Shown: positions 1 to 64,000 of the stretch, piece after piece
Numbering within the stretch: the first letter of the stretch is position 1
Layout of the letters: every line of letters begins with the position of its first letter
Assembly (NCBI GenBank): GCA_963855995.1
Contig: OY979717.1
Span: 5,129,428 to 5,193,427, forward strand
DNA: 64,000 bases
Reading direction: 5' to 3'
DNA from: Muricea muricata
Lineage: Eukaryota; Cnidaria; Anthozoa; Malacalcyonacea; Plexauridae
Made by a program: the position numbers and the translations under genes
Notes under the pieces: model-generated
What the model was told of the DNA's origin: nothing
The model's database searches: none
The model's input: only the letters and a program-made list of their open reading frames with translations

Positions 1-383
1 ATTAAAATTTCTAAAAACATGGTGCCACATTCATTACATACTTTTCAATCAAGTAAAGTTGATCTTGCATAAAGTAATAGCCTTATATATGTTCAAAAGC
101 AATTAAATAGTGTGTAATTAAAACGCACCAACATTCAAAAGTAGTTAAAGCATCAAAATGCAGTGTAATTAAAACTTAGATTTACTAACTAATAAACGAA
201 CTCAATATTAATTTTACAATATAGTGCTGTCTGAATTGTAGCATAGACTACATTATGAAATACGCACTTTATAAAGGTAAGTTAAAAAGAAAATACACCG
301 GATGAAATAATCAAGGTCGCATCTTTTGACATTTTATTTCATATTAACAGTAGAGAAAGTATAACAGGAGGGTAATAAAAATC
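1..383. other. AT-rich non-coding stretch with a diverged dispersed repeat
   Basis: No gene is recognised here. Positions about 160-300 resemble positions about 4300-4444 in the same orientation (shared words such as ttagatttacta-like start, a central gtgctgtct/gtgccgtct and the ending actttataaa), and both copies run into a (TA)n tract shortly downstream. This suggests two old copies of one repeat with a (TA)n-associated 3' end. Family unknown. Confidence 0.5.
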
Positions 384-564
<181 letters not shown>

Positions 565-645
565 CATAGCCGTGACTAGAGTCAATATATGAGATAAAAC
601 ACATGTCGATTTTCACAAATCTTTTACTTCGATTTTCTCGGCTTA

Positions 646-848
646 CAGTGGCGGATCCAGCGTAAGTCAAAATAAATTACCACTGCTCATTCTAGGATAT
701 ATTTACATTTTAAAATACCTTCAAAGCAACTTCATTGGTTAGATTTTATTCTTTTGAAATTCATAACCTATGACATTGTTATAAAGTTATTTTGAATATA
801 AAATTGGGCTGCTATAATTTATTTTGACTTACCCTGGATCCGCCACTG
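646..848. mobile_element. hAT-type MITE with 8 bp target duplication
   Basis: A 203 bp element with terminal inverted repeats of about 34 bp (left end CAGTGGCGGATCCAG; right end is its complement). It is flanked by a perfect 8 bp direct repeat, tcggctta, at 638-645 and 849-856. The 8 bp duplication is diagnostic of the hAT superfamily. No coding capacity, so it is non-autonomous and would depend on a hAT transposase supplied elsewhere. Confidence 0.9.
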
Positions 849-933
849 TCGGCTTATACAACATCTATATATATTGAAAATTCTTTCATATACAAACAGA
901 CAAGATGGGTATAAAATGAATCGATTTAGAAGT

Positions 934-1033
934 CATTTAAAACACTCGCAATTCGTGCTTTATCAGATATTCAACGCTCGGCTTCGCCGCGCGTTGTACA
1001 TCTGATAAAGCACTCCTGCGCGTGTTTTAAATA
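934..1033. repeat. short hairpin repeat (palindromic MITE)
   Basis: The left half beginning atttaaaacactcgc is mirrored by gcgcgtgttttaaat at the right end, and gtgctttatcagat is mirrored by atctgataaagcac further in, around a GC-rich centre. Words from one arm recur near 12190-12240. It abuts the next (TA)n tract. Confidence 0.75.
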
Positions 1034-1034
1034 T

Positions 1035-1239
<205 letters not shown>

Positions 1240-1318
1240 CCAATAGTCATGTAACGTAACATAATACCCGATACATTTCCAGTGTCCTATACAATGAATA
1301 AATTAAACTTATCTGTCA

Positions 1319-1361
1319 GTCGCCTGATGATCGCCTAGTACGTGAAACCCAGGGTAGCGAC
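1319..1361 (+). ncRNA. candidate type I hammerhead ribozyme
   Basis: The core boxes are exact: CTGATGA at 1324-1330 and GAAA at 1344-1347, followed by TA at 1355-1356 as the predicted cleavage dinucleotide. Stem I pairs gtcgc (1319-1323) with gcgac (1357-1361). Stem III pairs ACCC with GGGT around a minimal loop. Stem II is weak: tcg/cgt with one mismatch around a 7-base loop. The motif lies inside a 230 bp unique insert between two (TA)n tracts. Hammerheads of this type are known from PLEs and small retrozymes; assignment to either here is inference. Confidence 0.6.
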
Positions 1362-1460
1362 AACATCAAAAACTTGTCTGTTTCTTGTGTTTTACGCTCT
1401 ACTTTCTCCGGTATTGAGCGCTCTTTTAGTTCCAGTCATATATATGCTACTTTTCGTAAC

Positions 1461-2320
<860 letters not shown>

Positions 2321-2324
2321 TATG

Positions 2325-2897
2325 TTTATTAAAAGTGACGTTTCGTCTTAACATAATGCAAGATACATTAGCATGCAATATTTGAATATATAAGTTTAAG
2401 TGTTATGTTACAGAGTGTCAAATTACAAAGGACAATTAGATTTGACCAGGACAACGTAGGACAGTGTGATTCAATTAGGACAACAAGGACATTTACACAC
2501 AAAGACAGTCGAACTAGAAAAGGTTAAGAGGAATCGAACTGCCTTGGACAATAAGAGTAGGTTTGTATTTATTTATGAGGAGGCTCTCGTGTATCATTAA
2601 CTCATACGAATCAGAACAACAAGAAAGGATTTTGAAATCGTCAAAGTCAACTTTGTGACCAGAGGCACACGAGTGGGAAAGCTGCACACTGGACTTAGTG
2701 GGGTTACCCAAATCAATCGCCTTTGTAATGCCGCTTTCCCTCATCTCGATACTAGATTTGTTTTCCGCTCCTCCTGACGAATCGCTTCTTTTTTCCCTTT
2801 TAAGGATAAAGTTCCCAAGTACCTGAGATCTAGTGTTGTTTACCTTTTTTAGTGTCGATGCTGTTCCGCGTCGTATGTGGGTCAAACCACACGCCAT
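2325..2897 (-). pseudogene. Penelope-like element, 3' fragment (family D)
   Basis: The open frame 2897-2514 ends with a tail typical of PLE GIY-YIG endonuclease C-termini: SGHKVDFDDFKILSC, then a Glu-Ser-Leu-Leu-Ile and Lys-Pro motif, ending SSIPLNLF. Only this C-terminal region remains; the RT is missing. Downstream on the same strand, near 2330-2365, the sequence gacgaaacgtc followed by an AATAAA-like run resembles the second half of a degraded PLE hammerhead. The upstream end collides with an inverted fragment of the same family at 2889-3010. Confidence 0.65.
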
Positions 2898-3010
2898 TTA
2901 CACACTAGAATATCAGAGCACCTGGGTATCTCTCCTATTACGGGAAAACATACCCCTAACCCCACTAAGTCCAGTGTGCTTTCCCACTTGTGTGCCTCTG
3001 GTCACAAAAA
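2889..3010 (+). pseudogene. Penelope-like element fragment, inverted relative to the previous one
   Basis: One frame reads HLHTRISEHLGISPITG, the central part of a PLE GIY-YIG domain; the same block appears in the PLE at 28.5-29.4 kb. The next ~50 bp (2958-3006) are the inverse of 2652-2705, so two pieces of one family lie head to head. Farther on (about 3096-3130) a stem gtctttggaataaagac followed by gaaa looks like a decayed hammerhead stem II and core. Confidence 0.55.
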
Positions 3011-3319
3011 TGTTCTTCACCTGATTGGCTAACAACAGCTTGCCAACTTTGTAGATATATAGCACAGCCTGTTTGTAATCTAATCTATTGGTTTGACAAT
3101 GTCTTTGGAATAAAGACGAAATATCACCAACACCAGGAATACAAGATGTCTATTTTCGGAATTTGTTTTATTTTGTATTTCCTTAAGTTGTCTGCTTGTC
3201 GTGGTTTCTGACTTAGTAAAATTAGTAACATATAGATAGTTATGAATTATCTTGCTCATTATTCCAACATTTAGACTGATTGCAGTAATTTCACGACGAG
3301 AATGTTTCTTACTACTTCA

Positions 3320-4010
3320 GTTAATGATAAAGGAAAAACTAGTCCTACATAAAGCAGTCGGTACCCGTGCAAAAATATTTAACAAAATAATTTCAAAACT
3401 AGCATGCATATCATTAAATACACAATGTATATAAGTAATGAAAAGACAGCCCAGAAATTTATTTAAAGTTTCCAAATCTAATTATGTTAAATACATATAA
3501 TTATGCTTACCTATCTGCCCTAAAATTTGTTTATTTTTGTTGAACGATTCCTATTAAACTATTTTATCAACAATAGAGTGGTTTTCAGGGTTAATGCTAG
3601 AGATACCTTCTAATGTTTGAAATCAAGTTAACATAGTAAAAACGAAGCGCAGCTATACAGATAGATCATAAATGATTTTTCCCATTGTTACATCATTTAA
3701 ATTGTGTTTATATTGATAAAGGAAAAATTGGTCTTACATACAGTAGCTGGTACCAGTGCAAAAGTAATTACACGGCATTGCAAAATTAGCATGCATATGA
3801 TTAAACACACGCTTTGTAGAGTTAATGAAAAGACATGCAGCGCAGAGATTATCAAAATTTAAAATTTCATTATGATAAATATAATTATGTTTATGTATCT
3901 AGCCTATTCCCTAATTGCCTAAATTGTAATTAACAACTTCTTTGAAATTACTTCATCAACAATGGAGGGGTTTTAGGGAATAATCTTATCACTTATTTAC
4001 CGGGATATCA
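3320..4010. repeat. diverged tandem duplication of a ~300-390 bp unit
   Basis: Positions about 3320-3620 and 3712-3990 align in the same order: gataaaggaaaaa, then ggtacc near gtgcaaaa, then tagcatgcatat, then atgaaaagaca, then tcaacaatgga or tcaacaataga. A partial further copy is near 4640-4760, and an inverted copy is at about 5255-5520. Non-coding; family unknown. Confidence 0.6.
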
Positions 4011-4299
4011 CAAAACATACAGTTTCTCTCGTGCCCAGTAAACAAGTGTTAATGAATGGCAGCGTGGAACTTCCATATAGCAATTATAGCGTGGAACAAT
4101 CATATAGCAATAGAAATGTTTTGAATGGTTTTCAAGACATTTTAGTGATAATTATTGCGTACAATTTAGTATATATTTGTTTACATTCGCCGTTGTAGCA
4201 TGCAGTTTGCGGGACATAAAATTGACATTTGCAACTATGGAACTATTTTTGACTTGGTCGCGTAACTTTGAAAACGGTTGCAAAACAAGTAATTAAATC
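4011..4299. other. nothing recognised
   Basis: Non-coding AT-rich sequence with a short repeated word, agcgtggaac, at about 4068 and 4089. No gene or element boundary is visible. Confidence 0.4.
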
Positions 4300-4442
4300 G
4301 TTTAAACAATAAGTCCTTAAATCTTTGCTTTACTAATTAGTAATTTAACGAATTTATGAGTAATTTTTTTTAGTAGTGCCGTCTACATTTTAGCATATAC
4401 ACTATACTATGAAATATACACTTTATAAAGTTAATTAAAAAA

Positions 4443-4487
<45 letters not shown>
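4300..4487. repeat. second copy of the repeat at 160-300, ending in (TA)n
   Basis: Positions 4300-4444 are a diverged copy of the unit near the window start, followed directly by a 43 bp (TA)n run at 4445-4487. The same order of unit then (TA)n in both places suggests the microsatellite belongs to the repeat or marks its preferred target. Confidence 0.55.
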
Positions 4488-4494
<7 letters not shown>

Positions 4495-4803
4495 ATTGAT
4501 TTTCGCACAACGATTTTCGCAAACTATCAGACCATCTGTTATAGGCTATAAAGTTTTCATAGCTTCTATAAATTTTAAGAGGTTTCCAACAGCTGATTAT
4601 ATGATGTATTATACCATATTTAAATACCTAAAAAAAATTTTCTCATGTTCAATGTAGTTATGTTTATGTATCTAGCCTATATTTCATCCATGTGTACTTA
4701 ATAATTCCTTTTAAATCACTTTATCAACAATGGAACGATTTTTAGAGTTAATGATCCAAACTAGGAGATCTTTTGTGAACAAATAAAAAATGATATAATA
4801 ATG

Positions 4804-5057
4804 AGCTACAATCGTGGCAAAAAGTTAATGAAACACCTGTACTGGATAAGAACAATATAACCGACCGCACCCCTTCCCCCAAACAATGTTGATATTGTTT
4901 TGAATAATAAGCAGAGTTGGTTTGTGAGTGCATAAACCAGCATCTTTTCATGTTTTTGCTTGGCTAGTCAACATTGTAAGGGGGAAAGGGGGCATTGTAG
5001 AAGAGAAAACAGTAAATCAAGCAAGGTGTTTCATTAGTTTTTGCCACAATTGTAGCT
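4804..5057. mobile_element. 254 bp MITE with ~35 bp inverted repeats
   Basis: The left end agctacaatcgtggcaaaaa and the right end, its near complement ending ttgtagct, form imperfect terminal inverted repeats. A direct atg flanks both ends, compatible with a 3 bp target duplication but too short to be decisive. No coding capacity; superfamily unassigned. Confidence 0.7.
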
Positions 5058-5254
5058 ATGCTACTGGCCATCATTGGTTCCATTACAAACTATCACACAT
5101 CAACAAATGAGAAAAACCATTTGAATGAAAATCCTTTAGTAACTTTTTTCCGGCTTTGCATAATGATCTTGTATATAGTTATATTTCTGCGTCTGGGATA
5201 TTAAAATATAAAATAAAGGCCTGTTATAATAAATCTCTGCGCCGTCTGTTCATT

Positions 5255-5520
5255 ATTTCTACACGGTGCAAATTTAATCTATGCATGCTAATTTTGAAAT
5301 TACTTCTCTGTAATTATTTTTGCACTGGTACCAGCGATGTACTGTATGTATCCAGTGGCGAAGCCAGCCCGATATTTGGTCATGCAAATGAGAATTTTTC
5401 TGTGTTTATAGACTGTATAAGGAATCAATTTCTAAAGAAATGAATAATGATAATGACTTAAATTTGCATAGCATGACCAAATTGCTGGGTTGGTACTGTA
5501 TGTAAGACTATTTCTTTCTT
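5255..5520. repeat. inverted copy of the 3.7 kb repeat, split by a MITE
   Basis: On the minus strand this segment matches about 3720-3800, including ggtaccag, tgcaaaa and tagcatgcat. The copy is interrupted by the element at 5353-5498, so the paralogue near 3725-3745 shows the empty site. Confidence 0.65.
5353..5498. mobile_element. hAT-type MITE, 146 bp
   Basis: Starts CAGTGGCGAAGCCAGC and ends with an imperfect complement finishing GGTACTG. Flanks are tatgtatc (5345-5352) and tatgtaag (5499-5506), a decayed 8 bp target duplication. The uninterrupted paralogous sequence near 3730 (inverted) confirms the insertion point. Confidence 0.75.
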
Positions 5521-6640
5521 TAACAAAATAGGAAGTAGCAAGAAATAATGTGAGCCTGAAATTACTGCTTCAGTTTAAATGATGGAATAATGAGAAAAAT
5601 AATTCATAACTTACCTGTAAGGCGTAAGCTGTGTTTGGTTATCTTAAAAGCTAATTAGCTATTGTTAGAATTAACTGTGACGTTATTACTTATTTTATTT
5701 CGAGCTTTAGAAGATAAAGTGTGATAAACTCCCAAAAACCGGTGATCAAAAGATAATTTTAACAGCTATATATGCACTGATCAAACGGTTCTAATTGTTA
5801 CACAAAATTTCCTTGCTGCAGCTTAATAGCATTATTATATTAATTCATATTTTGCTCAAAAAACTCAAAAGATCTCCTAGCAAGTACATGTTATCTCTAT
5901 AAACATTTTCCTATCTTTCTAAGATAATCGTACGTGGGACATCCGAGCGCCATTGGGTGAATCATTCTTGAATTTGTTATCTTCCTAAAATAAAGTCGCT
6001 GATCGAATCTAATCATTGTAAAGCGTACAAGAGGTTATCTGTTGCGTAAGCGGGCAATATGTCATGTTTTATGTTTTCTACTTTTCTTGCATAAAATCCT
6101 TGGTTTGTATCTATCTCTTAGATATTTACATCTACGAATTCTTATTTACATCCACGAATTCTTGTCAGTAAAATTACAGCATGCCTGCACATGTATATCA
6201 ATAAATCAATAGTGAAGAGGTATTACTGCGCAAAATACATTTGCTAATTTAATCTCATCTAATCATAAACTTGTAACTGTGTAAATATGAGATATTTTAT
6301 GCTTTACTGAATATCTTCTTGCACTGCCTCGTCCCCAGTCGCTTTTTATTTTAGTACTTTTAAAGTACATTTAAGTTTAACACAGTTATGTATATAGCTC
6401 AAGTATTTTAATACAGTAATGTATAATTATAGCTCAAAGTACTTGGGGCCATCTCAACAGTTTATCTTCGCCAGCGCTGATCTCTATATCTACGGTATGC
6501 GCATCAAATAACATATTGCCCTTATTATTAAGAGCTTGCGGAGGAGGCAGTCTTCTTGTATGCATGAATACTTGCAGCCGGAATTTATAATGTCAGTTGA
6601 TACAAATTGTGCATGTGAACAAATTTGACTGGTCTTGAAC
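5521..6640. other. nothing recognised
   Basis: About 1.1 kb of AT-rich non-coding sequence. Small open frames show no recognisable domain. A duplicated word, catctacgaattcttatttacatcc-like, occurs near 6130-6165 only. Confidence 0.4.
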
Positions 6641-7609
6641 ACAGGTCACCCGGAATGCGTACAGTTCTAATATAGCGTTCAGTGGGACAGCATCTGTTAC
6701 ATAATGTATATATTAACACAAAGGTTGGCAAGTAAATACAAATTTGAACACTCGTACTAAATTTAAACCACAAAAAAATCTGCAAAAAGGCTTCGATATT
6801 CATTTAAAAACATACACATATTGAGAAGACATACCTGAAAAGCATGTACGTTGTATTTTTGTGTCATTTCAACATTATTTACCCGACGAAATTCGCGAAA
6901 AGTCATCAAATTTTTAGTTGATTTTCGCTAAAACTATGCGCGATGCCGGCTGCCTGCCTTACGTCACAGGAAAAAGCCCCCTGATTGGCCAGCTGAAAAC
7001 TCAATTTTTTTACCGCGAAAGCAAAACCGGGGAGCACGTAATATACAATGAATTTACAATGCTTCTTCGTTTGCACCTCTTCACATCTTTTGCACTTCAG
7101 TTTAAAATTTTTCGCAGTTATTAGCAGTTGTTACTGAGTTGCTGTTTTTAAAAAAGCTTTCACTTCAAATTTCTCTCTGCAGCGTTGGCGTAGCTCTTTG
7201 AAAATTTTAACATTTCTCCCCCGGTTTTGCTTTCGCGGTAAAAAAATTGAGTTTTCAGCTGGCCAATCAGGGGGCTTTTTCCTGTGACGTAAGGCAGGCA
7301 GCCGGCATCGCGCATAGTTTTAGCGAAAATCAACTAAAAATTTGATGACTTTTCGCGAATTTCGTCGGGTAAATAATGTTGAAATGACACAAAAATACAA
7401 CGTACATGCTTTTCAGGTATGTCTTCTCAATATGTGTATGTTTTTAAATGAATATCGAAGCCTTTTTGCAGATTTTTTTGTGGTTTAAATTTAGTACGAG
7501 TGTTCAAATTTGTATTTACTTGCCAACCTTTGTGTTAATATATACATTATGTAACAGTGCTGTCCCACTGAACGCTATATTAGAACTGTACGCATTCCGG
7601 GTGACCTGT
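6641..7609. mobile_element. foldback element with 394 bp inverted arms
   Basis: Arms 6641-7034 and 7216-7609 are near-perfect inverted copies of equal length separated by 181 bp. Ends are acaggtcaccc and gggtgacctgt. Homology stops abruptly on both sides, marking the element ends. The arms are so alike that mirrored frames give nearly the same short peptide, a by-product rather than a gene. Superfamily unassigned. Confidence 0.9.
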
Positions 7610-7860
7610 GGTCTTGAATACGTCTGCCATGCATATTTTGTAAACCGGTTAGCAGTTTCTTTACGGTAGATTATGACAGATATAAAGTTTCACGGTGAAT
7701 CAGGGCAGTTTGTGCAAAAATAGGGCAATGGACCAGAGTATAATTTATATTCAATGTGCAGCAGTTCTTAAATTAAAAAACCCAGACGACTTATGTATTG
7801 AAATAAGTTGGCGCATAATTCGTCAAATTTGGGCACAAATTCATATTCAACGATAGCAAG

Positions 7861-8550
7861 GCAAAGTTCAACCTCGATCCCGGGGCCTTTTCTTAAACTA
7901 GGGAAGGGAAAAGGCCCTGGCATCGGCTGGTCACAAGACAACCAGAATATCAGGGTGTAAGAATATGTTAATTTCTGTGGTCTCTGTGAGTGTTTGCATA
8001 AATAATAAATCAGAGAAGTAATCTTTAACGTTCTATGCAATACAGCTAGCTTTAAAGTAAATAACATCCTATAAAACAACCTTCTACGGACTATAACTGG
8101 CTCTACAGCTTCGGCTGTATATATGACACTACAATGCCCCATGAAATAAAGTAATATGTTAAACCTGGTGGAGTAAGTGCTTATAGGTATAATACAGTTA
8201 AAACTTCTTTAGAAGATTGCCGTGTGTGAGCTGATGACATGCATAAGTTTTCCCTATACCTTCATCAAATTCCGATAATGAAGCATACGGATATTCTACG
8301 TATATGACTTTATACGAAGAGTGTTAAGAGTTTGCCGAATAAGTGATTTAAAGCTACATAAACAAACTAAGCAAAGGGTTTAAATGTTTTAAATCTCTCT
8401 TCAGTTGTATTTTATGAATAAATTATACTCTTAAATTATTTAATTGACAGTTTGAATGAGTTAATGGATTACAAAATAGACCAGCCGATGCCAGGGCCTT
8501 TTCCCTTCCCCAATTCAAGAAAAGGCCCTGGGATCGAGGTTGGGCAAAGT
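7861..8550. mobile_element. 690 bp element with ~72 bp inverted ends, each end itself a hairpin
   Basis: Ends 7861-7932 and 8479-8550 are inverted copies (aacctcgatccc against gggatcgaggtt; gatgccagggcc against ggccctggcatc). Within each end, ggccttttc and gaaaaggcc form a nested hairpin, giving a double-stem terminus. The middle holds no recognisable gene. Confidence 0.75.
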
Positions 8551-8668
8551 TAATGCTAAATCAAGGTCCACAAGTCGATATCACTGAAGAAAATACACCT
8601 TCTCAGAAACACCATAATAACAGATCCCTTAATTAATTAAACTTTAGTTGAAATGTACACGCAAGAAA

Positions 8669-8993
8669 CACTGATCTCATAGTAGACTGGATATAGCTTC
8701 TATAGATATCAAAAGTGAAGCTTAATTTTACATGCAAATTTCACTTCCGGGGACCACAGAGCCCGTGTGATACAAATTTGTAAAGGAATACTTGGTGGGA
8801 AAAGAGCAAGAACGTACAATTTTGTAATATTTTAAGCACTCTGCAATTATTTATCAACATTGCTGTAGTAAACAAAGTTGTTTGTCACAAGTTTACATTA
8901 CAAGTGGTCCCCGGAAGTGAATTTCGTATTTTATAATTAGGCTTCACTTTTGATATCCACAGAAGCTATATCCAGTCTATCATGAGATCAGTG
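8669..8993. mobile_element. 325 bp palindromic MITE
   Basis: Left arm from cactgatctcatagtagact and right arm ending in its near complement; further in, ttcacttccggggacca is mirrored by tggtccccggaagtgaa. A loop of about 130 bp separates the arms. No coding capacity. Confidence 0.8.
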
Positions 8994-9393
8994 GCAAGAA
9001 ATAGCAGAATTTTTGTTCTTCTTGTTGCTGCCATTAATGTTTTATCATACATTGCTTTAACATGGAGCTTCAGAGGTACATCAACAACTCCTTCAATAAA
9101 TTTATAGTAAAATTTTGGATCTTTAACATTTTTGATGATGAAAGGTTGTAAGTTTTCCAAAAGTTAACGAGCCGTTTTGGGCTACGATGGGGTCAGTATC
9201 CAAGGTTTTATTTCCGCTGCTTGTTTCAGTACAGTCATGCATTGAGAATATTATGATGAAAAAGAATTATTTCGCTGCGAATTTATCGGGTTTACTTGAA
9301 CGTCTGCATGCTTTTGATAAATGGCCTTGTACTCTAAACAGAACCTTATTACAGGAGATGCGTTAGATTCGGGGGGAGGGTATATTCATATTA
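8994..9393. other. no recognised gene; uncertain ORF fragment
   Basis: A minus-strand frame 9160-8966 starts MENLQPFIIKNVKDPKFYYK and is compositionally protein-like, but its last codons lie inside the adjacent MITE and no family is recognised. It may be a scrap of a mobile element gene. Confidence 0.3.
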
Positions 9394-9544
9394 GAGACCT
9401 TAAGATGTAGGACGGGAACACGACGTCGACGGCAAATGCAAACTGACTAAAATAAGTTGGTAATATCATTGGTTGAATAACTTTAAGTTCATTGTATTGC
9501 TAGCCGTCGTCGTCGCGTTGCCGTCTTTGCATCTTAAGGTCCCT
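9394..9544. mobile_element. 151 bp MITE flanked by TA
   Basis: Inverted ends gagaccttaagatg and catcttaaggtccc, with a second block of complementarity rich in cgtcg. A TA dinucleotide flanks both ends (9392-9393 and 9545-9546), as expected for Tc1/mariner-like or other TA-target elements. Confidence 0.7.
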
Positions 9545-9623
9545 ATAGTTGTGATCTGTCCGTCTAATTTCTCTTGAGATCACAACTGCAGGATATCCAA
9601 AGGAATTAATCGCGCAGAACCTG

Positions 9624-9651
9624 AATATATATATATATATATATGATTTAC

Positions 9652-9744
<93 letters not shown>
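9624..9744. repeat. (TA)n microsatellite
   Basis: TA repeats with one ~10 bp interruption near 9645-9654. Left border of a 287 bp insert that carries a hammerhead motif. Confidence 0.97.
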
Positions 9745-9846
9745 GACTAGTATTGAGTATAGAATCATACGAGTAGAGTGCTCAATACAGAAGTAGAGCT
9801 GATATAACAAAGAAGACAAACTTGAGTCACTTCATTTAAACATTTA

Positions 9847-9902
9847 TTCACTACAAACTTGTTTCGTATGGTAAGCAAAGCTTACCACACTCATCAGGTG
9901 AA
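9847..9902 (-). ncRNA. hammerhead ribozyme, type I (strong candidate)
   Basis: On the minus strand: CTGATGA at 9897-9891, a long stem II (gtgtggtaagc paired with gcttaccatac, one G-U pair), GAAA at 9865-9862, stem III acaa/ttgt with a tiny loop, then predicted cleavage after A9852. Stem I pairs ttcac (9902-9898) with gtgaa (9851-9847). All core boxes and three helices are present. It sits in a 287 bp insert between two (TA)n tracts. PLE terminal repeats and small retrozymes carry such ribozymes; which of these this is cannot be told from sequence alone. Confidence 0.8.
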
Positions 9903-10031
9903 ATCGCGTTTGATGTTGTGCTGAGGAAACTTGAGGTGTTATATATACATGATTGGCGTCATCGAAATAGTGTTATATTACATGGGTTAGCTATTGATTG
10001 CAAAGCAGGAAGTCTTTCCTATGTCTACAGG

Positions 10032-10163
<132 letters not shown>

Positions 10164-11066
10164 TTCATTGAATTGACGACACTCGTTGAAGTTAAACGCC
10201 ACACGACTGGATATTGGTATATCGTATTTATTGTTACAAATAGATTGTGCGCAAATGCAATTCGATCTAAATATTGATATGAATTATATAGAATTATCAG
10301 CTAAATGATTAATGAGTATACGTGCAATTATCTATCCTTATCTTACTTACTTCTGTGCCAATATCCCCGTGTTCCTTTACATTAAAACAAATACTGGTTA
10401 GCATAAAATACATTTTACTGTTCAGTTCCGATTTCCAGGTTAGCGACTTTCTGACTGTGTTGTGTTAATGTCTGTGCAGTTATATGATAGCCTAAATAAT
10501 CTTAAATGTCAATGAATAGTGAATCAATAGTGTATAATTAATAAAGTGTTCTAGGTGCAAGTATAATAAGTGTTCAACGCAGCATATATATGTATACAAT
10601 TTTTATTTTATAGGTTTACCCGGCGTAAATCCTCTCTATATATGGCATATTAACATTTGTTGTTATCGAATGCTAAACCGGTTTAACACCATACTATGCC
10701 ATACCTTAATTGTTGTTTCTTTCATTTATTCAATATTTCTTCTATTTGTTAATGTTTCTTTCTTGTACCTTTCTCGTGCCATATTTCTTCTGTTACAATC
10801 TCTCATCTCTCCCGAGAAGTACGTTATAAAACCTTAAGAGTTAAGTTAATTGCATGTACTTGGTGAACTTCCCACTCTACGCTAGATAATTCTCAGTTTA
10901 ACATTAAAAAATTCTATAACCATATACATTAGGCAATCATGGCGCATAAGAGAAACTAAAAAGGTTTACACATACTCCGCCTTTTGAAAACAACAGTATA
11001 CATTATGTAGCATCATTATTTTCTTGAGTCAGTTTTTAGTAACTTAGTTTGTGAAAAAATGTCGAA

Positions 11067-11145
11067 AAATCTTACCTTAAAGACTTTAAGGTATAAATCT
11101 TACCTTAAAGACTTTAAGGTATAAATCTTACCTTAAAAACTTTAA
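11067..11145. repeat. 28 bp tandem repeat, ~2.8 copies, each self-complementary
   Basis: Units start aaatcttacc at 11067, 11095 and 11123. Each contains accttaaagactttaaggt, a near-perfect palindrome, so the array can fold into successive small stems. Confidence 0.9.
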
Positions 11146-12069
11146 AACGAAATTCGTATTAATGTTCAGTGTTGATTTGTTCCTCTCGCCAAAGGTTTAC
11201 ATGTCGTAAATCACTGATTTTGTTCTCAATGCATGTGCATGCACTCTGGTGAAGTACTAGCTTGAACTGTTGAACATGATATATCGAACATCGGTAGGTC
11301 GGTTGATTCAAAGGATAAAGCAAAATCGAGCATGCCTCATGTTATCCCGCATATAACTACTAATCATACTGGCCTGTAAAATGTCGGGCCCTTCTATTTT
11401 TTCTATAAAAAGCGCTTCTATTTTTTTATGTCACAGTAAATCTGCATCACTATTTGTAAACATTTATTAAAGAACAGGCAGATTGTACTATACATTTTGA
11501 AATCAATACATGTACTACAAATATCATTCAATACAAAAGTGTCATATTTAGCAAAATTATTACAACGTCATCACCGTTGGTTTTCACAGCGTATTTATGC
11601 ATCTAGGTTTGTACCATATGAATGTGAATAAAATAACTCTTGCTTCTTACCAATCTGAAAATAAAAAAACTTTAAATTAGGTGGGATATTCCAGTGGCAA
11701 AAATCAACACAACGATATACGGATTAGTGCAACCATTGACAGGCTGGAACAATGGTGCTTACAGAAATGCGCAGTGGGATATGTGTGGACACATAAAGTT
11801 CAATAAAAAATTGTCCTTTATACTGAGTATGTGTTTTCAAAGTATCTTAGTTTGTAAATTCAAAAAGTTTGTTTCATGCATTGCTCCTGTTAGTCAATTG
11901 TGTAATTAACAAATATATTTTATTTTTGCGTGCGTCTGTACTGTAATAGACCAGAGATGACGTCATGGCGTGCAAAGGACAAAAAGTACAACACGAGAGG
12001 AAGTCGAGTGCCTTGACGTTGTGCTTTTCGCACGCAATGCTCACGTTTTCTGTGAGCTATTACAGTCAG

Positions 12070-12160
12070 TGACGTGGTGGCTTGGAGGGGGGGGGATTGG
12101 CCCACCCAGCGATGGCTCTAAGAGGGGCGCCGAAATGCTAGCGGGGCGCTAAATTTACCA
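12070..12160 (+). repeat. G-run repeat, related to 29741-29845
   Basis: The order cagtgacgtggtggct, a run of ten G, then aagaggggcgcc and aaattta matches the complement of 29741-29845. Two inverted, dispersed copies of one short interspersed repeat; family unknown. Confidence 0.65.
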
Positions 12161-13042
12161 AGAAGGGCCTAATGAGTGTTTAATTTGAATTACTATTTCA
12201 AAACACGAGCATGAGCGCTTTATCAGATACAAAACGCAAGGCGCACTTTTTGAATAAAAGTTTTAAATCAATATATTTTGATTATTTCATATACAAATCA
12301 ATGTATTGTGCTTAATATTTTTTGACTATTAAAATTGTAGCGTTAACATCCAACACGCTAGAGCATTTCAGACTTTTGATATTTGATATGTTAGATTAGA
12401 ATGCTGGTGCTTCGTCAAGGTTGCGTAAGCTTCACGCTTGCATAAGCTACTTAAAGCTAGAGCTATAAATAGCACAACAAGTAATTTCCAATTGTGGACA
12501 TTACATAAAGATCTAAAATAGCTTTAGACAAAACCCTATATAAGGCCGACTAGGCGGACGCTCTACTATAAAAACTTGTGGTGAAAATATTGTATTCAAG
12601 ACCCAGCAAGAATGTTTTGTATTTACCAGTGAGACTATCGTCAGGCCCTTTTCAGAGCAAGGAGGCAAAGATTGCTGTACTGTTGCTTCAATGCTTAGCT
12701 TTATCTTCAGACAAATAAATCGGCTAGTATACTTATTCAAAGAAATATATTTTGTAAATCAGGGCAGAGTCTTTATACTCATTTCTTTTATTTTATCCTC
12801 ATGGATTATTAATGAATTTCACAAGACGACTTATAAAATATGAATGAAGTTAATTGTTTTGAAATTTATATTAGCTGGCTGCATTCGGCATCAGGATTTA
12901 AGAATCATGATATTAGAAATATGTATTTATGTATAAGCTTTTTAGAACTTTTTGGGCGCACTTCGCTTTTGAATATAATAGTGCGTGTGTTCAACAAAAC
13001 ACATATGTACTTGTTAAGCTTTGTGGAAACACCACGTAAATT

Positions 13043-13096
13043 TATTATTGCAGAGCTTTCGATCCGTAAGCTCGGATCTTCATCAGTGCTATAATA
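13043..13096 (-). ncRNA. hammerhead-like motif in PLE 3' tail (left arm)
   Basis: Identical in core to the right-arm copy at 27205-27258. CTGATGA, stem II gatccg/cggatc, GAAA, a minimal two-pair stem III (ag/ct) and a stem I of nine pairs out of ten (tattatagca with tgcaataata). One extra A lies between CTGATGA and stem II. Such minimal stem III hammerheads are known to act best as dimers; activity here is untested. Confidence 0.6.
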
Positions 13097-13204
13097 ATAT
13101 GACTATTTGAATTCATACGCCCTTTTTTACTCAGCTACGTCATATCTAACGTAGCGAAATGGTTCTAATTAACCCGCATGCGTGCGCAAAGAAGAAAGAG
13201 AAAT

Positions 13205-13360
13205 TTAATTTTGCACAGTAAAGAGAGCGCGCCACGTACTGTCTAGTGGCGCGCCCTCTTGATCTATCGTACTATGTTTTTCAACTTCAATTGACTCTCT
13301 CATCTTGCGGGAGAGCTTATGACTTTCAGTGGCTAATTTTTCTAGCTCGGCTTTCTCGAT
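13205..13360 (-). pseudogene. PLE endonuclease C-terminus, left arm (with deletion)
   Basis: Reads ...ELEKLATESHKLSRKMRES and ends with a GAPLDSTWRAL block before the stop at 13205, the terminal part of the PLE protein after the LINE insertion. Compared with the right arm (26821-27039) it lacks about 63 bp, including the conserved His/Asn-Asp-His segment of the nuclease; the deletion lies between two copies of ttagc. The tail continues to the hammerhead and the palindrome edge. Confidence 0.8.
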
Positions 13361-13433
13361 TTTTATTAAAAGCCCTTTAGGGCAACACAATATATACAAT
13401 TAAAAAAAGCTTATTTACAATAAACACACAAAT

Positions 13434-16400
13434 TTACTGCCGGTAACTCTCCCTAAGACTCCGTTCACACACCAAAGAGTTTGAAATTGTGTCCTCTACC
13501 ATATCAAAAAATTCTAAGTTCAATCTGTTCGATACGTATGTCTTAAAGTATTGCAAACACGGGGTCTTCATAGCAGTGTTAAACTGGTGAGAGTTCCTTT
13601 CCTTCCAGGTGACGAATTTTGCAGCTGAAATAATGTAACTCGTCAGGTCACTAGTTGTATTCAATCCAGTTTCACCCAATAAAATCACTCGTTCAGAAAG
13701 TGTCGTGATAGATGGATCAATTCTGTTGCAGACGACAAGCACAAAGCGCCATAGTGCTGCAACAAAAGAACAATTAACGAGCGCGTGCGGCAAATTTTCC
13801 CATCGCTTTTTACACCGCGAACATGTAGCAGGAATCCGGGGATTACGGCTGTTGAGCAAAGAATTAACATTGAGTACGAGATGTACGGTTCGCCAGTAAA
13901 AGTCACGTATGACTGGATCTTCTAAGCCCGAATGAATCCTGCTCCAAATATCACTCCAAATTAACCCTCGGAAGTGCTGATCCCACTTGATTTGACAGGC
14001 TGGTCGAACAGGAGTAATTCTGTTACTAATTGCCTTTGAATAATAAAATCGAGCTGGCTGTGCGTACGTCAGATCAACATCGAATTCCCTCAAGACACGA
14101 AGAACAATGCTGTAAAAAGTAGATGGAGTATCTGCATTAGGTTTGCTGTTATCGTTGACACCAATAGATCGACCAATGCAGTATCGCATCAAATATTTCC
14201 ACGGGGCCGATGTTTCTTCAAGAGATTTAAATACACGCGGAATCAACAGACACTTGCTCTGCACTTCGATGTCGATTACATTTAAGCCACCAGACGTGAT
14301 GGAAGAAATACAAACTTCTCGTCTTACGAGCTCGGGTTTAGTGGACCAAATGAATTTCCACATCGCCGTCTTTAGCCTATCTATGACGGCTCGCTCAGGT
14401 GGGTAGATCCGTACTAAATGCCAGATGGATGATGCAGCCAAAGATCGGAGGACAGTGCATTTACCATGCAGGGTCAGGAATCTCGACTGCCATTCCGACA
14501 AGACCTTACAAAACTTCGCTACTCCCGTATCCCATGTTTTGTGTGCGGCGCTCATATCACCAAAGTGAAAGCCAACAATTTTGATAGTGCTGTCTGACCA
14601 CATCAATCCTCCAGGAGAATCTGATCGCTGCCTCCACCGACCAAGCCAGAGACCTTTTGACTTTGTTCGATTCAGCTTTGCTCCACTTGCACGACCATAT
14701 TGTTCAAATATATCTAGCACCTTGAGAAGACCACAGTCATTGGTCACAAAACAGGTGTTGTCGTCGGCGTATTGACTGATCTTGCATTCATGACCGCCTG
14801 GGAGCTTGATGCCTCGTATTTCGCCGCAAGTCCGAATTGGTTGACCAAAGCATTCTGAAACGAGCACAAATAGTAGGGGAGACAAGCGACAGCCTTGTCT
14901 CACTCCTCGCGTAACATCAAAGAATTCCGATAAAGTACCGTTGCTGAGTATCGCACTTTGAACATGAGTGTACAGACATCGGATGATGCCCCGAATGATA
15001 GGACCAAAGTTCATACAAGCTAAAACCTTGTGCATAAATTTCCAGTCAACATAATCGAAAGCCTTTTCCTGATCAATTGCAATGAAGGCACATTGGAGAT
15101 TGTTCCAATGGACATAATCCGAAATGTCTCTTAATAGTGTCGCATTGTCGTCAAAGGATCTACCGGGACAGCACACGATTGGTCAGGATGAATAACAGAC
15201 GGCATGACCACACGAAGACGTTGAGCGATCACCTTAGCAATTAATTTATAATCGACATTCAACAACGATATGGGCCGCCAGTTCTTGAGGTTTTCAGGAT
15301 CGTCCTTTTTGAAGATCAGAGTAATGATTGCCCGTCGGAGTGAGAGAGGTAATTCACCTTTATCTAGACAATAGTTAGCCATTGCCACGAAGTCACTCGC
15401 TAGGATGTCCCAGAAACAAAAGTAAAACTCTTTGGGTAAGCCGTCAGAGCCCGGCGTGCGGTTTGCTGGCATTGCGTGGAGAGCAAGTAGACGCTCTTCT
15501 TCGGAAAGAAGTGTTTCTAAGGATAGTTTCTCTTCATCGGAAAGGCGGCGGTCAATAACTTTGAGAACTTCTTCCTGATCACGATCGTCTAGAAGCTGAG
15601 AAGTATATAGCCGTTTGTAGAAGCGTACTTGCTCTTGCATAATAGTTTCTGAATCCGTAACCCGTCCACAGTCGGTCTTAAGCGCACTGACCAATTTTTT
15701 GGAGCCATTGGATCTTTCTCGGCGAAAAAAGAAACGAGAAGGCTTCTCTCGATTGCGGATAATACGGACACGACTTCGGATTCTAACTCCCTCCAATCGT
15801 TTACAATCAAGATCACATAGTTCTGTACGAACTCGTTGTAATTGAGCTAACTCCTCGGGGGAAAAATTGCATTTCCCACTTAGACGGTGAAATTGATTCA
15901 TAAGGTGAGCTCGCTGTTCATTGGATTGTTTCTTAACAGATTGGCTATACTCAATAATAATATTTCGCATTTCAGATTTGCCTTCGTCCCACCACTCCCC
16001 AATATCCTGGAAAAGTGCTTTTGACTCAGACCAGTCCGCCCAAAAGGATTTGATTGCATCACGTAATTTCGCATGACCAAGTAGAGACGTATTGAGTTTC
16101 CAAACACCCCCTCCCCATGTAATGACATGATCCGTATCAATTATTTGATACGTAAGGGAAATCAAGTCATGATCCGATAAATGGCACGGGTGGATTCCAG
16201 AGACTGCCCGATCATCCGCCAATTCGGAAGATATATAAAATTTGTCTAGTCGAGACATTATGGAACGATCTGCGTTAGACCACGTACACGTTTTCAGTTT
16301 TGAGTGTTGTTTACGCCAAATGTCTACCAGGTGATATCCTGATAGTAAGCGCTTCATTTCCGGACTACCAATGCTTCCATGGGAAGGGTTGCCACCAAAC

Positions 16401-16903
16401 CGATCCATAGCTACGTCTAAGACAAAATTGAAGTCTCCACCCATAATGATTTTGCGACTGGTTAGCAAATATCTATCCAGATTGGACAAAAACTCCAAGC
16501 GATCAGCACCAACTGTAGGGACATAGACAGTAACGATACGCAAAGGTGTTCCATTAAACTTCAAATCACAAACACACACTCGGCCATCATAGTCAACATC
16601 AAACTTTATGGCTTCAAACTTCGCCGGGTCGCGAATCAAGATTCCAACACCACCACTGTAAATCGTACCCACGCTCCAAAAACCTTTACATCGCCTTTCG
16701 GCAGACCATTGCAAACACTCACGTTTGTTTAGAATTCTTGTGTCTTGTAGTAATGCAATGTCATACACATGTTTAGATAAGTAATCAAACATTAGGCGAC
16801 GCCGCTTTGGATCACGCATACCATTAACGTTGAGGGAAATTACCGATAAGGAGTTATCACCGACCGGGGCTTTCGAGGTTTCTTCAACTGAACTAAGGTC
16901 CAC
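13434..16903 (-). pseudogene. Tx1-clade LINE ORF2 (APE endonuclease-reverse transcriptase), left arm
   Basis: The N-terminal part (16903-15131, 590 codons) is an AP-endonuclease-like nuclease: SVISLNVNGMRD, a GGDFN motif followed by a MDR, and SDHDLI. It continues into the RT with RPISLLNVDYKLIAK. The rest (15176-13434, 580 codons) has IDQEKAFD, RGVRQGC, the catalytic YADD and SGAKLNRTKSKGLWLG, then a zf-RVT-like CSRCKKRW block near the end. The pattern is typical of the Tx1 group of the L1 superfamily. One missing base near 15166, relative to the right arm, splits the frame; otherwise the ORF is open. It overlaps ORF1 by 64 bp in another frame. Its product would nick target DNA and reverse-transcribe the element RNA. 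Confidence 0.9.
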
Positions 16904-18171
16904 TCTGCCTTCTCACGATTCCGCTTTAGTGGATCGGAATCTAGATCCATATCTCCTTTTTCCGTCATCAAGGCACCTTGGGAAGAATTAACCACACTGG
17001 TATCTAACAGCTCAGGTGAACTTTGAGTATCTGGAGGAGGCTGGGACGTAGGAGAAACTCGGGACGTAGAGGGATCATGTGGCGGGGGATGGTCTTGAGA
17101 CTCGGGAGTATCTTGAGAAATTGACTGTGGCTGTTCATTGTGTGACTCAGGCTGCGACCGTATTTCCTGTGAAGATTCGCCATTCCGATCGGTGTCCATT
17201 ACCGCAGCTGTCTCACGAGGTACTTCCTGAGGAGGGCGCAACTCAGGGCAGTTTGCCCGAACATGGCCAAACTTGCCACAGCGAAAACACTTAAAACATT
17301 GATCACGCGTGTGACCAGCAATGCCACATTTAAAACCTACCACGTCATTTGGACACTCATTCGCACGATGACCTAATTGACGGCATCGAAAACATTGAGG
17401 AAGCTGCTCTTTATGACGAATTTCCACTGGAAATTCGGCTATACGCGATTTCCGTGGTATATCGGATTTAATATCTATCATCTTTGCAATCCGAGTCCCA
17501 GTTTCGATCGTTGGGAAACCTTGTTCGGTCAGCATTTCACGCTCTATAGTTTCGGCTGTGCCATATTGAGCAAGAGATCCAGCAACCACTTTATTAGGCA
17601 CTTCACTTGGAACATACAGTATTCTGACATCTAAAATCGGACTTTCGATTGGTTGTACGCCAATTTCTACGTCTTTGATTGTAAAAGCTGCGATAAAAAA
17701 TTCATCTTAGCCTCGTTGGTACGAAATGTGACACGGTAGCGATCATGTGGCATGGATTGCAGAGCCTTGACTACCTTTACATAAACAACACGAATAACGG
17801 CTTTGATAACTTCCTTAACCGACACAGTGTCTAACGCCTTAGTATGTAAGACAACCGTATTGGGACGACGAGTCCTCGGCTCATTTGATCGAACACGATG
17901 ACTTCGTTGTTCTCCCACGCCGGAATCACGGGCAGCTGCGGCAAAATCCATCTCTGAAACCACACCAGGGGCACCAACACCAGGAACACCAACACCAGGA
18001 ACACCAACACCAGGAGCACTAACACCAGGAACACCAACACCAGGAGCTCCAACACCAGGAGCACCAGCACCAGGAACACCAACACCAGGAGCACCAACAC
18101 CAACTCGCTCGTCTGTCTGCTCCACTTCTTCTTGGGTATCCACCACGATAAGATTAAAGATTTGCTTCTAT
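16840..18171 (-). pseudogene. Tx1-clade LINE ORF1 (gag-like, three zinc knuckles), left arm
   Basis: An ORF1-type nucleic-acid-binding protein. From its start near 18146 it has a Gly-Val-Gly-Val-Pro type pentapeptide array, then a charged domain, then zinc knuckles CFRCRQLGHRANEC, a second one, and CFRCGKFGHVRANC, and a Pro/Ser/Gln-rich tail. In the second knuckle the first Cys is Gly (GFKCGIAGHTRDQC); the right arm keeps it. One missing base near 17690 breaks the frame between 18146-17667 and 17601-16840. No ATG is seen at the array start, so the 5' end may be truncated or lie in the junction. Confidence 0.85.
17964..18108 (-). repeat. 15 bp coding minisatellite in LINE ORF1, left arm (~9 units)
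   Basis: Tandem 15-mers encode pentapeptides of the [10 protein letters not shown] and GAGAP types. The right-arm array (22022-22233) is clearly longer, so the array changed length after the inverted duplication. Confidence 0.9.
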
Positions 18172-18330
18172 TGCTTTTCTTCGTTTGTTCTTTCTCGCAG
18201 TTAGTCTTATGTTCTTTAAGACGTAATGAGAGATTTCGGCCAGTTTCACCAATATATACCAAACCACATTCACATGGAATGCGGTACACACCGGGTTTCT
18301 GAAATTCATTAACGCTATCCTTATGTGTGC
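18172..18330 (-). pseudogene. PLE GIY-YIG endonuclease, N-terminal part, left arm
   Basis: Reads VYRIPCECGLVYIGETGRNL, the diagnostic GIY-YIG start of Penelope-like endonucleases with its zinc-finger-like Cys pair, then RLKEHKTNCEKEQTKKS where the LINE insertion begins. Continuation is at 13360 and below. Homology to the right arm resumes at tctctctgcacacataagga, just outside the foreign patch. Confidence 0.85.
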
Positions 18331-19045
18331 AGAGAGGTCTGAAAGGGTTTCAGGGCAACCTTGATACCACAATTATTAAGAACTCTCCTGAGTAGTTCCG
18401 CAATTCCTTGAATGTACGGGACTATTGCAAAACCTTTCACAGCGGAAACACCCTCTGGAGAGTTGCAATGAGTCAAGGCTGGACGCCTTAAACAATCGTA
18501 AAGAAAGCTCTTAGGATATTAATTGTTTTCTTTCAGAATATTGGTTACATATTGACCCTCGTTTTCCCTAGCATCGTTGTTCGATGTTAAATTCTCCGCT
18601 CTCTGAAACAAAGTTGTAACAACAGACTTATGGCTTCTCGGGTGATGCGAGTTAAATGACAGATATTTATCAGTATGAGTTGGTTTACGATAAACAACAG
18701 TTTCCAACTTCCCATCAGTAGTTCTCTGAACATAAGTATCCAAAAAGGGCAACTTCCCATCAGTCTCACGTTCTACGGTGAACTGTATAGAAGGCTCAAT
18801 TGAATTCAAATGTTGCAAAAAAACAACAATCTCATCTTAAGAAACCGCAGAGATCACATCATCAACAAATCGCTTCCAGAACGATAGGCTGACCGGAGCC
18901 GTTGTTAGGGCTTTATGTTCAATATCTTCCATTACTAAATTAGCAATGACAGCCGAAACCCGCGAGCCCATCGCTGTTCCAAAAACCTGTTTGTAATAAG
19001 TGCCCTCAAACACAAACTGAGTTTGTTGTGGAATGGTCCATTGGA
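18331..19045 (-). pseudogene. foreign PLE segment (family B) replacing part of the left-arm RT
   Basis: Frames 19049-18837 and 18818-18519 encode RT palm sequence of another PLE family: GTAMGSRVSAVIANLVMEDI, the catalytic RFVDD, then LPFLDTYVQRT and VYRKPTHTDKYLSFNSHHPR. The right arm has instead GAPMGSPLSPVMANLFIEEF and RYVDD. The switch occurs after tttgttcacaaatgttccaa, shared by both arms, and returns to family A near 18330. About 35 codons expected between the finger and palm motifs are missing at the first junction. Stops and frame breaks make it non-functional. Confidence 0.8.
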
Positions 19046-19969
19046 ACATTTGTGAACAAACAAACTACATCAAAACTTACCAGAATTTCCTCTTCATCTA
19101 ATTTAGTTTGTTCAATTTTTGTAATAAATTCTTTAGAATTTACTACGTGATGTTCAGAATTTCCAACAATGGGTTTTAATATCTCAGCAAGGTATTTAGC
19201 TAAATTATAAGTTGGAGAACTTTGGGAAGCAACAATGGGTCTTAGGGGGACATCAGGTTTATGAATTTTAGGTAAACCATAAAATTTAGGACAGACAGTA
19301 GCAGACGGTTTCAAATGATCATAAACTTTTTGAGACAATTTATCTGACTTTTTAAGATCAGATAATTTTGAACATATTTTACGTTCAATTTTAGCTGTAG
19401 GGTCACTTTTAAGCTCTTTGTAGGTTTTCGTGTTTAAGACAACTGTAGCGTTACTCTTATCAGCTTTTAAAATATGTATGGACTTATCTGCTCTTAAATT
19501 GCTCACAGCATCCTTCATATTCTTGGTTAAATTCGACCTTGGAAGCTTCGCACGTCGTAGAACCTCGGTGATCTGGACGCGGATGTTACTAGCTACATCG
19601 TTTTTGAGATGGAAAAGTTTCGGCCCCAGACGTTGAACAATTTCTTCTTTAGGTAGGACGCGCGGTACAACAGCGAAATTTAAGCCAAGAGCCAGGATAT
19701 CTTCTTCAACCGGCATAAGACTTCTTGCACTTCTGTTAATGACGGTGCGTCTTAGTGGATGACTAGCCAAGTCTTCTTGTTTGCGACGATTCTTCTGAGC
19801 ATAGGACGTCAATTTCGTGAATTTGGTCATCTGAGTAGAACGTGCTTTGTTGAATGTACTCCTAGATGAGACAGAGATCATTCTTTTAGCTGTACAATAG
19901 TGCTCTTAATTTAAAATCATCCACAGTTCTTCAGTCAAGATGGCAATCCTTTCTTCTACCCCGCATAAC
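19046..19969 (-). pseudogene. PLE reverse transcriptase, N-terminal region (family A), left arm
   Basis: The frame from 19881 carries LKADKSNATVVL, CPKFYGLPKIHKPDVPLRPI and VSFDVVCLFTNVP, typical of the fingers and palm A region of Penelope-type RTs. Upstream to 19969 the arm remains homologous to the right copy but a stop (taa where the right arm has gaa) precedes it. The arm ends at the palindrome spacer, so the true 5' end is missing here. Confidence 0.85.
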
Positions 19970-20019
19970 TCGGCCGAGTTGGCATTAGTGCGAGAACGTA
20001 TTGCTTGGACTCGTAGACA
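19970..20019. other. central spacer of the giant palindrome
   Basis: Fifty bases, starting tcggccgagttggcatt, without a mirrored partner. Gcataac on the left and gttatgc on the right are the innermost paired bases. In the right-arm direction the spacer stays open and encodes a helical PLE N-terminal stretch (SAELALVRERIAWTRRQLC), so it belongs to the right copy. Confidence 0.85.
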
Positions 20020-21952
20020 GTTATGCAGGGTAGACGAAAGGATTGCCATCTTGACTGAAGAACTGTGGATGACTTTAAATGAAGAGCACTATTCTACAGT
20101 TAAAAGAATGATCTCTGCCTCATCTAGGAGTACATTCAACAAAGCACGTTCTACTCAGATGGCCATATTCACGAAATTGACGTCCTATGGTCAGAAGAAT
20201 CGTCGCAAACAAGAAGAAGACTTGGCTAGTCATCCACTAAGACAGTGGTCGAGTCATCCACTAAGACAGTGGTCATTAACAGAAGTGCAAGAAATCTTAC
20301 GCCAGTTGAAGAATATGTCTTGGCTCTTGGCTTAAATTTCGCGGTTGTACCGCGCGTCCTACCTAAAGAAAAAATTGTTCAACGTCTGGGGCCGAAACTT
20401 TTCCATCTCAAAAACGATGTTGCTAGTAACATCCGCGTCCAGATCACCGAGGTTCTACGACGTGCGAAGCTTCCAAAGTCGAATTTAGCCAAGAATATGA
20501 AGGATGCTGTGAGCAATTTAAGAGCAGATAAGTCCATACATATTTTAAAAGCTGATAAGAGTAACGCTGCAGTTGTCTTAGATCGTGTAGAATATGATAA
20601 CAAAGTCTTGGCTTTTTTAAACACGCAAACCTACAAAGAGCTTAAAAGTGACCCTACAGCTAAAATTGAACGTAAAATATGTTCGAAATTATCTGATCTT
20701 AAAAAGTCAGATAAATTGCCACAAAAAGTTTATAATCATTTGAGACCGTTTGCTACTGTCTGTCCTAAATTTTATAGTTTACCTAAAATTCATAAGCCTG
20801 ATGTCTCCCTATAAGATAGACCCATTGTTGCTTCCTAAGGTTCTCCAACATATAATTTAGCTAAATATCTTGCTGAAATATTAAGACTCCTTGTTGGAAA
20901 TTCTGAACATCACGTAGTAAATTCTAAAGAATTTATTACAAAAATTGAACAAACTAAATTAGATGAAGATGAAATTCTGGTAAGTTTTGATATAGTTAGT
21001 TTGTTCACAAATGTTCCAATTGATGAAGCCTGTAATATCGCAACAGAACGATTACTTTTAGATAGTACACTTCATCTAAGAACTACCCTTTCTCCTGAGA
21101 ATATATATGATCTGCTGAAACTATGTTTAACTACGACATGTTTTCAGTGGAGGGAGAAATTCTATGAACAGACACATGGTGCCCCAATGGGAAGTCCATT
21201 GTCACCAGTTATGGCCAATTTGTTCATTGAAGAATTTGAAAAAAAAGCTTTAGCCACCTCAACGTTAAAACCAGGATTCTGGTTTAGATACGTTGATGAC
21301 GCATTAAGCAGCGGGGCACATGGTCTAGAAAATCTCCATCGATTTCTAGAACACATTTATTTTATAGTTTACATCCTTCTATCAAGTTCACATTAGAAAT
21401 GCAGAAGGAAGATAAAACTATACCTTTCTTAGATGTACTGTTAATTCAGGAAGACGGGTCATTAGGACATAAGGTGTATAGAAAACCAACATACACGGAC
21501 AGGTATCTGCACTATAATTCATTTCACCATCCTAGCATAAAGAACTCAGTGTGTAAGACACTTATTAAGCGAGCGAAAACAATTTGAGAAGTGTTTTAAA
21601 AATGAATGGTTATCCTAAGAAATTCATAGATAATGCTATGAAAACACGACAACACGTACGGGAAAAGACCGAATATCCGTCCTTTCTCAGTCTACCGTAT
21701 ATTGGTTCAGCTTCACATAAAATCGAAAGGATTTTGAAAGAAGCTGGCATTCAGTTATACCATTCTAGTGAAAACAAATTGTTTCGATCTCTCTGCACAC
21801 ATAAGGATAGCGTTAATGAATTTCAGAAACCCGGTGTGTACCGCATTCCATGTGAATGTGGTTTGGTATATATTGGTGAAACTGGCCGAAATCTCTCATT
21901 ACGTCTTAAAGAACATAAGACTAACTGCGAGAAAGAACAAACGAAGAAAAGC
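20020..21952 (+). pseudogene. PLE reverse transcriptase plus GIY-YIG start (family A), right arm
   Basis: Broken frames in order: N-terminal helical region (open from 19940), RT fingers (20245-20814, with LKADKSNAAVVLDRVEYDNK and CPKFYSLPKIHKPDVSL), palm (21001-21396: VPIDEACNIATERLL, GAPMGSPLSPVMANLF and catalytic RYVDD), thumb (21399-21587: IPFLDVLL, VYRKPTYTDRYLHYNS) and endonuclease start (from 21584: GVYRIPCECGLVYIGETGR). Stops at about 20812 and 20836, a 24 bp tandem duplication near 20225-20272 with a frame break, and further shifts inactivate it. The LINE insertion begins after acgaagaaaagc. Confidence 0.88.
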
Positions 21953-23349
21953 AATAAAAGCAAATCTTTAATCTTATCGTGGTGGATACCCAAGAATAAG
22001 TGGAGCAGACAGACGAGCGAGTTGGTGTTGGTGCTCTTGGTGTTGGTGTTGGTGTTGGTGTTGGTGTTCCTGGTGCTGGTGCTCCTGGTGTTGGAGCTCC
22101 TGGTGTTGGTGTTCCTGGTGCTGGTGCTCCTGGTGTTGGAGCTCCTGGTGTTGGTGTTCCTGATGTTAGTGTTCCTGGTGTTGGTGTTCCTGGTGTTGGT
22201 GTTCCTGGTGTTGGTGCCCCTGGTGTGGTTTCAGAGATGGATTTTGCCGCAGCTGCCCGTGATTCCGGCGTGGGAGAACAACGAAGTCATCGTATTCGAT
22301 CAAATGAGCCGAGGACTCGTCGTCCCAATACGGTTGTCTTACATACTAAGGCGTTAGACACTGTGTCGGTTAAGGAAGTTATCGAAGCCGTTATTCGTGT
22401 TGTTGATGTAAAGGTAGTCAAGGCTGTGCAATCCATGCCACATGATCGCTACCGTGTCACATTTCGTACCAACGAGGCTAAGATGAATTTTTTATCGCAG
22501 CCTTTTACAATCAAAGACGTAGAAATTGGCGTACAACCAATCGAAAGTCCGATTTTAGATGTCAGAATACTGTATGTTCCAAGTGAAGTGCCTAATGAAG
22601 TGGTTGCTGGATCTCTTGCTCAATATGGCACAGTCGAAACTATAGAGCGTGAAATGCTGACCGAACAAGGTTTCCCAACGATCGAAACTGGGACTCGGAT
22701 TGCAAAGATGATAGATATTAATTCCGATATGCCACGGAAATCGCGTATAGCCGAATTTCCAGTGGAAATTCGTCATAAAGGGTAGCTTCCTCAATGTTTT
22801 CGATGCCGTCAATTAGGTCATCGTGCGAATGAGTGTTCAAATGACGTGGTATGTTTTAAATGTGGCATTGCTGGTCACACGCGTGATCAATGTTTTAAGT
22901 GTTTTCGCTGTGGCAAGTTTGGCCATGTTCGGGCAAACTGCTCTGACTTGCGCCCTCCTCAGGAAGTACCTCGTGAGACAGCTGTGGTAATGGATACTGA
23001 TCGGAATGGCGAATCTTCACAGGAAATACGGTCGCAGCCTGAGTCACACAATGAACAGCCACAGTCAATTTCTCAAGATACTCCCAAGTCTCAAGACCAT
23101 CCCCCGCCACATGATCCCTCTACGTCCCGAGTTCCTCCTACGTCCCAGCCTCCTCCAGATACTCAAAGTTCACCTGAGCTGTTAGATACCAGTGTGGCTA
23201 GTTCTTCCCAAGGTGCCTTGATGACGGAAAAAGGAGATATGGATCTAGATTCCGATCCATTAAAGCGGAATCGTGAGAAGGCAGAGTGGACCTTAGTTCA
23301 GTCGAAGAAACCTCGAAAGCCCCGGTCGGTGATAACTCCTTATCGGTAA
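21953..23349 (+). pseudogene. Tx1-clade LINE ORF1 (gag-like), right arm
   Basis: The same protein as at 16840-18171: pentapeptide array, basic middle domain, then three CCHC knuckles (CFRCRQLGHRANEC, CFKCGIAGHTRDQC, CFRCGKFGHVRANC). Here all knuckle cysteines are intact. A stop (tag) at 22783-22785, where the left arm has a Gln codon, separates the middle domain from the knuckles, and another stop (taa, near 21995) lies just upstream of the array. The frame through the 17690-equivalent site is intact. It overlaps ORF2 by 64 bp. Confidence 0.87.
22022..22233 (+). repeat. 15 bp coding minisatellite in LINE ORF1, right arm (~13 units)
   Basis: Longer than the left-arm array; includes a GTGTTG run that gives a GVGVGVGV stretch. 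In an alternative frame it reads as Leu/Val-rich, which is only a shadow. Confidence 0.9.
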
Positions 23350-26300
23350 TTTCCCTCAACGTTAATGGTATGCGTGATCCAAAGCGGCGGCGTCTAATGT
23401 TTGATTACTTATCTAAACATGTGTATGACATTGCATTACTACAAGACACAAGAATTCTAAATAAGCGTGAGTGTTTGCAATGGTCTGCCGAAAGCCGATG
23501 TAAAGGTTTTTGGAGCGTGGGTACGATTTACAGTGGTGGTGTTGGAATCTTGATTCGCGACCCGGCGAAGTTTGAAGCCATAAAGTTTGATGTTGACTAT
23601 GATGGCCGAGTGTGTGTTTGTGATTTGAAGTTTAATGGAACACCTTTGCGTATCGTTAATGTCTATGTCCCTACAGTTGGTGCTGATCGCTTGGAGTTTT
23701 TGTCCAATCTGGATAGATATTTGCTAACCAGTCGCAAAATCATTATGGGTGGAGACTTCAATTTTGTCTTAGACGTAGCTATGGATCGGTTTGGTGGCAA
23801 CCCTTCCCATGGAAGCATTGGTAGTCCGGAAATGAAGCGCTTACTATCAAGATATCACCTGGTAGACATTTGGCGTAAACAACACTCAAAACTGAAAACG
23901 TGTACGTGGTCTAACGCAGATCGTTCCATAATGTCTCGACTAGACAAATTTTATATATCTTCCGAATTGGCGGATGATCGGGCAGTCTCTGGAATCCACC
24001 CGTGCCATTTATCGGATCATGACTTGATTTCTCTTACTTTATTTGATACGGATCATGTCATTACATGGGGAGGGGGTGTTTGGAAACTCAATACGTCTCT
24101 ACTTGGTCATGCGAAATTACGTGATGCAATCAAATCCTTTTGGGCGGACTGGTCTGAGTCAAAAGCACTTTTCCTGGATATTGGGGAGTGGTGGGACGAA
24201 GGCAAATCTGAAATGCGAAATATTATTATTGAGTATAGCCAATCTGTTAAGAAACAATCCAATGAACAGCGAGCTCGCCTTATGAATCAATTTCACCGTC
24301 TAAGTGGGAAATGCAATTTTTCCCCCGAGGAGTTAGCTCAATTACAACGAGTTCGTACAGAACTATGTGATCTTGATTGTAAACGATTGGAGGGAGTTAG
24401 AATCCGAAGTCGTGTCCGTATTATCCGCAATCGAGAGAAGCCTTCTCGTTTCTTTTTTCGCCGAGAAAGATCCAATGGCTCCAAAAAATTGGTCAGTGCG
24501 CTTAGGACCGACTGTGGACGGGTTACGGATTCAGCATCTATTATGCAAGAGCAAGTACGCTTCTACAAACGGCTATATACTTCTCAGCTTCTAGACGATC
24601 GTGATCAGGAAGAAGTTCTCAAAGTTATTGACCGCCGCCTTTCCGAAGAAAAGAAACTATCCTTAGAAACACTTCTTTCCGAAGAAGAGTGTGCTTGCTC
24701 TCCACGCAATGCCAGCAAACCGCACGCCGGGTTCTGACGGCTTACCCAAAGAGTTTTACGTTTGTTTCTGGGACATCCTAGCGAGTGACTTCGTGGCAAT
24801 GGCTAACTATTGTCTAGATAAAGGTGAATTACCTCTCTCACTCCGACGGGCAATCATTACTCTGATCTTCAAAAAGGATGACCCTGAAAACCTTAAGAAC
24901 TGGCGGCCCATCTCGTTGTTGAATGTCGATTATAAATTAATTGCTAAGGTGATCGCTTAACGTCTTCGTGTGGTCATGCCGTCTGTTATTCATCCTGACC
25001 AATCGTGTGCTGTCCCTGGTAGATCCTCTGAAGACAATGCGACACTATTAAGAGACATTTCGGATTATGTCCATTCGAACAATCTCCAATGTGCCTTCAT
25101 TGCAATTGATCAGGAAAAGGCTTTCGATTATGTTGACTGGAAATTTATGCACAAGGTTTTAGCTTGTATGAACTTTGGTCCTATCATTCGGGGCATCATC
25201 CGATGTCTGTACACTCATGTTCAAAGTGCGATACTCAGCAACGGTACTTTATCGGAATTCTTTGATGTTACGCGAGGAGTGAGACAAGGCTGTCCCTTGT
25301 CTCCCCTACTATTTGTGCTCGTTTCAGAATGCTTTGGTCAACTAATTCGGACTTGCAGCGAAATACGAGGTGTCAAGCTCCCAGGCGGTCGTGAATGCAA
25401 GATCAGTCAATACGCCGACGACAACACCTGCTTTGTGACCAACGACTGTGGTCTTCTCAAGGTGCTAGATGTATTTGAAAAATATGGTCGTGCAAGTGGA
25501 GCGAAGCTGAATCGAACAAAGTCAAAAGGTCTCTGGCTTGGTCGGTGGAGGCAGCGATCAGATTCTCCTGGAGGATTGATGTGGTCAGACAGCACTATCA
25601 AAATTGTTGGCTTTCACTTTGGTGATATGAGCGCCGCACACAAAACATGGGATACGGGAGTAGCGAAGTTTTGCAAGGTCTTGTCGGAATGGCAGTCGAG
25701 ATTCCTGACCCTGCATGGTAAATGCACTGTCCTCCGATCTTTGGCTGCATCATCCATCTGGCATTTAGTACGGATCTACCCACCTGAGCGAGCCGTCATA
25801 GATAGGCTAAAGACGGCGATGTGGAAATTCATTTGGTCCAATAAACCCGAGCTCGTAAGACGAGAAGTTTGTATTTCTTCCATCACGTCTGGTGGCTTAA
25901 ATGTAATCGACATCGAAGTGCAGAGCAAGTGTCTGTTGATTCCGCGTGTATTCAAATTTCTTGAAGAAGCATCGGCCCCGTGGAAAGATTTGATGCGATA
26001 CTACATTGGTCGATCTATTGGTGTCAACGATAATAGCAAACCTAATGCAGATACTCCATCTACTTTTTACAGCATTGTTCTTCGTGTCTTGAGGGAATTC
26101 GATGTTGATCAGACGTACGCACAGCCAGCTCGATTTTATTATTCAAAGGCAATTAGTAACAGAATTACTCCTGTTCGACCAGCCTGTCAAATCAAGTGGG
26201 ATCAGCACTTCCGAGGGTTAATTTGGAGTGATATTTGGAGCCGGATTCATTCGGGTTTGGAAGATCCAGTCCTACGTGACTTTTACTGGCGAAACGTACA

Positions 26301-26748
26301 TCTCGTACTCAATGTTAATTCTTTGCTCAACAGCCGTAATCCCCGGATTCCTGCTACATGTTCGCGGTGTAAAAAGCGATGGGAAAATTTGTCGCATGCG
26401 CTCATTAATTGTTCCTTCGTTGCAGCACTATGGCGTTTTGTGCTTGACGTCTGTAACAGAATTGATCCGTCTATCACGACACTTTCCGAACGAGTGATTT
26501 TATTGGGTGAAACTGGATTGAATACAACTAGTGACCTGACGAGGTATATTATTTCAGCTGCAAAATTCGCCGCCTGGAAGGAAAGGAACTCTCACCAGTT
26601 TAACACTGCTATGAAGACTCCGTGTTTGCAGTATTTTAAGACATACGTATCGAACAGATTGAACTTAGAATTTTTTGATATGGTAGAGGACACAATTTCA
26701 AACTCTTTGGTGTGTGAATGGAGTCTTAGGGAGAGTTACCGGCAGTAA
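23286..26748 (+). pseudogene. Tx1-clade LINE ORF2 (APE endonuclease-reverse transcriptase), right arm
   Basis: The same domain order as the left copy. Endonuclease 23286 to about 24030 (SVISLNVNGMRD, GGDFNFVLD, SDHDLI), a linker, then RT (RPISLLNVDYKLIAK, RGVRQGCPLSPLLF, YADDNTCF near 25412) and a CSRCKKRW zinc-binding block near 26360. Lesions: a 2 bp loss near 24690 relative to the left arm, and a nonsense taa at 24958-24960 where the left copy has Gln. From 24970 to the stop at 26748 the frame is open. The left copy is intact at both sites, so the two copies decayed independently. Confidence 0.9.
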
Positions 26749-26820
26749 ATTTGTGTGTTTATTGTAAATATGTATTTTTAATTGTACATATTGTGTTGCC
26801 CTAAAGGGCTTTTAATAAAA

Positions 26821-27039
26821 ATCGAGAAAGCCGAGCTAGAAAAATTAGCATTGGCTAAACACTCTTGGAGTAATGACCATCGCATAAAATGGAACGAAAT
26901 GTTTATTTTAGCGACTGAAAGTCATAAGTTCTTCCGCAAAATGAGAGAGTCAATTGAAGTTGAAAAACATAGTACGATAGATCAAGAGGGCGCGCCACTA
27001 GACAGTACGTGGCGCGCTCTCTTTACTGTGCAAAATTAA
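26821..27039 (+). pseudogene. PLE endonuclease C-terminus, right arm (complete version)
   Basis: After the LINE 3' end (cttttaataaaa) the PLE frame resumes: AELEKLALAKHSWSNDHRIK, WNEMFILATESHKFFRKM, RESIEVEKH and GAPLDSTWRAL, then stop at 27039. The block AKHSWSNDHRI is the conserved His/Asn motif of the PLE GIY-YIG domain, lost from the left arm. This shows that the LINE lies inside the PLE endonuclease, not beside it. Confidence 0.88.
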
Positions 27040-27204
27040 ATTTCTCTTTCTTCTTTGCGCACGCATGTAAGTTAATTAGAACCATTTCGCTACGTTAGAT
27101 ATGACGTAGCTGATTTGACCGTTTAATTAACTTTTAAATCACGCGAGCATTCAATCACGACACTTTATGTGTAAAAAGGGGCGTATGAATTCAAATAGTC
27201 ATAT

Positions 27205-27258
27205 TATTATAGCACTGATGAAGATCCGAGCTTACGGATCGAAAGCTCTGCAATAATA
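27205..27258 (+). ncRNA. hammerhead-like motif in PLE 3' tail (right arm)
   Basis: CTGATGA (27215-27221), stem II gatccg/cggatc around agctta, GAAA (27241-27244), a minimal stem III (ag/ct) with C27248 as the predicted cleavage residue, and stem I pairing 27205-27214 with 27249-27258, one mismatch. An extra A between the first core box and stem II is atypical. Position, ~250 bp after the PLE stop, matches known PLE hammerheads. Confidence 0.6.
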
Positions 27259-27306
27259 AATTTACATGGTGTTTCCACAAAGCTTAACAAGTATATTGCA
27301 TTCACA

Positions 27307-28542
27307 ATGGAGTCTTCTACCAAAAGCACAAAACGTAAAAAGTCAGCCGCAGAGAATAGAAAGGCGAGCAAGGCAAGGAGAGAAGAAAACGAGAAACTTG
27401 GAACGTTCATGAAAAGCTATTTTACAAAATCAAGCAAATCATATAAAGACGATGCTTCCAGCAATGATCGAGAGTCTCTAAATGCTGCAGAAAACAAAAA
27501 CAAGGAAAATAAAGATGTAAAATATGGTATAGAAAACACAAGCCCAGACATTCCATGTGATGTGGACGACGAAAACAACGCAGAAAATGAGGTCGAAGTG
27601 GCTCAAGATTTTGTAAATTTTCCATAGTTTGATAGTGGGCGAAAGTCATATAAGTGCCAAGATTGCTCAAGTTGTCTTTTTACAAGGACGATCAATCAAT
27701 TCATGCTTGGAGCAACAAGAAAGAAACGAAATTTTGCGTCGGAAGAGAGAAGTCCTGGCAAACCGCACCATTATGAAACGCGTTGTCAACACTGTTGTAC
27801 ATTTAGGAAACTTTAGGAAACAGGGACTTGCTTTTTGAGAGCATCGAGAGTCGCTAATCGATGATCCTGAAGCAAATAAAGGGAATTTTCTACAGTCATT
27901 AAATTACTTGTTAGGCTACGATGCTACAACTGCCAACCATCTTGAAAAAGTCAGAAATCAACAAGCTACGAAAAAAGAAGAAAAGGTGGTAAAAAAGGTG
28001 CTAAAAGACGCTGTTCGAAACTAACTTTTCTCAGCAATGATACGCAGAAAAATTTGATCAATATTATTGGTAAAGAAATCGCCTCCCAAATTGTTAAAGA
28101 AATCGGCAGTTGCAGAGCATAGGCATTAACAGCCGACACCACACCGGATGTCAGTCAGCACGAGCAGCTTAGTATTTGCGCAAGGATCGTTAATCGTAAT
28201 GGCAAATGTTTCGAGCACCTTTTGTCTTGCAAAAGAGCTTATGGGACCAAACCAATGGGACGATACAATTTAATCTCAGAAACATTTATTTTGAGAGGTG
28301 TGTCGTTCGATAAACTCGTAGCGCAAACGTGACGGCGCTTCGAATATGAGTGGCTGCTACAACGGCTTGCAGGCGATCATCAAGGAGAAAGTTGGAGAGC
28401 ATGTTCCTTTTGTCCATTGTTATGCACATACACTTAATCTTGTTTTAAAACTGTGGCAATCGATATTCCGGGCGGAAAACGAAGTTTTGTTAAAAATATT
28501 ATAGCCCAGACAACTACTTTAAAAAGAGCCATAAAGAAATGA
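27307..28542 (+). pseudogene. hAT-superfamily transposase, decayed (ZMYM1/DUF4371-like)
   Basis: Starts MESSTKSTKRKKSAAENRKA with a Lys/Ser-rich N-terminus (27307-27627). After frame shifts it continues with a GRSINSCLEQQERNEILRR region, an FRKQGLAF block, YDATTANHLEKVRNQQATKK, then a TADTTPDVSQHEQLSICARI-like segment, the hAT catalytic Asp region, and a recognisable DGASNMSG block near 28333 followed by HCYAHTLNLVLK. Several shifts and stops make it inactive. It begins 11 bp outside the palindrome edge and is cut at 28542 by a PLE; the hAT C-terminal dimerisation domain is missing. Confidence 0.75.
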
Positions 28543-29376
28543 AATTTTAAACAAGAATTTATTGAAGCTTACGTTTCGTTGCTACTCGCAACATCTTCAG
28601 AGCATTATGAAGATATCTAATATGTACAAAGGTTGTTATAATTATACAGTGTTACAAACTGTTATAAAATTCAAATCTAAACAGGCGAATAGAAAAATAG
28701 CATAAAAAACATGAACATTACACAGGATTATACTACTTTACACATATACAGACATCACAGACAGATAACAACAGAGAGTTAATACAAGGTCAAAGGTACA
28801 GATCGAAGATTGGCATTAAGTGATGATGGTTGAAATTTAGAGATAAGTAGACTCTCTCGTAATAAGAGTTCAAATTAAGGTAGAAGAACAGGAAGTCAGG
28901 ATAGAAAAATCATCAGGATCAATAGGATGGCCAGAAGATTGATGATGAGATAGAATGTTAGAGAAGGAAGGTTTTGAGAGAGGTTTGCCAGTACAAGCCG
29001 AAATTCCCATATGTTCCGAAATGCGCGTATGAAGGTGGCGAATAGTTTCACCGAAATACAATCCATCACAGAATTGACACTTAAATTTGTAAACAATACG
29101 CGATCTCAATCCAAGAGGAATGCGATCTTTAAATCGAAAAAAAATGACAATCTTTGTACCGGTCGAAAAATACACCGTAGTTGAATATGCGGATAGGCAG
29201 GCGAAAATAGTTTAATGATTTGTTTCCGAATTTGAATAGAGTGCAGTTCAGTATATGGTAGTGAAAAAATAACCAATCTTTTAGGAGCAATTAGTTCAGT
29301 GGGCGCTTTTTCGAAAATTTTATTTAAAAACGAATGTACGACTTTATCAAAAAACTTCTCAGGATAACCATTTTAT
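28543..29376 (-). pseudogene. Penelope-like element, 5'-truncated (family C)
   Basis: Reading down from 29376: NGYPEKFFDKVVHSFLNKIF, FSLPYTELHSIQIRKQIIKL, a FRPVQR block, then LRSRIVYKFKCQFCDGLYFG and HLHTRISEHMGISACTGKPL, ending SGHPIDPDDFSILTSC (29175-28870). This is the RT C-terminus and GIY-YIG start of another PLE family. One frame shift lies near 29160 and a stop after the DDFSIL block. The 3' tail ends with a degenerate hammerhead in the hAT pseudogene. The 5' truncation is common for these retroelements. Confidence 0.8.
28567..28603 (-). ncRNA. degenerate hammerhead motif in PLE 3' tail
   Basis: CTGAAGA (one change from CTGATGA) at 28600-28594, stem II gttgc/gcaac, GAAA at 28577-28574, then cgta and a three-pair stem I (gct/agc). 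The core substitution hits an essential position, so cleavage is unlikely. Confidence 0.5.
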
Positions 29377-29740
29377 TTCGGTGAAACTATTCGCCACCTT
29401 CACTGACACTGGTTGTGTCATTTTCAAATAAAATAAAATTGAATATCTCGAAAAGTAAGGCGGTTACAAAAATTCTATCAAAACTGTTATACAATGATTT
29501 TAACTGATCTTTCTAAGGCAATAAGAAAATTGTCGGAGAAAATTTTGTTTCATAGGCACTTTAAACTGTTAGCTAACTGTTTCACCCCCATGTACTTAGA
29601 ATGCTCAAAATGCCGTTTCAGAGAGTTATATTTGAAGAATTGTGTGGCGAACGTATCTTTCTGAGTCGTCTTTGCCTACGACACTCACTATTTTTTCACA
29701 CTACGACACTCCCGCTATTTTTTTCCTTTTTTGGCGAGGA
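29377..29740. other. nothing recognised
   Basis: Non-coding sequence between the truncated PLE and the G-run repeat. No element ends seen. Confidence 0.4.
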
Positions 29741-29845
29741 GGGAAACGGGGGGGGGGGGGTGCAAGCATCAAGATTACTCTTAGGGGCGCCAAATTTAAT
29801 ACTGCCCCCCCTTGAAAATTTCGAGCCACCACGCCACTGATTAAA
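29741..29845 (-). repeat. G-run repeat, inverted copy of 12070-12160
   Basis: A run of ten G, then cttaggggcgcc and a run of C, ending agccaccacgccactga, the complement of the opening word at 12070. Same family, opposite orientation. Confidence 0.65.
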
Positions 29846-29967
29846 GTAAAGAAGCACGAAGAAACGAAATCTATTTGCTTTATATAATAAAATGCTTAAA
29901 TAACGTGGAAAACCTCACTAAAACCTTACATATCTGAATACAGATGTCGGCAACTCACAACTACGAG

Positions 29968-31094
29968 TTATTTACCTTTCCATTCGTGCAAATCTATTCC
30001 AGATATTTCCTTACACATTACCCGAGGACGTCTTTTTGAATCAGCTAGAAAAGCGTTTTTCTGCACGGAAACGATGCTCTTCAAATTATCACACATTATC
30101 TTCGAAAGCGATGCCTTTCTGATTTGTTCCAACTGGGAGGGTTTGAATACTCCGGGATTCTCGTAGAAAAATCTGTCTCCATCTCTTAATCTTCTCATTT
30201 GCTCCCGAATAATACAGCCAAATGTTCGTCCTACGAGCGTAGGGAAAGCTGGAGTTTCTGCTAAACCAGCCACCCACAGATCTGCAATATTCGGATCACT
30301 ATCATACAGCTTAGATAATATTTTTCTGTTAAGAAAACTCGGGATTTCATCTCTTGTATCATAGAATGATCTTGCATCTTTTAAACCACAAAACCGCCTG
30401 TACGCATTATACCCAGGCAAACCGTGATCTCTTCCACGTTGGATATTCAGAGCAGCCAGGTTGAGGCCAGGCGAATTCTCACGTTCGAACAAATTATTCA
30501 ATATTCCATCAGCAAGTTTACGGTCGACCCTTTGTGACTTGTTTCCAAGTAATCCTAGCATCAATTCATCAATGCCGCGCTCCCTTATAAACGTGTTGTT
30601 AAAGAATAACTGGCGTAAAGGCAAAGGGTTGCCTGTGGGATTAAAACCTTTATCCAGTATATCAAAAGTTGGTCTTATCAAACTGTGTCCAAATCTAAAT
30701 GCAGCTGTTGCAAAAGAATTAAGGATGCCTGGGTTGATCGTTGGATCATATCCTTCGTATTCTAGAAGAGCATGGCCAATAATTATAGGGAGAAAGTCTT
30801 CATACGTGATTTTTTGTAGGACAGCACCAATTATTTTTCTTGTTTCCTGGTAGATTTTTTCTCCGTCCCAGTGCTGATTTATTTTTCCTAAAGTTGTAGC
30901 AATTCTGTTGTGTTCCCGTAAAAATAAGGTATGCATGGACGCAAGTACCATCTGCTCATTAGATCTTGCATCACCAGCCAGAAAACAACCACCGAAATTG
31001 TCACAGAAATTGTTCGGAGCCACGTGTGAGTTGTTATCTCTGGGTAATAAATCTCCATTCTTGCTTTGACAGGTCTTTAACAAGCCTTTTTTAC
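29968..31094 (-). CDS. animal haem peroxidase gene A, terminal coding exon
   Basis: Encodes the catalytic C-terminal two-thirds of a peroxidasin/myeloperoxidase-family enzyme, a secreted or endomembrane haem oxidoreductase using H2O2. Acceptor tttttag precedes 31094, and phase (gt + aaa) joins exon 37062-37285 in frame. Visible motifs: MVLASMHTLFLREHNRIA with the distal Arg and the haem-linking Glu, WDGEKIYQETRKIIGAVLQK, the proximal His in AAFRFGHSLIRPTFD, LNIQRGRDHGLPGYNAYR, and a C-terminal CIIREQMRRLRDGDRFFYEN. Stop at 29968. No Ig, LRR or VWC domains are seen, so it is a stand-alone peroxidase rather than full peroxidasin. About 460 bp are nearly identical to gene B while flanks differ, suggesting conversion. 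Confidence 0.9.
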
Positions 31095-31806
31095 CTAAAA
31101 ATAAAATGTAAAATTACATGCATAATTCAGGAGAGTCAGCATTGACAGTTGCAGATATGTAGATCAACCTGCATCTTCAACTTTTTGAACATGGCCAAAA
31201 ATTATTTGTAATTATTGGTTTTCATGTGAATTTATAAATTTTAGAGGGAGCCAAAAACACAGTCATCGGCCCTGTGTTTGGTAGAAAAGACATGAAATTT
31301 CATATTATTTTCTCATCCTAGTAAAGCATTAGCATCAATACAACTTAGGTACTGCATTTTACTAGTATGTACTAAATACATGCATGCAGCAACTCCTGGC
31401 CACTAAGCATGCAACTATATTTTCGGAATTACATAAAGTACTCGCGTATGTTGTTGTCATACCAACACGGCAATTGTTATTCTTTCTGTATATTTTTTCA
31501 AAATGACAAAATATCCGTTTTTAATCCTTGTTTTATTGACAATTTTTTTTAAATGGCACAACATTTGTCATGGTATGTTATTGTGTTAATGTAAGCTTAA
31601 GGGGGTCTTATACAAAAAATTTAGAAATTTAGTCAAAATTTTTTTGTCTATTATAAACCATTAAGCAACTAAAAATAATGCTATGAATGTTTTGCATCGA
31701 AGAGGGAACTTTTAATATGTCTTTAAAGGCTTTTAGAAATAATTTTGAGCTGACCGCGTGGTGTATCCCTGGTAACTGGTATCTGTTTCTGGTACTAGAG
31801 ATGAAA
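31095..31806. other. intron sequence of gene A, nothing recognised
   Basis: The intron between 31094 and 37062 is about 6 kb. This part shows no element apart from a possible start at about 31597 (ttaagggggtcttata) that could pair loosely with gtggtgtaccaccttaa near 32851-32867. Confidence 0.4.
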
Positions 31807-32052
31807 TGGTCATGGCTTTATAGGATACCCTAAAGGTCGAAATGTCCAGAGAGCACTGGGTTTCTCACTCACTGGGACTATATCTACTTCACCAAATTTA
31901 GCTAAAGAGGGAGCGCGTAGCGCGACAATCATTACTCGCCCTTCGGGCTCGCGCTTTAGCTAAATTTGGTGAAGTAGATACAGTCACAGTGAGTGAGAAA
32001 CCCAGTGCTCTCTCGACATTTCGACCTTTAGAGTATCCTATAAAGCCATCAC
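31807..32052. mobile_element. 246 bp palindromic MITE in gene A intron
   Basis: Left arm ggtcatggctttataggata is mirrored by tatcctataaagccatcacc at the right end; the whole unit folds on itself around gagcgcgtagcgcgac and cgcccttcgggctcgcg. Its right half, including tcgcccttcgggctcgcg and aatttggtgaagtagata, recurs at 42410-42460 inside another element. Confidence 0.85.
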
Positions 32053-34289
32053 CGAGATGAAATTGCGGTGAAGAAGACAGGCTTTTCGCCAGCGTGAAGC
32101 TTGTAAAGTGTTTACTGCCTAGATTTAACCAGAATCAGTTGGGTGAGGGCATCATAAAGTCCGAGGAACCCGATCTCTGTTGCATGAAGAAGTGTGTGAT
32201 ATAAACACTACGTATTAAGTCGTCGAATATTTTACGAATTTATACACGACTCTATAGTGCTGAGAGGCTGATGTTAAATCTGTCCACAAGCATTTGAAAT
32301 TATATGAAAACTGGCTTCATATCCGCTCTAGTATTTTGAAATATTTGTATAATTTCTTGTTTTCGGCCGAGGGACATGGGTCACGCTAAAATTTTTCACA
32401 ATTACCCATACTTCTTTATGGTCGTAGTATCTAATCATAGTAAATTTTTGGTGAAGCTTTCTAAGATAACTATCTATGCTGTAAACTAGGATTTTTTTTA
32501 TCGGAGATATACTTTTGACATAATTGCCATTTTTTTGTCGAAAAAGGCAGGAAAATCTTTGCGATATTAATCTCTTGCAAAAAAATTAACTAAAACTCAA
32601 TATTTTGCAAATATCCTAGTTCACAGCATAGATGTGACATTGTAGTATCTATTTTAGATATTTATCATGTTTTGTTCTTTTGTAATTCTTTTTGGCGTGA
32701 CACCATTTTTTCACCATTGGGGGTAATTATTTTGGTAACCACGGTGACTGTAGAAACTATGTCATTGCTTATTTTTTTCTTGACAGAAGTAGCTCTATGT
32801 AAATAAGACCATGAAATATTTTATTTTAAAAAAAAAGTTATTCACATGTGGTGTACCACCTTAAATTTGGTATAAAATACGACTTATTAATTACATGGAT
32901 TAGACGTTTTGAAATATTTATGAAACTAAATTTTATCTACATAAACTTTGAGTTTAAATAAAACCGTTTTAAGCCAGTTTTGTATCTTCGTTCATATTCT
33001 TTTACATGTAAAGTTCGTCAATATTTTGAAATACAGTAATAAGAAGACAGTCTTGCATTTACGAAACATAAACTTACTCTGGAATTTAAAAAGTGAATAG
33101 ACTGGAGGAGTACGGCTACGCCGGCCTTTATAAAGCATTAAAACACAAGTATAAATACGCATTATCAACAAACTCGCCTTGTGTTTCACGCCATAGTCAA
33201 TTCTTAGCGCTTCTCTGTATTTTCCCAGAATTAATCTCTCTTCAAGAGTCTTGTGGCAGTCGTTTTCGTCTCAGTTCTTGCCTTTTTGGATGCCTTAAGT
33301 GTTTGCTACTCCTGATAGTCCACCATATTCTTGAGATCAGAAATGACCATCCTTCGTTGGTCAGCCCATAGGCGGCCCAAAAATGTCTGGTAATTCCGTG
33401 CACCGCAAGCGCGAGCGGTAGCGTATTGTTTACGTAGATAACATATATAAGGTTGGCAACTAAATTTAACCTGACGAACATATAACTTTTGTTAAACACA
33501 AAATACATCGCTCGTAGAATTAAAAACAGGTAAAAAATTATAACACATTAATCTCCGATAATTTTACTACACATACTCAATGTAATTTGTCTTCAATGTT
33601 CGATTGACTGCAAAATTTGAACATATTTTTCATGTATTGACACAAAATTTCTCGTCCCGATGCTGGATGCCAGAGGTTGGCGAACACGTCAGTTGGCTAA
33701 AAACTATTTTGATAACTGTTTGAAGGCAAATAACTTCAATTTGTGTCCAGATGTGGGATAATTTAGGAGACATTTTACACTAACCTCGCTGCGATAAGCA
33801 GGTCAAACACTGGTTGCTATGCGTTGCTAGAGAGAACCTAGGGTTGAAAAACTCCTTTATTTCCTCAAAAATTTGGCTGTATGGACCTAAAATTGCAAAA
33901 AACTAGAAAGCTACAACATATTTTTTCATTATAGTTGGTATCTGTGTGCATCATGGTCATAAAAACAAGCAAAAATTGACAAAAACTGTGTGTTTTCATC
34001 GCTATACATCCGGGACTTACGTTTGGCCCCCATTAGATTTGGTCAATTTGTCCCGCGATTCGTCATCCAATGTCGCCTCTATTCTTTTATAATCTCTATG
34101 GGCCATACGCCTGGAACTTTAGACTTCGCTAATGCTTTCCTTTTCCCGGGTGTAAATAGCCGTACGGAATTAGTACCCTCGCTCCGGGCTATTACAGTGA
34201 AACATGCAATTTGACTGGTCAATTTATTTTTATAATTAGGTCTATTTAAATGACGTCACTTGCAAAGCAGACTCCATGAAAGTTTCTAT
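32053..34289. other. intron sequence, nothing recognised
   Basis: About 2.2 kb with no supported gene. Small open frames at 32992-33508 on both strands show no domain. Confidence 0.4.
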
Positions 34290-34418
34290 CAATCCACCCT
34301 TTTCGAGGTTGACCGGCTGGGGGTAACACTTGTAGCGTAATTCGAAAGAGTCGGACAAACATTGCGTTTTCATTGTACTTGCGCATACAAATATTAAGTA
34401 GTTCGACTGCGAAAGAAA

Positions 34419-34699
34419 ATGGCTAAACACTGTGCGTGGGGCACTTGCAATTGTGATTCGCGTTACACAGAAAGATTAATAAATTCTGAAGGAAAATGTG
34501 TTCAATTTTCCCGTCTTTTAAAACAGAGAAAATACGACGAGAAGCATGGATAAGGGCATGTTGTTGGAACGACAATTTTGTTTGCACGAAACATTCTTAT
34601 ATCTGCTGTGAATTGCACTTTATTGGTAATAATGGACTGACCCTGACCCTATTCCTGCTACTGCAAATCGTGAAAAGGTTACACAATACCTACATATAA
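34419..34699 (+). pseudogene. THAP domain of a DNA transposase, frameshifted
   Basis: ATG at 34419 gives MAKHCAWGTCNCDSRY with the first THAP cysteine pair (C-X4-C). After a shift near 34505 the other frame gives FPSFKTEKIRREAWIRACC, then a Cys and HF pair of the C2CH zinc site (ICCELHF, one codon longer than usual). THAP domains are the DNA-binding heads of P-element and ISL2EU transposases. No DDE domain remains. Confidence 0.7.
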
Positions 34700-34714
34700 A
34701 TGCACTCCCACACT

Positions 34715-35002
34715 ATGGTTGGCCATTTGTTTCAAAATGGGTTCGTGATATATGGGCTCTAATCCAATTTATTATTTTTCACTAAACACTTTAAACGCAT
34801 ATATATGTGCTTTTAGATGCGTGTATATGCATACAAAACACTCATATATATGCGTGTTTTGTACGCATATATATGCGTGTTTTGCACGCATATACACGCG
34901 TCTAAAAGACACATATATATGCGTTTAAAGTGTTTGGTGAAAAATATTCATTGGATTAGAGCCCATATATCACGAACCCATTTTTAAACAAATGGCCAAC
35001 CA
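34715..35002. repeat. 288 bp palindrome inside the transposon remnant
   Basis: The left arm from atggttggccatttgttt is mirrored by the right arm ending aaatggccaaccat; the centre (about 34800-34920) is a run of gcatatatatgcg-like words. It overlaps the 3' end of the SWIM/YqaJ-type frame, whose last codons (WLAICLKMGS) are palindrome sequence. Confidence 0.88.
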
Positions 35003-35284
35003 TATCACACTGGGTAATGGCTTTGTTAATAGAGATTCAACATATCCCTCTTCAAAAATACGATAGTCATCAAATGCTTTGCATGCGGCAAGCCCTTGTT
35101 TATCATGTTCTGTGGAACTGTATATGAGATGGTTAAAAATATCGAAAAGACCGAATGGCGGCGATGCGTTAAAATCATTTACATATTCGTGCGCTGAAGA
35201 TAGCGGATCTTCTATTTCAACACCATGAATAATCAACTTGTTCTCCTCTTTTGATTTTGCATTGTCTAAGACAGGTATCAACAT
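34970..35284 (-). pseudogene. SWIM/YqaJ-type transposon protein, N-terminal fragment
   Basis: A 104-codon frame with FNASPPFGLFDIFNHLIYSS and FDDYRIFEEGYVESLLTK. I recognise this as the N-terminal signature of cnidarian proteins that continue with a SWIM zinc finger and a YqaJ (lambda exonuclease-like) nuclease, the partner gene of THAP transposases in ISL2EU elements. Both later domains are missing; truncation occurs where the palindrome starts. Recognition is from memory of the family, not from a search. Confidence 0.5.
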
Positions 35285-35399
35285 TTTTTCGACGGATTTC
35301 GCTATCTCAACTAAGATACCCCGTTACTGAAACGCCTTGCGCTTTTAAATATTGTTTCAAGTCAGAAGCGACATTTTCTCAAAATGATTGCGCTTCAAA

Positions 35400-36286
35400 G
35401 TACACCATTTGCCCCTCATTAAGCTAAAAAAGAATGTCATTAAGATCATTTACAGCTTCACGTGCACAAATCGGAATTTCAATAACAAATTGTGTGCAAG
35501 TCAATAAGCGTGAAGGGATATTCAATAGCAACAATTGACGCAAGTATGCATAAAAACTGAAAGCCATTAATCAAAGATGGAAATTCAATAAGAATACAAA
35601 GAACATTCAAAAACACAAAAGAAGTTCTTGTTTGAATACAAGAAACGCTCAACTACATAAAAATGTATGTTCAATGAAGTTGTCATGTGAACACCAACAT
35701 GCTCAAAGACAAGAAAATGGGCTATTTGAAAAATATTCTTTATTCCGGCAAAGATTTGGCTTTGCTGAATTGTTTTAAAAGTTTTTGAATAACGTGAAAT
35801 GTTACAAAGGTGTCTAAACGAAATGAAATATTGTACAGTGTACCACTGCAGAAAGCAAGCAAGGCTCCAGACAGGATGGGTGGCAAGCACAGCAGAGTTA
35901 TAGCAACGCCACATACAAACTTAGACTGATAAAACTTGATAATGGACGTTGCATTTTTTTGTTTTTGGGGTTAATATGATTGCGTGTCTATAAAGTAAAC
36001 CTAGGTTTTATTGAACACACATTTTTATCTAATTGAGCGTTTCTTGTATTCAAACAAGAACTTCTTTTGTGTTTTTGAATGTTCTTTGTATTCTTATTGA
36101 ATTTCCAGTTTTGATTCATTAATTTCAATTTTTATGCATACTTGAGTCAATTGTTGCTATTGAATATCCCTTCACGCTTATTGACTTGCACACAATGTGT
36201 CATTGAAATTCCGATTTGTACTCGTGAAGCTGCAAAATGATCTTAATGACATTCTTTTTTCGCTTAATGAGGGGCAAATGGTGTAC
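35400..36286. mobile_element. foldback element, 254 bp arms
   Basis: Arms 35400-35653 and 36032-36286 are inverted copies (gtacaccatttgcccctcat against its complement at the right end) around a 378 bp spacer. The spacer has a minus-strand open frame of no recognised family. Nested in the ISL2EU-like remnant. Confidence 0.85.
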
Positions 36287-36484
36287 TATCCATGCTTTGA
36301 TAGAATTTTTCCCTTTTTTACTTTGCCTTTCTTTGTCTTTAAAAAGTAAATTTCGCTAAAATTATCGATAATCAATAGTTCCTCGTATACAAAAGTATTA
36401 ACGCGACGCTTGTTGTTTGTCCGACTGTTTCGAATCACTGCACGTGTTACCCCCCGTCAGTCAACCTCGAAAAGGGTGGATTGG

Positions 36485-37061
36485 TTAAACCCAAATAACA
36501 CATCACAATTTACGTAGGATGCATATAGTTAAATACAAATCCCGTTCAATTTTGACAATGCATATACTTTCTAGTACACAATATTGATAATCTCAGCAAC
36601 TGGGACGAGAATATCCGAAAATGAAGCTGGTGCAAAACTGAAGCTAAAGATTGCGGGGATTGAAGGAGCTAGAAGATGGTAATCTTAAGTTATACTCCGC
36701 GAACAGGGCTAGCACTAGAAGAATTTCCCCTGCTTTTATGTCATGATGTTTTTGAGTATTTAAGTTGCAATTGACTTGTATCTTTATCGATCCTTATTTG
36801 TCCTTCAATATTTCAGAACCAAGTTATGCTATGAAAAATTCTACAACGGATGTTACAAATAAGGTTCTTAAGCTTAAAATACTATATATGGTGCTTTATT
36901 CTATAATTCAAAAGAGAAGATCTTCTCCCACTTGTGCAGGTTCCTGTTGTCAGCGGACACAGAACACAAAATATTTAGCCCTATGAAACGCACTGTATTA
37001 GCAGACAAATAAGCGAGACCACAAGTATACACTTCATACCAATACAAAGCATAGTACTCAC
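36485..37061. other. intron sequence of gene A, nothing recognised
   Basis: AT-rich sequence between the transposon remnant and exon 37062-37285. No element or gene seen. Confidence 0.45.
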
Positions 37062-37285
37062 CTTCAAAATCCCTTAATTTCTTTGCGACCATTGAGGTAG
37101 ATCCATAAATCTGCGAGGCGTCAATGAATGCTGTATTAACGTTAATTTGTTGTCGTGTTACTATCTCACCATTCTGTATTTGACATTCAGTCGCCGATCT
37201 TGAAAAGTGGGTGCATTTAAATCCAGGCTTCAGACCGAGAATTGTATAGCATGGCACAGAAAAGTCGTCACTTGATCCGCAGCAA
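37062..37285 (-). CDS. animal haem peroxidase gene A, internal exon (calcium loop)
   Basis: Acceptor tttgtttaag before 37285 and donor gaag/gtgagt after 37062. The exon encodes SCCGSSDDFSVPCYTI, then ECQIQNGEIVTRQQINVNTA and FIDASQIYGSTSMVAKKLRD. The TAFIDASQIYGS motif is the calcium-binding loop of the family (Thr, Phe, Asp and Ser ligands). Phases match: the upstream exon ends with ag that completes Ser here, and the last g completes Gly with the terminal exon. The paralogous exon in gene B is 62812-63032. Confidence 0.88.
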
Positions 37286-37516
37286 CTTAAACAAAGTAAA
37301 AAACGTAGTGTAATAATCTAGTTGGTAAGATATTAAGTAACTAAGAAAGCTGAAGTAAACAAGATTATAAAACGGACAGTCAATTCAATATAGGGGAGTT
37401 ACCGTAGCTACTGTAGAGCGTGTATATAGACTGCGAGAGTGCGATAACAGTAATAATAAAACAAAAGTATTTTAATAAAACACAAAACTGTCGATAGTCC
37501 GTAAATTCAACATTTT
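37286..37516. other. intron sequence, nothing recognised before the PLE tail
   Basis: Non-coding; begins with the polypyrimidine-rich acceptor region of the exon. Confidence 0.45.
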
Positions 37517-37560
37517 TATTCTAAACATTTCGACATGTAGTACAAGTCATCTTCATTCTA
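37517..37560 (-). ncRNA. degenerate hammerhead-like PLE tail
   Basis: On the minus strand: tagaatgaagat, a stem gac.tg/ca.gtc with loop, then gaaa and an AATAAAAA run. The order matches the other PLE tails here, but the first core box is decayed (no CTGATGA). Likely a relic of an isolated PLE 3' end. Confidence 0.35.
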
Positions 37561-37732
37561 CTGAAGAACGAGCCGAGTAGAAGACCACCAGATCGAATGA
37601 TATATACAATTTATAATACAGCATTTGTAAATTCTGAACGCTGATTGGCTAAGAGCAGTGTTGATATAACTCTATGTCAACACGGAAAATTTCCCGCCAC
37701 TCTTCTGTTAAAGTTCTTTGTGCTATATTATA

Positions 37733-37894
37733 AAAGAAATATAAAACATTTTTTCCGTATTGATATACAGTTATATCAACACTCGTGAAAATTAGAAAAA
37801 CTCGAAATTGTGCGAAAACACAATTTCTCGTTTTTCCAATTTCCACTCGTGTTGATATAACTGTATATCAACACGGAAAATGTTTTATATTTCT
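37733..37894. repeat. 162 bp hairpin MITE
   Basis: Left arm aagaaatataaaacattttt-like and right arm its complement; the centre is cgaaattgtgcgaaaacacaatttc. Long internal words such as gttgatataactgtatat are mirrored. Lies next to a second hairpin repeat. Confidence 0.8.
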
Positions 37895-37918
37895 TAATTC
37901 TCCAATGGATATATACTT

Positions 37919-38063
37919 ATCAGTTATAGACCCGAAGCGAGGGTGATTCGGCAAAATATTAACCCGAAGTGATGATATTTCCCGAGGGCTTTAGCCCGAG
38001 GGAAATATCATCACTGAGGGTTAATATTTTGCCGAATCACCCAAGCGGAGGGTCTATAAATGA
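37919..38063. repeat. hairpin MITE, family H (copy 1)
   Basis: Ends tatagacccgaagcgagggt and its complement; centre cccgagggctttagcccgaggg. Near-perfect self-complementarity over 145 bp. Related copies at 48471-48598, 49096-49223 and a rearranged one at 52807-52911. Confidence 0.88.
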
Positions 38064-39234
38064 TATATTATACCGAAAATATATAACTGTTCAAGTCCAG
38101 GACAACTTGTCAACATACCTTCGAGAATACGAGATTTCGTTTTTCACTCAAATAAACAATTTTTCCAAAGTTCTTTGCCAAATGGCATCAAGTAAATAGT
38201 GCTGAGTAATTTTGCCGTCTTTTGAACATTCTGTTTTGTAAAATTTCCAGTGAAAACACTTAAAAACATCGTAGAATATCCATACACTCTTGTGTGCTCC
38301 CGCCATTTTTCATTGTTTTAATCGGCGCGTGTAGATCTCGCGGGATGTCGCGTGAGATTCAAAAGTCGAATCTCCCGGGATATTCGGCCGAATCTCCCGG
38401 GAGATTCGGCCGAATACCATGCCTCGGGGAAAAAACCTAGGTCAGAATTTCCTATAGCATGGTATTCGCTGAAAAATACTATGGACACATGCTACTAATA
38501 GAACATTCTGATTGGACGAGCTGAGTAATATTTTAAGAGATATTATGCTTCAAACACGCCAAAAATTATGCTTCTCAAATCATAGTCGGGAGAAGAAGCC
38601 GGGTCGAATTAGCTCTGTAATGTCATAAAAATAATACAAAAATATAATAGTCATGTGTGAAGCAAAAATAGTAAAAAATAATTACGTATGAGAGATATTT
38701 GTTTGTATATGATTCAGGCGACTGAAGACGAATCATTATATCTCGGAATCTGAAGGAAATAGCTCAGGTTTGGAGATTTGAGTCAAATGCAATGTCAGTA
38801 ATAAACCTAAACCTAAAGAGTAAAGGTAAAAAATCTTGAAAAATAAGTGTATTACAGTTGCAAATATATTTAATTAATGCAGCTGCACAATGATGCATGT
38901 GATAGCTACAAGGAAATACAAAGCTCATTTCAACAAGTTAAAATAAAGTATAAAATACATGAACATAGCTAACAATGAAATCCAAAGATGTGCGTGTTCT
39001 TTTGTACTAAAATACATTTTAACATTCATAGAACAGTAAACGTTCTCTAGTTAATTAAAAGTATTTTACTGCTAAAGCCTTCGAATTTAATTTACCGTCG
39101 AAGACTACAAACTGGCAGTCAAAAATTTGTAACAAATAAATATTGTTGAACAGAGAACGTTTACACGATTAGCAGAGGCGTATACTCCAAATACTCGTAG
39201 TCATTAATATAAGCGCAGTCAAAATTATTCAAGA
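38064..39234. other. intron sequence, nothing coding recognised
   Basis: Contains a short array of cgaatctcccggga and ttcggccgaat words at 38365-38415. No gene. Confidence 0.4.
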
Positions 39235-39330
39235 ATTATTCGCCGAAAGCGAGGTGATCATCGGGGAATGTTCACCGAGACGAAGTCAAGGTGAATATTC
39301 CCGAAAATCACCGAGCCTGAGGCGAATAAC
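39235..39330. repeat. hairpin repeat
   Basis: ttattcgccgaaagcgaggt is mirrored by acc.agcctgaggcgaataa, with a central gttcaccgagac/ggtgaat pairing. Different family from the cccgaagcg hairpins though similar in design. Confidence 0.75.
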
Positions 39331-39842
39331 TGTTTTAGTATTTTCTACAGAAGTTATTTTAATTTTGCTTATTTCTTTGTCCGTAGTTTGTACAAAACGG
39401 CGGCTAGTCGCCATTTTGTAAACTTGTTTTTACTGTAAGTTATTTTCAACTGTAGGTGAATATAAAGGAATGTCACGTCATATTGGACTGATCACATCGT
39501 CGGATTTCCTATGTTCACTTGCGTAAAAATGCTAAAATGTATTGTAATACTTGCGCCCTTTAACTTTTCATGGGCCTTTTAGTATTCAGCTAGGAATTTA
39601 ATAACCTTGTTTTACCTGTATTCATGAAGTGCCTGTATGCGAAGTTTAAATGCATGCATATACTACTACCAGTCTATCTTAACCTAAATTATGGATACAG
39701 AAAGCCGCAATAATATTGCTGAGTATTTTATGGTGTTGTTACTAGAAAACATTAAAGAGCATGCATGCACACATATGTTGACCTATTTAAATACTATAAG
39801 TTATAACGTTGAACTACACAACATAGACTTTTGTGTACTCAC
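39331..39842. other. intron sequence, nothing recognised
   Basis: Non-coding up to the exon donor at 39843. Confidence 0.4.
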
Positions 39843-40221
39843 CTTGTGCTCATGCATCTTCCTGAATTTTCAATTTCCGGTGACAAATCAAGATCGTGAT
39901 CCAAAAATTGACCAAACTGCATGAGTGCGTGAGAAAACCTAGTTTCCTTATTGTCCCCTTCAAGCTTGAACTGCTCGCTAATAAAGTCTCGAACTACTTC
40001 AAATGTCGCTGGTATATCTGGGACATTGAATTGACCTGGGAATCCAATGGGATCATTCAGTCCTTCACGATCGAAATATTTTGCAGGCACTAAACGAGTG
40101 AGCACAGTGGGCGCAGCACCAAAGAGAGGATTATCAATGTTATTACATGTGCCGTCAATTGTTCGGTATTTACACATAAAAGTGCATCTTGGCGTTTTAT
40201 GTTTATTGCACTTTGACTTAT
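39843..40221 (-). CDS. animal haem peroxidase gene A, internal exon (distal histidine)
   Basis: Donor acaag/gtgagt after 39843. Encodes CTFMCKYRTIDGTCNNIDNP, RLVPAKYFDREGLNDPIGFP and the catalytic FGQFLDHDLDLSPE with distal His, adjacent calcium ligand and haem-linking Asp. Two acceptors are possible: after ctggcag (exon from 40221), which is in phase with exon 41392-41948, or after ttttcaag (from 40244), which would need another upstream exon. I prefer 40221 on phase. A partial paralogous exon starts at 63857. Confidence 0.85.
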
Positions 40222-40244
40222 CTGCCAGTTTGTTCAAAGCATCA

Positions 40245-40989
40245 CTTGAAAATAATAAATTCAATGACCAGAGATATACCACAGTTTGACCTTAAAATAA
40301 TTAAAAATGCAACTTTTAGCTTCAATTAATATCCTAAAAGTATATTGCACTGCATGATGTGAATTAGTGAAAATAACATGAATTCATCGACTATATATGC
40401 AACCTTTTCGTTTTACAGGTTACGGATCAAGCAATTACAATTGTGCAACCGTCGATGGAACTTTTGGAAATGTTTTCTTGTTCTTATGTATCATAAAACA
40501 TGTCATTTTAGCAAACCGGAAACCATAAAGCTTTTTGTGCATGTGCATGTGTCTTTCCAGTTTCTCAGACATTTTCTGTGCGAAGCACGCAATGCTTTCC
40601 GCAGTTTGTAAATAGTTCATAAATTGTAGAATTTTTTCTTGTTTTGTACAATGTATAAAAGAAAAAAAACTTGATATAAAAATCTGGGGAGCGACCTTCA
40701 TAAGAGACCTTCATAAGAAGATACATGCACGGATTACACATGCAACACGTCACATTATGCTTCATATTATCTGCAATGGTTTCTATGAGGGTTAACCTAA
40801 ACAGAAAGCCTTAGACAAGATTTCTGTTACTTGGATCACGTACTGAAATATGACTAAATGTGACTGAACTTGTCACTAATTTAGTTAATTAAGTGCTGTG
40901 TTTTACACTATTGCACTTAACAAGAAACAATAATGGCAAGACAACACTGTGCCAATGATTACGGAAGCATCATAACGCTCACACATCAT
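40245..40989. other. intron sequence, nothing recognised
   Basis: Non-coding AT-rich sequence between the exon and the LINE scrap. Confidence 0.4.
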
Positions 40990-41300
40990 CAGTGTTCTGC
41001 GACGTTGCCTCCTACCTAGCGACTTGTTGACGGTTTACTTTTCCTTGCTTCCGTCTATCTTAGAATATACTTGTTCTGTTTGGCACACCAAATTACAATT
41101 GTTTTTATCTGATAACATCGAAAAAGTTCAAAAAAGGGCTTTTTGTATGGGGAAAGGGGGGGGGGGGAGAAAACGCTTAGCTAAATCTGATAATCCGCAA
41201 ATCCGAGAATCTACTTAACTATAACTGTGCATAGTATTTACTACAAGAAAATCGTGATGTAAGCAGATCTAAAGTCTTTCTTTGGCTGATCGCTTGGCAT
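40990..41300 (+). pseudogene. non-LTR retrotransposon fragment (RT C-terminal region)
   Basis: A frame at 41024-41218 reads VYFSLLPSILEYTCSVWHTK, then DNIEKVQKRAFC, the conserved C-terminal block of CR1/RTE/Jockey-type reverse transcriptases. A run of twelve G at about 41157 disrupts it. Only this scrap remains, inside the first recognisable intron of gene A, opposite to the gene. Confidence 0.65.
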
Positions 41301-41391
41301 CCAGCTACCCACGTGTACGCTAGCGTACCTATTTTTGGGGTGGTGTCTTCTGATAATGGTACCCCCCCCAAATTTATAAAGTCAACATTAC

Positions 41392-41948
41392 CTCGATATT
41401 TTGGGATGTATGTTTTCAGAATTTTGTTTAATGCCCCTTCTAACGCAGTCTTAACTTTAACAGACGCCATCATTTCTTCATGTGCCTCAGGATTTCTGTC
41501 TTCACTAACCATTCGCATCATTCTGTGCAGTTGAGAGCTTCTTTCTATCGCGTCTGATGTTAATGTGTCTTCTGCCACTACTTCATTTATACTCCTCGAA
41601 CTGTATTTATTCAGAAAACGGTCACCAAATTTAGAAGGAAATACAAATAAATATACACTAACATAAAAATATGTTAACCCCGGTGTACGATCACACAAAC
41701 TTTTGATTTTTATTTTTGTCGGAGAATCAAGTGTACGAATTCCGCTGGGTAGTGGTGGTAACGAACCAAGTTTCTTAAGTAGTTTCAAAGTTCCTTTCTT
41801 GCCATCAACGTGTATGTATCTGCTAGTTTTCCAAGACGACAGGCATATAAAAGTTGTGTGGCAGTTTTCCTCAGGAGGTTCTATTCTTCCAAGTGGGCCA
41901 GGTAACACATCATCTGTCATGAGGAAGACATAGACAGATTTTGTGCCT
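41392..41948 (-). CDS. animal haem peroxidase gene A, upstream exon(s)
   Basis: Acceptor ttcattttag before 41948; donor cgag/gtaatg after 41392. The open frame gives MTDDVLPGPLGRIEPPEENC, IHVDGKKGTLKLLKKLGSLP and, near its end, AIERSSQLHRMMRMVSEDRN and EGALNKILKTYIPKYR. It would be the propeptide-like region before the peroxidase domain. A stretch LTYFYVSVYLFVF at about 41640-41680 looks intronic, so a small intron may split this segment. The first exon with a signal peptide was not found; the gypsy element upstream may lie between. Confidence 0.55.
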
Positions 41949-42287
41949 AAAATGAAGAATAAAATGAGTGAATTTTACAAGCCGTAACAAGTTACGCGTG
42001 CGCATGGAAAATAATTGCTGACATATATTTTATCACACCAATGTTGCCGCAAAGTTCTATAGCTTTATAATGAGCTCTTTTCATGCATATAAGATTTCGG
42101 CATATAACACTTTTTATTAGAAGTATTTTAGGGCCTTTGATCCTCGGTAAATCAAGTGACATTTCACAGTTAGAGTTATTTACCGAGAACGAGGTTTCTT
42201 AGCAATATACAACCCGAGGGGCGTGTCCCGAAGAAAGCATTCCGAGGGATATGAGTTATAGTACGTATTCCATATAAGGTAAGTGAT
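41949..42287. other. non-coding, possibly first intron of gene A
   Basis: Contains accgagaacgaggtttctta-like words resembling hairpin repeats, but no complete palindrome. No gene. Confidence 0.4.
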
Positions 42288-42759
42288 TGCACAATGTGCA
42301 AGAGCATATACACGACGCTGAAGAGCATATACACAACGCTGAAGAGCATATACATAACGCTCGAAAATAAAAACATGGCGCATACAGAGAGAGGATCAGC
42401 CTTACTCGCCCTTCGGGCTCGCGCTTTAGCTAAATTTGGTGAAGTAGATACAGTCCCAGTGAGGGAGAATAACCCTTTTAAAATTGAGAAAAAATATAAG
42501 AATATAAGAAAAAAAAGTATTCGTGTGATAAGAAGAAAAAAAAACATAAAAGAAAAGCACGTAACCGGGCTCGAACCCGAAACAAACAGGGCTTAAGCGC
42601 ACGACCTAGACCACTGAGCTAATGCGGCGAATCGAAAATTTACCGTTAAAAACTAAATTTATACTGCTTATGTAACCTATTATATTTGAAACGTCGTGTA
42701 TATGCTATTCAGCGTCGTGTATATGCTGTTCAGCGTCGTGTATATGCTCTTGCATATTA
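42288..42759. mobile_element. composite element: 21 bp repeat ends, tRNA-like head, shared MITE core
   Basis: The left end has three tandem copies of a 21-mer (agcatatacacgacgctgaag type, 42294-42361); the right end has three inverted copies (cgtcgtgtatatgct type, 42692-42757). Together they act as terminal inverted repeats built from subterminal repeats. Inside are tcgcccttcgggctcgcg to aagtagatacagt (42405-42455), shared with the MITE at 31807-32052, and a tRNA-like unit at 42556-42629. Confidence 0.7.
42556..42629 (-). tRNA. tRNA-like sequence (pseudogene or SINE head)
   Basis: On the minus strand an A-box-like TTAGCTCAGTGGTCTAGG and a B-box GGTTCGAGCCC are spaced as in a tRNA, with a candidate loop cttaagc (anticodon taa). 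The acceptor ends do not pair well (gccgcat against tacgtgc), so a functional tRNA is unlikely. It may supply a pol III promoter to the surrounding element. Confidence 0.55.
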
Positions 42760-43318
42760 AGTATATACTAGTCCATATTGAGCCAGATATCAATACGAAG
42801 GTGGCTGTTTCAAAGTGTCTAGATGAGGGGTTACTTGTGCCAACAAAGAAACACGCAGTATTGACGAAAAGGCGAGAAATATTGATTGCGGGGAGAAAAG
42901 AATTCGAAGTTACATTGCGGAAAATACCCTAAAAGACGATATGTTTGAAGAACTAAATTGATTGTTCTGTTTTATTGTGTGACATAATATAGAAGAAATT
43001 TCAATTGCTTTTCTGTGTATTTTTTATACTATTATCCTTGTAAAACTACATATCTTTTTTGCTAGGTTTTATGTGTATAAAACCCGGTTTCTGATGCGGG
43101 TTTTATCTGTATAAAAACGTAAATAACACTCTTGAATTCTACAAGGCCAAAAGTTTCTTCTCTCCTGAATACAATTGCTGCGATAGAAAATTCCTAGAAA
43201 GATCCTATTCTCTCAGGTAAAACTTCATCCAGGATGCAATGGATGAAATTTTTTGGTGAGGCTGTTCCATACTTCAGCTACAGTTACTCTATATAAACTA
43301 ACGCAAGTATTTACAATA
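42760..43318. other. gypsy 3' region or intron; no gene recognised
   Basis: A small frame ending at 42932 (CLDEGLLVPTKKHAVLTKRR) looks protein-like but is unassigned. A hairpin gtgtataaaaccc.../gggttttat.tgtataaaa is at 43070-43118. The 3' LTR of the adjacent gypsy-type element is expected near here but I could not match an LTR pair. Confidence 0.4.
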
Positions 43319-46264
43319 TTAATGTTCATACTCCAAGTAGTTAGGTGGCTTTCGTATGCGCTGAGGCCGTGTGGGTATTTGGGCGGTGGTCGGAGAAGAT
43401 GGGTGAAGCTGCAAAACGTCAGGCACCGATGGAGAAGGCCGGGGTTCCACGGGGGCCGACTCAACCATACACTGCGTTTCGTCCTCACTATCTGATTCGG
43501 CGAAATGGTTGCCTGTGGCCTGACTCACTTCACTGGGAACACGATAACATTCGTCAAGGCGGACTTTATAAGAGACTGCTCGAATCTGTGAATTAGTAAA
43601 CTTCTTGATAAAGCACCATGGGTGGTCAATTGATACCACCAGGTATCTGTTGCGGACTTTTGTTTTATCTCGTTCGGTACGCAGGTAAACGAGATCACCA
43701 ACTGCTATTTTGTGGATTGAAGTGTGCACACGAGTTTCTTTAGGATATTTGGAGCGTTCGCTATAGGGGTGATTCTTTAAGCGCTGTTGATGCTGGGTTC
43801 TGATTGTGTTGATGTCGTCTATCGGGAGTTGAGTGTTAGAGTATTGGTCCCTGTGTGTCCATAATTCGTATGCAGAGAGTCCCTGTCGACGAAGGCGGGA
43901 GTTTAGCCTGGATATAGCAATACTTAATCCAAGGTGAGTAATAGGTTCCCCATTTGGTGCTTGTCGGCGGAGTTTTTCCTCGACTTCAGCCACGGCCTTT
44001 TCTGCAACCGGATTCTTGTTGATGTTTTTGGCTCTACCAATCTCCAACGTGATGCCTAGGGTGAGAAGTGCGGGATCATTTTTTAACGCTCGGAAACCAG
44101 GGGCAGGATCTACTCGAATTGTAGCAGGGGGACCGTCGGGAGAGTGGAGTGCGACGAATAAAGTGGATAGATTGTCGCGAAGGGTGGCAGTCTTTTCGTC
44201 CGGAATGATACAGGCAGAGGTAAACGATGTCGAGGTATCTCGAAGAACAAGAATAAACTGTTTGCTTCTTCGAAGAACATCTGCAGCAAAGGAGATGCCA
44301 ACTACAGCAGGTGGATCGTTTGTGGTCTGGTTTAGTAGAGGTTGTGGCAGATTGCGGAGAGAGGCGCAGGTGTGGCACGTGTCGCGAACACGATCAATGG
44401 CTTTCGTCATATCGAGAGCATAAAAATGGCGTTTCATAGCAAGATTCAATTGATGCGCAGTGGGATGGTCCAGTCTGACGTGGAGAGCTGTTATAAGACT
44501 ATCGAGGGCACTGCGTGGAACAACAATCAATTCCGTAATGGGGGAAAGAGGGTCTGTACGTGGAACGACCAAGAGGCCATCTTTAGCAATGGCTGCGACG
44601 TTAAGATATCGCTTCACATCATTGATGTTGGTGGCTTTTTTGGAGGGTCGTGTGCCTTGTTTCAAGTTGGCATGGGTGCGACGAAGGTCGGAACACTCAG
44701 CCTGAACCTCATACCACGCGGATCTCGTTGTAAATGGCAGATGTGAAAGGTTTCGAATATCTTGAACAGACGCTGCCCGAACGACGGAATCTTCAGTCGC
44801 CGCGATGAATGTGCAGACTTGGCAATGTGGCTCGGAACATTCGGCAGCATTGCGGCTTGAAAAATCTGAAGGGATATTAGACGATCCAGCAAGGTGTTGA
44901 ACGTGAACGGCATAACAACTGACGATGGAAAGAAAGGATGTTACCCGAGGGCTGGCAGAAAATTCTTCACGACACAATTTTTGAACTGCCTGTACACATG
45001 GCTTGCTGTCCGTAAGTAGGCACGTGGGCTGGACTGATTGTATTATGTATGGACTGAAATGTTTGATGGACGCTGCAATGCTTAGGGCCTCGATCTCGCA
45101 CGGAAGCCAGGTGACCTGGTGTTTGCGCAATTTGGCGCTGAAAAAGCCTGCAAGTTGTACTTTGCTATCCCTGCTTACATACGTTGCACCGATACCGCTT
45201 TTAGCCACTGAACCATCGGTCACAATCCAGAGTTGGTCGGATGGTCGTGGGAGCGTAATGGACTTGTGTTCCTTGAGAGCATTTTGGGCAGCATGGAAGT
45301 GTACAAGTGAAGTATCTGTCCACGGTATAGCGTCACGGGATTCTTTGCCTGATATGAACTGATCAAGTGGTGCGAGGAGTTGGGAGCAGCTTGGAAGGAC
45401 ACGGCTAAGGGCTTTGTATGCGCCAATAAATGAGCGTAATCCACGGACAGTGTCTGGTGTTGGACACGAAGAAAGAGTAGCAACGCGATGTTGGCTGGCG
45501 GACAACTGACCTAGTGTCCAGACCCATCCAAGGATGGTGGTGGATTGGGGACAGATTGTGGTTTTAGATGCAGACAGGTGCAGCTGGAGGGCATCTAGGA
45601 CTCGTTGCCAGTTCTGTAACAGCTCTTCGGGTGTGTCTGCACCACAATAAAGATCATCTGCCAGTTTTGCCGCGATTCCATCCTGTAAACAATCTCCGAG
45701 AACCCGACACATGAGTTCTTCTAGGGCAGTTTCGGAACCTGGCATTCCCATTGCACAACGTGTGTAGGCACGAACGCCCCGGAAAGGTGTGGCAACGCCG
45801 CAATACTTCATAGATTCCTTTGCTAGGGGTATCTGATAGAATGCGCTAGTGAGATCAGTTACGATCAGGTACTTCCACCTTGCGATTGTGCGCAAGGTGG
45901 TCTCCACGTCGGGCATTAAAGATGGTTGAGGCTTACTGTATCTGGCCACGTCAGCAAAGGCAGTGACTAGGCGGTGTCCACCAGATGGTTTTGTGACTAG
46001 AAAGGATGGGTTGAGATATTCTATCGTTATGCCAATGTCCTTAGGACGTTGAAATGCTCCCTGACGCTCCAGCTCATCAAACTTTGCCTGCAGCTGAACT
46101 AACTTGTTGCGAGAATACTGGGGGGAGACGACCCTTTCGTTGGGGCGGTTGCACTGGGCCCATGTTGACGATGGCTTCGAAAGGACCCACGGCGCCATTG
46201 TATCCGGAAATGGAGGGGTCAAATACAGAGTCGTAACTGTGCAGTAACTTTTGGAAAGCGGCAC
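43319..46264 (-). CDS. Ty3/gypsy-type Pol: reverse transcriptase-RNase H-integrase
   Basis: An uninterrupted 981-codon frame. RT: a palm Asp in LIVTDLTSAFYQI (about residue 137), GMPGSETALEELM, and LADDLYCGAD at about 201 as the catalytic box (Ala before Asp-Asp where Ile or Val is usual). RNase H: QLWIVTDGSVAKSGIGA (about 345), a Glu in EIEALSIAA, then LTDSKP. Integrase: His pair and CHTCASL zinc site (about 610-660), then Asp in SFAADV, Asp in RVDPAPGF and Glu in NPVAEKAVAEVE. C-terminal tail RIRKPPNYLEYEH. The RT start is shared with the overlapping gag-protease frame, so the product is probably expressed by frameshift. Function: copying element RNA and inserting it. Confidence 0.92.
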   Translation of the reverse strand: MPLSKSYCTVTTLYLTPPFPDTMAPWVLSKPSSTWAQCNRPNERVVSPQYSRNKLVQLQAKFDELERQGAFQRPKDIGITIEYLNPSFLVTKPSGGHRLVTAFADVARYSKPQPSLMPDVETTLRTIARWKYLIVTDLTSAFYQIPLAKESMKYCGVATPFRGVRAYTRCAMGMPGSETALEELMCRVLGDCLQDGIAAKLADDLYCGADTPEELLQNWQRVLDALQLHLSASKTTICPQSTTILGWVWTLGQLSASQHRVATLSSCPTPDTVRGLRSFIGAYKALSRVLPSCSQLLAPLDQFISGKESRDAIPWTDTSLVHFHAAQNALKEHKSITLPRPSDQLWIVTDGSVAKSGIGATYVSRDSKVQLAGFFSAKLRKHQVTWLPCEIEALSIAASIKHFSPYIIQSVQPTCLLTDSKPCVQAVQKLCREEFSASPRVTSFLSIVSCYAVHVQHLAGSSNIPSDFSSRNAAECSEPHCQVCTFIAATEDSVVRAASVQDIRNLSHLPFTTRSAWYEVQAECSDLRRTHANLKQGTRPSKKATNINDVKRYLNVAAIAKDGLLVVPRTDPLSPITELIVVPRSALDSLITALHVRLDHPTAHQLNLAMKRHFYALDMTKAIDRVRDTCHTCASLRNLPQPLLNQTTNDPPAVVGISFAADVLRRSKQFILVLRDTSTSFTSACIIPDEKTATLRDNLSTLFVALHSPDGPPATIRVDPAPGFRALKNDPALLTLGITLEIGRAKNINKNPVAEKAVAEVEEKLRRQAPNGEPITHLGLSIAISRLNSRLRRQGLSAYELWTHRDQYSNTQLPIDDINTIRTQHQQRLKNHPYSERSKYPKETRVHTSIHKIAVGDLVYLRTERDKTKVRNRYLVVSIDHPWCFIKKFTNSQIRAVSYKVRLDECYRVPSEVSQATGNHFAESDSEDETQCMVESAPVEPRPSPSVPDVLQLHPSSPTTAQIPTRPQRIRKPPNYLEYEH

Positions 46265-48116
46265 GACTGGTTTCAGGTAGGATATGGTCAGGTTCTAGTT
46301 GGACTGCAGAGGAGTGGAGGGGAATGGGTTCTGCTGGTGTGGAGGGTGGGGGGGCAGGAGGTAGTGTGTTATCGACAATAGACACGTCTGAGGTTAAGGT
46401 GTGTAGGACCTGGCAAAAGTGTTCATGGCGAGCAAGATGTTGAGGTTCAGTCGTGTCATTCAGAATACGAACGTGACCAGCAACAGCTTCAACGATGTTG
46501 GGATGAGGCCAATTACGAGTCGATCTGGCGCAATCTGGGCGAGGTTCCAGTGCAAGGATAGAATCAGGGTGGACTTGGGGAGGTAACTGAATGTCTATAT
46601 ACTCTCCTGGCCAAATGACTGTAGATGATGGTGAAGCACGTAAGACATGGGACTGGGTGCGCCGTACATGGTTCTGTGGAGGGTCAGGGCCTTCAGCTCC
46701 ATAATACAAGATGTGGGAGCCTTGGATGGATATCTGTTGGAGGGATGGTCTAACCGAGATGTCATTGAGTGCCATAAAGGGCGTTCCTGCTAAGATATCA
46801 ACATCGAGTTCCTCGACTGCGAGGGCATTAAGATGAAGGTCAACATGATCGCGATTGACATTGAAGTGGACTTCCCCAACTACGGTAAGGGGGGTTATGC
46901 CGTCAGCCTGGAGGGCAGTTTGTCTGGACTTATGGATAATGGCCCCAACTTGTCTAGCCACTGACGCTTTGATCATACTTATCTCGGCACCTGTGTCGAG
47001 GGTAAGCTGCAGAGCATGATGGTGGTAAAAAACCTTAAGGTGAGGAGAGCGCTTGGTACAGACCCGTCGCGTTGTAGGCGTAACGCGGTAGTTATGGGAG
47101 CTACCTTCCATAATGCTTTCAGGAGGAGTTGCTATGTGGCCAGGAGGGGTTTCAATGTAATCAGATGCAGTTTCGATATCCAAGCTTTCGGACATCACTT
47201 GTCGTGCACGGGTCAAGTATTGGCGATCAGGAGTTGGAAGGAAGGGACACTTGCTAAGGTAATGGTAAAACTGTGATCGGTTTGCTTGTTGACACAGAGG
47301 GCATATTTTCCGTCTTGTACTTGGGACCCTGGTGTTGGAAGGTGTCTGTGGGTGTGTATTACGTTGAGAGCTAGACTGTTGAAATGCAGTACGTAGGACT
47401 TTGGACTCATTTGTGCTCTGAACTTCTTCCAGCAGGGACTCGAGGGCCTGGGATATTTCAGGCTTTAGGCTGGCTAATGTTTGGGACCTTAGCTCAGTTC
47501 CGTAGCGCTGCTTAATGAGTGCTGGTAAGTCGGGGTGAACTAGACGTAACCATGTAATAACGATAACATTTTCAAGGGTGGGAGTAAGCTCTTCATCGTT
47601 AGTCACATTTTCCCCGTGGTGGCGGATACTGCCATTCACCTTTAGCAAATTATCGTCCATAAAGCCCAATAGACGTTGATAGACGTCCTCGGGTCGTTCC
47701 CCGGGTTCTAAGTGTAGGTTATTAAAATCTAAGAACCTGGCACCGGTAGCCTGGAACCCAAAGTGAGCTCGAATAGCCTGCCAAATTGATTGCATGGATG
47801 TGGAATTTTTAACAATAGTGTTGCGAGCAACTACCAGACAAAAGTTAGCAATCTGACCCAACATTAATTCTAGGTGAGTTACCTTTTGAGCGGCGGTCCG
47901 TCGGTTTGCTTGTGGTACGTCCTCGCCATCATCAGCGAAGCCTCGAGTTGGCTGATTGCTAGTCTTGCGTTGCCATGTTGTTTCTTCGAGCAAAAAGTGA
48001 GCAAAATTCGGATCCAAGGACAAGATATATAGAAGGTTCTGACGCCACGCTTCGAATGAAGTGATTGTTTCATCTTTGGATAAACTCCACTGTTTAGGAG
48101 CACGATTACTGGCCAT
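46077..48116 (-). CDS. Ty3/gypsy-type Gag-protease
   Basis: A 679-codon open frame from MASNRAPKQWSLSKDE. Residues about 1-240 are capsid-like helices (LEPGERPEDVYQRLLGF). A zinc knuckle CPLCQQANRSQFYHYLSKC lies at 272-290 with spacing C-X2-C-X9-H-X4-C. The aspartic protease active site LTLDTGAEISMI is at about 372-383. The last ~60 residues (GYNGAVGPFEAIVNMG) already belong to the region before RT, after which the frame departs from the Pol frame at a run of six C (about 46108-46113). No stop interrupts it. Only minor doubts concern the exact start. Confidence 0.9.
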   Translation of the reverse strand: MASNRAPKQWSLSKDETITSFEAWRQNLLYILSLDPNFAHFLLEETTWQRKTSNQPTRGFADDGEDVPQANRRTAAQKVTHLELMLGQIANFCLVVARNTIVKNSTSMQSIWQAIRAHFGFQATGARFLDFNNLHLEPGERPEDVYQRLLGFMDDNLLKVNGSIRHHGENVTNDEELTPTLENVIVITWLRLVHPDLPALIKQRYGTELRSQTLASLKPEISQALESLLEEVQSTNESKVLRTAFQQSSSQRNTHPQTPSNTRVPSTRRKICPLCQQANRSQFYHYLSKCPFLPTPDRQYLTRARQVMSESLDIETASDYIETPPGHIATPPESIMEGSSHNYRVTPTTRRVCTKRSPHLKVFYHHHALQLTLDTGAEISMIKASVARQVGAIIHKSRQTALQADGITPLTVVGEVHFNVNRDHVDLHLNALAVEELDVDILAGTPFMALNDISVRPSLQQISIQGSHILYYGAEGPDPPQNHVRRTQSHVLRASPSSTVIWPGEYIDIQLPPQVHPDSILALEPRPDCARSTRNWPHPNIVEAVAGHVRILNDTTEPQHLARHEHFCQVLHTLTSDVSIVDNTLPPAPPPSTPAEPIPLHSSAVQLEPDHILPETSRAAFQKLLHSYDSVFDPSISGYNGAVGPFEAIVNMGPVQPPQRKGRLPPVFSQQVSSAAGKV

Positions 48117-48470
48117 TCTGATGACTTAGCGACTGACTTTTTACAGCGTGATACAAGCTGTCGTGTTTTGACTCCTTTAGTCCGAGCGAATTGTTGTCGA
48201 TCTGAATGTGTAGCAAAGTTACACCTTGTCGTAACTGTTTATTAAATCAGAGTTGAATTAATGACGCTGCCACCACGCCAGTTAACAAGCAAACTCACTC
48301 GATAAACACAAGTACAGTCAATAATGAAATATATTGTAATCCCTGAACAATAACAATGCACAATATTATACGCGCGAAAACAAGCGGAAGTAATCTTGTG
48401 GAAGTCACGCGTTCTACTAATATAAATAACGACACCATGTGTGGCGCATATTTAACTATGAAATATAATT
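48117..48470. other. probable 5' leader/LTR of the gypsy-type element
   Basis: Minus-strand sequence upstream of the gag start. A tggtggcagcgtca word near 48273-48287 could be a primer-binding site, being TGG-initiated and about 160 bp before the gag ATG. I could not identify paired LTRs by eye, so the boundary is unknown. Confidence 0.35.
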
Positions 48471-48598
48471 ATCATTTATAGACCCGGAGCGATAGGGATT
48501 CGGTGAAATATTTCCGGAAGTGATGATATTATCCCATAAATATCGTCACTGAAGGAAATATTTCGCCGAATCCCCCGAGCGGAGGGTCTATAAATGAT
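48471..48598. repeat. hairpin MITE, family H (copy 2)
   Basis: atcatttatagacccggagc is mirrored by gcggagggtctataaatgat; interior gaaatatttcc/ggaaatatttc pairs. Same design as 37919-38063. Confidence 0.88.
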
Positions 48599-49095
48599 GT
48601 ATTAAACCGAAAATAAAAAAAAGCGTCCGCAAGAATAAACTTTTCAGTTCTTCAAGTTGAACATACCTTCGTGAATATGATGCTCTAAAATACAAAATAG
48701 CCAGATCTTTGTTTATTTTTATAACGAGAAGTACAGAAATTTCCTTTCAATTTTTTAAATATTTGTGTTTTCGATGCCCTTGCCCTCAAAACTACTTTAT
48801 AATTCTTCGTGAAGTTCACGAAAACTTGCCAATCTGTGCTGGCGTGTACAAGCGTTGCCATGACAGCGTTAGATACAATATATAGATATATTATACCTCA
48901 AATTTAAATTGTCCAATCAAGAAACCCTATTTGTACGACGTGACAATGTGATTTTTCGTGGTGTCGCATGCCCAGTTCCCGGTTTTCTAGCCAAAGGTGT
49001 GGTATTAAATTTGTCTCACGCGACGTCCTGCGAGAGCTACACGCACCTTGTAAAAGCAATGGAAAATGGAAAGAGCTGAGAGTTTATCATTTATA
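48599..49095. other. nothing coding recognised
   Basis: Contains aatttaaattgtccaatcaa near 48900, whose complement recurs at about 52415-52435, hinting at a larger inverted arrangement around the foldback element. Confidence 0.4.
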
Positions 49096-49223
49096 ATCAT
49101 TTATAGACCTAGAGTGAGGGGTATTCGGCGAAATATTTCCTGAAATGATGATATTTATGAAATATTATCACTTCAGGAAATATTTCGCCGAATTAATACC
49201 CCAGCGGAGGGTCTATAAATGAT
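49096..49223. repeat. hairpin MITE, family H (copy 3)
   Basis: atcatttatagacctagagt is mirrored at the right end ggtctataaatgat, with gaaatatttcctgaa inside. 128 bp, like copy 2. Confidence 0.88.
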
Positions 49224-49497
49224 ATATTATACCGAAACACTAAAATGTTCACGCAAATTAGAATTTAAAAATGATACACGCGTACTAAACCTTGCCAAGC
49301 TTTTATCGAGATTTTCCACGCTTTCTTCGGCTATTTCAAACTCTGCGAAGGTTGGGAAGGCTCGAATGGCAAATTTGGTGGATTTTTTTTATTTTGGGCG
49401 TCTTTTTCGTCCAAAATTCTTTGAATCTCTTCATCTGATTCTCTGATTTCTTCTGCACATCCTAGTTAGGGAGGCAGAGGGTCAAAAATGTATGCAC

Positions 49498-52192
49498 ACT
49501 TACTTTCTCGAGGGACTAATTCTATTGTTGATAATATTGTAGTTTAGATGTCCCTAAAAACGAATTAGAATGTTGTTTCGGCAGATTTTTCTTGAGTAAT
49601 GTGTTAAACATGGTTTTCTGCTTGACTTCAAAACATTCGAAAAGGCGCCATTTTGTTTCTAATTTTAGTACAAGAAACGAGCCCACGATATTTTCGATCA
49701 GCGGGCCACGTGATAACTTCATGTATGCACATTAATACGCAAAATATTCATGGTTTCGAATGGGTAGTCATAGCGTTAATGCTCAAAACATTTGACATAA
49801 GTTATAGTTTTTCTGACTCGTGAAATATATATAATTCATTTCTCTTTTTGTTGTTTTAAAAAATTAAAAATTTTTTGAATGACTCAAACAACTGTGAAGG
49901 GCAAATAGCAGGACGAACCATTGTCACGCGCGCAGCCATGCCTATGTTCATATGTGACCAGTCATAAGGCGGGGGGGGGGGTCACCGGCTGGTGCAATTA
50001 AAATATGGTATCCTCAATTTTTTTATCCTCTTCCGCTCTGAAAGTTTATGAGCAGTCCCTTTCTCTTTCTGCCGTGGTGAACTGAAAAATTATATGCTAA
50101 CTTAACTGATTAGCTCCTCCCTTCTGCTACCGTAACCTAAATGAAAAGTTTCTTACATTTCCTAATGTGGCGATGTCTAAAGTTCACCTTTCAAGCTCCT
50201 GCCTGATGATTTAAATAGAGAAGAAAATTATGTCAGCATCTTCCTTTCATCTGTGGTGATGTCTAAAGATGATTATTCTTCCTTTTTTCTGCCGTGGTGA
50301 TGCTTAAAGAACTTTAATACTAGTAATAGTTCAAACACAAATAGAAGGACTTCCTCCGAAACAGGTTGAAATACGAGGTGAAGCCGAGTATTTAGTTTCA
50401 ATGGACCATTCCCAAATTAGATATTAAACTTTTAAATTTGAAACCAATTTTAGCACAGTTGGAAAGAGCTTCCGAGATTTAGTGAAATTGTGAAATTTGG
50501 TTGTAAAATATTGTAAAATATCGAAAATATAGTAATGTAAAGAAGTTTGCGAATTTTGTATGCTTTTGTATTAGGCGGGAAAAAGCGTTACCACATTTCC
50601 ACATAGTGGTAACGCTTTTCCGCGCGAAATGCAAAAGTGTACAAAATTTGCAAACTTTACATGGCTATATTTTCCGCATTTTACAATATTTTGCAACCAA
50701 ACTTTACAATTTCACTAAATTGAGGAAGCTCTTTCCAACTGTGCTAAAATTGTTTTCAAATTTAAGAGTTTGTCTGATTGGGGAATGGTCCATTAAGTTG
50801 GCGGATGTACATTTTCAGAATGCATTGCGGTCGGAAATTATTTCACATAGGCGTACGAGCCAGGAGACTGGGAGAGCTGCAGCCCCCCCCCCCCTCAAAA
50901 AAAAATTGGAAACTGCCAGTTTTGAGGGAATTTATTTCCAAATTTCGGGGAATTTGGACGCTGAGACACCGGCCATGGAGGAATTCGGGAAACAAATGAC
51001 AGCCCCCCCCCCTTCGTTGACAGAGATTCCGTACGCCTATGTCATTTCACAAAGCACATTGAACGTCTGTTGAAGGACAAGCACAAGAGAGGATGTTATT
51101 TTCTTTGTGTTGTTAAAGTTTTATATCCCGGGATATTTTCCTAGGCATTTTTTTGAGTCGTTTTTGCTCAATGTCCGCAATGAATGCTGGTAAAATGTAC
51201 ATGCTGCTTGATTTACGGTGGTGTTATTTCCCTTAATGGACAGCCCATAACTACCTACAGTTCGATTGCTACGCACCAGACCACTCGAGGAACCTGTTCG
51301 TTTGGTAATTTTTCTTTCGACAGCACCACGGTTAAAATAAGGGAAGTAATGTTAAGTGGATATGACCACGGCGGACAAGGAAGGAACTCTTCATGTTATT
51401 ATTTTCTTTAATTCTAGGGAGAGGGCCGATTCAAAAACGGTTCACTAATTTTCATGCAAAGGGAAAAAAACGGTGGTAATGGAAAATCATTTATACTTTG
51501 TACTGAAATAATTTAAAACAAGAATACTTAAAGAAACTGGAGAACGTTCATTAAAATTAAACAAACAGCAGATGACCTCCACCGCTACTTGATTTCTTGC
51601 TTCCAATAAAACCAAAATATATCTGTAACAGGGGGGTTATCAAAAAGAATAAATCATTTTAGGTGATGATAGTATATTGAGCATACCATATTTTAATTGC
51701 AGCAGCTGGTGGGCACCCTTAGACCGGTCACGTATGAGCATAGGCATGACTGTGTAACAATGATTCATGCATTTGCCTGGATATTTGCGCCTCACAGTTG
51801 TTTGAGTCATTCAAAATTTTTTTAATTTTTTAAAACAACAAAAAGAGAAATGAATTATATATATTTCACCAATCAGAATAACTATAAATTATATCAAATG
51901 TTTTGAGCATTAACGCTATGACTACCCATGCGAAAGCATGAATCTTTTGCGTATCAATGTGCATACATGAAGTTACCACGTGGCCCGCTGATCGAAAATA
52001 TCGTGGGCTCGTTTCTTGTACTAAAATTAGAAACAAAATGGCGCCTTTTCGAATGTTTTGAAGTCAAGCAGAAAACCATGTTTAAAACATTACTCAAGAA
52101 AAATCCGCCGAAACAACATTCGAATTCATATTAAGGGACATCTAAACTACAATATTATCAACAATAGAATTAGTCCTTCGAGAAAGTAAGTA
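49498..52192. mobile_element. 2.7 kb foldback element with ~470 bp inverted arms
   Basis: Left arm from acttactttctcgaggga (49498 to about 49970) is mirrored by the right arm (about 51720-52192) ending tcgagaaagtaagt. Identity is good but not perfect. Inside are a nested palindrome (50400-50794) and C-rich runs at about 50881 and 51003. Short open frames in the middle are unassigned. Confidence 0.85.
50400..50794. repeat. 395 bp palindrome nested in the foldback element
   Basis: aatggaccattccc at the left is mirrored by gggaatggtccatt at the right; the centre is gcgttaccacatttcc around tagtggtaacgc. Mirror words include cagttggaaagagctt. Confidence 0.88.
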
Positions 52193-52806
52193 AAATTCCC
52201 TCTGCCTCCCTGACTATCCCGCCATTTTTGTTATTTTAAAGTTCGTGGATCCCACGCGTGCCATGGAATATATTTTATATTTCATGGCAACACGCGTGTG
52301 TCCCGCGTGTTACATGAAATATGAAATATATCTCATAGCCCACGCACTACGCCTGGGATTGAGTGAAATGGAGTGAAAAATCACACGTTTACGTTGTGTA
52401 AACTAAGTTTTTTGATTGGACAATTTAAATCAAGCATAATATTTTGCGATAGCGACTCCGATGAAGAAGTTGCTCGTATTTTGTGAAATAAAGACTCGAA
52501 AAATACAAAACGTTTTACAAAAAACGCCGTTCGTGTGTTCTAGAGCCTAGATAAAAGCTTAACAAAGTTTTTTGCAAATGCAAAAAGCAAGATGGCACAA
52601 AATACAAAGCTACCGCTCTTCTAACAATACGACATGAACTTAGGCGACATTCTAGAACAAAGAGGTATTGATATTGTCAACGACAAGTCGTTTGTGTATA
52701 GCACCAAGTTATTTAAAGCAGCTGTCGTTGATTTGTTTTTTCAAATTTCTGACTCAGTTTGCTCAAACTAGTATCGCATGTCAAAATTTGATGTATAATT
52801 AATATT
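52193..52806. other. nothing coding recognised
   Basis: Two ~30 bp words around ccacgcgtg/cacgcgtgtg near 52250-52300. No gene. Confidence 0.4.
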
Positions 52807-52911
52807 TATCATTTGTAGAAGCTCTCGGGAAATATCATCACTTCGGGTTAATATCATCACTTCGGGTTAACATTTTTCCGAATCACCCTCGCTCCGAGTC
52901 TATAAATGATA
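52807..52911. repeat. hairpin MITE, family H (rearranged copy)
   Basis: Contains the family words tatcatcacttcgggttaa (twice in tandem) and the right end gagtctataaatgat, but the left arm is mostly lost. Confidence 0.65.
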
Positions 52912-55635
52912 CATGTAGATTGTAGTACTTTAAAAGTGAGATACCTCATCACGTGGCAGAAATAAGTTTTATATTGCACAATTTGAATTTGAGGTATAAT
53001 ATTAGCTAGTAACCTCCTTTTCTCTAATAAATACCTCTGTGGCACTTTATCAAGACACGTATATTTGCATATTGTTTTGTACCTTTCTAAATCTGATTTA
53101 ATTTTCGACTGCTATAATTCTACTTTTCAACTAGTTCGAGTTTTCGACTAATTTGTGACTTCCGTTATGCCTTTTATTTATACTTCATCACTCCTGATCA
53201 CAAACTATCCCCTTTAGCACTCAACGGCAACGGCCCACCAATTGTTACCCGTAGAAAATATGCGCACTCGCATTAAAGTCTAATTTGGAGTGGCCTTATG
53301 GGTGCTGTGAAATGTCACTTGACATGCCGAGGAAGGCGCTGAAATACTTCTAATGAAAAGTGTTATTTACCGAAATCTTACATGCATGAGAAGAGCTGAT
53401 TACGAAGCTACAGCGTAACTTTACGGTAATAATGATATGACAAATAATAATCATTAAATGAGAGAATGTTTAGATATAGACAAAAGATACGATTTTAGTC
53501 ATGAATGGACATGCAATCACCGACAATGGAACTTATTGACTGTATGTCAGAGACATATGGGAACCAGGCTTAAGACGACGACTAAATCCCTTTCGGTGAC
53601 GGCAGCTTTCATATAAGTATAACAGTCAGTAAAAAGAGATTTAATAAGGTTTGGAGAAGATTTAATTATTTTGCTAGAAACTACTGACTGTCATGGCTTG
53701 AATTAGCAACATGCATGTTGTACACGACGTGAAAATATGTATTTTGGCGTTTTCCGCAACGCCTACACGACGAGTAAATTTCGTTTGTGATATAAAATTG
53801 TACTGGGAACGCAAAGCCGTGGGGTCAAAGGAAGGGGGCATGACCCCCTTCAAATAACACTCCGCGGTTACTGGTGTGGGCCATATTCTAGTTAGACAGA
53901 AAGGTGCCATCCATGCAGCTTGAACGAGAAATTCATTATAATCTCTTTCTCAGAACTAGAGTCACCCAAGAAGGAGGGGAATCGAAAAAAGTGATATTAG
54001 ATGTATGTCCCATCAATAAAGTAACCGTGAGCGAGAAACCGCGAAATAAAGAATTCAAAAATTTCCAAACAGGAGGGTCCCAAATAGCTTGCGGTCGCGA
54101 AATTACATTTATTTTATGAATAGGTCTATGGGGTTAGGGTAGGGGGACAGTATTCGAGATTATGTTTAATTTAAAGCAGTAACTTTCTTGAGTATAAAAT
54201 ATGAATCAAGGTAATTTGGTTACCACAGACTATCGAGATTTCGTGATAGATAGAAGACACCGAACGAGATACAAGACTTTTTTAAACATAATTGGTACGT
54301 AACCCTCAACCATGAAGAGTGTTTTTACAGTGAATTTCAGAAGACAACTGGATAATTTCGGTTGGTAATACGATTTTTAAGAAGGACCTCTTGCATCAGT
54401 TGCATGCCTGCGTGAATACTTCACCTACCATACATAATTTCAAAATCTACATTATGTTCAGCACACACCTTCAATAACAGTGAATAAACCAAGACAAGAC
54501 AATAAGATCATTACAGTTGTGAACATCATGATGCTCTTCATGTCACACCAGCTAACTCACACAAAGTTATGTCGCAACTCTCAGCTTACCCTCTAATATA
54601 TGTACGGGCCCTCCTTATTAATATTTGATTCACATGACTAGACAGTCTCATATACATTGTTTCCCAAGTGCTTTGTAGCAGTTTAGATAAACCAGGCCTT
54701 GTGCCTACTCGAAGCTTTAAAATCACGTTCAGTTTACAGTATAAGCGGACGTACTTGAGAATGCACGATTATTAAGCAAACAGAGAAAATAACGATATCC
54801 ATGAACGTTTGTATAACGATGTCCATGAAATGTTTTGTCACGATTGAGCTCTTATCGTGAGCTATTGTAGTTTGTCACGATTGAGCTCTTTTAATCATAA
54901 TCGACGTTTTAATTCGCCAGATGAGTCTGTTGTGAGATTTTAGTTAATTTGAGTTGCTTCACTTTATGCAGCATTTTATCGAACGCACCTAAACCGACTC
55001 TAGCAGAAAAGTTTACAAATAAATATATAAGTATAGAGTGTTTCATCAGACGTCATGGCGGCCATGTTGGTATACTAGGACAAAAGAATTTTAGATATAT
55101 TCTTTTGAAAGGTACACCAATAAGGCCGTGCGCCAACTTCTTTGTTGTTTTAATCCCTAGGGATTAAGTGCGAGCGGTCTATAAATCATTATTGTTTTGA
55201 CAAGCACATATGGTGTAAAATAGCTTTGCGATCCTTTGACTGTAATTTTTCATAATATTCCTTATGATGGGGATTCAAGACCAGAGGCGATAAAACAATG
55301 AAACGAAGGTAGACAAGTTTTAAAGCAAAATTGCGTGTTTAATGCAAAATAAAATATTGCTAGTATTTCTATTGATTACCTTAAAAACCCCTCTTAGATT
55401 ACAAAAGAAAATAGTCCAATAGAAGAGCAGCAACCCTTCACATCAAAAAGTTCAGGGAAACTGATATAATGGATGGAACTACTGCAGCAGAAACCATATT
55501 GTTTGGGTAATCTAACACTCCAATTTAATCTTCTCATTTCTATACCGTTGTGCTATATACAAACTTAGCTTTGTTGATCTTTGTTATTAACTATACATAT
55601 ACGGTTTACACTTCATGTACGAGTAGGGTATCCGC
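52912..55635. other. long stretch without recognised genes
   Basis: About 2.7 kb. Short frames (for example near 53674-54119) show no domain. A direct repeat tttgtcacgattgagctctt occurs at 54834 and 54873, 39 bp apart. Nothing else supported. Confidence 0.45.
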
Positions 55636-55991
55636 CAGTGAACTCTATAAATACTGGAACGATAACTTCAGATAAAAACCCTACGTTTGGGTGAAGCCAA
55701 GATGGCTGCAACAACTACAAATGTCGTAAACAGTCTTAGTACTATTTTCCCGCGGTATTTGCTATTTTTAAAAAAGACTATATCGCAAACTAGGTTATAA
55801 GTTCATAAACCATAAAATTACCTCTTAAATCGAAATAAAAACATCAAATATCGGTACATTCCCAGAAGAATGGTGTCAACCGCACCGAGAGATACAATAG
55901 AAAAGGACTGAGCTTGATAACCTATTGATAACCAATTTGGCTTCAAAGATGGCGGCCAAGTTATCGTTCCAGTCTAATTTAGAGTTCACTG
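55636..55991. mobile_element. hAT-type MITE, 356 bp
   Basis: Ends CAGTGAACTCTA and its complement TTTAGAGTTCACTG, with tggaacgataact mirrored further in. Flanks gtatccgc (55628-55635) and gtatccac (55992-55999) are an 8 bp target duplication with one change. Confidence 0.82.
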
Positions 55992-57437
55992 GTATCCACA
56001 GTTTACCCGAAGGAAGATGAAAGATGCACAATGTGAGCAATTCATGCAAGTTCATGCCTGTGTGACGGATGTTTCACATTACAAAAGGTAAACAGAGTTC
56101 TTGACAAGAAAAGTGGTTGAAAAGAAAAACTCAGCAAAATTTCGTTCTATAGTAGGCGCTTTCAATTATACTACTCAGAGGCAATCTCCAACAAAGGATT
56201 TGCATGGTTTAATGAACGTTTGTACATGCCTGTTTGATAATATAATAATTATTTAGAATCAGTAGACGACGCTATGTACATTTTACCAGAGATTAAAGAT
56301 TGTGAAATTCACATTCTTTGTCGCATTCAATGACTAATTATCCTATTAAAACAGTCGAACAAGAAATAACTCAATAAGGTCAATTTGGTACACGAATGCT
56401 GGTAATGCTATTCAAGGCCTACCCAGAGTTCCATACACAAGTTGAGAAAACTCTATGAATGATATTACTCAGAAAAACCTGAAAAAAGGAGGGTTCATCA
56501 CTGTATGGAAAAATCGTAACTACTGTGACTACAGTGTTGCCTTCCTATGTTTTTGCGCTGGCTTTGCGGCGTTGGCGAAGTTCAGCCTACATAAAACTGC
56601 TCCACTTCAACTTCGTAGTCATCAACATATTCCGACTCTAACTCAGCAGATGAAGACGTTTCATTTTAGTATAACTTTTTATGTCTTTAAACTGATCATA
56701 TTAGTACAAATTTTATAAAATCAAACAAATTTTCCTCGAACTTTTTCTACCTTTTGCCTCGACTTTTGCCATATTTATAGAACACACTACAAAAAAGACA
56801 AGAGCTAAAATTACTTCCGTTCCTGATTCAAACGGTTAATCTCCCGACCTGATTTGGAAAACCTATTTTTTTGGTGATATATGTCACTCGCCATGGCCGA
56901 TGCTTTAGTGCACAAATAAAAAGTGTCAGGGTGATATTTTGTCCAATCACCCGAGCGAAGAGTATATTATATAATGTATCTCGTGACTGGACCAGCAGCA
57001 TTTGTAGGTTAGATTTTTGAGGTTTTTGCATGACATTTAGAATATTGCCGAAAGAAAGAATGGCGCTCAGAAATAGAAAAATAGGTACACTAAACCTACA
57101 TGTATCTTCGCATGACTTATACATCATATTAACTATTAAACAAAGCCTTGTCATCGAGCATTGTCACTTTTCGGCTCAGGACACTTCTGTAAATTTTTAC
57201 CGAAAGTAATTGCTTCTCTGCACATCCAGTATTTATACTATAACATATACAACTATTACCTCCTATTGAGTACAAAGCATTATCATCTCCAGATCGAGAC
57301 TTCAAATCTCGTCATGAGCACTCAGACGGAATTTATCTATGCAAAGATTAGAATAATCAAAGTTCTGCCGTCTAGCTTGTCTTGTCTGTCAACACATAGG
57401 AGGAGTTGACAGAGTGCCCGTGAGTTAAGATCAACAG
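55992..57437. other. no recognised gene
   Basis: A plus-strand frame near 56455-56718 is unassigned. Near 56925-56985 is a half-copy of a hairpin repeat (gtccaatcacccgagcgaag). Otherwise nothing. Confidence 0.4.
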
Positions 57438-57441
57438 TTAA

Positions 57442-57579
57442 GGTGGTCCACTAGTAAAAAATTCCGACAATAACAACAATGTATTTTTTAAGTCATGGAA
57501 GCTGCTATAACAACATATTAAACTATAGTCTGATTGCATTGGAAACTAAAGAAAAATTGTTTTTACTAGTGGACCCTCC
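57442..57579. mobile_element. 138 bp MITE between TTAA sites
   Basis: Inverted ends ggtggtccactagtaaaaa and ttttactagtggaccctcc, with TTAA immediately outside both (57438-57441, 57580-57583). TTAA duplication is typical of piggyBac, though the GG-starting ends are not the classical piggyBac termini. Confidence 0.75.
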
Positions 57580-57583
57580 TTAA

Positions 57584-59419
57584 ATCAAACAAACGCCAGG
57601 GTTATAGGTAATCTAGCAGGATTGGGACGGTGGTGCTGAGTTCAAATTAGTAAAAAGGTATTTCTCCGGACACATAAAAACTCATCACATTTTTCCTTGA
57701 TATCGATATTAATCGCAATCGTAGCATGATAAATTGGTGCGCGATATAAAATATCTGCGATGTCAGCCTTATATAAATTACTGTAAACGCATCCTCAAGT
57801 TACAAAGGATTGCGCTTTTGTATTGTGTACTTGTACATTGGGATTCAGAATGATAGATCCATATTGAGATTGTTCGTATCATTATGCTTTGAGTTCTCTC
57901 TTAAAAATTATTTACCGCTTTAAAAAATATTTTACTTTAGTGTGAAAGTCATCAAAGCTGTGTTGAAAACGTGGTTTCTTTCCTTTGTCCATGTCCTCCC
58001 ACAGGGAAGTTGACAGAGTGCTTGTGGGTTTATATAAACCAGCGGTATTGGCTCGTCTGTCAATTTAACCCCGCAAATACATGTAGCGATTGCTTCGGAC
58101 TGGGAGTGACTTTCATTCTCCCTCGAATTTAGTTGGATAATAGACATTGGTATAATTTCTTTAGTAAATAATGGTTTTCAAGCATTTTGATTGGTTGCCT
58201 GACCAGTAAATATGAGGCATTATATAATAGCTGGCATTTAATGGCCGCCAATGAGAGTCGTTTTGGTGTTTTATACTTTTGCCAAAATTAGCATTAATAC
58301 AAACTCAAAGAATACAAACAAACTTTGATGTTAAGTCTCAGTAACTTCGATGTTAAGCCTCGGGCTCAGTGATTATGGTAAATATTCACCAATAATCACT
58401 TCGCCTTCGTCGAATAATTGTTAATTAACGTTCATTGATGGGATTGCATGTTTGTTTTATTCTTGCCAGGAAATCTTTTCTAATCGCACTATCCTTATAT
58501 TTCTCGACAAAACTAAAGTAATAACTTTCTGTGAGTTTGAGCTATATTACAAATTTTATTATAACTCCTGCTACGCAGAAAATTTCGGAAACAAGCCATA
58601 TGAAATTGAAACGAGATCATTGGGTAATAATATAATAAAGGCAAGGTGAATTTGAAAAGAGCTCCAAAGACATGTGTTACAATACTCTTTTAACTATTCC
58701 TCATCTGGTATCATTCATTTGACATTTTGACTCTGCTTTGTCGTAGCTGATGTTTCATATGTGTCGCAAATAAAATATGTAAATTAGGTAGTGTTGAAAT
58801 TTGAAACTTGAAAAGCCACTCACATTGAACTATATAATTCAAAATTAATACGATTAAAGATTACACAAAGACATTACAAAAGCAACATATATAATCAGTG
58901 CGGCAGATATCGTCTATTTATGATCAATTTGCATATTATTTATATATGCTGATGGTTAGTTTACTAGAGAATCTTTTGCTTCATAACTGGAGTGTCGCTC
59001 AATAGTATACATGAGATTCTGAAAATGAAGGAAAATAAAACAAATTGAGTACATCAAGTCGATTCCTATGAGTAATTAAAAGCAACTAAAATGTTAACTT
59101 GAAAATTTTGTGAATTCAACTAGACAAATATTGATTTTTGTAATATTGTTTAATCAAACAATAATTCGGTCAGTTTTGCTGAATCACATACCGTAATATA
59201 TTTAGTTTGGTGAGTTGATCGAATGGGGCTGTGTATGGTATTTAAGTTTCGATAAGTATCTGTGTGTATGGGAGGGGGGCTAATATTAATTTAGTGTAAA
59301 TTTCCAGGTGACTATTGATTAGAACCTACCCACCCCCCTCCCGTTGCCGAAATTTCGCAGTCGTTCAGTTTGGAAATCAATTACGGAAATTTCAGAAAGA
59401 GAATAATGATATGGGCATG
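57584..59419. other. no recognised gene
   Basis: About 1.8 kb, AT-rich. The word agttgacagagtgc near 58009 also occurs near 57403. No coding region supported; presumably sequence 3' of gene B. Confidence 0.4.
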
Positions 59420-60549
59420 TTATTTACCTTTCCATTTAAGGAGATTAATTCTTGGTATCCCATTCCCATAACACGATTTTCGAATATCTTTGCTTGAACT
59501 GGCTAGGAATGCATTTTCCTGGACGGAGACGACGTTTTCCAAGTTATCACACAGAATCCTTGATAACGATGCCTTTTTAATTTCTCTCAATTGACTGTAG
59601 GGGAACACTCCGGGTTTCTCGTAGAAAAATCTGTCTCCATCTCTCACTCTTTTCATTTGCTCTCGAATAATACAACTAAATGTTGGTCCAACAAGCGCAC
59701 CTGGGGCCGGAGTTTCAGCCAATCCTGACACCCACAGATCTGCTATGTTTGGATCATCATTATATAATTTATATAACTTGATTCTACTCTCAGAGGGGAT
59801 TTCACCTCTTGTCTCACGGAATGATCTTACCTTTCCCAAACCGCAAACCCCTCTGTACGCATTATACCCAGGCAAACCGTGATCTCTTCCACGTTGGATA
59901 TTCAGAGCAGCCAGGTTGAGGCCAGGCGAATTCTCACGTTCGAACAAATTATTCAATATTCCATCAGCAAGTTTACGGTCGACCCTTTGTGACTTGTTTC
60001 CGAGTAATCCTAGCATCAATTCATCAATGCCGCGCTCCCTTATAAACGTGTTGTTAAAGAATAACTGGCGTAAAGGCAAAGGGTTGCCTGTGGGATTAAA
60101 ACCTTTATCCAGTATATCAAAAGTTGGTCTTATCAAACTGTGTCCAAATCTAAACGCAGCTGTTGCAAAAGAATTAAGGATGCCTGGATTGATCGTTGGA
60201 TCATATCCTTCGTATTCTAGAAGAGCATGGCCAATAATTATAGGGAGAAAGTCTTCATACGTGATTTTTTGTAGGACTGCACCGATTATTTTTCTTGTTT
60301 CCTGGTAGATTTTTTCTCCGTCCCAATGCCGATTTATTTTTCCTAAAGTTGTAGCAATTCTGTTGTGTTCTCGTAAAAATAAGGTATGTATGGACGCAAG
60401 CACCATCTGCTCATTAGATCTACCATCACCAGCAAGGAAACAACCACCGAAATTCTCACAGAAATTTTCTGGAGCTTTAAGTGTGTCGTTATCTCTTGGT
60501 AATAAATCTCCATTTTTGCTCTGAAATGTTTTTAACAAGCCTCTTCCAC
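59420..60549 (-). CDS. animal haem peroxidase gene B, terminal coding exon
   Basis: Paralogue of 29968-31094 with the same splice phase. Acceptor gcttctag precedes 60549 and gt + gga joins the upstream exon ending at 62812. All catalytic landmarks are present: FLREHNRIA with distal Arg and Glu, proximal His in AAFRFGHSLI, INRHWDGEKIYQETRKI, LNIQRGRDHGLPGYNAYR, CIIREQMKRVRDGDRFFYEK. Stop at 59420. Residues from about ITYEDFLPII to PGYNAYR equal gene A, while the following C-terminal part (RGVCGLGKVRSFRETRGEIP) is strongly diverged. Probably intact and secreted; the N-terminal exons lie beyond the window. Confidence 0.9.
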
Positions 60550-60910
60550 CTAGAAGCAATGTAAAAAACCGTGATTAAGGACTAGCGGATGATACCGTTA
60601 TGACAGCTGTTAATATCAGTTACGATTTTGCTCAATTATTCACTTTACACCGCACACTCAAGAGTTAATTTTCTATATTGACTTACCCAAGCGTCACCTG
60701 AGGCTATTCACATCGCAATCTGTCTCTAATATATACTGTTTATATTGTTTAATCTCTTGAACGACATGACTCTATGTACAAAATTTGCCGCTGTGATATT
60801 GCAGCAAATTTTGTGACCCAAATAAAATGCCTAACCCAGCTTCAATTTAGTTGAAACTGTCCTGAACACATTATGATTAGCAGGAATAAATATATAAATC
60901 CACACTTGAT

Positions 60911-62485
60911 AATACACTGCGACTCACGATATTAGTTTTATAAGATATCTATGCCGTACGTATTCAAAATGAGCATTGCTATCCATTAAACTTACGAACA
61001 TCAAAACAAAGTTGTGAGAAGATCTTTACGATTTTGATATTTGATGTTAGTCACATGACTGAAAAAATGTGGCGCTGTTCCATATTTTAAGCGGACCATG
61101 TTATTAGTTTTAAAAATATGATAACACGACAGGACGTCGTTTTTAACTTAATTGGAAGTGGAAACGACATTCTTTAACCAAAAACAGCATAGGTAACAAA
61201 AAGAGAATGTTTTAGCTAGAAAATAAACGAACTTGGTGTCATAGTTGAAGTATTTTTCAAAGATTACGTGGAACGGTAGAAAAGAGGGATTCTGGAATTC
61301 TAAAATGGATAAGAATGGGAGGTATTAGGCGTTTGAAGGAGAACTGTTCGTAAATTATCATGATCAACGTCTATCAACATTTTGAGAAAATTTGCTTTGC
61401 CATATATCTTCAAAACTAGCAATGATGGATTCCTGGCAAGCAATAATGATTCTAAAAATATACCTTAACTACTGTCATGGAAGAAACTGGATCAAGCGAA
61501 AAGTGCTTGAAAGCACAACCGGTCGAGACAGACAAGACAGACAAGTCAAGATCAGCGTAATAATGCCCTAATGATTGAAAAAGGAACTTCTGATGAAAGG
61601 TTTTAGGTACCTACCAAAGAAGTGGTAGAGCGATGATTTAGATCCGTATTATTAGCAACCAACATGTCTTCATATGTGCCTGAATGTGCAAAGGAGACTT
61701 CTGATCCCTATTTCCGCTGTTACCAGCGGAACTTTGCCACTTTTTTGTTGACTCCTTAGCCTCGCCGGTTACATACCATCATTGAATATCAATAATCTAA
61801 CCCGCGCATGCATTTTCCGAGCTTTATCATGCTGATTTCGTCTGGCCGTCAAAAGGACAAACTTCTGTTCTGCTCTGAAGTATTTTTTGGCCTCAATCCA
61901 GTTCCAAATGTTCATTCCACTACACCTGTGGAGGTACTTTTAGAATTATTATTGCTTACCAGGAATCCATCATTGCTAGTTTTGAAGATATATGGCAAAG
62001 CAAACTTTCTCAAAATGTTGATAGACGTTGATCATGATAATTTACGAACAGTTCTCCTTCAAACGCCTAATACCTCCCATTCTTATCCATTTTAGATATC
62101 CAGAATTGCTCTTTTCCACCATTTCACGTAATCTTTGAAAAATCCTTCGACGATGACACCAAGTTTGTTTATTTTCAAACTAAAACATTCTCTTGTTGTT
62201 ACCTATGCTGTTTTTGATTAAAGAATGTCGTTTCCACTTCCAGTTAAGTTAAAAACGACGTCCTATCGTGTTATCATATTTTTAAAACTAATAACATGGT
62301 CCGCCTCAAATATGGAACAGCGCCATATTCTTGCGGTCATGTGACTAACATCAAATATCAACATCGTAAAGATCTTCTCACAACTTTGTTCTGATGCTCA
62401 TAAGTTTTAATGAATAGCAATGCTCATTTTGAATACGTACGGCATAAATATCTCATAAAAGTAATATCGTGGGTCGCAGTGTATA
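60911..62485. mobile_element. foldback element in gene B intron, ~554 bp arms
   Basis: Arms 60911-61464 and 61933-62485 are inverted copies (atacactgcgactcacgata against its complement at the right) around a ~468 bp spacer. If transcribed within the gene B intron it would form a long imperfect hairpin. No coding capacity. Absent from the equivalent gene A intron. Confidence 0.88.
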
Positions 62486-62811
62486 GATTTGAATACATAT
62501 CGCAAAATAAGAAGATAAATGAATGTAGAAATGAATGTAGAAATAAAACACTAATTGACCATAACGAAAAGATAGCAGCATGTACGTTTTACCAGTATGC
62601 ATTGCGGGCATCAGGCAAAAAATGAACAAAAAAGATGCCAAGAAAACACGTACGGTCACAAAATTTTAAAATGCCAACTCTCTTATGCATATTCTTCAAC
62701 AGATTTCTGTTTGCTTTTTGAAACGATTTCCGACCGCAATGCATCTTTTTCGTTACGTTTTCGTTTATGGTACTTTCGTTTCTTCTAATTAGTCTAAAAA
62801 TCTTGCTTTAC

Positions 62812-63032
62812 CTTCCAAATCCCGTACTTCATTTGCCACCGTTAAGGTAGATCCATAAATCTGCGAGGCGTCAACGAATGCTGTATTAACGTTAATTTGT
62901 TGTCGTGTTACTATCTTTCCATTCTTTATTTGACATTCAGTTGCAGATCTTGAAAAAGGGATGCATCTAAATGGCTTCTTTGGAAGAATCGTGTAACACG
63001 GTACGGCAAAGTCTTGACGTGATCCATCGCAC
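62812..63032 (-). CDS. animal haem peroxidase gene B, internal exon (calcium loop)
   Basis: Acceptor tttgcttcag before 63032, donor gaag/gtaaag after 62812. Encodes RCDGSRQDFAVPCYTI, ECQIKNGKIVTRQQINVNTA and FVDASQIYGSTLTVANEVRD. The calcium loop TAFVDASQIYGS is conserved. Phases match both neighbours (ag + g completes Arg; final g completes Gly). Paralogue of 37062-37285. Confidence 0.88.
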
Positions 63033-63856
63033 CTGAAGCAAAAAGTGCATGAAACTTAATCATGTCTCTCAGCTCGTGTTTGCATGTTTACACATAAATA
63101 TACACAGGGAAAAAATGATACTGCACAATCATTTCAAAATATAATTTTACGTAGCACTTCTAGAACTGAACTACCTGCTAGGTACCTGGGACGTAGCCAG
63201 GAAGGCACTGCTAAATTAAAATTAGATTTGTTTCGCAACTAAAAGGAGGTTTTTAAAGGTACACTATATGCCTTAAACGAGGCACTGCATGGTTCTATTG
63301 ATTTTGTGTTTCCGTTGGTGATAGAAAGACATGTGCCGAACTCATACTTCCATTTCTAAACAAGCCCAGCAATATCACGTACTGCAGACTAGTTACATCG
63401 GTTATGTTTGTTGTAAAAGCAAGCTTGGTAAACGATCAAAACTGTAATAAAATCATCATTTATTTATATTTTTTTTCAAAAACGCTCTTGTGTTACAATG
63501 ATCTGTGAAAAAATGTTTTAAATTATACTTTAGAAAGGAGTATAATTTAAAGTGTGGAGGAGAATCGTCGCGATGGAAAAACTGGAGGAAATTTTGAAAT
63601 CTGAAGCCTCGGAAATGCGGTTTCCTGAGGCCAAGTGAGCGATTTTTGAGCTGGCGTATGCAGGATAACTTTGCAAGATTTGGTAACGCCATAAGCCGGG
63701 AACTTCACCGCGGGTTCTCCCTATGCACTTACAGCCCCGCGGTCCTGAGTTTTTGGGAGACTTACATTATGATAGTTGGTATACAACATTAAACGAGTAT
63801 TTTTACTGATTCGATTATGTGATAAAAGTGACAATTAATTTAATTTGCATACTCAC
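63033..63856. other. intron of gene B, nothing recognised
   Basis: Non-coding. A small near-palindrome ttaaattatactttagaaagg/agtataatttaaa lies at 63518-63551. Confidence 0.5.
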
Positions 63857-64000
63857 CTTGTGTTCATGCATCTTTCAGAATTTTCAATTTCCGGTGACAA
63901 ATCAAGATCGTGATCCAAAAATTGTCCAAACTGCATGAGTGCATGGGAAAATATTGTGCTTTTCTGTCTTTCAGGCTTGAACTGCTCGATAATAAAGGCA
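63857..64000 (-). CDS. animal haem peroxidase gene B, partial exon (distal histidine), cut by window end
   Basis: Donor acaag/gtgagt after 63857. The visible part encodes ...HALMQFGQFLDHDLDLSPEI then SERCMNTR, the distal His/Asp motif, paralogous to 39843-40221. The exon continues beyond base 64000. Confidence 0.88.

Follow-up and report, generated by a model that had tools for sequence, protein, structure and literature searches.

The giant inverted repeat in the window (the whole stretch of 64,000 nucleotides analysed here) probably arose in one integration event, in which a Penelope-like element (PLE) entered a hAT transposon by two-ended priming from a template that already bore a LINE. 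As part of the same reading, the LINE is likely to be a site-specific parasite of the PLE, whose GIY-YIG coding sequence it enters at CGAGAAAG. The flanks of the insertion are two different parts of a single hAT. Each outer edge falls at the 3' end of a PLE, and the PLE copies, truncated unequally at their 5' ends, abut in a near-blunt join; the same architecture recurs at other loci with a target-site duplication around the pair (Table 1).

Table 1. Features of the interrupted hAT transposon and of the head-to-head PLE pair (window coordinates)
Feature	Position	Strand	Remarks
hAT-type transposon, interrupted	12067..29839	+	left part 12067-13007, right part 27306-29839
Whole PLE insertion	13008..27305	.	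head-to-head pair of PLE copies with outward 3' ends; 44-45 bp of hAT replaced
Arm A, PLE copy	13008..19970	-	5'-truncated at PLE reference position ~51; no 3' tail; LINE inside; chimeric
Arm B, PLE copy	19973..27305	+	5' truncation ~44 bp upstream of that in A; ~9 nt of the 3' tail (32 nt in full); LINE inside
LINE of arm A	13359..18189	-	4831 bp; CGAGAAAG copies at 13351-13358 and 18190-18197
LINE of arm B	21936..26822	+	4887 bp; CGAGAAAG copies at 21928-21935 and 26823-26830
Family Y segment (different PLE family) in RT region of arm A	18351..19027	-	from arm alignment and genome copies
Inner PLE part, arm A	19037..19970	-	arm B is no closer to it than other PLE copies
GIY-YIG endonuclease coding, 5' half, arm A	18190..18344	-	
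GIY-YIG endonuclease coding, 5' half, arm B	21783..21935	+	
Endonuclease coding 3' half and PLE 3' end, arm B	26823..27296	+	
Endonuclease coding 3' half and PLE 3' end, arm A	13008..13358	-	63-bp and 57-bp deletions
Filler bases at head-to-head join	19971..19972	.	two bases

The host element has inverted ends CAGTGACGTGGTGGC and GCCACCACGCCACTG (14 of 15 positions pair) and a flanking 8-bp repeat of its own, ATTACAGT and ATTAAAGT (7 of 8 match); from these ends, the 8-bp repeat and its protein motifs we take it to be a hAT. Its 62-amino-acid N-terminus had no Pfam match. Three unoccupied paralogues are colinear with both flanks, which in them are joined by 44-45 bp where the window has the insertion. 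Compared with these relatives, the hAT sequence extends to 13007 and restarts at 27306, so that the insertion spans 13008-27305 and the window pair has a target deletion of ~45 bp and no target duplication. Except for the insertion the hAT is complete and has kept its own 8-bp repeat, indicating one target site.

The RT and C-terminal GIY-YIG endonuclease, in one frame, of an endonuclease-bearing PLE were recovered from unoccupied relatives: L046 has a single 419-codon frame with RVT_1 that continues through the endonuclease region (with no GIY-YIG match), and in L041 two frames carry RVT_1 and GIY-YIG, the latter at 24.7 bits against a cut-off of 22.6. The window itself matches GIY-YIG at 17831-18289 with 24.5 bits. 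Rfam at its gathering threshold gave no match of any kind in the window; as to a hammerhead ribozyme of the pLTR, inspection by eye alone picked out a CTGATGA...GAAA-like stretch close to the 3' end. The LINE, which on its domains we place in the L1 group, has a CCHC-bearing ORF1 and an ORF2 with APE endonuclease, RT and zf-RVT (Pfam; the three ORF2 domains were found in the LINE of arm A and in the relative L014), and its best PDB match is LINE-1 ORF2p (E 2.7e-27). No relative on viral contigs was confirmed. An earlier, sequence-only reading had placed the LINE at one and the same site of the endonuclease gene in both arms, and it does lie at the identical nucleotide in each, between 8-bp copies of CGAGAAAG. 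The repeat is so large because both PLE copies carry the LINE.

The same reading had put a 50-bp spacer at the centre. There is none: the sequence is the longer arm's (B) own 5' part, as seen from the PLE copies L013 and L015. These read ...AAAGCCGA(G/T)TTGGCATTAG... natively, which puts the start of arm A at 19970 and that of arm B at 19973 and leaves two filler bases in between. We also considered the 14-bp palindrome AACTCGGCCGAGTT (19967-19980) as the native centre of a true palindrome stabilised by a central deletion, and rejected it, as L013 and L015 show that the join created it. The 5' truncations are unequal at other pairs as well (208/1465 at L010, 1134/1706 at L012 and 1359/1684 at L033, in PLE-reference coordinates).

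From genome searches in which 40 candidates each were scored, we fetched 20 loci solely for holding the LINE and 20 further loci as PLE copies, many of these picked for looking paired. Head-to-head PLE arms were present in 12 of the 20 LINE-holding loci (11 within 80 bp of each other, L011 with 1.4 kb between) and one arm lay in the fetched stretch at the other eight, while tail-to-tail or same-strand tandem PLEs occurred at none of the 20. All 20 PLE-selected loci, many chosen as paired-looking, were head-to-head. L014, L019 and L020 are probably copies of a single locus. Both 3' ends were readable in 18 rows, and in 12 of them (nine independent once loci of shared origin are merged) the full 32-nt tail was present at exactly one outer end. 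In these 12 an exact repeat of 8-14 bp, whose edge bases are possibly the element's own, flanks the whole pair. The tail was absent in five rows, four of which represent one short derivative; in the window, B has part of the tail and A lacks it. Relatives thus combine an optional 3' tail with short target duplications around inverted copies, and the window a partial tail with a target deletion.

In the integration that we favour, the PLE protein would have cut both target strands, and we infer that both 3' ends thus exposed served as primers for reverse transcription of PLE RNA. If one reaction began at each of two start sites, a tail would remain on one side only. Both first strands would have stopped short and then been joined end to end, and a template that already had the LINE in its endonuclease gene would supply the LINE to each arm. 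While arm A was being made, the enzyme may have moved onto RNA of a second PLE family and later onto a different copy of the first, which would account for the chimeric make-up of this arm. The LINE interrupts the endonuclease of its PLE copy, and would then be carried by intact PLEs, presumably in trans. The 45-bp target deletion in the window, where a duplication might have been found, counts against two-ended integration.

Arm A is chimeric and contains RT sequence from a different PLE family; among the matches listed, its family Y segment is 91-96% identical to other genome copies. The divergence between the arms is uneven, with 50 differences in 925 positions of the inner PLE (5.4%) versus 102 in 4820 of the LINE (2.1%; Fisher p=2.4e-7). 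The inner-part distance between A and B, 0.0525, is no lower than that to other close PLE copies. In the 3' part, A and B have private bases in common at 6 of 354 columns, but in the inner part at 0 of 347, which fits two templates for arm A; against our reading, none is shared over the 155 columns of the left half of the endonuclease (5 of 52 PLE rows, with identity <85%, were left out of these counts).

These data bear on self-primed fold-back, in which the end of a single PLE cDNA (or antisense RNA) would fold over and prime a copy of the same molecule; it has been proposed for rotifer Penelope elements on the basis of palindromes (PMC3846280). We consider it unlikely here. Fold-back would yield the head-to-head order that we observed, and it fits the 14-bp palindrome at the join, the identical arms of L029 (0 differences in 696 PLE bases) and the pairs whose arms are mutual nearest relatives (4 of 9 when scored on the RT part and 3 of 8 on the 3' end). 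However, the palindrome is not native but a product of the join, and opposite tail states in 12 of 18 rows are unexpected if one arm was copied from the other. Moreover, the inner part of arm A, which would be copied first from B, is no copy of B and is followed by the other PLE family, unless later conversion intervened; the chimera therefore argues against simple fold-back.

Two-ended integration from a LINE-bearing template requires that the LINE preceded the two arms, as the sequence-only reading had held, and this is probably so. The window LINEs have 10 private substitutions in common, so the template that was copied probably contained the LINE. Among 325 copy pairs, only 6 have three or more such substitutions in common, and five of these six are partners, neighbours or segmental copies. 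The arms of the C9 pair share 23 and those of L012 share 12 together with one internal LINE deletion, and the 903-base LINE parts of the two L029 arms are identical. At L022, both arms have the LINE, 11 of 853 columns differ and none holds a shared private base; thus, not every pair received its LINEs through a common template. LINE copies with <1400 aligned bases were left out of the distances and those with <2400 out of the LINE tree. The tree was set aside as evidence on its own: it is star-like with conflicting sites, the union of A and B is weak (16.5/58 and 59/16 in two trees) and nine sites group A's LINE with a younger LINE clade. Codon-position bias as a sign of selection before insertion was likewise dropped, as differences in the LINE endonuclease and RT (17/17/31 by position) are a weak signal.

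It is rather improbable that the PLE pair was already in place when the site-specific LINE invaded its arms, each independently. We had at first favoured this order on distances: the LINEs of A and B are 0.0214 apart, above the median of 0.018 for 320 LINE pairs, and the LINE closest to that of B lies at a different locus. In some pairs (L010, L018) one arm is without the LINE, the numbers of private differences are unequal (59 in A's LINE versus 28 in B's), and independent entry still fits L022, whose two LINEs have no private bases in common. It was set back by the 10 private sites, which are scattered along the LINE, whereas 0-3 are found in common between copies other than partners, neighbours and segmental copies, although arm-to-arm conversion could mimic such sharing. 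In addition, the between-arm divergences of the LINE (0.0214) and the PLE 3' end (0.0282) agree (p=0.35).

The sequence-only reading had explained the arms by an inverted duplication of a locus that held the PLE and the LINE. We instead regard both copies as made at integration, in one PLE insertion with unequal 5' cuts and outer edges at the PLE 3' end, and find a segmental duplication very hard to uphold. It would account for the same nesting and the common private LINE substitutions in both arms, but both arms end at the PLE 3' end inside one hAT copy, and the unoccupied hAT relatives contradict it. The truncations are unequal, the divergence is uneven and the same form recurs elsewhere with repeats around the pair; initially identical arms, a common truncation and edges unrelated to the element ends were not what we found.

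The inverted repeat and its two arms, proposed in that reading with a self dot-plot as the check, were confirmed by self-BLAST: 13332-18344 matches 26849-21782 in inverted orientation (96.5% over 5078 columns), 19037-21023 is inverted on itself (87.5%) and outer pieces reach 13005 and 27296. Its arguments for a real locus also held, by sequence, in an arm alignment, where arm A is without 57 bp and 63 bp present in arm B, the minisatellite lengths differ by 63 bp and the 'replaced' segment is A 18351-19033, non-homologous to arm B. An assembly artefact, from a fold-back read or collapsed inverted copies, is barely conceivable, for although inverted repeats are a known class of artefact, these arms differ by 2-5% and by a 0.7-kb unrelated segment, their flanks are two different parts of one hAT, and 32 other loci that we read have the same form with varied truncations. 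The persistence of the palindrome, which had been thought notable, needs no special explanation because of the same 2-5% difference and 0.7-kb non-homologous stretch.

The presence of the LINE in a PLE GIY-YIG gene belongs to a wider pattern that the first reading had missed. Outside the window, 35 of 38 scored LINE 3' ends run into the identical PLE nucleotide; two stop exactly after the 8-bp repeat (one of them, L023, was read and is a LINE followed by a LINE in tandem) and one ends 16 nt beyond. The site is occupied in at least three PLE lineages (that of the window, the short derivative L026 and the main subfamily), in addition to the L023 tandem. Independent insertions at the same nucleotide with a target duplication, the marks of a site-specific LINE, were thus found. 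Between window B and 21 other LINE-bearing copies, the mean distance is 0.0189 for the LINE and 0.0618 for the PLE 3' end (five single comparisons with p<1e-6), and the values are 0.0266 versus 0.0491 for window A and 0.0167 versus 0.0380 for L026. As the LINE divergence between the window and other loci is well below that of the PLE, the LINE entered the window PLE lineage separately. L026 bears the CATAGGAC marker of the short derivative, of which five other copies that we read are without the LINE. In the main subfamily, the mean LINE distance (0.0173) equals the mean PLE distance (0.0164) over 186 non-partner pairs; many copies there may therefore stem from one composite rather than from many insertions. 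LINE presence requires nine changes on the PLE tree (from which L040 was left out, having no LINE/empty label), the starred branches force only two, and 41 of 500 shuffles are as low.

On balance we lean towards a broader picture, in which a LINE lineage has specialised on one nucleotide of the PLE GIY-YIG gene, disarms its host, re-targets its own 8-bp duplication into tandems and spreads partly inside PLE copies, and in which PLE insertions across the genome are traces of target-primed reverse transcription that was two-ended and drew on RNA of more than one PLE family. The roughly thirty PLE pairs read here, with visible joins, tails and flanking repeats, bear on how PLEs make inverted copies; the chimeric pair helps to separate two-template synthesis from fold-back copying, and the LINE offers a case of one retrotransposon class parasitising another's endonuclease gene at a fixed site. 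In L1 twin priming, two primed cDNAs are likewise joined inside one insertion, but only the 5' part of one element is inverted, whereas here a PLE 3' terminus lies at each end.

Head-to-head PLEs are already known. Penelope/Poseidon-type PLEs of rotifers and the anole element PAc likewise combine RT with a C-terminal GIY-YIG endonuclease. The PAc protein, presented as the first active PLE protein of full length to be studied in vitro, there cleaves both strands and extends them, using two neighbouring RNA start sites that match the tail; top and bottom strands did not differ in start site (PMC11167929), so PAc does not explain the one-sided tail. The accessible part of PMC12910113 does not mention inverted Penelope copies. 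Head-to-head is also the most frequent inverted form of rotifer Penelope, with a 31-bp tail optionally at one inverted end and target duplications of 8-10 bp in the cases quoted (PMC3846280). Our pairs differ from known Penelope in that the two ends have opposite tail states (12 of 18 rows), and the window pair differs in its target deletion, its arms of 7 kb (because of the LINE) and arm A, a chimera of two PLE families. We found no report, in the literature searched, of a LINE that targets a PLE GIY-YIG gene. The targets of target-specific LINEs include transposons, and the Tx1 and R1 clades use APE endonucleases (PMC4640811, PMC3747384). Our LINE resembles the target-specific L1/Tx1-type LINEs, as far as these sources describe them, in its CCHC-bearing ORF1, APE endonuclease, RT, zf-RVT, fixed multicopy target and short target duplication, and differs from them in its target, the GIY-YIG coding sequence of a PLE.

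The two inverted arms proposed by the sequence-only reading were recovered by self-BLAST and arm alignment, and they meet near position 19971. Both arms have the order PLE RT 5' part, first half of the GIY-YIG endonuclease, a LINE of 4.8 kb, second half of the endonuclease and PLE 3' end. The LINE carries CCHC knuckles, APE endonuclease, RT and zf-RVT domains in the window, its reading frames being disrupted at different points in arm A and arm B; at another locus, L014, two open frames of the LINE extend over 437 and 1160 codons, counted from GTG starts. RT and GIY-YIG frames free of the LINE are present in unoccupied PLE relatives. We judged the arm starts from upstream PLE sequence at two other loci (L013 and L015), which leaves a filler of 2 bases between 5' truncations about 44 bp apart; the 50-bp spacer described earlier is, by the same comparison, arm B's own 5' sequence. 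A degenerate hammerhead core is suggested, by eye only, by a CTGATGA-stem-GAAA stretch near each PLE 3' end, and the window gave no Rfam family match at gathering threshold.

Features of the window (window positions) and PLE pairs elsewhere in the genome (contig positions)
Feature	Position	Strand	Remark
hAT-type transposon hosting the PLE insertion	12067-29839		inverted ends and 8-bp repeat ATTACAGT/ATTAAAGT
Arm A	13008-19970	-	
Arm B	19973-27305	+	
Hammerhead-like stretch, arm A	13057-13086	-	
Hammerhead-like stretch, arm B	27215-27244	+	
Long open frame	29968-31083	-	animal haem peroxidase domain
Long open frame	59420-60559	-	86% DNA identity to the preceding frame
LTR-retrotransposon pol-like frames	43319-48116	-	RT, RNase H, integrase zinc domain; weak aspartyl protease match
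Inverted repeat	6637-7613		396 bp, 99.5%
Inverted repeat	49463-52216		564 bp, 88%
Inverted repeat	60912-62484		550 bp, 93%
Family Y minus-then-plus neighbours	C2:21510383-21511748; C6:3096957-3098531; C8:4609042-4610139		second PLE family
L029 pair	C1:58811500-58815200		LINE in both arms

A genome search with the joined hAT flanks found relatives whose two flanks sit about 65-74 bp apart. Because hAT sequence is uninterrupted at the window's insertion point in the three relatives read (L049-L051) and the window lacks 44-45 bp of it, between 13007 and 27306, the comparison indicates that the window structure is a single insertion at a single site with a small target deletion.

We then searched the genome (453 Mb, 74 contigs; the window is C2:5129428-5193427) for similar PLE pairs. 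The PLE queries gave 68, 46 and 48 matches; scoring was limited to 40 candidates per query, out of 124, 1180 (the 3'-end query) and 120, respectively, so that counts are lower bounds. Minus-then-plus neighbours were frequent among the matches listed. Head-to-head arms were present in 12 of the 20 loci fetched for holding the LINE, three of these (L014, L019 and L020) probably being one event, and in 20/20 loci retrieved for their PLE copies, a set selected in part for being paired. In the other eight LINE loci the fetched stretch contained a single arm (for L025, the far arm of the L027 pair), and none of the 20 had tail-to-tail PLEs or one PLE segment twice on the same strand; the fetched stretches, and hence these counts, reach at most a few kb past the arms. 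Truncation points were unequal between the arms of a pair. The LINEs of L014, L019 and L020 (C1 17.36, 18.05 and 18.75 Mb) are 0.07-0.36% apart, and since the three loci do not differ in PLE junction, flanking repeat or flanks, they are likely to be segmental duplications of one LINE-bearing insertion.

Both PLE 3' ends were readable in 18 rows. In 12 of these, one end and not the other bore the complete 32-nt tail, and the pair was flanked by a perfectly matching repeat of 8-14 bp, whose edge bases may be the element's own. Junction, flanks and repeat are common to L014, L019 and L020, and likewise to L026 and L037, so the 12 rows represent nine independent cases. The tail was absent from both ends in five rows, four of which are one short PLE derivative; in the window, arm B keeps part of the tail and arm A lacks it. 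This derivative (~680 bp; L026, L035-L039) recurs with a fixed inverted junction of PLE3:365 with PLE5:1870 and the same outer flank, and, given the 1180 first-look candidates of the 3'-end query, is possibly a high-copy non-autonomous form.

Scoring covered 40 of 190 first-look candidates and gave 38 places outside the window with a LINE 3' end, of which 35 ran into the same PLE nucleotide. Two halted directly after the 8-bp repeat (L023, which reads LINE then LINE, and C1:111.30 Mb) and one, on C12, ended 16 nt past it. With few exceptions, the junctions in the loci read were CGAGAAAG followed by AACAAACG, and ...AAAAAT followed by CGAGAAAG. Target-specific LINEs with transposon targets are known in kind (PMC4640811); among the open-access papers searched, none described a LINE aimed at a PLE endonuclease gene.

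A constant position could also result if the LINE had inserted once and then travelled with the PLE, and we therefore compared LINE and PLE divergences. Arm B differed from 21 other LINE-bearing copies by a mean of 0.0189 in the LINE and 0.0618 at the PLE 3' end (five tested pairs, p from 9e-7 to 5e-9), and arm A by 0.0266 and 0.0491. L026 and L014 differed by 0.0056 in the LINE versus 0.0341 in the PLE (p=3e-7; L026-L028, p=0.0025), while no difference was seen in control pairs drawn from the main subfamily or from a single locus (p 0.35-0.55). The PLE of L026 is the short derivative, marked CATAGGAC, and five other read copies of it lack the LINE. LINE divergence below PLE divergence (arms A and B, L026), together with these LINE-free copies, indicates separate LINE insertions, at one and the same base, into three or more PLE lineages. 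The main subfamily speaks against wide independence: its LINE and PLE divergence are equal (0.0173 and 0.0164, 186 pairs), so that composite elements were probably also propagated whole.

Did the LINE precede the arms of the window? Their LINE distance of 0.0214 lies above the median of 320 pairs (0.018), and A has 59 private changes against 28 in B. A and B have 10 private substitutions in common, spread along the LINE. Among 325 pairs, at least three were common only to L025-L027 (23), L012 (12), the window (10), L011 (9), L014-L020 (4) and L013-L015 (3), and L025-L027, L012, the window and L011 are partner or neighbouring opposite-orientation copies at one locus. Both L012 arms also have one internal LINE deletion in common. 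The two LINEs of L022, with 0/853 private bases in common, count against a LINE from the template. Since such sharing is otherwise mostly confined to partners or neighbours, the window LINE was most likely already in the copied template, in agreement with the sequence-only reading. At L010 and L018 just one of the two arms holds the LINE, which shows that some LINEs insert after pairing or that some templates are mixed.

PLEs in head-to-head order, their tails and the insertion of PLEs into other elements are already known (PMC3846280); the same paper gives head-to-head as the commonest inverted arrangement and puts forward self-priming. For the PLE pair we favour two-ended priming, as an inference. 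Private bases common to A and B numbered 6/354 columns at the PLE 3' end, 0/155 in the endonuclease left half and 0/347 in the inner RT part, where the A-B distance (0.0525) is inside the range to other close copies (0.036-0.069). A 0.68-kb segment of family Y separates the endonuclease of arm A from its inner part and shares 91-96% identity with the other copies listed (about 40 scored places). Template switching during arm A synthesis would account for this mosaic; later gene conversion of its inner half may be responsible instead. Self-primed fold-back, with arm A copied from arm B, is less favoured than two-ended priming: some partner arms are closely related (3'-end tree support 100/98 for A+B, 98/96 for C9 and 95/93 for L033; the L029 arms, probably a very recent pair, are identical across 696 PLE and 903 LINE bases), yet fold-back would copy B's inner part first, exactly where A has no private bases in common with B. 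By distance, partners were each other's nearest relatives in 4 of the 9 pairs scored on the RT part and in 3 of the 8 scored on the 3' end, and the L010 and L044 arms have several nearer relatives elsewhere. In PAc, both strands are cut and extended from two adjacent start sites, with no start-site difference between strands (PMC11167929); this in vitro work leaves unexplained the one-sided tail regularity of the Muricea muricata pairs.
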